Positions 1 through 35,239 of a stretch of 35,239 bases of DNA are shown here, one piece after another. The stretch is from Gammaproteobacteria bacterium (lineage in GTDB: Bacteria; Pseudomonadota; Gammaproteobacteria; Ga0077536), in contig JAIEQK010000029.1 of assembly GCA_019747795.1 (NCBI GenBank), positions 1 to 35,239 on the forward strand. Reading direction: 5' to 3'. How positions within the stretch are numbered: the first letter of the stretch is position 1; each line of letters starts with the position of its first letter. The notes below the pieces were generated by a model. It was given only the letters and a program-made list of their open reading frames with translations, searched no databases and was not told the DNA's origin. A program made the translations under genes and the position numbers.

Positions 1-1
1 G

Positions 2-355
2 CGCTACGGGCGGCCGGCGCCGCGGCTCGGGCCCGCGGCCGAGCGCGCGCTGCTGGCCCATGCCTGGCCGGGCAACGTGCGCGAACTGTCCCATGTGATC
101 GAGCGGGCCGTGCTGCTCGCGGTCGATGAAGTGATCGATGTCGAGGCGCTGGGCCTGGCGAGCGTCGCGCCGGCCGCGACGCCCGCCGCGACGCTCGAAG
201 ACATGACGCTCGAGGAACTGGAGAAGACCATGCTGGCGCGCGCGCTCAAGGCGAGCGGCGGCAATGTCTCCGAGGCGGCGCGGCGCCTCGGCATCACGCG
301 CATGGCCATGCGCTATCGCATGGACAAGTACGGCCTGCGCGGGGCCGAGGGCTGA
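2..355 (+). CDS. Sigma-54-dependent activator / Fis-family regulator, C-terminal part (5' end outside window)
   Basis: The reading frame is open from the window edge to a TGA at 353-355, giving 117 residues of a C-terminus. Near residues 20-27 it shows the WPGNVREL motif followed by a helical VIERAVLL stretch, the end of the AAA+ domain of sigma-54 enhancer-binding proteins. After a linker comes a Fis-type helix-turn-helix (about residues 85-112, AARRLGITRMAMRYRMDKYGL). Members of this family drive transcription from -24/-12 promoters, usually as NtrC-like response regulators. The receiver or sensing domain is missing, so the signal is unknown. The next gene is convergent, with only 6 bases between the stops. 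Family assignment is firm; specificity cannot be judged. Confidence 0.9.
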   Translation, partial: RYGRPAPRLGPAAERALLAHAWPGNVRELSHVIERAVLLAVDEVIDVEALGLASVAPAATPAATLEDMTLEELEKTMLARALKASGGNVSEAARRLGITRMAMRYRMDKYGLRGAEG

Positions 356-361
356 GCGGGC

Positions 362-1687
362 TCAGTGCAGCTTGAGCCGCGGTTTGCTGCTGCGGGTGAG
401 CGCGTCGGCCGCGGTGGTTAGTGCGGTGCGCAGGAAACCCTGCACCGCCATCTGGTGCATCTTGTAGAGCGAAAGATAGGCCCAGCGCGCCAGCAGGCCC
501 TCCATCGGCCAGTTGGTGGGATGACGGCCGAACAGGTTGCCCATCAGGTTGCCGATGGCGCTGTGCTTGCTGAGATTGATGAGCGAGCCGAAGTCCCGGT
601 ACACGTAGGGCGACAGTGCTTCCCCGCGCCGGCGTTTCTCGATGGACTGGAACAACAGGCTGGCCTGCTGGTGCGCGGCCTGGGCGCGCGGCGGTACCTG
701 GCGGCCGTCCGTCGCGGGGCAGGCGGCGCAGTCGCCGAACGCGAAGATGTCGTCGTCCAGCGTGGTCTGCAGGGTCGGTCGCACCAGCAGCTGGTTGATG
801 CGGTTGACCTCCAGTCCGTCCAGCGAGCCCAGCACCGCCGGGCCGCGGATGCCGGCGGCCCACACCTTGATTTCCGCCGGAATGAAGCGCCCGCTCGCGG
901 TCTCGAGCCCGTCGGCGGTGGCGCGCGTCACGCGCTCGCCGGTGTGCACGATGACGCCGATGCGTTCGAGGATCTCGTGGGTGCCGCGCGACACCTGCTC
1001 CGGCAGGCCCGGCAGGATGCGCGGCGAGCCTTCGATGAGATGGATGCGCACGTCACGCTCGACGTCGATGCGATCCAGGCCGAAGCCGACCAGCGTATGC
1101 AGCGAATGATGCAGTTCCGCGGCGAGTTCCACGCCGGTCGCGCCGGCGCCGGCGACGGCGATGTGCAGCTGGCCCGGCCGGATCGGCTCGGCCTGCGCGT
1201 TGGCCGCGTAGCAGGCACGCACCAGGTGCTGGTGAAAGAAGTCGGCCTGCTCGCGCGCGTCGAGGAACAGGCAGTGCTCGGCCACGCCCTCGATGCCGAA
1301 GTCGTTGGTCACGCTGCCGATGGCCAGCACCAGGTAGGTGTAGGGGAGGGTGCGTTGGGGAATGTATTCGCGGCCCTTGGCGTCGCGCGTGCCGGCGATG
1401 GTCACGGTCTTGGCCTTGCGATCGATGCCGAGCAGCGCGCCGACGCGGAACTCGAAGTTGTTCCAGTGCGCCTGGGCGAGGTAGGAGAGCTCGTCCGTGC
1501 TGGAATTGAGCGTGCCGGCCGCGACCTCGTGCAGCAGCGGCTTCCACACGTGGGAATAGCCGCGGTCGACCAGGGTTATCTCGACGCTCGGATCGCGTGC
1601 GTAGCGCCGGCCGAGGCGCGTGACGAGTTCCAGTCCACCGGCGCCGCCGCCGACCACCACCACGCGGGTCAAGGGAGAAGAATCCAT
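362..1687 (-). CDS. ndh: Type II NADH:quinone oxidoreductase (NDH-2)
   Basis: This 441-residue protein fits the single-subunit, non-proton-pumping NADH dehydrogenase family, which transfers electrons from NADH through FAD to membrane quinone. An N-terminal FAD-binding Rossmann motif (VVVVGGGAGGLE, residues about 8-19) is followed by a second dinucleotide motif (VAGAGATGVELAAEL, about 170-184). A C-terminal FAD contact, FAFGDCA, precedes the quinone-site signature AQAAHQQA. The C-terminal 60-70 residues are basic and hydrophobic, matching the amphipathic membrane anchor of this family. The frame stays open far upstream, but the ATG at 1687 places the FAD motif at the usual distance from the start. 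It is transcribed divergently from the DUF1244 gene. Confidence 0.93.
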   Translation of the reverse strand: MDSSPLTRVVVVGGGAGGLELVTRLGRRYARDPSVEITLVDRGYSHVWKPLLHEVAAGTLNSSTDELSYLAQAHWNNFEFRVGALLGIDRKAKTVTIAGTRDAKGREYIPQRTLPYTYLVLAIGSVTNDFGIEGVAEHCLFLDAREQADFFHQHLVRACYAANAQAEPIRPGQLHIAVAGAGATGVELAAELHHSLHTLVGFGLDRIDVERDVRIHLIEGSPRILPGLPEQVSRGTHEILERIGVIVHTGERVTRATADGLETASGRFIPAEIKVWAAGIRGPAVLGSLDGLEVNRINQLLVRPTLQTTLDDDIFAFGDCAACPATDGRQVPPRAQAAHQQASLLFQSIEKRRRGEALSPYVYRDFGSLINLSKHSAIGNLMGNLFGRHPTNWPMEGLLARWAYLSLYKMHQMAVQGFLRTALTTAADALTRSSKPRLKLH

Positions 1688-1716
1688 GCGTTCCACCGTC
1701 GACTGGTTGAGGCCTC

Positions 1717-1722
1717 TATAAT
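1717..1722 (+). promoter_or_regulatory. Putative -10 element upstream of the DUF1244 gene
   Basis: A perfect TATAAT hexamer lies 65 bases before the DUF1244 start, in the 99-base region divergent from ndh. No convincing -35 hexamer is seen at 16-18 bases; TTCCAC at 1691 is 20 bases away. Such an AT-rich hexamer stands out in this GC-rich sequence, but the assignment is by eye. Confidence 0.4.
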
Positions 1723-1786
1723 GACGCCTACTTGGCTCGGCTGGGCATCGCCCGTCGAAGCCCGTACTCCTGCGAGGATTTATACG

Positions 1787-2089
1787 ATGGACAACCAGAC
1801 TCAGATCGAAATCGAGGCGGCGGCGTTTCGCCGTCTGCGCGACTACCTGCGCGAGCACACCGAGGTGCAGAACATCGACCTGATGAATCTTGCCGGCTTC
1901 TGTCGCAACTGCTTGGCCAAGTGGTACCGGGCCGAGGCCGAGACCCGCGGTGTGCCGCTCGACTACGAGCAGGCCCGTGAGCTGGTCTACGGCATGCCTT
2001 ACGCGACTTGGAAGGACAAGTACCAGCAGGAAGCGACCCCGACCCAGCAGGCGGCCTACGCGGCGCGCGGCGCCCAGTCCGACCACTAA
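1787..2089 (+). CDS. DUF1244 family protein
   Basis: This 100-residue soluble protein matches the DUF1244 family, short proteobacterial proteins of unknown function. The central block NLAGFCRNCLAKWYRAEA with its paired cysteines, followed by ELVYGMPYATWKDKYQ, is characteristic. The ATG at 1787 is preceded by GAGG about 10 bases upstream. Longer in-frame extensions run antisense through ndh and are not credible. It has no signal peptide or membrane segment. A perfect TATAAT lies upstream, so it probably has its own promoter. The histidine kinase follows 33 bases downstream, but a functional link is not evident. Confidence 0.88.
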   Translation: MDNQTQIEIEAAAFRRLRDYLREHTEVQNIDLMNLAGFCRNCLAKWYRAEAETRGVPLDYEQARELVYGMPYATWKDKYQQEATPTQQAAYAARGAQSDH

Positions 2090-2122
2090 AGTCGGGCGGC
2101 GGCAAGGACAGCGCGTCGCGCC

Positions 2123-3466
2123 ATGGATCTGCGCGTCCGCCTGACACTGGCGCTGGCGCTGGTCTTCAGCCTGACGCTCGCGGCCGGCTGCGCCTGGCTC
2201 CTGGCCGATACGCGCCGCGCGGTGCGCGACGAACTGGTCGCCTCCACCGAACTCGCCACCACGCTGCTCGGCGGGATGATCGCGCTGGACGACGACCCGC
2301 TGGACGCCGATCGGGTATCCGCCCTGGCGGCGCGCCTCTCGCGCGATCCCGCCATTCGCCACCTGCGTTTCGAGGTGCAGCCGACGAGTGACGCGGCGCC
2401 CGGCCCGCAGCCGGCGCGTGCCGCGCGCCGCGCGGCGCCGGCCTGGTTCGCCGCGCTGGTGAGCCCCGATCCCGCCGAACTCGTCCACGAGGTCGGCCAT
2501 GCCGGCGGGCGCATCGTCGTACGCGCGGCGCCCGACGACGAAGTGGCCGAAGCCTGGCGCGAGACACGCACCTCGCTCACGGTCATCGCCTCGCTCTGCG
2601 TGGGCGCGCTGCTGCTGGTGTTCCTGTTCCTCGGTCGCGCGCTGCGACCGCTGCGCGAACTGTCCGCCGCGCTCGTTGGCATCGAGCAGGGCGAGTATCA
2701 CACCCGCGTGCCGCCGGTCGGCCTGTCCGACATCGATACCATCACCGCGCGCTACAACCACATGGCCGGCGCGCTGGCCGCGAGCCATGCCGACAACCTC
2801 GCGCTGACCGAGCGCTCACTCGAGATCCAGGAGCAGGAACGACGTCACCTGGCGCGCGAGCTGCACGACGAGATGGGCCAGTCGATCACCGCCATCAAGG
2901 CGCTGGCGGTGTCGATCCGCGAGCGCGCCGCGACCCATGAGCCGACGCTCGCCGAGCGCGCGGCGACCATCACCGACGTCTCCAGCGACATCTACGCCCG
3001 GGTGCGGCGCATGATCGCCAGCCTGCACCCGGTGGTGCTGGACGAGCTCGGCCTGGTGGCCGCACTCGAACAGATGGTCGATGACTGGAATTCCTACCAC
3101 GGCGACTGCTTCTGCCGCCTGGAGACCGAGCGGGACCTGCCGCCCCTGAACGCCGCGGCACGCATCGGGCTGTATCGCATCGCCCAGGAGGCGCTGACCA
3201 ACATCGCGCGCCATGCCGCCGCCGGCGAAGCGCGTCTCACCCTCGCGCGCGCGCCACGCGGTGGCGTGCGGCTCGAGGTGAGCGACGACGGGCAGGGCTT
3301 CGAGCCCGCCACCCGGCGCCGCGGCCTTGGCCTGACCGGCATCGCCGAGCGCGTCGCGACCCTGGGTGGCAGTCTCGAACTCGACGCGGCGCCCGGTGCG
3401 GGCGTGCGCCTGTGCGTCACCCTGCCGGCGCCGCCGGTCATGCAGGGAGCGATGGAGCTTGCGTAG
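2123..3466 (+). CDS. Sensor histidine kinase, NarX/UhpB type (HisKA_3)
   Basis: A 447-residue membrane-bound sensor kinase. Membrane segments at about 5-27 and 152-171 enclose a periplasmic sensor region of about 120 residues, followed by a HAMP-like linker. The dimerisation domain (HisKA_3) carries the phosphoacceptor His248 in LARELHDEMGQ. The ATPase domain shows the N box (EALTNIARHA, Asn360), the G1 box (DDGQGF, 388-393) and the G2 box (GLGLTGI, 401-407). This family pairs with LuxR/NarL-type response regulators, and one follows at once: its likely TTG start lies inside the last 8 bases of this gene, implying translational coupling. The sensed signal is unknown. The PQQ-related genes nearby suggest control of alcohol or C1 oxidation, as inference only. 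Confidence 0.93.
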   Translation: MDLRVRLTLALALVFSLTLAAGCAWLLADTRRAVRDELVASTELATTLLGGMIALDDDPLDADRVSALAARLSRDPAIRHLRFEVQPTSDAAPGPQPARAARRAAPAWFAALVSPDPAELVHEVGHAGGRIVVRAAPDDEVAEAWRETRTSLTVIASLCVGALLLVFLFLGRALRPLRELSAALVGIEQGEYHTRVPPVGLSDIDTITARYNHMAGALAASHADNLALTERSLEIQEQERRHLARELHDEMGQSITAIKALAVSIRERAATHEPTLAERAATITDVSSDIYARVRRMIASLHPVVLDELGLVAALEQMVDDWNSYHGDCFCRLETERDLPPLNAAARIGLYRIAQEALTNIARHAAAGEARLTLARAPRGGVRLEVSDDGQGFEPATRRRGLGLTGIAERVATLGGSLELDAAPGAGVRLCVTLPAPPVMQGAMELA

Positions 3467-4100
3467 TCCGCTCCGCATCCTCCTGGTCGACGATCACGCG
3501 GTGGTGCGCGCGGGCTTCAAGACCCTGCTCGAGAACCACGGCGACCTCGCGGTGGTGGCCGAGGCCGACAGCGGCGAGACCGCCTGTCGCGCCTTCGTCG
3601 ATCACGCGCCGGACCTGGTCATCATGGATCTCAGCATGCCGGGCGCCGGCGGCCTGGAGGCCATCCGGCGCATCGTCTCGCGGGCGAGCGACGCGCGCGT
3701 GCTGGTGTTCTCCATGCACGAGGACACCCTGTTCGTCGAACAGGCGCTGCAGGCCGGCGCGCGCGGCTACATCGGCAAGAGCAGCGCGCCCACCGTGCTG
3801 GTCGAGGCCGTGCGCCAGATTGCCAACGGCAACCTGTACATCGATCCGGACATCGCGCAGCGCCTCGCCTTCCAGAAGACCAAGGGCAACGACTCGCCGT
3901 TTCGCGCGCTGTCGACCCGCGAGTTCGAGATCGCCCGCCTGCTGGCCGAGGGGCTGTCGGTCAACGCCATCGCCAACCGGCTCGCGCTGTCCTACAAGAC
4001 CGTCGCCAACTACGCCACCCAGATCAAGGCCAAGCTCGACGTCGACACCGGCGCCGAACTGACGCGGCTCGCCATACGTCACGGTATCGTGAAAGCCTGA
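3459..4100 (+). CDS. LuxR/NarL-type response regulator (first of two paralogues)
   Basis: A receiver domain (residues 5-122) with acidic pair Asp11-Asp12, phosphoacceptor Asp57 (VIMDLSMP) and the conserved Lys of YIGKSS is followed by a C-terminal LuxR-type HTH (LSTREFEIARLLAEGLSVNAIA). The only start that avoids a roughly 100-base overlap with the kinase is a TTG at 3459, with GGGAG 9 bases before it; this yields 213 residues. The preceding gene is its probable cognate kinase. The protein closely resembles the second regulator at 6684-7367, especially in the linker and HTH (YKTVxNYxTQxKxKL, then TRLAIRHGIV). Related regulators control quinoprotein dehydrogenase genes in methylotrophs and pseudomonads (MxaB, AgmR/ErbR types). 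That role is inferred here. Confidence 0.92.
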   Translation: MRSPLRILLVDDHAVVRAGFKTLLENHGDLAVVAEADSGETACRAFVDHAPDLVIMDLSMPGAGGLEAIRRIVSRASDARVLVFSMHEDTLFVEQALQAGARGYIGKSSAPTVLVEAVRQIANGNLYIDPDIAQRLAFQKTKGNDSPFRALSTREFEIARLLAEGLSVNAIANRLALSYKTVANYATQIKAKLDVDTGAELTRLAIRHGIVKA

Positions 4101-4104
4101 ATCG

Positions 4105-4119
4105 CGGGAAGATTTCCCG
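4105..4119. promoter_or_regulatory. Perfect palindrome upstream of the TonB-dependent receptor gene
   Basis: CGGGAA and TTCCCG form a perfect 6-bp inverted repeat around a GAT centre, 84 bases before the chosen receptor start. A further TTCCC half-site-like sequence lies at 4136-4140. It may be an operator for the flanking response regulators or a short hairpin after the first regulator. There is no U-tract, so it is not a canonical terminator. Confidence 0.3.
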
Positions 4120-4203
4120 GATATCGCGGGTTGGATTCCCAAAGGTCGCACCGCCATGGCGCTCTACAATCGCGCGCTGTCGTAAGCCGCGCGAGTGTCG
4201 TCG

Positions 4204-6687
4204 ATGTCTTTGAGCCGGAATGTTTCGCTGTGGGCCGTCGGTCTGGCGTTGCCCGTATGCCTGTCGCCTGGGGACGCGCGCGCGGAGGGCGCCGGTTTCG
4301 ACGACGAGATCGTGGTCGTCGCGGCCGCGCCCGGCGCGGGACGACGACTGGAGGCGGACCTTCTGCCCTACGCGGTCCAGAGCGCCGACGCGGACGAACT
4401 CGAACGCAAGCAGAGCACCGATCTCACCGACTATCTCGCGACCCATCTCGGCAGCGTCAGCATCAACTCGGCGCAGAACAACCCGCTGCAGCCGGACGTG
4501 CAGTACCGCGGCTACACCGCCTCGCCGCTGCTGGGCCTCGCCCAGGGCATTGCCGTCTACCAGAACGGGGTGCGCATCAACGAACCGCTCGGTGACGCGG
4601 TCAACTGGGACCTGGTGCCCGAGTCCGCCGTGCACAGCATCCAGATGATCGGCGGCAGCAATCCGCTCTATGGTCTGAACGCGCTCGGCGGCGCGCTCAG
4701 CGTGGAGATGAAGAACGGCTTCAACTACCACGGGCACGCCCTCGAGGCCTCGGGCGGCGCCTTCGGGCGGCGCGAGACGAGCGGCGAGAGCGGCGGCAAC
4801 AATGGCACGCTCGGCTACTACATCAACGTCGACTACTTCGGCGAGGACGGCTGGCGCGACCTGTCCGACTCCGAGGCGGTGAACGTCTACGGCTCGACCA
4901 GCTGGCGCGGTGCGGGCTCCAAGCTCGATCTCGGTTTCCAGTACGGCAGCACCGACCTGACCGGTAATGGCGCCGCGCCGGTCGGCCTGCTGGCCATCGA
5001 TCGGGAGGCCGTCTTCACCGCGCCGGACATCACGGAGAACGAACTGTTCGGCTTCACCCTGAACGGCGAACACCAGGTGAACGACGAGGTCGCGCTGAAC
5101 GCCACGGGTTTCTACCGCGACGTCGACACGCGCTCGTTCAACGGCGACGCGGCGGAACTCCTGGCCTGCGAGCTCGGCAACGGCGATTTCCTGCTCGAAG
5201 GCCTGGAGGAGGACGAGCTCGAGGAACTCGGCCTCGATGACGACGACATCTGCGAGGGCAACGGCCTTGGCGTGGCCGATCCCGATGCCTTGGAGACGCG
5301 GCTGAACTCGTTGCTCGATCCGGGCGAGGAACCCTTCGACCTCGACGACCTCACGCCCTCGCTCACTGGTACCGGCGTGCTCGCGGACGGCGCGATCAAC
5401 AACCGCAGCCGACGCCAGCAGGAAATGTACGGCCTGGATCTGCAGGGCAGCTGGAAGCATGACCTGTTCGGACGCGGCAACTACCTGGTCATCGGCGGCG
5501 GTCACAATCATGGCGAGGCGCGCTTCGTGTCCTCCACCGAACTGGCCAATCTAGACCCCGTGACGCGCAGCACCGAAGGACTGGGCACCGGCACTTTCAT
5601 CGGGCGCCAGGCCACCCAGGTCGACACCACCACGTCCACCTGGAGCGTCTACTTCTTCGACGTGTTCAAGCTCACCGAGCGCATCGCGGTGACCGCCGGC
5701 GGCCGCTACAACCGCACCCGGGTGAAGGTGCATGACCTCTCGGCCGAGCGGCCGGAGCTGAACGGCAGCCACAGCTTCGAGCGCTTCAACCCGACCGCCG
5801 GCGCGACCTTCCAGTTCGCCGCCGACCAGACGCTGTACGCCAACTACAGCGAGGCGTCGCGCGCGCCGACGCCCATCGAGCTGTCCTGCAACGACGACAC
5901 CTTCGAGCGCGCGCGCGCGGCGGCCATCCGGCGCGGCGAGGATCCGGACGACGTGGACTTCGAATGCCGCCTGCCCAATGCCTTCCTCGCCGATCCGCCG
6001 CTCGACCAGGTGGTGGCCAAGAGCTGGGAGGCCGGCGTGCGCGGCAAGCTCGGCGTGCTGCGGCATCGGCTCGGCTACTTCCGCACCGTGAACCACGACG
6101 ACATCATCTTCCAGACCACGGGGCGCGGCACGGGCCTGTTCGCCAATGTCGACCAGACGCGACGCGAAGGCTTCGAATCGGCCTTCGGTCTGAGCTTCGG
6201 CAGTCTCGACTACGCCATCGCCTACAGTTACGTGCGCGCGAGCTTCGAGGACGACTTCCAGGCCCAGAGCCCCAATCACCCGCGGGCCGACGCCGACGGC
6301 AACATCCAGGTGGAGAAGGGGGATCGCATGCCGGGCATTCCCGCCCACCAGCTGCGTTTCAGCTCCGACTGGCATGCGCCCTACAGGCTGCTGTTCGGCC
6401 TGGACCTCGTGTACAACTCGGGTCAGTACCTGCGCGGCGACGAGTCCAACGACCTTGCCCAGCTCGACGACTACGCGGTGGTCAACCTGCGCGCGACGTG
6501 GGCCGCAACAGAGAAGATCCAGGTCTTCACCCGTGTCACCAACCTGTTCGACACCGACTACGAGAACTTCGGCCTGCTCGGCGAGGAGCCGGGCGAGGTG
6601 CTGCCCAATCTCGCCGACCAGCGACCGATATTCGTCGGCGCCGGCGCGCCGCGCGCCGCCTGGGTGGGGGTGAGAGTACGCCTGTGA
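4204..6687 (+). CDS. TonB-dependent outer-membrane receptor
   Basis: This 827-residue protein has a signal peptide (residues 1-27, cut near DARA-EG), a TonB-box-like segment (DEIVVVAA), a plug domain (about 45-160, including YRGYTASPLLGLAQGIAVYQNGVRINE) and a long beta-barrel. The last strand ends in an aromatic/aliphatic pattern closing with RVRL. It imports a scarce ligand across the outer membrane using TonB energy. Two Cys pairs stand out: Cys322/Cys350 bracket a loop in which 13 of 27 residues are Asp or Glu, and Cys562/Cys588 bracket another Asp-rich loop. The ligand is unknown. Given the PQQ context, lanthanide, calcium or PQQ are candidates. An in-frame GTG at 4195 is an alternative start. 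It overlaps the following regulator by 4 bases. Confidence 0.93.
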   Translation: MSLSRNVSLWAVGLALPVCLSPGDARAEGAGFDDEIVVVAAAPGAGRRLEADLLPYAVQSADADELERKQSTDLTDYLATHLGSVSINSAQNNPLQPDVQYRGYTASPLLGLAQGIAVYQNGVRINEPLGDAVNWDLVPESAVHSIQMIGGSNPLYGLNALGGALSVEMKNGFNYHGHALEASGGAFGRRETSGESGGNNGTLGYYINVDYFGEDGWRDLSDSEAVNVYGSTSWRGAGSKLDLGFQYGSTDLTGNGAAPVGLLAIDREAVFTAPDITENELFGFTLNGEHQVNDEVALNATGFYRDVDTRSFNGDAAELLACELGNGDFLLEGLEEDELEELGLDDDDICEGNGLGVADPDALETRLNSLLDPGEEPFDLDDLTPSLTGTGVLADGAINNRSRRQQEMYGLDLQGSWKHDLFGRGNYLVIGGGHNHGEARFVSSTELANLDPVTRSTEGLGTGTFIGRQATQVDTTTSTWSVYFFDVFKLTERIAVTAGGRYNRTRVKVHDLSAERPELNGSHSFERFNPTAGATFQFAADQTLYANYSEASRAPTPIELSCNDDTFERARAAAIRRGEDPDDVDFECRLPNAFLADPPLDQVVAKSWEAGVRGKLGVLRHRLGYFRTVNHDDIIFQTTGRGTGLFANVDQTRREGFESAFGLSFGSLDYAIAYSYVRASFEDDFQAQSPNHPRADADGNIQVEKGDRMPGIPAHQLRFSSDWHAPYRLLFGLDLVYNSGQYLRGDESNDLAQLDDYAVVNLRATWAATEKIQVFTRVTNLFDTDYENFGLLGEEPGEVLPNLADQRPIFVGAGAPRAAWVGVRVRL

Positions 6688-7367
6688 GCGCGGCCCCGCG
6701 CGTCGCCACGGGTGCGGATCGTGTCCGCGTGCTGCTGGTCGACGACCACGCCGTGGTGCGAGTCGGCTTTCGTTCACTGCTCGCGCAGCAGTCGTGGTGT
6801 GGCGACATCGATGAAGCGGCAAACGGGGAACTCGGCTACCAGCGGTTCCGCGACATGGCGCCCGACGTGGTGGTGATGGACCTCACCATGCCACGCATGT
6901 CGGGGCTGACCGCCATCCAGCGCATCATGGCGGTCGCGCCCGGCGCGCGCATCCTCGCGGTCAGCGTGCACGACGAGACAGTATTCGTGATGCAGGCGCT
7001 GAAGGCCGGCGCCGCGGGCTACGTGTCGAAGGGCTCGGCGCCGGAAGAGCTCGTGGACGCCGTGCGCGCGGTCAGCCGTGGGCAGAGCTACATCTCGGCC
7101 GGCATTGCCCAGCGCATCGCCATCACCAGTCTGCGCGGCGCCGAAGACCCGTTCGCGCAGCTGTCGCCGCGCGAGTTCGAGATAGTGACCCTCGCCGCGC
7201 GCGGCGCCGACCCGCGCGACATCGCGCAGAGGCTCTCGATCAATTACAAGACGGTGGTGAACTACCTGACCCAGGCGAAGCGCAAGCTGATGGTCGCGAA
7301 CGCGACCGAGATGACGCGGCTCGCCATCCGCCATGGCATCGTCGAGGTAGGCCCGGTCGAGGACTGA
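6684..7367 (+). CDS. LuxR/NarL-type response regulator (second paralogue)
   Basis: A 227-residue regulator whose GTG start overlaps the TonB receptor stop and has GGGGGTGAGAG just upstream. The receiver carries Asp20-Asp21, phosphoacceptor Asp66 (VVMDLTMP) and Lys in YVSKGS. The C-terminal HTH reads LSPREFEIVTLAARGADPRDIAQRL. Sequence and layout mirror the regulator at 3459-4100, so the pair looks like a duplication that now flanks the receptor gene. No second kinase lies next to it. It could share the upstream kinase, receive from a distant one, or form heterodimers. Together the four genes (kinase, regulator, receptor, regulator) resemble one regulatory and uptake unit. Confidence 0.92.
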   Translation: MSAAPRVATGADRVRVLLVDDHAVVRVGFRSLLAQQSWCGDIDEAANGELGYQRFRDMAPDVVVMDLTMPRMSGLTAIQRIMAVAPGARILAVSVHDETVFVMQALKAGAAGYVSKGSAPEELVDAVRAVSRGQSYISAGIAQRIAITSLRGAEDPFAQLSPREFEIVTLAARGADPRDIAQRLSINYKTVVNYLTQAKRKLMVANATEMTRLAIRHGIVEVGPVED

Positions 7368-7408
7368 GGCAGGCGCTAGACGCCCGGTGCGTCCCTCTCA
7401 CTGCGCGC

Positions 7409-7945
7409 TCAGGGCGGCGCGCTGTTCGGACCGATCTGCCAGGCCTCGATCTGCATCTCTTCGATCTGACCGCTGACCGCGCTCACCTCGATCTTGAAGC
7501 GCACGCTGTCGACGTCGACCAAGTCCACCTCGTAGCGTGGCTGTCCGTGGGCGTCGAGTTCGTACTGGATCTCCTCCACCTCGCCGGGATAGACGGCGGT
7601 CGCGGCCGCCACCGCGCGCTGCCGATCGACTTTCGCGCCACGCTTGAACAAGGGATCGTCGGCGCTGGCCACCTGCTGCTGCATCTCCAGGATGGCGCCG
7701 TGCTCGACGCCGCACTCGAACTCCCAGGTCCTGCCGGTGGGTGGCTTGATCTCGATCTCGTAGGCCGCCTGGTGTTCATCGCTGACGGCAAGGTACTCGA
7801 CTTTCATGACCTGTCCGGCGCGCAGCGCGCGGGCGGCCTTCAGGCAGTCGGTGATGGTGGCGTCGGCACGCGAGGGCGCTGACAGCGTCAGTAACGCGCA
7901 GGCGAGCGCTGCATCGAAGAGGCGGGACGGCGGTCGAACATCCAT
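7409..7945 (-). CDS. Exported protein with PepSY-like repeats
   Basis: A 178-residue protein with a signal peptide (residues 1-27, ending SRADA). Two PepSY-like units follow. The first (about 30-95) holds a conserved pattern of helix, then AYEIEIKPPTGRTWEFECGVEHGAI; the second (about 105-170) reads RAVAAATAVYPGEVEEIQYELD followed by RYEVDLV. PepSY domains are small periplasmic modules, some of which inhibit proteases. One Cys pair (Cys34, Cys78) could form a disulfide. It sits 114 bases downstream of the beta-propeller gene on the same strand, so it may be the last gene of that operon. The start ATG at 7945 is the natural one for the signal peptide. No substrate or partner can be named. Confidence 0.75.
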   Translation of the reverse strand: MDVRPPSRLFDAALACALLTLSAPSRADATITDCLKAARALRAGQVMKVEYLAVSDEHQAAYEIEIKPPTGRTWEFECGVEHGAILEMQQQVASADDPLFKRGAKVDRQRAVAAATAVYPGEVEEIQYELDAHGQPRYEVDLVDVDSVRFKIEVSAVSGQIEEMQIEAWQIGPNSAPP

Positions 7946-8059
7946 GCGAATCTCCCAGGCGGCGCGGCGCCGCGGGGACGCAAGTCTAGGCGAGCCGCGC
8001 TTCGGCGCTCACGGATTCATTCACGCGATGTCCCGTGGAATTTTCCCGGCCGCCGGCCC

Positions 8060-9013
8060 TCAGTCGTCGATCACCACGCCCCAGGGCGCCTCGCCCGTGG
8101 CGACCTTGGCGGTGACGCTGTGCTTCTCGGTGTCGATCACGGAAACCTGGTTGTCGGCGCCATCGGTGCTGTAGAGCCGCTTGCCGTCGCGGGACAGCGC
8201 GAGGCCCCACACCCGCTTGCCGACGCCGATCTGGGCGACCACTTCGAGCGTGTTGGCGTCCAGCACGAACACGGTGTTGGCGCGGCCGCCGGCGACGTAG
8301 AGCTGCTTGCCGTCGCGGCTCACCAGCACGTCCTTGGGCTTGGCCTTGTCGTCGGCCAGGCTCATGCGGCCGAGGATGGTGCCGCTCTCCACGTCGACCT
8401 TCTTCACCTCGCCGCCGATCTCGGACGTGGCGTAGGCGAGCTTGCTGTCGGCGCTGAACGTCGCTGCGCGCGGCCGCGCGCCGACCAGGATGTTGTTCAC
8501 CACCTGGTTCTCGGGGATGGCGATGATGTGCAGCATGTTGGTCGATTCACTGGTGACGATGGCGCGCTTGCCGTCCGGCGAAATCGCCACGCCCTCGGGT
8601 TCGATGCCGACCTCGATTTCCGCCACCAGCTTGCCGGTCTTCGGATCGTAGACCGAGGCCTTGGCGTCGTTCTCGTTCGAAATGTAGAGATGGCCGTCCT
8701 TGTGCACGGCGAAGGTCTCGGGATCGTCGCCGCTCGGGAAGCTGCGCGTGACCTCGAGGGTCTTGGGGTCGAGGACCGCGATCTTGTTCTCGCCGGACAC
8801 CGCCACGTAGATCTCGCTGCCGTCCGGCGCGAGACCGATGCCGCGCGGGCGCGCGCCGATGGCGATGGTCTTCTCCACCTTGTTGGTCTTGCCGTCGATG
8901 ACGGTGACGCTGTCGCCCTTCTCATTGGTGACGAAAACGCGGCCGGTGGCGGCGCCTGCATCGAGCGCGAGCGCGGCAAGCAGGGCGGTGAGTGCGAGCT
9001 TGGATGAAGTCAT
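8060..9013 (-). CDS. PQQ-dependent catabolism-associated YVTN beta-propeller protein
   Basis: A 317-residue exported protein. After a signal peptide (about 1-21, DAGAA) it consists of repeated beta-propeller blades, each with variants of VFVTNEKGDSVTVIDGKT, IYVAVSGENKIAVLD, LYISNENDAKASVYD, LYVAGGRANTVFVLD and LYSTDGADNQVSVID. This corresponds to the family defined as the PQQ-dependent catabolism-associated beta-propeller (TIGR03866), found next to quinoprotein alcohol dehydrogenase clusters. The molecular role of that family is not settled; a periplasmic binding or scaffold role is plausible. It lies 35 bases downstream of the substrate-binding protein of a companion family, forming an operon. 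The ATG at 9013 begins the signal peptide; longer extensions run through the neighbouring gene and are rejected. Confidence 0.88.
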   Translation of the reverse strand: MTSSKLALTALLAALALDAGAATGRVFVTNEKGDSVTVIDGKTNKVEKTIAIGARPRGIGLAPDGSEIYVAVSGENKIAVLDPKTLEVTRSFPSGDDPETFAVHKDGHLYISNENDAKASVYDPKTGKLVAEIEVGIEPEGVAISPDGKRAIVTSESTNMLHIIAIPENQVVNNILVGARPRAATFSADSKLAYATSEIGGEVKKVDVESGTILGRMSLADDKAKPKDVLVSRDGKQLYVAGGRANTVFVLDANTLEVVAQIGVGKRVWGLALSRDGKRLYSTDGADNQVSVIDTEKHSVTAKVATGEAPWGVVIDD

Positions 9014-9048
9014 GCTGTGGCTCCGATGGATGTGTGGGACGCGGGCGC

Positions 9049-9873
9049 TCAGGGCGCGCAGTCGCCGGTGCCTAATGAATCGAGGTCGGTCGCGACGCCG
9101 CGCACCGGCGCCTCGCCGACGATGTCGTCCTGCTCGACCAGGAGCAGCGGCTGGCTGAGCTGCCCGTTGGGCCTGAAGCTCATCTCCACGCCCTTCTGCC
9201 CGTCGAAAGCCAGGTCCTCGCGCAGCGCCGTGAGCAGCGCAGCCGGGTCGGCGCTCTTGAGGCGCGCGGCGGTGTCGGTGACGAGCTTGGCGGCCGCCCA
9301 GCCGGCCCAGGCCTGGTCGCTCATGGGCCTGCCGGTCTTGTCGGTGTAGCGCTTGTTCAACTGCGCGCCCGCGTACATCTCGGCGCGCCAGTGCCAGGCG
9401 TGAGCGCTGGCCTGGCTCTGCGGCGACTTCTGCCGCCACTGGCTGAGCGCGTCGGCGCGCATCGCGGCGCTCGGCAGGGTATGCAACAGGTTGGGCGCGC
9501 ACCGCGCGCGGAGCGGGTCGTCCTCGGCACCGGTGTTGATGACCGCGACGCCGGCCGCCTGCTTCGCGCTCGGCATGACGTCCGCGGCGGGCAGGTCGAT
9601 CAGCACTGCCACCGGCGCGCTGGCCAGGGCCGTGGCGACATCGCGGCTGTCCGTGAGTTCGAAGACGAGACCCAGGAACTTGCCCTGCGCATTGCCTTCG
9701 GCGATGCCCTGGCGGGCGCCCGCCAGGCTATCGCTCTCGGCCGGGCCGACGTAGGCCACTCTGACCGTCAGTGGCGTCGCCGCGTCGACACCGCCGACCA
9801 TCCACAGGAGTACGGCGAGCAGGGCGAGCGCGTGGTAGGAGCGAGAGGCAGTGCACTTAGTATGGGAATGCAT
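9049..9873 (-). CDS. ABC-type substrate-binding protein of the PQQ-dependent alcohol dehydrogenase system
   Basis: This 274-residue protein has an N-terminal signal peptide (about 1-32, ending GGVDA) and a periplasmic binding fold that starts with VRVAYVGPAESDSLAGARQGIAEGN. Its family (substrate-binding protein, PQQ-dependent alcohol dehydrogenase system, TIGR03863) is named for neighbourhood with quinoprotein dehydrogenases. Features such as AGVAVINTGAEDD followed by CAPNLLHTLPS fit type I (Leu/Ile/Val-like) binding proteins. At 274 residues it is short for that fold, usually about 350-400, so one lobe may be reduced. No permease or ATPase genes for it are nearby. It heads a - strand operon with the beta-propeller gene and diverges from the aldehyde oxidoreductase operon. 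Confidence 0.82.
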   Translation of the reverse strand: MHSHTKCTASRSYHALALLAVLLWMVGGVDAATPLTVRVAYVGPAESDSLAGARQGIAEGNAQGKFLGLVFELTDSRDVATALASAPVAVLIDLPAADVMPSAKQAAGVAVINTGAEDDPLRARCAPNLLHTLPSAAMRADALSQWRQKSPQSQASAHAWHWRAEMYAGAQLNKRYTDKTGRPMSDQAWAGWAAAKLVTDTAARLKSADPAALLTALREDLAFDGQKGVEMSFRPNGQLSQPLLLVEQDDIVGEAPVRGVATDLDSLGTGDCAP

Positions 9874-9949
9874 ATTGACGTCCGGTGGGGTCTGGTGATC
9901 GACACTGAATCCCGTTAGTCTGCCCACACCTTCGAGGCAGTGAGCGCCG

Positions 9950-9969
9950 CGCATTCTAAGTGGAATGCG
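9950..9969. promoter_or_regulatory. Putative operator in the region divergent between the PQQ-associated operon and the AOR operon
   Basis: CGCATTC (9950-9956) and GAATGCG (9963-9969) form a perfect 7-bp inverted repeat with a 6-base centre. The 9-mer GGAATGCGA at 9962-9970 recurs at 10064-10072, 37 bases before the aorA start. The 235-base region 9874-10108 contains no gene. The repeats could bind a regulator controlling one or both divergent operons; no clear -35/-10 pair was found there. Confidence 0.4.
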
Positions 9970-10108
9970 AGCGCGCGGGGCGCATGCTTCTGGCAGTTCT
10001 CGAGGGGAAAAGTTTTGTATGACGGTGACGGGTCGGCGCGTGGCGTCGCCGAGCGCCGTCCGGGGAATGCGAACCGGCCCGTCCTGGGCCCCATCGAGGA
10101 GATGCCCG

Positions 10109-10576
10109 ATGTTGAAGGCGCTGCAACTCGAACCCGAGAAATGCACCGGCTGCCTGCAGTGCGAGATGGCCTGTTCGTTCGAGAACGAAGGAGTGTTCAA
10201 TCCTTCGAAGTCGCGCATCAAGGTCTTCACCTTCCATGACGAGGGGCGTTTCGCGCCCTACACCTGCTCGCAGTGCGCCGAGGCCTGGTGCCTGCACGCC
10301 TGCCCGGTGGAAGCCATCGTCATCAACCCCGCCACCGGCGCCAAGGACGTGCACGCCGATGTCTGCGTGGGTTGCAAGGTGTGCACCATCGCCTGCCCGT
10401 TCGGCACGGTGAACTACAACGCCGACAGCGGCAAGGTGATCAAGTGCGACCTGTGCGGCGGTTCGCCGGCCTGCGCGACCGCCTGCCCGACCGGCGCCAT
10501 CACCTACGTGGACGCCGAACACACCGGATACGAACGCATGCGCGCCCACGCCGCGCAGAGCCTGCCCCACAGCTGA
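10109..10576 (+). CDS. aorA: Polyferredoxin electron-transfer subunit of aldehyde oxidoreductase (AorA-like)
   Basis: A 155-residue protein with sixteen cysteines arranged for four [4Fe-4S] clusters: Cys12/15/18/22, Cys53/56/61/65, Cys86/89/92/96 and Cys113/116/122/126. This layout is typical of DmsB/HycB-type electron-transfer subunits. Next to a tungsten aldehyde oxidoreductase it matches AorA of the Aromatoleum-type AorABC enzyme, which carries electrons between the tungsten subunit and the flavin subunit. It has no signal peptide, so the complex is cytoplasmic. The ATG at 10109 is preceded by GAGGAG at suitable distance. An upstream in-frame ATG at 9965 would add an unlikely basic, low-complexity stretch across the operator region. 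The aorB gene follows after 20 bases. Confidence 0.92.
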   Translation: MLKALQLEPEKCTGCLQCEMACSFENEGVFNPSKSRIKVFTFHDEGRFAPYTCSQCAEAWCLHACPVEAIVINPATGAKDVHADVCVGCKVCTIACPFGTVNYNADSGKVIKCDLCGGSPACATACPTGAITYVDAEHTGYERMRAHAAQSLPHS

Positions 10577-10596
10577 TTTCGCGGGAGACGTCGACC

Positions 10597-12447
10597 ATGG
10601 CCTGGCAACGCAAGATTCTGCGGGTGAACCTCACCGCGGGCACCTGCACCCCCGAACCCCTCAACATGGACTGGGCGCTGAAGTACATCGGTCAGCGCGG
10701 CCTGGCGAGCAAGTACCTGGCGGCGGAAGTCGATCCCAAGGTCGATGCGCTGTCGCCGGACAACAAGCTGATCATGGCCACCGGTCCCCTGACCGGCACC
10801 ATGGCCGCGACCGGCGGCCGCTACTCGGTGATCACCAAGAGCCCGCTGACCGGCGCCATCGCCTGCTCCAACTCCGGTGGCTTCATCGGCGCGGAGATGA
10901 AGGCCGCGGGCTGGGACATGATCATCTTCGAGGGCAAGTCCCCGAAGCCGGTCTATCTCTACCTCGAGAATGACGAGGCGCAGCTGCTGCCGGCCGATGG
11001 CCTGTGGGGCAAGTCCGTGTGGGAGACCGACGAGATCCTGCACGCCACCCACCAGGACCCGCTGCTGCGCATCGCCTGTGTCGGCCGCTCGGCCGAGACC
11101 GGCTGCCTGTACGCCGGCGTGGTGAACGATCTGCATCGCGCGGCGGGCCGCTCGGGCGTCGGCACGGTGATGGCGTCCAAGCATCTGAAGGCGGTCGCCA
11201 TCCGCGGCACGCTCGGCGTCGGCAACGTGCGCGACAAGCGCGCGTTCATGGACGCCACCACCGCCGGCAAGAAGACGCTCAAGGACAACGCGGTCACCGG
11301 CGTCGGCCTGCCGACCATGGGCACCCAGGTGCTGATGAACGTGATCAACGAGGTCGGCGCGATGCCGACCCGCAACATGCGCGAAGTGCAGTTCGAGGGC
11401 GCGTCCAAGATCTCCGCCGAGGCGATGCTGGAACCGCGCGAGAGCGACGGCAAGCCGAACCTGGTGACCAACGGCGCATGCTTCGGCTGCACCATCGCCT
11501 GCGGCCGCATCTCGACCATCGACCCGCAGCACTACACCATCGCCAACAAGAACAAGTACAAGGGCGCGTCCGGCGGCCTGGAGTACGAGGCCGCGTGGGC
11601 GCTCGGCTGCGACACCGGCGTCGACGACCTGGACGCGCTGACCTACGCCAACTTCCTGTGCAACGAGGACGGCTTCGATCCGATCTCCTTCGGCTCGACC
11701 GTCGCCGCGGCGATGGAACTGTTCGACATCGGCGCCATCACCACCGAGCACACCGGCGGCGTGGAGCTGCGCTTCGGCTCCGCCGAGGCGCTGACATGGG
11801 CGGCCGAGGTGGTCGCCACCGGCACGGGATTCGGCAAGGACCTCGGGCTTGGCTCCAAGCGCCTGTGCGCCAAGTACGGCCACCCGGACCTCTCCATGAC
11901 GGTGAAGGGCCAGGAGTTCCCGGCCTACGATCCGCGCGGTATCCAGGGCATGGGCCTCACCTATGCGACCTCGAACCGCGGCGCATGCCACCTGCGCAGC
12001 TACACCGTGTCGTCCGAGATCATGGGCGTGCCGGTCAAGACCGATCCGCTCACCACCGAGGGCAAGCCGGAGCTGGTGAAGGCCTTCCAGGACGCGACCG
12101 CGGCGGTGGATTCCACCGGTCTGTGCGTCTTTACCACCTTCGCCTGGACGCTGGCCGACATCGCGCCGCAGGTGGACGCCGCCTGCGAGGGCGGCTGGAC
12201 ACCCGAGACCATGCTGGAGGTGGGCGAGCGCATCTGGAACCTGGAGCGCCAGTTCAACCTGGACGCAGGCCTTACCGCGGCCGACGACACCCTGCCCAAG
12301 CGGCTCCTGAAGGACGCGGCCAAGACCGGTCCGGCCAAGGGACAGGTGAATCGCCTGCACGAGATGCTGCCGCAGTACTACGCGATTCGCGGCTGGACAG
12401 AAGACGGCCGCCCGACCGACGAGACGCTGTCGCGGCTCGGCGTCTGA
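10597..12447 (+). CDS. aorB: Tungsten-containing aldehyde:ferredoxin oxidoreductase, catalytic subunit (AorB-like)
   Basis: A 616-residue member of the AOR family, which oxidises aldehydes to carboxylic acids at a tungsten bis-pyranopterin site. The proximal [4Fe-4S] ligands are Cys295, Cys298, Cys302 and Cys510, in CFGCTIAC and DSTGLC, matching the Cys288/291/295/494 pattern known from Pyrococcus AOR. Glu329 and His465 (TSNRGACH) align in position with the proposed active-site Glu313 and His448 of that enzyme. Pterin-contact motifs include YDPRG (444-448) and DxxGLC (505-510). The N-terminal domain reads TGPLTGTMAATGGRYSV. GGGAGA precedes the ATG. The AorA-AorB-AorC order indicates the NAD-linked Aromatoleum-type enzyme. 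Substrate range (aliphatic or aromatic aldehydes) cannot be read from sequence. Confidence 0.95.
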   Translation: MAWQRKILRVNLTAGTCTPEPLNMDWALKYIGQRGLASKYLAAEVDPKVDALSPDNKLIMATGPLTGTMAATGGRYSVITKSPLTGAIACSNSGGFIGAEMKAAGWDMIIFEGKSPKPVYLYLENDEAQLLPADGLWGKSVWETDEILHATHQDPLLRIACVGRSAETGCLYAGVVNDLHRAAGRSGVGTVMASKHLKAVAIRGTLGVGNVRDKRAFMDATTAGKKTLKDNAVTGVGLPTMGTQVLMNVINEVGAMPTRNMREVQFEGASKISAEAMLEPRESDGKPNLVTNGACFGCTIACGRISTIDPQHYTIANKNKYKGASGGLEYEAAWALGCDTGVDDLDALTYANFLCNEDGFDPISFGSTVAAAMELFDIGAITTEHTGGVELRFGSAEALTWAAEVVATGTGFGKDLGLGSKRLCAKYGHPDLSMTVKGQEFPAYDPRGIQGMGLTYATSNRGACHLRSYTVSSEIMGVPVKTDPLTTEGKPELVKAFQDATAAVDSTGLCVFTTFAWTLADIAPQVDAACEGGWTPETMLEVGERIWNLERQFNLDAGLTAADDTLPKRLLKDAAKTGPAKGQVNRLHEMLPQYYAIRGWTEDGRPTDETLSRLGV

Positions 12448-12471
12448 GCGCGCGCAGGGGAGTCGAACAAC

Positions 12472-13740
12472 ATGCATCACGTCGTGGTAGGCGCGGGACC
12501 GGCGGGGGTGATCGCCGCCGAGGCGCTGCGCAAGCTGGCGCCCAAGGCGCAGGTCACCCTGGTCGGCGACGAGCCGGAGCCGCCGTACTCGCGCATGGCC
12601 ATTCCCTATTTCCTGATCAAGCAGATCGAGGAAGCGGGCACGCATCTGCGCAAGACCGCGGACCATTTCGCCAAGCGCGGTATCGATCTGCGCCAGGCGC
12701 GGGTCACGGCGCTGACGCCTGCCAGCCGCACGCTGACGCTCGCCGACGGCGGCCAACTCGCCTATGACACGCTGCTGCTCGCGACCGGTTCGCGGCCCGT
12801 GCGTCCGCCCATTCCGGGCATGGACCTGCCCAAGGTCACGTCCTGCTGGACGCTCGCCGATGCGCGACGCATCGCCGCCACCGCCAAGCCCGGCGCGCGC
12901 GTGGTGCTGATGGGCGCGGGCTTCATCGGCTGCATCATCCTCGAGGCGCTGGCGCGCAGCGGCGCCAAGCTGACGGTGGTCGAGATGGAGCACCGCATGG
13001 TGCCGCGCATGATGAACGACACCGCCGGCAACATGATCAAGGACTGGTGCACCAGCCACGGTGTGGCGGTGCATACCGGCACCAAGGTCGACGCCATCGA
13101 GACCAAGGGCGACGCCCTGCGCGTGGTGTTGAACAACGGCAGCGCGGTGGACGCCGACCTGGTGGTGTCCGCCACAGGCGTACGGCCCAACATCGAACTG
13201 CTCGAAGGCACCGGCATCGCCACGCGCCAGGGCGTGCTGGTCGACCGTCACCTGCGCACCAGCGACCCGGCGGTGTTCGCCGCGGGTGATGTCGCCGAGG
13301 GCATCGATTTCTCCACCGGCGAGTACTCGGTGCAGGCCATCCAGCCGACCGCCGCCGAGCACGGCCAACTGGCAGCGCGCAACATGGTGGGACTGCGCGG
13401 CGCGGTGCATCGCGGCAGCGTCAACATGAACGTGCTCGACACCCTGGGGCTCATATCCAGCTCCTTCGGGCTGTGGATGGGCAAGGCGGGCGGCGACGCG
13501 GCAGAGCTCCTGAACCGCGAGCGCTACCGCTATCTCAACCTGCAGTTCGAGGACGACGTGCTGGTCGGCGCGACCAGTCTCGGCCTCACCCAGCACGTCG
13601 GCGTGCTGCGTGGCCTCATCCAGAGCAAGACGCGGCTCGGCGGGTGGAAGCGCAAGCTGATGCACGACCCGACGCGCGTGATGGAAGCCTACCTGGCGAA
13701 CACCCAGGCGCTCGGCTTCAACGCCACGGTGCTGAAGTAA
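12472..13740 (+). CDS. aorC: FAD/NAD(P)-dependent oxidoreductase subunit of aldehyde oxidoreductase (AorC-like)
   Basis: A 422-residue pyridine nucleotide-disulfide oxidoreductase-like flavoprotein. The FAD motif GAGPAG sits at 7-12, the NAD(P)-binding motif GAGFIG at 148-153, an ATGVRPN motif near 236 and the second FAD contact FAAGDVAE around Asp273. No redox-active CxxC is seen, in line with an electron-transfer role rather than disulfide reduction. In the Aromatoleum enzyme this subunit links the iron-sulfur chain to NAD+. Here the gene follows aorB by 24 bases and has GGGGAG before its ATG. A ferredoxin reductase role is an alternative, but operon order favours AorC. The C-terminal domain (about 310-422) includes NVLDTLGLISSSFG. 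Confidence 0.9.
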   Translation: MHHVVVGAGPAGVIAAEALRKLAPKAQVTLVGDEPEPPYSRMAIPYFLIKQIEEAGTHLRKTADHFAKRGIDLRQARVTALTPASRTLTLADGGQLAYDTLLLATGSRPVRPPIPGMDLPKVTSCWTLADARRIAATAKPGARVVLMGAGFIGCIILEALARSGAKLTVVEMEHRMVPRMMNDTAGNMIKDWCTSHGVAVHTGTKVDAIETKGDALRVVLNNGSAVDADLVVSATGVRPNIELLEGTGIATRQGVLVDRHLRTSDPAVFAAGDVAEGIDFSTGEYSVQAIQPTAAEHGQLAARNMVGLRGAVHRGSVNMNVLDTLGLISSSFGLWMGKAGGDAAELLNRERYRYLNLQFEDDVLVGATSLGLTQHVGVLRGLIQSKTRLGGWKRKLMHDPTRVMEAYLANTQALGFNATVLK

Positions 13741-13803
13741 ACTGCTCGGCGCCGCGCGCTGCGAGGCGCCTTCCAGCGACTTGGCCCGAGGAGCGTGGTC
13801 CCA

Positions 13804-14055
13804 GTGAAGATCACCTTCAAGCTGTTCGCCTCGCTTGCGCAGTACCTGCCGCGCGAGGCGGTGCGCAACATCGTCGAACTCGAGATCGCGCCCGAGACCA
13901 CGGTGCACGAACTCATCGATCGTCACGGCGTCCCGCGCCGCGACGCCCACCTGGTGCTGATCAACGGGCTCTACGTCGAGCCCGAGGATCGCGACCGCCC
14001 GATCTTCAAGCCCGGCGACGCGCTCGCGATCTGGCCGCCGGTGGCGGGCGGCTGA
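13804..14055 (+). CDS. aorD: MoaD-like sulfur carrier dedicated to the AOR operon (AorD-like)
   Basis: An 83-residue ubiquitin-like protein (KITFKLFASLAQYLP start, LWPPVAGG-type end). The C-terminal Gly-Gly is required for adenylation and thiocarboxylation in MoaD proteins, which donate sulfur to make the pyranopterin dithiolene. A second MoaD is encoded at 26248 with moaE, so this copy is probably specialised for the tungsten cofactor of AorB. Start choice: GTG at 13804 lies 10 bases after GAGGAG, whereas GTG at 13795 would be 1 base from it. The middle region (HELIDRHGVPRRDAHLVLINGLYVEPED) fits the MoaD/ThiS fold. It is 63 bases after aorC and 7 bases before the next gene. Confidence 0.88.
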   Translation: MKITFKLFASLAQYLPREAVRNIVELEIAPETTVHELIDRHGVPRRDAHLVLINGLYVEPEDRDRPIFKPGDALAIWPPVAGG

Positions 14056-14062
14056 GTCTCGC

Positions 14063-16072
14063 GTGAGCGGCAGACCGACGGCGCCAGGACTCGGCGCCGA
14101 GCAGGTGCTGGGCAGCGCCGAGGCTCTGCACCATGCGGGCGATCTGCGCCGCGCCGAGCACCTCTATCGCGAAGCGCTGCGGCTCGCCCCGCGCCATCCA
14201 CGCGCGCTCGGCATGCTGGGCGTCATCGGCTGCCAGAGCGGCAATCCCGAGGCGGGGGTCGCGCTGCTGCGCGAGGCCTGTGAACTCGCACCCGAGGATG
14301 CGGAACTCGCGAACAACCTGGGCCGCGCGCTGCTCGCGACGGGCGACGCACGCGCGGCGCTCGCGCCGCTCGAGACCGCGGTGCGACTGCGGCCGGATTT
14401 CGCCGAGGCCCACCTGAATCTCGGCAATGCGCTGCTCGCCGAGCAGCAAGGCGCCGCGGCCGAGCGGCACTATCGGCAGGCGCTCCGCGCGCGGCCGGCC
14501 TACGTCGAGGCGCAGAACAATCTCGGCAAACTGCTGCTGGATGGCGGGCGCGCGGCGGATGCCCTGCCGGTGTTGCAGGCGCTGACGAAGATCGCACCGG
14601 ATCACGCACAGGGGCATTTGCTCCACGCCCGCGCCCTGCTGGCCTGCGCGCGGGCCGAGGAGGGCGTGGTCGCGGCGCGGCGCGCGCTGACGCTGGACGA
14701 CAGGCTCGTGGCGGGCTGGGAACTGTTGGCCGCGTGTCAGCAGGCGAGCGGCGATCTCGCGGCTTCCGCCGAGAGCCTCGCCCAGGCCCTGGTCCACGCG
14801 CCTGGCAGCGCGCCCCTCAACGATCGACTGGGCCTCGTGCACTTTAGCCTCGGCGACAGCGCGGCGGCCGCGCGGGCGTTCGCGCGTGCCGTCGAACTCG
14901 CGCCCGAGGCCCCTGTGCCGGCCGTGCATCTCGGCATGGCGCAGGCCGCCCTCGGTGATCGCGCTGCTGCGAGGGCGGCCTACGAGCGGGCGCTGATGCT
15001 GGATTCGACCCAGGGCGAGGCGCTGCGTGCGTTGGCCGAGATGCCTGACGCCGAGCAAGCGGCGGACGCGCTGCTCGAGAGGGTCGCCGCCGCGCTCGCG
15101 ACAGCCGGATTGCCCGGCCGGACGCGTGGCGACCTGCTGTTCGCGCGCGGCCGCCTGCTCGACCAACGGGGAGACTACGCGGCCGCCTTTGCCGCTTTCG
15201 CCGAGGCCAACGCGCTGCGCCGCGCCGCCGTGCCCTATGACCGCGCTGCCCAGGCGGCATTCGTCGCCGCCGTCATCGAGACCTTCGGCGAGGACTTCCT
15301 GCGCCGCGCGGCGCCCCACGCCCAGGCGAGCGAGCGGCCGGTGTTCGTGATCGGCATGCCGCGCGCCGGTACCTCACTGGTCGAGCAGGTCCTTGCCAGC
15401 CACCCGGCGGTGCACGGCGCTGGCGAACTGACCTTCTTCCCGGAGCGCGTGCCGGCACTCACGCGCCGCGCGGGACAGGGCGCGACCTTTCCGCGTGGCA
15501 TGGGCCGCCGCACGGACGCGCTCGCGGCCCTCGGACCTGCCTACCTCGACCTGCTCGCCGCGCGTGGCGGGTCGGCGGCGCGGGTCATCGACAAGATGCC
15601 GTACAACTTCCTGTACCTCGGTGTGATCGGCGCGCTGTTCCCCCACGCCCGCGTGATCCACGTGCGCCGGCACGCGGTCGCCACCTGCCACTCCATCTTC
15701 ACGCGAGACCTGGCCGGCAGTCACCCCTATTCCTACGACCTCGAGAGCCTGGGCGAGGCGTGGCTGGGCTACGCGCGGCTCATGAACCACTGGCGCGAGC
15801 GGCTGTCGATGCCGTGGTGCGAGGTCCGGTACGAGGCGCTGGTGGCCGATCTCGAGGGCGAGGCGCGGCGCATGGTCGGGTTCCTCGACCTGCCCTGGGA
15901 TCCGGCCTGCCTGCGTTTTCACCAAAGCCCGCGGGCGGTGGCCACGGCCAGTCAGTGGCAGGTACGGCGGCCGCTCTACGGTGAGGCCCGGGAACACTGG
16001 CGGTACTGCGCTACGCAGCTCGAGCCACTGATCGCCACGCTCCGTGCCGGTGGCTGGCGGGAGGACGCGTGA
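14063..16072 (+). CDS. TPR-repeat sulfotransferase family protein
   Basis: A 669-residue two-part protein. Residues about 10-330 form tandem tetratricopeptide repeats (for example HAGDLRRAEHLYREALRLAP and HLNLGNALLAEQQGAAAERH). The C-terminal part (about 425-665) is a sulfotransferase fold with the 5'-phosphosulfate loop VFVIGMPRAGTSLVEQVLASHP and a 3'-phosphate segment HVRRHAVATCHSIF. Enzymes of this fold move sulfuryl groups from PAPS to alcohols, amines or protein tyrosines. No signal peptide is visible. The GTG start lies 7 bases after aorD, implying co-transcription with the aldehyde oxidoreductase genes. Why a sulfotransferase should accompany AOR is unclear. Acceptor unknown. Confidence 0.85.
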   Translation: MSGRPTAPGLGAEQVLGSAEALHHAGDLRRAEHLYREALRLAPRHPRALGMLGVIGCQSGNPEAGVALLREACELAPEDAELANNLGRALLATGDARAALAPLETAVRLRPDFAEAHLNLGNALLAEQQGAAAERHYRQALRARPAYVEAQNNLGKLLLDGGRAADALPVLQALTKIAPDHAQGHLLHARALLACARAEEGVVAARRALTLDDRLVAGWELLAACQQASGDLAASAESLAQALVHAPGSAPLNDRLGLVHFSLGDSAAAARAFARAVELAPEAPVPAVHLGMAQAALGDRAAARAAYERALMLDSTQGEALRALAEMPDAEQAADALLERVAAALATAGLPGRTRGDLLFARGRLLDQRGDYAAAFAAFAEANALRRAAVPYDRAAQAAFVAAVIETFGEDFLRRAAPHAQASERPVFVIGMPRAGTSLVEQVLASHPAVHGAGELTFFPERVPALTRRAGQGATFPRGMGRRTDALAALGPAYLDLLAARGGSAARVIDKMPYNFLYLGVIGALFPHARVIHVRRHAVATCHSIFTRDLAGSHPYSYDLESLGEAWLGYARLMNHWRERLSMPWCEVRYEALVADLEGEARRMVGFLDLPWDPACLRFHQSPRAVATASQWQVRRPLYGEAREHWRYCATQLEPLIATLRAGGWREDA

Positions 16073-16380
16073 GCGTGGCGCCTGAGGCGGATCTGCTGGT
16101 CCTGCGCGCCGCCATGGGCATCTCGCGCGGCGACTTCCTGCGGGTCATGCCGAGCCTCCTGGGCGAGGCCGAGATGCAGGTGGCGGAGGCCTGCGTGAGG
16201 GCGCAATGGCCCGACGGCTGGCGGCTCGAAGCGCGACTGGTTGCGGAGGGCGAACGGCGCATCGCGGCTCTGCGCCTGCCGGTGGCGGACGTCGAACTGC
16301 GCTTTGTGGACGCGCCGGGTGACTGGGTGCGGGCCTTCATGCAGCGCTTCGACCGCGCTTTTCACAAGGGCGGCGGCTGA
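16069..16380 (+). CDS. Small hypothetical protein at the end of the AOR operon
   Basis: A 103-residue protein whose GTG start overlaps the stop of the TPR-sulfotransferase by 4 bases. I do not recognise the family. It is soluble, without a signal peptide. It opens with a helical stretch (SVAPEADLLVLRAAMGISRGDFLRV), has a Glu/Arg-rich centre and a short beta-like segment (RIAALRLPVADVELRF), and ends in an aromatic helix followed by HKGGG. A single Cys is present. The tight coupling supports a real gene, perhaps a partner of the sulfotransferase or of the oxidoreductase. The C-terminal Gly-Gly-Gly could be coincidental. Confidence 0.65.
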   Translation: MSVAPEADLLVLRAAMGISRGDFLRVMPSLLGEAEMQVAEACVRAQWPDGWRLEARLVAEGERRIAALRLPVADVELRFVDAPGDWVRAFMQRFDRAFHKGGG

Positions 16381-16494
16381 AGCTCGCACCATGACGGCCG
16401 CCATACTGCTCCGGATTGTGGCGAACGAGCGTTGTTTGGTAGCAACAGATTCAACAAATCGCCGCAAGTAGCGGAGTTTTTTGTTGTATAAGTG

Positions 16495-16523
16495 TTGGCA
16501 CGCCAATTTTTATGAACTAGAAT
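16495..16523 (+). promoter_or_regulatory. Strong sigma-70-type promoter for the porin gene
   Basis: TTGGCA (16495-16500) and TAGAAT (16518-16523) are separated by exactly 17 bases, in an unusually AT-rich part of the 280-base gap 16381-16660. It lies about 138 bases before the porin ATG, leaving a long untranslated leader. The rest of the gap shows no gene. Confidence 0.7.
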
Positions 16524-16660
16524 CGACCACGATTTAAACTTCGCCGACCACCCAAGGCCGTCCGGCAATAACAACAACAGGCCGGGCACGCGAAGTAGGT
16601 AGAGCGCTCGACATTGGGTCAGCAAATAAGAGCCTTAGTCCTTAGAGTTAGGAGGAAGTG

Positions 16661-17980
16661 ATGGCGATACAGAATTCGAAGACCAGGATTGCCGCGGCCG
16701 TAGGCGCCGCAATGGGCGCCGGTCTCGCCGCTCCCGCGGGAGCAGTTGTGGTGGTCGGTGGGGACAACGGTTGGGAAGTGAGCTTCGACGGCAACGTCAA
16801 CGCCTTCTACACCGTCGGCGACTACGATGCCGGTTACGTCACCGAAACCGCCAACAAGACTGCCAGCCGTGTGCACACCGGCTTCCTGCCCGCGTTCTTC
16901 AGCTTCAACGTCAAGTCGCCGACCATCGACGGCATGACCGGCAGCGCGCGCATCAGCTTCGCTCCGACCATCCAGACGGGTGGCGCCAAGACCCAGTTCT
17001 CCTCGCAGTCGGGCAGCGTGGGCCCGGTGCCCGGCATCAACGGTGCAACGATCGATACTCGTGAAGTCGTCGCCAACCTGAGCGGTGGCTTCGGTGAAGT
17101 GAGCTTTGGTCGCACACTGTCGCTGTTCGGTCGCAATGCCATCCTGAACGACATGACGCTGTTCGGCGTTGGTTTCGTGCCCGGCGGCGACTCCTTCGGT
17201 TCGATCACGTTCGGTCGTGTCGGCCACGGCTACACCTACCCGGACTTCGCCGCTCGTTTCGCTTACACCACGCCGGTGGTGAACGGCTTCCAGGCCGCCT
17301 TCGGCGTGTATGACCCGTCGACCTTCGACGGCGTGACCGCTTACAACGCGGGCGCCGGCGGTGTCGGCAGCCTGCTGGACGAGAACCGCACCCCGCGCTT
17401 CGAGGGTGAGGTCAGCTACTCCACCGCCTTCCCGGGCGGTAACGTCAAGCTGTGGGCCGACGGCCTGTGGCAGGACACCGAGTCGAGCTGCACTGGTCCG
17501 GCAGCGACCGCCGGTGGCGTCGCGGCGCAGTGCGGTGATTTCAGCACCGTCGCCTGGGGCGTGGGTACCAAGGTCGGCTACCAGGGCTTCGAGTTCGTCG
17601 GTTACTACCACGACAATTCGGGTCTCGGCCTGACCGCGCAGTTCAACGGCAACGCGGCCTACGTGGACGCCGGTGGCCAGCTCCAGGAGCGCGACGGCGA
17701 CGGCTTCTACGTGCAGGGCACCTACACCATCGCCACCAAGACCAAGGTCGGCGTGTCCTACGGTGAGGGCAACCTCGACGGTCTGGACGTGGGCGACACC
17801 GCCATCAACGGTGTGAACACCCATGTCGAGCGCCAGCTGTGGACGGTCGGCGTGTATCACGACGTCAGCTCCTGGCTGCGTCTGATCGCCGAGTACAACC
17901 GCGGCGAGCTGAACACGCACACCCCGGGCAAGAACCCCGGCGCCAACACCTTCAGCGTCGGCAGCTTCCTGTTCTGGTAA
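16661..17980 (+). CDS. Outer-membrane porin (beta-barrel)
   Basis: A 439-residue protein with a signal peptide (about 1-28, ending PAGA) and a beta-barrel rich in alternating hydrophobic, Gly and aromatic residues. The first strand motif is WEVSFDGNVNAFYTVGDYD, and the chain ends in a terminal phenylalanine-tryptophan pair (SVGSFLFW) as in outer-membrane barrels. A segment VVANLSGGFGEVSFGRTLSLFGR resembles the loop entry of trimeric general porins. It likely allows diffusion of small solutes; specificity unknown. GGAGGAA sits just before the ATG at 16661. A near-consensus promoter and a strong downstream terminator frame it as a single-gene unit. Codon choice (many GGT, CGT and GTC codons) differs from its neighbours, as expected for high expression. 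Confidence 0.9.
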   Translation: MAIQNSKTRIAAAVGAAMGAGLAAPAGAVVVVGGDNGWEVSFDGNVNAFYTVGDYDAGYVTETANKTASRVHTGFLPAFFSFNVKSPTIDGMTGSARISFAPTIQTGGAKTQFSSQSGSVGPVPGINGATIDTREVVANLSGGFGEVSFGRTLSLFGRNAILNDMTLFGVGFVPGGDSFGSITFGRVGHGYTYPDFAARFAYTTPVVNGFQAAFGVYDPSTFDGVTAYNAGAGGVGSLLDENRTPRFEGEVSYSTAFPGGNVKLWADGLWQDTESSCTGPAATAGGVAAQCGDFSTVAWGVGTKVGYQGFEFVGYYHDNSGLGLTAQFNGNAAYVDAGGQLQERDGDGFYVQGTYTIATKTKVGVSYGEGNLDGLDVGDTAINGVNTHVERQLWTVGVYHDVSSWLRLIAEYNRGELNTHTPGKNPGANTFSVGSFLFW

Positions 17981-18015
17981 GTTCTGTCTCGCGGTGCAAG
18001 CCGCGTTGAGAGAAA

Positions 18016-18043
18016 GGCGCATCCTCGGATGCGCCTTTTTTTT
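18016..18043 (+). terminator. Rho-independent terminator after the porin gene
   Basis: GGCGCATC (18016-18023), a CTCG loop and GATGCGCC (18028-18035) form a perfect 8-bp stem, followed by eight T residues. It ends 63 bases after the porin stop and is the clearest intrinsic terminator in the window. Confidence 0.93.
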
Positions 18044-18071
18044 CGTCCCGTTGAATTACATCGTCGGCGCT

Positions 18072-18100
18072 TTGGTCAAAGGCAGGGCCTTGGCTATAAT
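18072..18100 (+). promoter_or_regulatory. Sigma-70-type promoter for the coiled-coil/SHOCT gene
   Basis: TTGGTC (18072-18077) and a perfect TATAAT (18095-18100) are 17 bases apart, 42 bases before the ATG at 18142. The promoter lies directly after the porin terminator, so the downstream gene is an independent unit. Confidence 0.7.
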
Positions 18101-18141
18101 CCGGCGGCCCGCCTCACCTTCATTTCTGCGCCGAAGAATCC

Positions 18142-19122
18142 ATGAAAAGATTTCCGCCAAACCTCCCGCGCTCGCTTGCCCTGGTGCTGGCCGGTAGCTT
18201 GTTCGCGAGCACTGCCGCGGCGCTCGATCTGCTCCCGAGCTTCTTCGAGAAGCCAAGGATCACGGCGACCATCTGGGAACTCGGTGAGCAGTACGTGAAC
18301 CTGGTGGAGATCGAGAAGGGCGCGGTGCCGAACGATCATCCCGCGACGCTCGATCCCATCGAGGTTGAGCAGGCGCTGGCCTCCTTGCAACTGTGGACCA
18401 AGGGAGGCGTGTTCCGCGACGAGCAGTCGACGCCGGTATTCAGTAAGAGCCAGGCGGGCAGCATCGCGCGCTTCGTGGTTGATGCGCTGTCCAAGGCTTC
18501 GCCACAGGAGGACGTGACCTTCAACCTGCGCGGCTACGCGGACGTCATGCTGTCCGTCGCCAAGGAGCGCGAGTGGACCACCGGGCGCGTGTTCGTCAAG
18601 GACGGCAAGCTCAATCTCATCATCGGCGAGTATCACAAGCGCATCGACAAGGGAAAGAAGAACGTCGAGGGTTCGTTCGGCATCACCGAGGACTACCGTG
18701 ACGTGAACTTCGACATCGCCGGACGCAACAGCAAGGGCCACATGCCGGGACGCATCGTGAACACCGCCGGCGTCGAACTCGGCGCGGAGTCGCGGCCGGA
18801 CTGGGTCAGCATCGAGGTGCTCAAGGCCGCGAAGGCCTATCGCGACGTGCAGACACCGGTGGCGCAGCGCAAGGAAGAAGAGAAGATGCGCAACGAGGCC
18901 GCCAAGCTCACGCTCGAGCGCCGCGAGATGCGCGAGGAGATGGCGCGCATGCGCAAGGAACTGCAGACCCTGCGTGAAGGCGGCGCGGCCGGCACCGGCG
19001 CCGCGAGCAGCACGCAGAGCCTCGAGGAGCGCCTGGGCAAGCTGCAGCAGTTGCTGGACAAGGGACTGATCAGCGCCGACGACTTCAAGCAGCGCAAGCG
19101 CGCCATCCTCGAAGAGATCTGA
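18142..19122 (+). CDS. Exported protein with coiled coil and C-terminal SHOCT domain
   Basis: A 326-residue protein with a signal peptide (about 1-28, STAAALD). Residues about 28-235 form a soluble domain I do not recognise (ITATIWELGEQYVNLVEIEKG near its start). A strongly charged coiled coil follows (about 238-280, EEEKMRNEAAKLTLERREM). After a Gly/Ala/Ser linker comes a SHOCT helical hairpin (about 294-326, LGKLQQLLDKGLISADDFKQRKRAIL). SHOCT domains are short C-terminal oligomerisation modules. A signal peptide with a SHOCT tail suggests a periplasmic, multimeric protein. It has its own promoter and no evident functional partner; proline iminopeptidase follows 41 bases later. Confidence 0.75.
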   Translation: MKRFPPNLPRSLALVLAGSLFASTAAALDLLPSFFEKPRITATIWELGEQYVNLVEIEKGAVPNDHPATLDPIEVEQALASLQLWTKGGVFRDEQSTPVFSKSQAGSIARFVVDALSKASPQEDVTFNLRGYADVMLSVAKEREWTTGRVFVKDGKLNLIIGEYHKRIDKGKKNVEGSFGITEDYRDVNFDIAGRNSKGHMPGRIVNTAGVELGAESRPDWVSIEVLKAAKAYRDVQTPVAQRKEEEKMRNEAAKLTLERREMREEMARMRKELQTLREGGAAGTGAASSTQSLEERLGKLQQLLDKGLISADDFKQRKRAILEEI

Positions 19123-19163
19123 GCACGGTTCACATCGTCTCCGCGAGCAACGACGGTCCGCGC

Positions 19164-20159
19164 GTGCGCACGCTGTATCCGCCCCTGGCGCCCCACACCA
19201 CGCTGCGCCTCGCGGTGGGCGAGGGACATGAACTGCATGTCGAACGCTGCGGCACGCCGGGCGGGCTCCCGGTCGTGTTTCTGCATGGGGGCCCCGGCTC
19301 GGGCTGCAAGCCCGACCACCGCCAGTTCTTCGATCCGCGTCGCTACGACATCGTGCTGTTCGATCAGCGCGGCGCGGGCCGTTCCACGCCCCAGGGCGGC
19401 GTGCGCGCCAACGACACCTGGCGCCTGGTCGCCGACATGGAAACCATCCGCGCGCGCTTCGGGCTGGAGCGCTGGGTACTGTTCGGCGGCTCCTGGGGCT
19501 CGACCCTTGCGCTCAGCTACGCCCTGACCCACCCGGAGCGGGTGCTGGCCATGGTGTTGCGCGGCAGCTTCCTCGCGCGGCGCCAGGACCTCGCGTGGTT
19601 CGCCGGCGAGGGCGCGCACCGGCTGCTGCCCGTGCAGTGGCAGCGCTTCCTGGACACGAGCGGACTCGTGCCGGGCGCGGATCTCACTCGCGAGGTGCAC
19701 GCCGCCGTACTGGGCGAGGACGAGACGCGCGCGGCCACAGTCGCGCTCGCCTGGGAGAACTGGTCGACCGCGGTGGTGATGTATTCGCTGGACGGCGGCG
19801 GCGAGTCCGCCACGCCCGTCACCGCGCCCACGACGGTCCCCACGCCTGATCCCTCGTCGGCGCGCAGCGCGCTCGTCAAGGCGCGCCTGGAGATGCACTA
19901 CGCCCGACACGGGTATTTCCTGCGCGAGAACCAGCTGCTGGAGGACGCCGCGCGCCTGCCCAAGGTGCCGACCGTGATCGTGCACGGCGCGCGCGACATC
20001 ACCTGTCCGGCCGAGGCGGCCTGGGCGCTGCACCGCGCGCTGCCCGGCTCGCGTCTCGAGATCCTGCGCACCGCCGGTCACCTGTCCAGTGAGACGCCGA
20101 TGATCGATGCGCTGGTGCGCGCGGCGGACGAAGTGGCGGGCGCACTCGAGGCGCGTTGA
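19164..20159 (+). CDS. pip: Proline iminopeptidase
   Basis: A 331-residue alpha/beta-hydrolase of peptidase family S33, removing N-terminal proline from peptides in the cytoplasm. The N-terminus RTLYPPLAPHTTLRLAVGEGH is typical. The oxyanion motif HGGPGSG is followed by DQRGAGRSTP. The nucleophile Ser110 sits in GGSWGS, the acid is in HGARDITCP, and the catalytic His is in TAGHLSSE near the C-terminus. The alanine-rich segment around residues 210-232 (TPVTAPTTVPTPDPSSARS) is a low-complexity insertion in the cap region. GTG start at 19164. It lies 9 bases upstream of folP, probably co-transcribed. Confidence 0.93.
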   Translation: MRTLYPPLAPHTTLRLAVGEGHELHVERCGTPGGLPVVFLHGGPGSGCKPDHRQFFDPRRYDIVLFDQRGAGRSTPQGGVRANDTWRLVADMETIRARFGLERWVLFGGSWGSTLALSYALTHPERVLAMVLRGSFLARRQDLAWFAGEGAHRLLPVQWQRFLDTSGLVPGADLTREVHAAVLGEDETRAATVALAWENWSTAVVMYSLDGGGESATPVTAPTTVPTPDPSSARSALVKARLEMHYARHGYFLRENQLLEDAARLPKVPTVIVHGARDITCPAEAAWALHRALPGSRLEILRTAGHLSSETPMIDALVRAADEVAGALEAR

Positions 20160-20168
20160 GCACGGGCG

Positions 20169-20993
20169 ATGTTCGATACTCTGCGCGACGACACCCGCCC
20201 GCTGATCATGGGCATCCTGAATCTCACGCCCGACAGCTTTTCCGATGGCGGCCGGCACAGCGAAGTGGACGCGGCCTGCGCCTACGCGATGCGCATGGTC
20301 GAGGAAGGCGCGGATCTGATCGACCTGGGCGGCGAATCGACGCGCCCTGGCGCCGCGCCGGTGAGCGCGGAGACTCAGCTCGCCCGCGTGCTGCCGGTAT
20401 TGCGTGCGCTGCTCGGCGCCTTGCCCGCGCGCGTCGCGCTCAGCATCGACACGCGCTCACCCGAAGTCGCCGACGCCTGTCTCGCCGCCGGCGCGCGCGT
20501 GGTCAACGACGTCTCCGGCGCGCGCGAGCCGGGCATGTTGGAGGTCATCGCGCGCCATGGCGCCGCGCTGGTGCTGATGCACATGCAGGGCATGCCCGCG
20601 ACCATGCAGCTCGAGCCGCGCTACCAGGACGTGGTCGCCGAAGTGCGCGACTACCTGCTGGCGCGCGCGGCGACCGCGCGCGCGGCGGGCATTCCCGCGC
20701 AGCGCATCGCGCTCGACCCCGGCATCGGCTTCGGCAAGAACCGTGCACACAATCTCGCGCTGCTGGCCGCGCTCGACGAGTTCGTCGGCTGCGGCTACCC
20801 GGTGTTGCTCGGCACCAGCCGCAAACGCTTCATGGGCGCGATCTGCAGCGAGACCGAGCCCACCGAACTCCTCGGTGCGACCTGTGCGACCACCGCGCTC
20901 GGCGTGGCGGCGGGCGTGCGGATTTTTCGTGTGCACGACGTGAAGGCCAACCGCCAGGCGGCGGACGTGGCCTGGGCCATCGCCGCCCGTTGA
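20169..20993 (+). CDS. folP: Dihydropteroate synthase
   Basis: A 274-residue TIM-barrel enzyme that joins 6-hydroxymethyl-7,8-dihydropterin pyrophosphate to p-aminobenzoate in folate synthesis. Diagnostic motifs are ILNLTPDSFSDGG (15-27), DLGGESTRPGA (about 55-65), SIDTRSPEVA, VVNDVSGA, DPGIGFGKN, LLGTSRKRFMG and the terminal RVHDVK. Length and motif order are normal. It follows pip by 9 bases and converges with pqqE (10 bases between stops). Folate synthase genes usually sit near ftsH and glmM; neither is seen here. It could instead be a second copy, but nothing in the sequence separates it from ordinary FolP. Confidence 0.95.
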   Translation: MFDTLRDDTRPLIMGILNLTPDSFSDGGRHSEVDAACAYAMRMVEEGADLIDLGGESTRPGAAPVSAETQLARVLPVLRALLGALPARVALSIDTRSPEVADACLAAGARVVNDVSGAREPGMLEVIARHGAALVLMHMQGMPATMQLEPRYQDVVAEVRDYLLARAATARAAGIPAQRIALDPGIGFGKNRAHNLALLAALDEFVGCGYPVLLGTSRKRFMGAICSETEPTELLGATCATTALGVAAGVRIFRVHDVKANRQAADVAWAIAAR

Positions 20994-21003
20994 GCGACCG
21001 CGC

Positions 21004-22131
21004 TCAGCCGAGCGCGCGGGAGTTGCGGGTGTTGCGAAAGACCAGCGGCTTGGTGGTCCCGGCCGCGGCGGCGCGTTCGATCCGCTCCACTTCCTCGACC
21101 AGCGCCGCGTGGCGTGGCGAACGATCGCATACCGGATCGGTCGCGCTCGCGTCGCCGGTCAACAGGTAGGCCTGGCAGCGGCAGCCGCCGAAATCCTTGG
21201 TCTTGTCCGGACAGCTGCGGCAGGGCTCCTGCATCCACTCGAAGCCGCGAAAGCGCGCGAAGGCCGGCGATTCGTTCCAGATGTAGTCGATGCTTTGATC
21301 GCGCACGTTGGGAAACTCGAGTCCCGGCAGGTGCTGCGCGGCGTGACAGGGCAGGGCGCTGCCGTCCGGCGCGACGGTCAGGAAGATCGACCCCCAGCCG
21401 TTCATGCAGGCCTTGGGCCGATTCTCGAAGTAGTCGGGCACGACGTAGATGATCTTCATCCGGTCGCCCATCTCGGCCTGGTAGCGTTTCGCGACCGCTT
21501 CGGCGTGACGCAGCTGTTCGCGGGTCGGCAGCAGGCCTTCGAGATTCAGGCGCGACCAGCCGTAGTACTGGGTGCTGGCGAGCTCGACGAAGTCCGCCTC
21601 GAGCTCGATGGTCATGCGGATGATGTCTTCGATCTGGTCGATGTTCTGGCGGTGGATCACCACGTTCAGGACCATCGGGTAATCGTGCGCCTTCACCGCG
21701 CGCGCCATGGCGCGCTTGTGCGCGAAGCTCGCCGTGCCGCCGAGGTAGTTGTTCAGCTCCTCGTTGCTGGCCTGGAAGCTGATCTGGATGTGATCGAGCC
21801 CGGCTTCGCGCAGGCGCGCGACCCGCGCCTCGTCCATGCCGACGCCCGACGTGATGAGATTGGTGTAGTAGCCGAGCGCGCGTGCCTCGGCGGTCAGGAT
21901 CTCCAGGTCGTCACGCAGCAGCGGCTCGCCGCCGGAGAAGCCGAGCTGCATCGCGCCGAGCGCGCGCGCCTCGCGCAGCACGCGCAGCCAGTCCTCGGTG
22001 TCGAGTTCCTGTTTGCGCTGCGCGAAATCCAGCGGATTCGAGCAGTAGGGACACTGCAGCGGGCAGCGGTAGGTGAGCTCGGCCAGCAGCCACAGCGGCT
22101 TGCCGGCGATGTCAGTAGGTGATCCAGCCAT
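21004..22131 (-). CDS. pqqE: PQQ biosynthesis radical SAM protein PqqE
   Basis: A 375-residue radical SAM/SPASM enzyme that forms the Glu-Tyr carbon-carbon crosslink in the PqqA peptide, the first step of pyrroloquinoline quinone synthesis. The SAM cluster motif is CPLQCPYC (CxxxCxxC) near residue 19, followed by [13 protein letters not shown]-terminal auxiliary cluster cysteines include ACMNGWG, LPCHAAQ, and the group [16 protein letters not shown] with DPVCDRSP. The start ATG at 22131 lies 20 bases inside pqqD, suggesting translational coupling, in keeping with the known PqqD-PqqE interaction. It is the last gene of the pqqA-C-D-E cluster. Confidence 0.97.
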
Positions 22132-22387
22132 TGCCTTCGGCCTGTTCGAGGAAGCGGCGCACGTCGTCGTCCAGCGGCGCGCCGCCGAACAGGGCTTTCA
22201 GTTCGGCGATGATGGCCTCCACGCTGCGCTGGCCGTCGACGCGCTTCAGGATCTCACCCGCGCTCGCGGAGAGCTTGACCATGCCCTCCGGGTAGAGCAG
22301 CACGTGACAGTCCTGGGCCGCTTCCCATTGAAAGCGGTACATGCGTTTCAGCACCGGCACACGGGCGTCCTGCGGGGCGGCGTTCAT
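22112..22387 (-). CDS. pqqD: PQQ biosynthesis peptide chaperone PqqD
   Basis: A 91-residue RiPP recognition element that binds PqqA and presents it to PqqE. Typical features are [35 protein letters not shown], followed by [18 protein letters not shown] and a C-terminal winged-helix region with [15 protein letters not shown]. The ATG at 22387 overlaps the end of pqqC by 4 bases, and the 3' end overlaps pqqE by 20 bases. A longer upstream in-frame extension lies within pqqC and is rejected. Confidence 0.95.
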
Positions 22388-23151
22388 GCGTCGCACCCAT
22401 GAAAGGGCGGCATGTCGGCGACGTAGGCGAGCCACATCGCGTCCAGCATGGTCCACAGCACGTTCAGCTTGAACTGCAGGATGGCGAGCGCGTATTCCTG
22501 CTGTGCACGGGTCTCGAAATGCGCGAGCGTGACGGCGAGGCCGTGTTCGACGTCGCGTCGCGCCTCGGCCAGGCGCTTGCGGAAATATTCGTAGCCCTTG
22601 GCGTCGATCCAGGGGTAGGCGGCGGGCCAGTTGTCGAGCCGGCGCTGGTGGATCTCCGGCGCGAACATCTCGGTCAGGGACGAGCAGGCCGCTTCTTCGA
22701 ACGTCGCGCCGCGCGCGAAATTCACATAGGCATCGACCGCGAAGCGCACGCCGGGCAGCACGTGGCGCTCGTCCTCCAGCTCAGCGCGGGTCAGGCCGAC
22801 GGCCTCGCCGAGACGCAGCCAGGCTTCGATGCCGCCTTCCTCGCCGGCCAGGCCGTCATGATCGATGATGCGCTGCACCCACAGGCGGCGCGCTTCGCGA
22901 TCACGGCAGTTGGCCATCACCGCCGCGTCCTTCACCGGGATGCTGGTCTGGTAGTAGTAACGGTTGGCCACCCAGCCCTGCACCGCGCCCCGCGGCAGTT
23001 CGCCGGCATTCATGCGCCGGTGAAACGGGTGATTGATGTGGTAGTAACGCTGCTTGGCGCGCAGCTGCGCTTCGAACTCGGCGCGCGACCAGGCGAGGGC
23101 GCTGCTCGGGATGGGCGGCTTGACGGCGAACTGGACCACGATGTGCGGCAC
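22384..23151 (-). CDS. pqqC: Pyrroloquinoline-quinone synthase PqqC
   Basis: A 255-residue all-helical oxidase that performs the last ring closure and eight-electron oxidation of the PQQ precursor without a metal or flavin. Signature segments are [55 protein letters not shown] and the C-terminal [19 protein letters not shown]. The length is normal. It lies 72 bases downstream of pqqA, separated by a stable hairpin, and overlaps pqqD by 4 bases. The ATG at 23151 gives a slightly extended N-terminus (PHIVVQFAV), which may be dispensable. Confidence 0.96.
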
Positions 23152-23191
23152 TTCGAAAGCGGGCGGACGAGCCGCCGTGGGTGAAAAGACA

Positions 23192-23213
23192 CGGGGTCGC
23201 CTGAGCGACCCCG
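23192..23213 (-). terminator. Stable hairpin between pqqA and pqqC, probable attenuator
   Basis: CGGGGTCGC (23192-23200) and GCGACCCCG (23205-23213) make a perfect 9-bp stem with a 4-base loop. Read on the - strand it is followed by TGTCTTTT, a broken T-tract. A partial terminator here would give more pqqA than pqqCDE transcript, which is known for PQQ operons. It could also protect the 3' end of a short pqqA RNA. Confidence 0.55.
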
Positions 23214-23223
23214 GTCCCGTACA

Positions 23224-23298
23224 TTAACGGTTGTTGATGTACATCGTCACTTCGAAGCCGAAGCGAACGTCGTTGTAGGCAGGCGTTTCCCACTGCAT
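23224..23298 (-). CDS. pqqA: PQQ precursor peptide PqqA
   Basis: A 24-residue peptide that is the substrate for PQQ synthesis. Glu16 and Tyr20 of the conserved FEVTMY core, separated by three residues, become the PQQ ring system. The sequence opens with MQWETPAYNDVRFG, close to the usual W-x-P-x-x-D-R-G pattern, and ends INNR. The ATG at 23298 has GGAG 8 bases upstream. The gene heads the pqqA-pqqC-pqqD-pqqE unit on the - strand. Its leader holds a small hairpin (23330-23345) and a tandem 8-mer (23358-23373). No good -35/-10 pair was recognised. Confidence 0.95.
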   Translation of the reverse strand: MQWETPAYNDVRFGFEVTMYINNR

Positions 23299-23329
23299 GA
23301 CTGGAACTCCCAACTTGCGGTGAATGTTC

Positions 23330-23373
23330 AGAAACCGGAGTTTCTCCCCGACCTTGCACATGCGAACATGCGA
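23330..23373 (-). promoter_or_regulatory. pqqA upstream region with hairpin and tandem 8-mer
   Basis: AGAAAC (23330-23335) and GTTTCT (23340-23345) can pair around a CGGA loop. ACATGCGA occurs twice in perfect tandem at 23358-23373. Both lie within 75 bases of the pqqA start, in the 273-base region divergent from the DUF447 gene. They may be regulator sites or leader structure; no gene was seen in the rest of the gap. Confidence 0.3.
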
Positions 23374-23571
23374 AGGACACTCTGCCCAAGCAGGCTCCGT
23401 GCCAGGGCGGCGCGCGCAAGGCGCCCCGCGCAAGCTGATTTCTCTCAGCAAGATCAGACGCTTGGCGACGCACCCGCGGACGCCGGCCCGACCCGCGACG
23501 CGTCACCCTGGCGAGCGCTCGTGTGCAGCCAGGCCCCTGGTTGCTGACAGCCAGTCAGGGCGCGGTTCGCC

Positions 23572-24147
23572 ATGATCTTCGAAGGCGTGATCGCCACCCG
23601 TGACGCGGCCGGCGCGCCGCATCTCGCGCCCATGGGATTCAGGCGCGAGGGCACGCGCCTGTCGGTCGCACCCTACGTGCCGTCGGCGACGCTGGACAAC
23701 CTGCGCGGCGACGGTCGCGCGGTGATGAACCTGGTGGACGACGTGCGGGTGATTGCCGGCTGCCTCACGGGGCGACGCGAGTGGCCAGTGCTGCCCGCGA
23801 CCCGCATCGCCGGTTGGCGCCTGGCCGAGTGCCTCGGTCACCTCGAACTCGAGGTACGGGTAATCGACGACCACCCCGAGCGGCCGCGTTTTCACTGCGA
23901 CATCGTGCATCACGCCGAGCACGCGCCCTTCGCGGGCTTCAACCGCGCGCAGGCCGCGGTGCTCGAAGCCGCCATCCTGCATTCGCGCCTCGACTGGCTG
24001 GCGCCGGAGAAGCTGCGGGACGAGATGCGCTATCTCGCCATCGCGGTGGACAAGACCGCCGGACCGCGCGAGCGCGAGGCCTGGGACTGGCTGCTGGCGG
24101 CGATGGCCGCCCACCCTCGCCACCGACTGCGTTTGACGTCGTCCTGA
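23572..24147 (+). CDS. DUF447 family protein (flavin reductase-like split barrel)
   Basis: A 191-residue protein matching the DUF447 family (start IFEGVIATRDAAGAPHLAPMGF, later NLVDDVRVIAGCLTG and GFNRAQAAVLEAAILHSRLDWL). The fold is expected to be an FMN-binding split barrel. Homologues occur in archaea and in methylotrophic bacteria near tetrahydromethanopterin-linked C1 genes, but their reaction is not established. Here it diverges from pqqA and lies 83 bases before the pterin dehydratase gene, so a pterin-related role is possible. The start ATG at 23572 fits the family N-terminus. There is no signal peptide. Confidence 0.8.
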   Translation: MIFEGVIATRDAAGAPHLAPMGFRREGTRLSVAPYVPSATLDNLRGDGRAVMNLVDDVRVIAGCLTGRREWPVLPATRIAGWRLAECLGHLELEVRVIDDHPERPRFHCDIVHHAEHAPFAGFNRAQAAVLEAAILHSRLDWLAPEKLRDEMRYLAIAVDKTAGPREREAWDWLLAAMAAHPRHRLRLTSS

Positions 24148-24230
24148 GGCTTGCGCCGGCGCGCCCCTAACGCTTAGGTTTTCCGCTCGGGCGCGCGGCG
24201 CCCACGGTCGACAACGAGCGAGGTACGAAC

Positions 24231-24617
24231 ATGGGCTGGCGCGAACGCAAGCAGGACGAGGTGTACAGCGAGGACGAGGTCGAGGCACGCTTGAAAGAAG
24301 AGCTGCCGACCTGGACGCAGCAGGAAGGTTGGCTCAGGCGCAAGTACAAGACCTCGGGCTGGAAGGGCACGCTGATGGTGGTCAACACCATCGGCCACCT
24401 CGCCGAGGCGGCCTGGCATCACCCGGATCTCACCGTGTCCTACGCCTTCGTCAACGTGAAACTCATGAACCACGCGGCCAAGGGCATCACCGACAAGGAC
24501 TTCGCGCTGGCGAAGAAGATAGAAGATGTGGTGATGTGGCAGCCCGGCAAGGAGCCCGGCTCGCCGCTGGAAGGCACGCCGGACGATCCGCGCTTCAAGT
24601 ATGTGAAGTACGAGTAG
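24231..24617 (+). CDS. 4a-hydroxytetrahydrobiopterin dehydratase (pterin carbinolamine dehydratase) family protein
   Basis: A 128-residue PCD/DCoH-family protein. The central region GHLAEAAWHHPDLTVSYAFVNVKLMNH contains the active-site pattern of an acidic residue, His-His-Pro and a downstream His. The family dehydrates 4a-hydroxypterins, but many bacterial members lie outside aromatic hydroxylase operons and may act in molybdopterin or other pterin metabolism. No phenylalanine hydroxylase gene is near. The protein is longer than the minimal PCD, about 95-110 residues, with an N-terminal ERKQDEVYSEDEVEARLKEE helix and a C-terminal GTPDDPRFKYVKYE tail. Its neighbours favour a role in pterin cofactor metabolism rather than phenylalanine catabolism. 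Confidence 0.85.
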   Translation: MGWRERKQDEVYSEDEVEARLKEELPTWTQQEGWLRRKYKTSGWKGTLMVVNTIGHLAEAAWHHPDLTVSYAFVNVKLMNHAAKGITDKDFALAKKIEDVVMWQPGKEPGSPLEGTPDDPRFKYVKYE

Positions 24618-24960
24618 CGTTAAAGCCTGCGATTCGAAAGGCTTCGACAGATCGCGGAGCTTTTCGATACCGCCAGAGCCCAACCAGATAAGCGGGTAGC
24701 TTGGGCGTAGCCGAGCTACTCTGCATCCGACGTGTCCGTAGTCTCTGTCCGAGAGAAGTTTCCGATGGGCCAACACGCAAGACCAATGGCGACGATGCTC
24801 TGACCAGCGGCCGGATCGCGCGAGCAGATGCAGGAGGGGCACCGAGCCTAGGCGGCAACTGCGAAAAAATCACAATCTAGGCTGCTATACGCGGCGGCAT
24901 CAGCTAGGTTTACTGGTAATCCTCGTGAAGCCATCGCGATGAACTGGGGGAGGCAGCACC
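24618..24960. other. 343-base non-coding stretch of lower GC
   Basis: No gene is supported here. Two hairpin-like repeats are visible. One has arms near 24635-24643 and 24658-24666 (CGAAAGGCT and AGCTTTTCG, one mismatch), a possible transcript end for the dehydratase gene. The other is at 24696-24719 (GTAGCTTGG and CCGAGCTAC, one G-T pair). The composition drops toward the following orphan gene, suggesting acquired DNA. Confidence 0.4.
24696..24719. repeat. Short REP-like inverted repeat
   Basis: GTAGCTTGG and CCGAGCTAC pair over 9 bp (one wobble) around GCGTAG. The pattern GTAG-x-TTGGGC-x-TAGCC resembles small intergenic palindromes that recur in some proteobacteria. Only this one copy was noticed in the window. 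Confidence 0.3.
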
Positions 24961-25491
24961 ATGAGAGGCGAGTTTCTGATATGGGTTCTTGCTCTGAGCT
25001 TTGGCTTCACAATCGAGGCCAATGCTGCCGCATCGTGTCCCAATCTGATTGGGACGTGGCAGGCGAAGTATAAAATCGGTGGGCAGAGTTTCACTGATTC
25101 GATCGTCATACGAGTAACGTCCTCGACCGGCGCGTTATCGGGCGCTACAAGCCTTGGTGACAAGCTGCGAGGGTTTTGCAAGAACGGCACTGTGTGGATT
25201 ACCGAAGAGTCGTCAAATAGTTATTTGGAAAGCTATTACTTTGTGAACGGTACCCCGGCTTTCGGGCGGCACACAGGAACTTACGAGTTCATCTTGCCTT
25301 TCGAGCTGTCCATCCATAACGCCACAATCAAGAAGATTTCAAAATCGACCACCCTTTCAGGAGCAGGGGCCAAGCTCGGCCCCAGTGAACTTGTTGACCC
25401 AACTGTAGCCCGGTACCAGAACAAGCATCAGAAAATCGATGCTGAGAAGGACGTTCGGACTCGCGAGGCAAGCGGCGAGAGCCTGGACTAG
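24961..25491 (+). CDS. Orphan exported protein in a low-GC islet
   Basis: A 176-residue protein with a clear signal peptide (about 1-22, FTIEANAA) and a mature part rich in beta-strand patterns (CPNLIGTWQAKYKIGG, SIVIRVTSSTG, HTGTYEFILPFEL). There are two Cys residues, Cys27 and Cys81. The LIGTW start hints at a lipocalin-like barrel but this is not secure. The C-terminal 45 residues are charged and probably disordered. Base composition is unlike the surroundings: two 60-base stretches counted by hand gave about 50% and 43% GC. A transferred or fast-evolving gene is likely. I do not recognise a family. Confidence 0.6.
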   Translation: MRGEFLIWVLALSFGFTIEANAAASCPNLIGTWQAKYKIGGQSFTDSIVIRVTSSTGALSGATSLGDKLRGFCKNGTVWITEESSNSYLESYYFVNGTPAFGRHTGTYEFILPFELSIHNATIKKISKSTTLSGAGAKLGPSELVDPTVARYQNKHQKIDAEKDVRTREASGESLD

Positions 25492-25692
25492 GCATTGACG
25501 GTGTCCAAGTCCCTTACGCTTGTCCGATGATTTACGCCAGACGAGCGTCGGGCCGCTTCGCCGTCCAGCCGCAGCACCGTAAAGTTGTCGAACGGGCGGC
25601 TGGAGCAACATCCGCATCAGACCCTGCGCAGCCGACAGGCGCCGCCCAAGGTCGAGGAGGGCTGTGATGGTCAGGAACGCCGGCGCGGACAC
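25492..25692. other. Intergenic remnant region before moaC
   Basis: No supported gene. A - strand open frame of about 111 codons crosses this region and the 3' part of the orphan gene, but its protein lacks recognisable features. The stretch lies between the convergent orphan gene and moaC and may be debris of an insertion. Confidence 0.3.
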
Positions 25693-26172
25693 TCAGTCCT
25701 CGCGCCGCCAGTCGCCGGAGCGTCCGCCCGACTTGGCGTCGAGTCCCAGGTCGGTGATCCGCATGCCGCGATCCACCGCCTTGCACATGTCGTAGATGGT
25801 GAGGAGCGCGACCTGCGCGGCGCACAGCGCCTCGATCTCGACGCCCGTGGGCCCGAAGGTCTCGGCGCTGGCGCGACAGCACACCGCCGGCGCGTCGGCG
25901 TCGAGGGTGAGCTCGATGTCCACGCGGGTGAGCGCGATGGGGTGGCACAGCGGTATCAGCTCGCTGGTCTTCTTCGCCGCCATGATGCCGGCCACCCGCG
26001 CCACCGCCAGCACGTCGCCTTTCTTGTGCGTGCCGGCGGCGATCTGCTCGAGGGTCGCGGCCTGCATCAGGATGCGACCGCTCGCCACGGCGCGGCGATG
26101 GGTGGCGGCCTTGCCGGCGACGTCGACCATGCGCGCATGGCCCTGGTGATCGAGGTGGGTGAGGTCGGCCAT
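25693..26172 (-). CDS. moaC: Cyclic pyranopterin monophosphate synthase MoaC
   Basis: A 159-residue enzyme that converts the MoaA product 3',8-cyclo-dihydro-GTP into cyclic pyranopterin monophosphate in molybdenum/tungsten cofactor synthesis. Key motifs are [18 protein letters not shown] near the start, [17 protein letters not shown] with its catalytic Lys and His, [24 protein letters not shown], and a C-terminal KSGGRSG motif. The ATG at 26172 (ADLTHLD) gives the family's usual length; an upstream in-frame ATG at 26235 would place the start inside the region divergent from moaD. It is transcribed away from moaD-moaE-pqqB. Confidence 0.96.
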
Positions 26173-26247
26173 GGCCAGGGCTCCGATGCTGCGTGCGACA
26201 GGGTGTAGAATTCGAAGGCAACAGAACAGCTTCAACGCGAGGTCGAA

Positions 26248-26481
26248 GTGACGGTCAAGGTGCGCTTTTTCGCCAGTCTAGCGGAGACCATGGGGCGTCG
26301 CGAGATGGAACTGCCGCTCGAACCCGGTACCACCGTGAGCAGCATCTGGGCGGCGCTCACCGCCGACAAGCCGATGCCCCAGGGCGCGCTCTGCGCGGTC
26401 AACCACGATTACTGCACGTTGGAACAGCCGCTCGCCGACGGCGACGAAGTGGCGTTCTTCCCACCCGTCACGGGGGGCTGA
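26248..26481 (+). CDS. moaD: Molybdopterin synthase sulfur carrier subunit MoaD
   Basis: A 77-residue ubiquitin-like protein ([22 protein letters not shown] start, FFPPVTGG end). The C-terminal Gly-Gly carries the thiocarboxylate that MoaE uses to form the dithiolene of molybdopterin. GTG start at 26248. It directly precedes moaE (1 base apart), so this is the general housekeeping MoaD, distinct from the copy in the aldehyde oxidoreductase operon at 13804. A TAGAAT hexamer at 26206-26211 may be its -10 element, although no good -35 is seen. Confidence 0.94.
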
Positions 26482-26482
26482 A

Positions 26483-26947
26483 GTGGCGGTCCGCATCTGC
26501 GCCGAGCCCTTCGACCCGCTGGAAGAACTGCGGCGTCACCAGGCGGGCTTCGGCGCGGGGCGCGCCAAGGTCGGCGCGCTGGCGAGCTTCGTCGGCTCGA
26601 TGCGCGACTTCAACGAGGGCGATGCGGTCAGCTCGATGGTGCTCGAGCACTATCCCGGCATGACCGACCGACAGTTGGAGGAACTCGCGGCGCGCGCCGC
26701 GGCGCGCTGGCAGCTCGCGGACATTCTCATCGTGCATCGCGTGGGGGAGATCCTGCCCGGCGACGACATCGTGCTGGTTGCCACCTGGTCCGCGCATCGC
26801 GCCCATGCGTTCGAATCCTGCCGCGCGGTGATGGAAGAGCTCAAGCACTCGGCGCCGTTCTGGAAAAAGGAGCGCACCGCCGCGGGCGAGCGCTGGGTGA
26901 CGCGCAACACCCCGGCCAACAGCGCGGACTTCGAGACGCGAGGCTGA
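26483..26947 (+). CDS. moaE: Molybdopterin synthase catalytic subunit MoaE
   Basis: A 154-residue catalytic subunit that, with MoaD, inserts two sulfurs into cyclic pyranopterin monophosphate. Typical segments are GALASFVGSMRDFNEGDAV, LEHYPGMTDRQLEEL, ILIVHRVGEILPGDDIVLVATWSAHRAHAFESC and LKHSAPFWKKE with catalytic lysines. GTG start, 1 base after the moaD stop. The pqqB gene starts 10 bases after its stop and is probably on the same transcript. Confidence 0.96.
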   Translation: MAVRICAEPFDPLEELRRHQAGFGAGRAKVGALASFVGSMRDFNEGDAVSSMVLEHYPGMTDRQLEELAARAAARWQLADILIVHRVGEILPGDDIVLVATWSAHRAHAFESCRAVMEELKHSAPFWKKERTAAGERWVTRNTPANSADFETRG

Positions 26948-26957
26948 GGCGGTAAGC

Positions 26958-27896
26958 ATGTGGGTCAAGGTGCTCGGATCGGCGGCGGGCGGCGGCTACC
27001 CGCAGTGGAACTGCAATCACCCCAACAGCCGCCGCGCGCGGGCCGGTGATCCGCTGGCGCCGCGCCGCACGCAGTCTTCCATCGCGGTCAGCGCCGACGG
27101 TGAACGCTGGGTGCTGTTCAACGCGTCGCCCGACCTGCGTCAGCAGATCAACGACACACCCGAGCTGCACCCGCGTCATGCGCTGCGCGAGAGCCCGCTG
27201 AAGGCGGTGGTGCTCACCAATGCCGACGTCGATCACGTGGCGGGCCTGCTCAACCTGCGCGAGTCGCAGCCGCTGCGCGTCTATGCCACCGGCCGCGTGC
27301 TGTCGGTGCTCGCCGCGAATTCCATCTTCAACGTGCTGAACCCTGCTTTCGTCTCGCGCGAGGCGATGGCGCTGGACGGTGAATGCGCGCTTGCCGACGC
27401 TGCCGGCGACAGCCTGGGCTTCAGCGTCGTGCCCTTCGCCGTGCCCGGCAAGGTCGCGCTGTGGCTGGAGGACGCCACGCGCGGCCCGAACTTCGGCAGC
27501 GTGGAGGAAGACACCGTGGCGCTGGAAGTGCGCGCCGCAGGACGCACCTGCTTCTTCTACATCCCCGGCTGCGCGCGCATGACGCCGGCGCTGGCCGCGC
27601 GGCTGCGGGGCGCGCCGCTGGTGTTCTTCGACGGCACGCTCTACACCGACGACGAGATGATCCGCGACGGCGTGGGCGTGAAGACCGGCAGCCGCATGGG
27701 ACACATGAGCGTGTCGGGCGCGGAGGGCACGCTGGCGGCCTTCGCCGACCTCGAGGTGCGGCGCCGCGTGTTCATCCACATCAACACCACCAACCCCATC
27801 CTCATCGCCGACACCCCCGAGCGCGCCGCGGTCGAAGCCGCGGGTTGGGAAGTGGCGTACGACGGCATGACCTTGGAACTCACATCAACGCGCTGA
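26958..27896 (+). CDS. pqqB: PQQ biosynthesis protein PqqB (metallo-beta-lactamase fold)
   Basis: A 312-residue metallo-hydrolase-fold protein involved in hydroxylating the crosslinked tyrosine moiety during PQQ synthesis. The N-terminus VKVLGSAAGGGYPQWNCNHPNS and the metal region VVLTNADVDHVAGLLNLRE are diagnostic, as are CFFYIPGCARM and FFDGTLYTDDEM. It lies about 3.7 kb from the pqqACDE cluster, directly behind moaDE on the + strand and overlapping the convergent moeA by 17 bases. This placement links PQQ supply with molybdenum/tungsten cofactor synthesis. No pqqF-type protease gene is seen in the window. Confidence 0.96.
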   Translation: MWVKVLGSAAGGGYPQWNCNHPNSRRARAGDPLAPRRTQSSIAVSADGERWVLFNASPDLRQQINDTPELHPRHALRESPLKAVVLTNADVDHVAGLLNLRESQPLRVYATGRVLSVLAANSIFNVLNPAFVSREAMALDGECALADAAGDSLGFSVVPFAVPGKVALWLEDATRGPNFGSVEEDTVALEVRAAGRTCFFYIPGCARMTPALAARLRGAPLVFFDGTLYTDDEMIRDGVGVKTGSRMGHMSVSGAEGTLAAFADLEVRRRVFIHINTTNPILIADTPERAAVEAAGWEVAYDGMTLELTSTR

Positions 27897-29139
27897 ACGG
27901 CTGCACGTCCACCAGGGTGCCGGGCTCGACCTTGGCGGTGTCGAGGCCGAGGATGATGAAGCAGTCGCCCGCCGTCATCGACTGCAGGATGCCGGAGCCC
28001 TGGTCGCCAGTGGCCGTCACGCACAGTTCGCCGGTGACGTCGCGTGACAGCACGCCGCGCTGGAACTCGGTGCGGCCGGGGCGCTTCTTCAGCGTACCGG
28101 TGGTGCGCGCCTTCAAGGTCAGCAGTGAACTCGGCGTGCCGCCGGCCATCTTCTCGAGCGCCGGACGCACGAACTGGTAGAAGGTCACCATCACTGACAC
28201 CGGGTTGCCGGGCAGGCCGAAGAAGCGCGCGGCGCCCAGCGTGCCGAAGGCCAGCGGCCGGCCGGGTTTCATCGAGACCTTCCAGAAGCGCACGTCGCCG
28301 AGCGCCGCCAGCACTTCGCGAATGTAGTCCGCCTCGCCGACCGAGACGCCGCCCGAGGTGATCACCACGTCGGCGATGGCGGCCGCCTCGCGGAAGCGCG
28401 CCTCGACCAGGTCACGACGATCGCGCACCACGCCGAGATCCAGGATCTCCACGCCGGCGCGCGTCAGCATCGCGAACAGCGTGTAGCGATTGCTGTCGAA
28501 GATCTCGCCCGGGCCGAGCGTTTCGCCGATGGATCGCAGTTCGTCGCCGGTGGAGAAATACGCGACGCGCACGCGCCGATGCACGTCCACCTCGCCGATG
28601 CCGAGCGAGGCGATCACGCCGAGCTCCGCCGGACCCAGGCGGCGGCCGGCGGCGAGCGCGCACTGGCCACGCACCATGTCCTCCCCCGCCGCGCGCACGT
28701 TCTGACCAGGTTTGTGCGCGCCGTCGATCTCGACCTCGTCGCCGTGGCGGAGCGCATGTTCCTGCATCACCACCACGTCGGTGCCGGGCGGCACGGCGGC
28801 ACCGGTCATGATGCGCACTGCCTGGCCGGCCCCCAGGCTGCCGGCGAAGGGATGGCCCGCGAAAGCGCTGCCGATCACCCGCAGCCGTCGTGTGCCCTCG
28901 AGCGGCAGGTCGGCCGCGCGCACCGCGTAGCCGTCCACCGCCGAATTGGTGTGGGCGGGCAAGTCGAACGGTGCGGCGATGGGCGCCGCGAGCACGCGGC
29001 CCAGTGCCGCGCGAAGGTGTAGACGCTCGATGCCGGCGAGCGGCTCGCACTGACCGAGGATGCGCGTCAGCGCCTCGTCGCAGCTGAGCGAAGTCTGGTC
29101 GTAGTCGTCGTCGCAGGAAGCGTCGCGGGGCAGGTTCAT
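27880..29139 (-). CDS. moeA: Molybdopterin molybdenumtransferase MoeA
   Basis: A 419-residue enzyme that inserts the metal into adenylated molybdopterin. Motifs include LPAHTNSAVDGYAVRAADL, GQAVRIMTGAAVPPGTDVVVMQE, RRVRVAYFSTGDEL, VITSGGVSVGEADY (the substrate-binding loop), KPGRPLAFG and FGLPGNPVSVMV. Length and domain order are normal. It is the last gene of the - strand run moaA-tupB-tupC-mobA-mobB-moeA, 9 bases downstream of mobB. Since a tungstate-type permease is encoded in the same operon, this MoeA may load tungsten as well as molybdenum; sequence cannot tell. Confidence 0.95.
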   Translation of the reverse strand: MNLPRDASCDDDYDQTSLSCDEALTRILGQCEPLAGIERLHLRAALGRVLAAPIAAPFDLPAHTNSAVDGYAVRAADLPLEGTRRLRVIGSAFAGHPFAGSLGAGQAVRIMTGAAVPPGTDVVVMQEHALRHGDEVEIDGAHKPGQNVRAAGEDMVRGQCALAAGRRLGPAELGVIASLGIGEVDVHRRVRVAYFSTGDELRSIGETLGPGEIFDSNRYTLFAMLTRAGVEILDLGVVRDRRDLVEARFREAAAIADVVITSGGVSVGEADYIREVLAALGDVRFWKVSMKPGRPLAFGTLGAARFFGLPGNPVSVMVTFYQFVRPALEKMAGGTPSSLLTLKARTTGTLKKRPGRTEFQRGVLSRDVTGELCVTATGDQGSGILQSMTAGDCFIILGLDTAKVEPGTLVDVQPFSALM

Positions 29140-29148
29140 GGTTGCAAT

Positions 29149-29715
29149 CTATGCTCGTGAAGTCGCGGGGCGCAAGCCGGCGCCGGTCTGCAGACGGCTG
29201 TCTATCCAGGCGGCGAGCGCAGGTGGTGCGTCGAGGTCGAACACCGGCAGCGCGCACGCCGGTGGTGGACGCGCATTGCTCGCGAGCGCGATGGTGTCGG
29301 CGCGGAGTTCGCCGCGCCAGTCGCCGTCGCGCTCGACGCGGTGGATCTCGATGCGCGGCAGCGCCACGCCGCGGTAGCCTTCGACCAGCAGCAGGTCCAG
29401 CTCGGTCAGCGCGAACCGGCGCGCGAGCGTCGTGAGCTCGGCCTCGTCGGCGCGCGCCGCGTGCGGCACGGCGCCGCTCAACAGCCAGCGCCGGGGTGTC
29501 ACCAGCATCACTTCGCCGGCGCCCGCTTCGCGCAGCACTCGAGTGTCCTTGCCGGCGGGCGCATCCTCGACATCGTGATGGGTGTGCTTGAGCGCGGCGA
29601 CGCGCCGGCCATGCGCCACCAGCCAGGCGGTCAGCGCGCGGAGCAGCGTGGTCTTCCCGCTGCCGCTCTCGCCCCGCACGCCGAGCAGGGGTACGCCGTC
29701 CACCGTTTCGATCAT
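29149..29715 (-). CDS. mobB: Molybdopterin-guanine dinucleotide biosynthesis adaptor MobB
   Basis: A 188-residue P-loop GTPase (LGVRGESGSGKTTLLRAL near residues 11-28) that assists MobA in attaching GMP to molybdopterin. Typical downstream elements are RVAALKHTHHDVEDAPAGKDTRVLREAGA and DLLLVEGYRGVALPRIEIHR. Its ATG at 29715 overlaps the end of mobA by 4 bases. The guanylyl form is needed by DMSO reductase-family enzymes, whereas AOR uses a nucleotide-free cofactor, so the host probably has further molybdoenzymes elsewhere. Confidence 0.94.
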   Translation of the reverse strand: MIETVDGVPLLGVRGESGSGKTTLLRALTAWLVAHGRRVAALKHTHHDVEDAPAGKDTRVLREAGAGEVMLVTPRRWLLSGAVPHAARADEAELTTLARRFALTELDLLLVEGYRGVALPRIEIHRVERDGDWRGELRADTIALASNARPPPACALPVFDLDAPPALAAWIDSRLQTGAGLRPATSRA

Positions 29716-30317
29716 GCGGCGGCGAGGCGCTGGCTGGCCGCGACGAGATCCTGCGGCGTGTTGAGATTGGCGAGCGCCGCGCGCTCGGCGTCCAGGTCGA
29801 CCTCCACCAGCGCCTGTTGCCGATACCAGCGCTCGACCTTGCGCTCGCCCGCGAGCAGCGCGCTGCGCGCGGCATCGACGAGTTCGGTGGCAAGCAGCGC
29901 GAACATCGGTTGCAGGCCGTCGGCGGTGCGCGCGACGGCCAGCGTGGCGCCCGCGCGCCGACGCGCGGCCTCCAGTGTCGCCACCAGGTGGAGGGGCAGG
30001 AAGGGACTGTCGCAGGGCACGATGGCGAGCAGCGGCGCGGGGCACCAGGCGAGCGCCGTGGCGATCCCGGCCAGCGGGCCGGCGCCGTCGTCCGACGCCG
30101 CGTCCGGAAGCACGGTCGTGGCGAGGGTGCGATAGCTCTCCAGGTTGCGATTGGCGCTGATGGCGAGTGCCCGGACCTGCGGCGCGAAGCGCGCCATCAC
30201 GTGCGCCACCAGCGGTCGTCCCGCGAGCTCGACCAGCCCCTTGTCCAGGCCGCCGAGGCGGCTGCCCCTGCCGCCGGCGAGTATGCAGCCGGCGACCGCT
30301 TGCGAGGACAGGGTCAT
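29712..30317 (-). CDS. mobA: Molybdenum cofactor guanylyltransferase MobA
   Basis: A 201-residue nucleotidyltransferase that transfers GMP from GTP to molybdenum cofactor. The N-terminal GTP-binding motif ILAGGRGSRLGGLDKGL has Leu where many relatives have Met. Other hallmarks are DGAGPLAGIATAL, ILAIVPCDSPFLP-type substrate loop (here LLAIVPCDSPFLPLHL) and NLNTPQDL at the end. It overlaps both its operon neighbours by 4 bases (tupC upstream, mobB downstream). Confidence 0.95.
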   Translation of the reverse strand: MTLSSQAVAGCILAGGRGSRLGGLDKGLVELAGRPLVAHVMARFAPQVRALAISANRNLESYRTLATTVLPDAASDDGAGPLAGIATALAWCPAPLLAIVPCDSPFLPLHLVATLEAARRRAGATLAVARTADGLQPMFALLATELVDAARSALLAGERKVERWYRQQALVEVDLDAERAALANLNTPQDLVAASQRLAAA

Positions 30318-31033
30318 GAGCGCCCGGGCGTGCGCGGACGGCGCAGTGGAACGACGCTGCCGAAGTCGCGTTGCACCACGGCCAGTCGACCACCGTCCAG
30401 GTGCAGGTGGAAGTCGACGAGCGCGAGGAGCGGCGCCGGCTCGTGGGTGGCGACCACCACGCTGGCGCCGCGTGCGCGTCGCTCGGCGATCAAGGTCTGC
30501 ACCAGGCGCTGGTTGGCGCCATCGAGGTTGGCGCCGACTTCATCCAGCAGCAGCAGGCTCGGATCGAGCAGGCGCGCGCGGCCGAGCGCGACGCGCTGCT
30601 GTTCGCCGAGCGACAGGGCGCGCGCGTGGCGCAGCGCCAGGGCGTCGAGGTCCGCCCACGCGAGCGCCTGGTCGACCTCTGCGTCGCGCGTCGCGCGCGG
30701 TTCGTCCCGCTGGCGCAGTCCGTAGGCGAGGTTGTCCCGCACGCTGCCGTCGAACATGTAGGGCGTCTGGTGCAGGTAGACGTGCCTGCCGCGGCAGTAG
30801 CGTGCGGCCGAGCCGCGTGCCATCTCCACGCCGCGACAGCGCAGGCTGCCCGCGTCGGCGAGCAGCAGACCGGCAAGCAGCTTGAGCAGCGTGCTCTTGC
30901 CCGCGCCGTTCGCGCCGGTCAGCAGCAGGGTGCGGCCGCGGTCGATGCGCAGGCGTTCGACGTCGAGAATGCGGCGCCCGTCGCGCCGGACCTCCACGGC
31001 GCCGAGTTCGATGAGCGCTTCGCCGCCGCTCAT
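30314..31033 (-). CDS. tupC: Tungstate-type ABC transporter ATP-binding protein (TupC-like)
   Basis: A 239-residue ABC ATPase. Walker A is GANGAGKST (about 40-48), the signature is LSLGEQQRVALGRA, Walker B is LLLLDEVGAN, and a switch His lies in VVATHEP. The Q-loop segment YLHQTPYMFDGSVRDNLAYGL is typical of the TupC/ModC-related group. Unlike classic ModC proteins, no C-terminal mop-type regulatory domain is present. Its ATG overlaps the permease gene, and its end overlaps mobA. It powers uptake of tungstate or molybdate with the adjacent permease. Confidence 0.88.
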   Translation of the reverse strand: MSGGEALIELGAVEVRRDGRRILDVERLRIDRGRTLLLTGANGAGKSTLLKLLAGLLLADAGSLRCRGVEMARGSAARYCRGRHVYLHQTPYMFDGSVRDNLAYGLRQRDEPRATRDAEVDQALAWADLDALALRHARALSLGEQQRVALGRARLLDPSLLLLDEVGANLDGANQRLVQTLIAERRARGASVVVATHEPAPLLALVDFHLHLDGGRLAVVQRDFGSVVPLRRPRTPGRS

Positions 31034-31746
31034 GCCCAGGCCGCGGGACGCGCGTTGCCCTGCAGCCAGGACAGCGCGAAGTTCAGCACCAGCGCAACCG
31101 CCAGCAGCACCACGCCGAGTGCGATGCCGGTGGCGAAGGCGCCCTTGCTGGTTTCGAGCGCGATCGCGGTGGTGACATTGCGCGTGTGGTAGAGGATGTT
31201 CCCGCCGACCATCATCGAGCAGCCGACCTCGGCGACGATGCGGCCGAAGGCCGCGATGAACGCCGCCAGCAGCCCGAAGCGCAGCTCGTGGGCCACGGTC
31301 AGGAGTGCGCGCCACGGCGCCGCGCCGAGCGTGAGTGCCGCCTCCCACGCGCGTCGATCGCCATCGCGCAGCGTGCCGTGGGCGAGCGCCACCAGCAGCG
31401 GCAGGCACAGCAGGAACTGGCCGATGACCATCGCCGTCGGCGTGAACAGCAGGTGCAGGTCGCCGGCCGGTCCGCGCGCCGAGAGCAGCAGGTAGAGCAG
31501 CAGGCCGACCAGCACCGCCGGCACCGCCGTCAGCGTGTTGAACAAGGTGACGAGCAGGCGCTGGCCGGGAAAGCGCAGGTAGGCGAGCGCGAAGGCCGTG
31601 ACCAGGGCGAGAGGCGCGGCGCAGGCCAGCGCGCGCAGAGACACCGACAGGGACAGCCCGATGATCGACCACAGCGCGCGGTCGCCGGAGATCAGCAGGC
31701 GCAGTGCGTCGGCGAGCGCCTGTTCGAGTTCGACCGCGCCGCCCAC
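31030..31746 (-). CDS. tupB: Tungstate-type ABC transporter permease (TupB-like)
   Basis: A 238-residue inner-membrane permease with about five or six hydrophobic segments. It shows the EAA loop (EAALTLGAAPWRALLTVAHEL) that contacts the ATPase, and the FGRIVAEVGCSMMVGGNI segment characteristic of TupB/tungstate permeases. GTG start at 31746, 21 bases downstream of moaA. The usual partner, substrate-binding protein TupA, is not encoded in the window, so it must lie elsewhere. Placement among cofactor genes and in a genome with a tungsten AOR favours tungstate as substrate over molybdate. Confidence 0.87.
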   Translation of the reverse strand: MGGAVELEQALADALRLLISGDRALWSIIGLSLSVSLRALACAAPLALVTAFALAYLRFPGQRLLVTLFNTLTAVPAVLVGLLLYLLLSARGPAGDLHLLFTPTAMVIGQFLLCLPLLVALAHGTLRDGDRRAWEAALTLGAAPWRALLTVAHELRFGLLAAFIAAFGRIVAEVGCSMMVGGNILYHTRNVTTAIALETSKGAFATGIALGVVLLAVALVLNFALSWLQGNARPAAWA

Positions 31747-31767
31747 GCTCGTCGTCCCACCTGTCGC

Positions 31768-32778
31768 TCAGCCGCCGGTGTGGCTCATGTGACGGAAGAT
31801 CAGCGGCTGCTCGCGCAGGTCGAAGTCGTGGCCCTTGGGCTTGATCGCCATGCTCGCGACGATCGCCTGCTTGAGCGCATCCAGATCCCCAGGGTGGCTG
31901 CGCAGCACCTCGCGCAGATCCACCGAATGCTCCTGCCCCAGGCACAGCAGCAGCCGGCCCTCGGCGGTTACCCGCACGCGATTGCAGTCGCCGCAGAAGT
32001 TGTGGCTGTGCGGCGAGATGAAGCCGACGCGCGTGCCGGTCTCCGCCAGGCGGAAATAGCGCGACGGGCCGCCGGTGGTCTCGGTGGTGGGCAGCAGGGT
32101 GAAGCGGCGCTCGAGGTCGGCGCGAATCTCGTCGCTGGAGTAATAGGCCTCGGCGCGATCGTGGTCGCCGATGGTGCCGAGCGGCATCTCCTCGATGAAG
32201 CTGATGTCCATGCCGCGCGAGGACGCGAACTCGACCAGCGGGACGACTTCATCGTCGTTGCGATGCTTCAGGATCACCGCGTTGATCTTGACCTTGTCGA
32301 ACCCGGCGGCGAGCGCCGCGTCGATGCCGGCCAGCACCTGGTGCAGGTCGCCCACGCGGGTCAGGCGCCGAAAACGCTCGGCGTCCAGGGAATCGAGGCT
32401 GATGTTGATGCGTTTCACGCCGGCGGCGCGAATGTCCTGCGCCATGTGCGGCAGCTGCGAGCCGTTGGTGGTCAGCACCAGCTCCTGCAGCTGCGTCAGC
32501 GCGCCCAGTTCGCGCATCAGCTTGAGCACGTTGTTGCGCACCAGCGGTTCGCCGCCGGTCAGGCGAATCTTGCGTACGCCGAGTTCGGCGAAGGCGCGCC
32601 CCACCAGCGCGAGCTCCTCGAGGGTGAGGATGCGCGCGCGCGGCAGGAAGGTCATCTGCTCGTCCATGCAGTACACGCAACGGAAGTCGCAGCGGTCGGT
32701 GACGGAGATGCGCACGTAGTCGACCACGCGACCGAAGCGGTCGACCAAGCGCGGGGGAAACTGTGCCGGGCGATTCAT
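31768..32778 (-). CDS. moaA: GTP 3',8-cyclase MoaA
   Basis: A 336-residue radical SAM enzyme for the first step of molybdenum/tungsten cofactor synthesis. The SAM cluster motif is CDFRCVYC (around residues 30-37). A second cluster is built by Cys residues in [25 protein letters not shown] and GTP elements include [14 protein letters not shown]-type (here [14 protein letters not shown]) and [11 protein letters not shown]. The C-terminal Gly-Gly (MSHTGG) is conserved for activity. It is the first gene of the moaA-tupBC-mobAB-moeA operon; an inverted repeat and a TAGAAT hexamer lie upstream. Confidence 0.97.
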
Positions 32779-32809
32779 GATCCGCAGGAAAACAGGTGGG
32801 CCTGAGCCG

Positions 32810-32815
32810 ATTCTA
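32810..32815 (-). promoter_or_regulatory. Putative -10 element of the moaA operon
   Basis: TAGAAT on the - strand, 31 bases before the moaA ATG. No consensus -35 is present at 16-18 bases; that position is instead occupied by the inverted repeat at 32834-32859, suggesting activator dependence or repression. Confidence 0.4.
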
Positions 32816-32833
32816 GCACGCGAGATTCGCGGG

Positions 32834-32859
32834 GATTCCCGCAATTTCCGCCGGGAATC
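32834..32859. promoter_or_regulatory. Perfect inverted repeat (GATTCCCG-N10-CGGGAATC) upstream of moaA, putative operator
   Basis: Two perfect 8-bp half-sites at 32834-32841 and 32852-32859 are separated by 10 bases, so their centres are 18 bases apart, near two helical turns. The element covers the expected -35 region of the moaA promoter and reaches the stop codon of the CYTH gene. It does not resemble the ModE consensus. It may bind a metal- or pathway-responsive regulator. Confidence 0.5.
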
Positions 32860-33334
32860 AGCGCTGCGTCCAGTGGCTGTAGGGCTGCTCGACGAGCCGC
32901 GAGTTGTAGTAGCGGGGATCGTCGGACACTTCCGCGCCGAGCCAGGGCGGACGCTCGAAAGTCTCGTCCACCGCCGCGAGCTCGAGTTCCGCCACCACGA
33001 GGCCCGCGTTCGCGCCGTGGAACTCGTCGATCTCCCATTCGTGCCCGCCGTGGCGCAGGTAGTGACGGGTCTTCTCCAGGGTGCGCGCACCGCACAGGGC
33101 GCGCAGCATCTGTTCGGCGTCGGCCACCGGCAGCGGATACTCGAACTCCAGCCGCTCGATGCCGAGCGTCGCGCTCTTGATGTTCAGCCGCGCGTCGTCG
33201 TCGCTGATGCGTACCCGCACCGAGCACTCGTCGTTGCCGGCGAGGTAGCCCTGCAGCATGCGCTCGCTACGGTGGGCGTGCTCGCGCCACGAGGCGTCGC
33301 GCAGCAGGAACTTGCGTTCGATCTCGATGGCCAC
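32858..33334 (-). CDS. CYTH domain protein (triphosphate tunnel metalloenzyme family)
   Basis: A 158-residue CYTH protein. The N-terminal EIERKFLL carries the ExExK signature of the family. Further charged strands ([46 protein letters not shown]) line the tunnel that binds inorganic or nucleoside triphosphates and divalent metal. Bacterial homologues of this size often hydrolyse tripolyphosphate. The start is GTG at 33334, preceded by GGAGG at 5 bases; longer frames run through unrelated sequence. It converges on nothing and is divergent from the AmpG-like gene. Confidence 0.92.
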
Positions 33335-33379
33335 GGCGGCCTCCGTCGAGGGTGAGGCCGAGATATACAATGGCCCTCC

Positions 33380-34657
33380 ATGGGGGGCAAGCCACAGCAC
33401 GCAGCGCCGCCGGCCGCCCCGGACGGCGCCGGTCAGCGTGTGCGGATCGCAGCCGTGGCCCTGCTGGGCTTCGCCTCCGGGCTGCCGCTCGCGCTCTCCG
33501 ACGGCACGCTGCAGGCCTGGCTGACCGTGGCCGGCGTCGACGTGGAGCGCATCGGCGCGTTTTCCCTGGTGGGGCTGCCCTATGCGCTCAAGTTCCTGTG
33601 GGCGCCACTGCTCGATCGCTACCAGCCCGGCTGGCCCGGCCGGCGGCGCGACTGGATGCTGCTCACGCAGCTCATGCTCGCGGCCCTGCTGTTCCTGGTC
33701 GGCACGCTGGATCTCGCGAGCGGCGCCCTGCCGCTGCTGGCGCTGACCGCGCTGGCGCTCGCCACGCTGTCGGCCACCCAGGACATCGCCATCGACGCCT
33801 ATCGCACCGAGGTGCTGCGTGAACGCGAGCGTGGCCTCGGCGCCGCCTGGGGCGTGACCGGCTATCGCCTCGGCATGCTGCTGAGCGGCGCCGGCGCGCT
33901 GCTCCTGGCCGACAGCCTCGGTTTCGCGCGGGTCTACCAGCTCATGGCCGGCGCGCTGCTGCTGGGCGCGTTCACCAGCCTGGTGGCGCCGCGCGTGCCG
34001 GTGGACTGCGCGCCGCCGCGCGATCTCGCGGAGGCGGTGACGGCGCCGCTCGCCGAGTTCTTTCGCCGCGACGCCGCGCTGCCGCTCCTGCTGCTCGTGT
34101 TCCTGTACAAGCTCGGCGACGCCTTCGCCGGGCGCCTGACCACCACCTTCCTGCTGGGCCCGCTCGGCTTCTCGCTCACCGACGTCGGCACCATCAACAA
34201 GGGCCTGGGCCTGGTGGCGGCGGTGGCGGGGGCGCTGTTCGGCGCGCGTCTCATGCAGCGCCTGGGTCTGTACCGCGCGCTGATGCTGTTTGCAGCGCTG
34301 CAGGCGCTGACCAACCTCGGTTTTGCGCTCCTGGCGCAGAGCGCGAAATCCTATCCGCTGATGGCGGCGGTGGTGGGCCTGGAGAATCTCGCCGGGGGCA
34401 TGGGCACGGCGGCCTACCTGGCGCTCTTGATGTCGATCTGCGCGCGCCGTTACACCGCCACCCAGTTCGCCTTGCTGAGCGCGGTGGCGAGCCTCGGCCG
34501 GGTGTTCGCCGGACCGCCCGCCGGCTGGATGGTGGCCCATGTCGGTTGGGCGCCGTTCTTCCTCGCGACCTTCGTGCTGGCCCTGCCGGCGCTGCTCATG
34601 CTGCGCTGGCAGCGGGCGCGCATCGAGGCCCTGGGCCGCGCCGAGGCCGAGCCGTGA
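33380..34657 (+). CDS. ampG: AmpG-like MFS permease
   Basis: A 425-residue membrane protein with about 12 transmembrane segments. Features of the AmpG/PAT branch are LLGFASGLPLALSDGTLQAWL, GLPYALKFLWAPLLDRY, LATLSATQDIAIDAYRTEVL and ENLAGGMGTAAYLALLMS. AmpG imports anhydromuropeptides for cell-wall recycling, and can influence beta-lactamase induction in bacteria that have that system. The N-terminal 22 residues are cytoplasmic and Gly/Pro/Ala-rich. The start is ATG at 33380. The stop overlaps the next gene by 4 bases. Confidence 0.9.
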   Translation: MGGKPQHAAPPAAPDGAGQRVRIAAVALLGFASGLPLALSDGTLQAWLTVAGVDVERIGAFSLVGLPYALKFLWAPLLDRYQPGWPGRRRDWMLLTQLMLAALLFLVGTLDLASGALPLLALTALALATLSATQDIAIDAYRTEVLRERERGLGAAWGVTGYRLGMLLSGAGALLLADSLGFARVYQLMAGALLLGAFTSLVAPRVPVDCAPPRDLAEAVTAPLAEFFRRDAALPLLLLVFLYKLGDAFAGRLTTTFLLGPLGFSLTDVGTINKGLGLVAAVAGALFGARLMQRLGLYRALMLFAALQALTNLGFALLAQSAKSYPLMAAVVGLENLAGGMGTAAYLALLMSICARRYTATQFALLSAVASLGRVFAGPPAGWMVAHVGWAPFFLATFVLALPALLMLRWQRARIEALGRAEAEP

Positions 34658-35196
34658 ACTGGCAGGCCGCGGCGCGGGCCGCGCGGCGAGTGGCGCTGGT
34701 GGCGGACAGCCATGGGCGGGTACTGCCGGAGGTGCTCGCCGGTCTCGTCGGCGTGGATCTGATCGTGCACGCCGGCGACGTGGGGGGCGCCCAGGTGCTG
34801 GAGGCCTTGGAGACCGTTGCCCCGGTGCTGGCGGTGAGCGGCAACAACGATCTCCCGACGCGCTGGCCGGCGGCGGAACGCGCGCGGCTGGCTGCGCTGT
34901 CAGCGAGCGCGGTGCTGCCGCTGACGGGCGGTCTGCTGGCGGTCGAGCACGGCCACCGCTTCGCCGCCGTCGCCACGCGTCACGCGCGTCTGCGCGCGGC
35001 CCATGCGGACGCGCGGTGGGTGCTGTACGGCCACAGTCACCGCTGCGTGGTGGACGCCGACGCTACGCCCTGGGTGCTGAATCCGGGCGCCTGCGGCGCG
35101 GCCCGCGCCTACGGCGGCGCGGGCTGGCTGGAACTGCGGCGCGTGGGCCGCGACTGGCAGGTCTGGAGTTCGCGCGAGGCGGCTCAGTCGCGCTGA
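34654..35196 (+). CDS. Metallophosphoesterase family protein (YfcE/MJ0936-like)
   Basis: A 180-residue calcineurin-like phosphoesterase. Metal-binding motifs occur in the expected order: DSH (Asp18, His20), GDV (in VHAGDV), GNND, HGH (in VEHGHRF) and GHSHR near residue 129. Such small cytosolic enzymes hydrolyse phosphodiesters, but the physiological substrate is often unknown. Its GTG start overlaps the AmpG-like stop (GTGA), indicating co-translation. The 3' end overlaps a convergent gene by 13 bases. Ala/Arg-rich segments reflect the genome's high GC. Confidence 0.88.
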   Translation: MNWQAAARAARRVALVADSHGRVLPEVLAGLVGVDLIVHAGDVGGAQVLEALETVAPVLAVSGNNDLPTRWPAAERARLAALSASAVLPLTGGLLAVEHGHRFAAVATRHARLRAAHADARWVLYGHSHRCVVDADATPWVLNPGACGAARAYGGAGWLELRRVGRDWQVWSSREAAQSR

Positions 35197-35239
35197 CCGC
35201 GGCCACCGCCCCGTTCACCGCCGCCCATGCGCCCGCCGA
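35184..35239 (-). CDS. C-terminal tail of a Gly/Arg-rich protein (truncated by window edge)
   Basis: On the - strand the frame ending at TGA (35184-35186) reads GGRMGGGERGGGRGQRD at its C-terminus. RGG-like tails of this type are common in DEAD-box RNA helicases and other RNA-binding proteins. Only 18 codons are visible, so the family cannot be decided, and it could be non-coding. Confidence 0.35.
   Translation of the reverse strand, partial: GGRMGGGERGGGRGQRD

Follow-up and report, generated by a model that had tools for sequence, protein, structure and literature searches.

A probable lanthanide importer of the LutH-like TonB-dependent receptor family with two acidic, cysteine-bracketed loops in a gammaproteobacterium

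A TonB-dependent receptor that is probably a lanthanide importer of the LutH-like, XoxF-associated family was found in the window, the whole stretch of 35,239 nucleotides of gammaproteobacterial DNA analysed here. Lanthanide import is likely because of the family grouping of the receptor, the neighbouring genes of lanthanide-handling type, and the co-occurrence of the receptor with XoxF. The first-pass annotation had pointed to two acidic loops bracketed by cysteines and proposed that they could capture a hard cation such as calcium or a lanthanide. Since these acidic loops are clade-specific and absent from the LutH-type receptor, they are not what supports the lanthanide reading. The family, topology, Cys-pair conservation, and neighbourhood were computed, and from these we infer the ligand, the disulfides, and a lid role for the loops.

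The receptor is 830 amino acids long when read from the GTG at 4195 and 827 amino acids long from the ATG at 4204, and the numbers of Cys322, Cys350, Cys562, and Cys588 refer to the 827-residue form (codon starts at 5167, 5251, 5887, and 5965, respectively); the fifth Cys of the protein lies near the N-terminus. Pfam recognized the plug (Plug, 8.4e-13) and the barrel (TonB_dep_Rec, 2.1e-40). Direct phmmer comparison of the receptor with the PDB gave no match, and a family profile was needed to find solved relatives. The profile search of solved structures matched PqqU as well as siderophore, metallophore, colicin, vitamin B12, and haem receptors, and none among the matches was named as a lanthanide receptor. 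The features of the window are listed in Table 1.

Table 1. Features of the receptor region and of its surroundings in the window.
Feature	Position	Strand	Basis
Sensor histidine kinase, UhpB-like	2123..3466	+	Domain match; homologues at family loci
LuxR-type response regulator (ORF as listed; receiver domain from near 3477)	3366..4100	+	Domain matches
TonB-dependent receptor, LutH-like	4195..6687	+	Pfam plug and barrel; AlphaFold2 22-strand barrel
Predicted extracellular loop L4, Cys322 to Cys350, acidic helical insert (13/27 D/E)	5167..5253	+	Sequence, conservation, model
Predicted extracellular loop L7, Cys562 to Cys588, acidic insert (9/25 D/E), ending GEDPDDVDFEC	5887..5967	+	Sequence, conservation, model
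Second LuxR-type response regulator; GTG 6684 overlaps receptor stop	6684..7367	+	Domain match
Periplasmic PepSY protein, LanPepSY-like, 178 aa	7409..7945	-	PF03413; PDB 9vy3 match
PQQ-catabolism-associated beta-propeller, TIGR03866, PedA2-like, ATG 9013	8060..9013	-	333 bits, cut-off 287
ABC-type substrate-binding protein, TIGR03863 type, LutA/PedA1-like	9049..10230	-	153 bits, below cut-off 414
PqqE (context)	21004..22131	-	TIGR02109, 551 bits
PqqC (context)	22384..23151	-	TIGR02111, 351 bits

A genome scan for relatives of the receptor was performed, and the best 80 of 592 confirmed stretches were kept. Many of these best 80 loci came from methylotrophs, including Methylophaga, Methylobacter, Methylovulum, Methylophilus, Methylotenera, and Methylopumilus. 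Four of the 80 loci (L074, L107, L109, and L118) were partial and were left out; 76 were extracted, and 52 of the extracted loci entered a quick maximum-likelihood tree of 65 rows with SH-aLRT support, in which four E. coli receptors (PqqU, BtuB, CirA, and FepA) served as the named outgroup. A branch with a support of 99 separated the 61 family rows from the outgroup in this quick tree, and a starred grouping of 47 rows, also supported at 99, contained both the window protein and the LutH-type receptor L154, which represents LutH of the Methylorubrum extorquens lut cluster and shares 31% identity with the window receptor. The clustering with known lanthanide and PQQ receptors, a comparison suggested in the first-pass annotation, thus placed the receptor with the LutH type and apart from PqqU, BtuB, CirA, and FepA, in a quick tree whose outgroup branches are long. 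In excerpts of PMC12482762, LanA of Methylotuvimicrobium buryatense is a gammaproteobacterial lanthanide-related receptor. The Methylococcaceae relatives found here, at approximately 40% identity, may be LanA or LutH-like. Pseudomonas putida KT2440 is reported, in excerpts of PMC6839425, to be without a homologue of the methylotroph receptors.

The genes around the receptor were then compared with known lanthanide systems. In the window, the kinase, a regulator, the receptor, and a second regulator lie on the plus strand in this order, followed by the PepSY, propeller, and substrate-binding genes on the minus strand. The PepSY gene is one gene away from the receptor, and no other gene in the genome matched PF03413 at E 0.001. 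Its product, which is approximately 19 kDa and judged by eye to be exported by an N-terminal signal-like stretch, matched the PDB 9vy3 series (eight entries of one PepSY protein) over residues 29-173 with an E value of 4.3e-28, and this solved protein is presumably LanPepSY. Pfam scored one domain (105-163) in the window protein, whereas the model contains two copies of the helix-plus-four-strand unit, so that the size, the signal-like stretch, and the predicted double PepSY unit would all be as in LanPepSY. Asp and Glu make up 29 of its 178 residues and 15 to 24% of the residues in 12 PepSY homologues near family receptors. When the PepSY model was searched by Foldseek, 9vy3 was not in the list, and the best matches were weak DUF2874 and YpmB-type folds. 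By description and family, the propeller and the substrate-binding protein appear to correspond to PedA2 and PedA1 of P. putida, which belong to its La3+ importer (excerpts of PMC6839425). PedA1A2BC has the same pair of a substrate-binding protein and a YVTN propeller in those excerpts, but neither an ATPase nor a permease gene was recognized next to the pair in the window. The substrate-binding protein also gave a 63-bit match to a protein of the L154 lut cluster.

In the known lut cluster, lanmodulin adjoins lutH directly. The genome of L154, which belongs to the group of M. nodulans relatives, carries a lut-type cluster with TIGR03863- and TIGR03866-type genes, two ORFs recognized by eye as an ATPase and a permease, an exported protein, the receptor (9623-12160), and lanmodulin. 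This gene order equals the arrangement of lutH in excerpts of PMC7391723, where lutH is also reported to be repressed by La3+. The TIGR03863- and TIGR03866-type neighbours are shared with the window, whereas beside the receptor the L154 cluster has lanmodulin where the window has a PepSY protein, and the L154 cluster also holds an apparent ABC ATPase and permease. At another family locus (L050), the kinase, regulator, receptor, propeller, and binding protein follow in the same order as in the window, and an AFOR homologue comes next. Relatives on plasmids were found in Sphingobium, Burkholderia, Methylobacterium, and a methanotroph, among others. The Burkholderia relative neighbours a PQQ dehydrogenase and pqqABCDE; the Sphingobium relative neighbours a PQQ dehydrogenase, pedF, and a PQQ-associated propeller; and the M. 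nodulans relative has a response regulator directly downstream and a lanmodulin-like gene two genes off. No lanthanide- or PQQ-type neighbour was named around the receptor relative in the Methylocalor region, and the window PepSY protein had no match in the plasmid search.

To quantify these neighbourhoods, PepSY, LanM, PQQ dehydrogenase, pqq, and TIGR03863/66 genes were counted across the loci. At least one such neighbour lay within approximately 10 kb at 26 of the 80 family loci (best 80 of 592) compared with 0 of 20 control TonB-receptor loci (Fisher p 0.0014), where the family loci are mutually related and counts across related genomes are not independent. By type, the best 80 of 592 loci had PepSY in 12, PQQ dehydrogenase in 10, TIGR03863/66 genes in 4, pqq genes in 3, and LanM in 1; PepSY adjacency alone was not significant (12/80 vs 0/20, p 0.12). 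The tested neighbours were absent from 54 of these best 80 of 592 loci, many of which are on short contigs. Kinase homologues were found within approximately 10 kb at 24 of the 80 family loci (best 80 of 592) and at 0 of the 20 control loci. Among the 10 linked PQQ dehydrogenases, the D-x-D lanthanide motif was present in 8, missing from L061, and unreadable in L071.

The co-occurrence of the receptor with XoxF and PqqE was assessed in 58 genomes, including that of the window, at E values of 1e-20 for the receptor, 1e-180 for a close (L037-like) XoxF, and 1e-80 for PqqE. The receptor was found in 32 genomes, the close XoxF in 16, and PqqE in 30. All 16 XoxF-positive genomes encode the receptor, and no L037-like XoxF was found in the other 16 genomes that have the receptor. 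Within the family, the receptor tracked XoxF (15/15 genomes with XoxF vs 14/21 without, p 0.027) but not PqqE (21/26 vs 8/10, p 1.0). A PepSY homologue was present in 4 of the 58 genomes (own included) compared with 32 for the receptor, and in one of them (G028) it was on another contig than the receptor. In the host genome, 10 PQQ dehydrogenases score above the family cut-off, and five of them carry D-x-D, including the XoxF L037 with WDYD. A search of the whole genome for a LutE-type ATPase (TIGR03864) gave none over the cut-off of 302 bits (best, 183 bits), so that any lut pathway here would be incomplete. The lanthanide proposed as a possible ligand in the first-pass annotation is in keeping with the LutH-type grouping, with the LanPepSY-type, LutA/PedA1-type, and PedA2-type genes close by, and with the receptor in 16 of 16 XoxF genomes. 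Candidate lanthanide receptors would thereby be extended to uncultured gammaproteobacteria with many PQQ dehydrogenases.

The topology of the receptor was determined on an AlphaFold2 model (73 sequences, pLDDT 90.6, pTM 0.89); 72 of the 76 extracted loci went into the structure alignment. In this model, the barrel is built of 22 strands; strands 7 (296-316) and 8 (397-421) flank insert 1, strands 13 (542-553) and 14 (603-616) flank insert 2, and the even-to-odd turns are all at most four residues long. Because both inserts are on the long-loop side and the even-to-odd turns are short, they are predicted to be extracellular loops L4 and L7, numbered by our own strand count on the model. The outer-surface location suggested in the first-pass annotation was thus reproduced by strand counting on a confident model. 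In ten-residue blocks, the pLDDT was 91 to 97 over 321-390 and 52 to 86 over 561-600, and the low score of the latter region might fit a mobile lid. In PqqU, loops 7 and 8 close over PQQ (PMC12124388). By strand count, L7 of the receptor would be loop 7 of PqqU, and the PQQ-site residues N477 and Y481 of PqqU align with the start of L7, the second acidic loop. PqqU (YncD of E. coli; PDB 9c4o and 6v81) was the best solved match, with a shared 22-strand barrel and 21% identity, but it has no Cys in the stretches corresponding to the two loops. In VIA-align, BtuB (Z 40.6) scored higher than PqqU (Z 37.0) as a structural match to the receptor model.

Between Cys322 and Cys350, 13 of the 27 residues are Asp or Glu, with one run of DDDD, exactly as described in the first-pass annotation, and none is Lys or Arg. 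The stretch between Cys562 and Cys588, described there as Asp-rich, does hold 9 acidic residues in 25, six of them Asp, but it also has four Arg and is less one-sided than had been implied. A count of 13 acidic residues in any window of 27 amino acids was reached in 0.5% of 2000 shuffles of the receptor, and no more than 9 were counted in any of 20 control TonB-dependent receptors, which were drawn from 8 genomes with a member of the receptor family.

Among 108 relatives, including the window, the loop-1 Cys pair was present in 92 and absent from 16, and a single Cys never occurred. The loop-2 pair was present in 107 of 108, the sole exception being L126, a mis-extracted frame that also explains one row with three loop-1 Cys. 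Cysteines that are both there or both gone are as expected for a putative disulfide in loop 1. In the relatives, the Cys pairs mostly enclose short stretches, and loop 2 has six residues in 64 of 108. A loop-2 stretch of 25 residues was found in 42 of the 108 rows; in 41 of these, loop 1 is long as well (26 to 31 residues), and the remaining row, L069, has no loop-1 Cys pair. Both inserts are carried, for example, by L063 of Pseudomaricurvus alcaniphilus. In the tree, the rows with the long L7 stretch form a single starred clade of nine. Since the Cys pairs are family-wide and the long-L7 rows fall in one clade, the alignments suggest that the pairs arose early in the family, and the most plausible origin of the acidic inserts is an addition within one gammaproteobacterial clade.

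Some of the 42 rows with the 25-residue L7 stretch are duplicates of named loci, and reduction at 95% identity left 39 sequences, including the window, for the insert statistics; means were taken over 38 sequences, since L069 is without insert 1. The mean Asp and Glu content was 36% in insert 1, 31% in insert 2, and 12% in the rest of the protein. Little insert-1 acidity was seen in four of the 38 sequences (L012, L014, L024, and L025). Seven hydrophobic positions in insert 1 were kept in 35 to 38 of the 39 sequences, also where the acids were lost (L014 and L012). The C-terminal segment of insert 2, G-E/D-D-P-D-D-V/I-x-F-E-C, was conserved, with D583 identical in 34 of the 39 sequences, P584 in 35, D585 in 30, D586 in 34, and E590 in 38 (GTG numbering). 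The D-P-D of insert 2 recalls the first residues of the lanmodulin-like loops of P0002, but this is no more than a similarity.

In the mechanism proposed here, the receptor would carry lanthanide, as ion or chelate, across the outer membrane. In the periplasm, the products of the nearby LanPepSY-type and LutA/PedA1-type genes would take over the lanthanide, which would serve lanthanide-dependent PQQ alcohol dehydrogenases. Expression would probably be adjusted by the kinase and the regulators that flank the receptor. The acidic inserts of L4 and L7 would form an electrostatic lid over the ligand pocket, and direct capture of metal by these lids is put forward tentatively. The LutH-type receptor L154 has Cys pairs at the same L4 and L7 places, but its enclosed stretches are short and neutral to basic, with no Asp or Glu and three Lys or Arg between the loop-1 cysteines, whereas those of the window are long and acidic. 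Acidic Cys loops were therefore rejected as a mark of all lanthanide receptors, and insert-1 acidity was no higher in XoxF-bearing genomes. Thus, the loop acidity, taken by the first-pass annotation as a sign of the ligand, does not mark a lanthanide receptor as such.

The ligand of lanthanide receptors may be a free ion or a metal-chelator complex. It is conceivable, although rather unlikely, that in this clade two putatively disulfide-closed lids capture bare Ln3+ and pass it to the pocket, an electrostatic design opposite to that of Methylobacterium LutH, so that two classes of lanthanide receptor could be read from loop charge. If so, the neutral to basic loops of LutH would suit an anionic lanthanide chelate and the acidic lids bare Ln3+. 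The two conserved lids, predicted to be extracellular, would offer a concrete, swappable element for testing metal capture. In a full-text literature search, the excerpts among the matches listed contained no paper on such loops in a lanthanide receptor.

Alternatively, the receptor may take up a metal-chelate, either a lanthanophore or a ferric siderophore, with the inserts serving for protection or structure, as lids without contact to the metal; in the lanthanophore version, this explanation overlaps with lanthanide import. The hydrophobic positions of insert 1 that outlast its acids, the non-acidic LutH-type loops, and the profile matches to siderophore receptors are consistent with such uptake, whereas no siderophore or chelator biosynthesis gene was recognized among the part of the window ORFs that was searched, and an anionic chelate would be poorly suited to an acidic lid. 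We consider this explanation possible but not likely.

Another reading, which we find doubtful, is that the acidic Cys loops have nothing to do with the ligand and are a peculiarity of the lineage, as part of an acidic or marine-type surface. The four sequences with little insert-1 acidity and the lack of higher acidity with XoxF would agree with such a peculiarity. However, the inserts are approximately three times as acidic as the rest of the protein and show no significant correlation with it (rho 0.27, p 0.10), acidity in one insert rises with that in the other (rho 0.46, p 0.003), and a comparable run occurred in 0 of the 20 control receptors, all of which come from genomes with a family member.

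Import of PQQ, alone or with a metal, as by E. coli PqqU, with lanthanide genes near because PQQ enzymes are, appears improbable: the published PqqU signature requires an aromatic residue at Y99 (PMC12124388), and this position is Leu in the receptor in both alignments and is not aromatic in any of the 106 rows, out of 108, that could be read. The other two signature residues, R304 and R365, depend on the alignment register. In the larger alignment, 100 of 108 relatives have Arg at the R365 position, and the LutH-type L154 has Leu there; in alignment A2, the Arg is one residue off. R304 itself aligns to Val in two alignments, and an Arg two residues before it is kept in 105 of 108. The NCBIfam PqqU model NF041535 gave 81 bits against a cut-off of 1200. 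PqqE was found in 23 of the 32 receptor genomes, the host genome encodes both PqqC and PqqE, and the presence of the receptor within the family does not follow PqqE, but three genomes of one genus (G011, G017, and G022) have XoxF and the receptor with PqqE not found, and the few loci with pqq genes nearby would also agree with PQQ import. Hence PQQ, named as another possible ligand in the first-pass annotation, is disfavoured by the signature at Y99, while PqqU is still the nearest solved relative (profile, 7.3e-28; Foldseek, 1.7e-47). Phage records searched with the receptor gave two distant matches only, both labelled Acinetobacter phage.

The stretch between the two L4 cysteines was compared between the acidic loop of the window clade and the Methylobacterium-type relatives (L154, L155, L156, and P0003). 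In these four sequences, the stretch contained no Asp or Glu and 2 to 3 Lys or Arg residues, a charge opposite to that of the window clade.

In the homologue searches across 58 genomes, XoxF and the receptor were both encoded in G011, G017, and G022, which belong to one genus of the window's family, whereas no PqqE was found in these three genomes at E 1e-80. They are possibly PQQ scavengers, and this genus is a suitable place for examining the rival reading that the receptor imports PQQ. The window's own genome encoded 10 PQQ alcohol dehydrogenases over the cut-off (L037 to L046); D-x-D was present in half of them, and the other five carried Asn or Thr at the second position.

The AFOR gene set probably represents a tungsten/molybdenum aldehyde oxidoreductase adjoining the lanthanide/PQQ genes, and such an enzyme could oxidize the aldehydes produced by PQQ dehydrogenases. 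At L050, an AFOR homologue (83%) likewise followed the same receptor cluster.

AFOR and moa/moe-type genes in the window
Feature	Window position	Remark
Aldehyde ferredoxin oxidoreductase (AFOR_N + AFOR_C), then FAD oxidoreductase	10273-13740	
moaC, moeA, moaA-type genes	25693-33090	Beyond the AFOR/FAD oxidoreductase pair

Some TonB-receptor frames were much longer, with most at about 980 to 1284 aa; these occurred at G002:C29:41077 and G028:C60:222963 and in the genomes of L121 and L095 (G456, G453), with several copies in the Methylophilus genome. Their similarity to the LutH-like family covered the N-terminal plug region, at 37 to 44% identity, and a later part of the barrel. The L051 and L107 contigs, which carry the MAG labels Klebsiella pneumoniae and Bordetella parapertussis, encoded an environmental receptor of this family; these species labels look wrong for the contig content.
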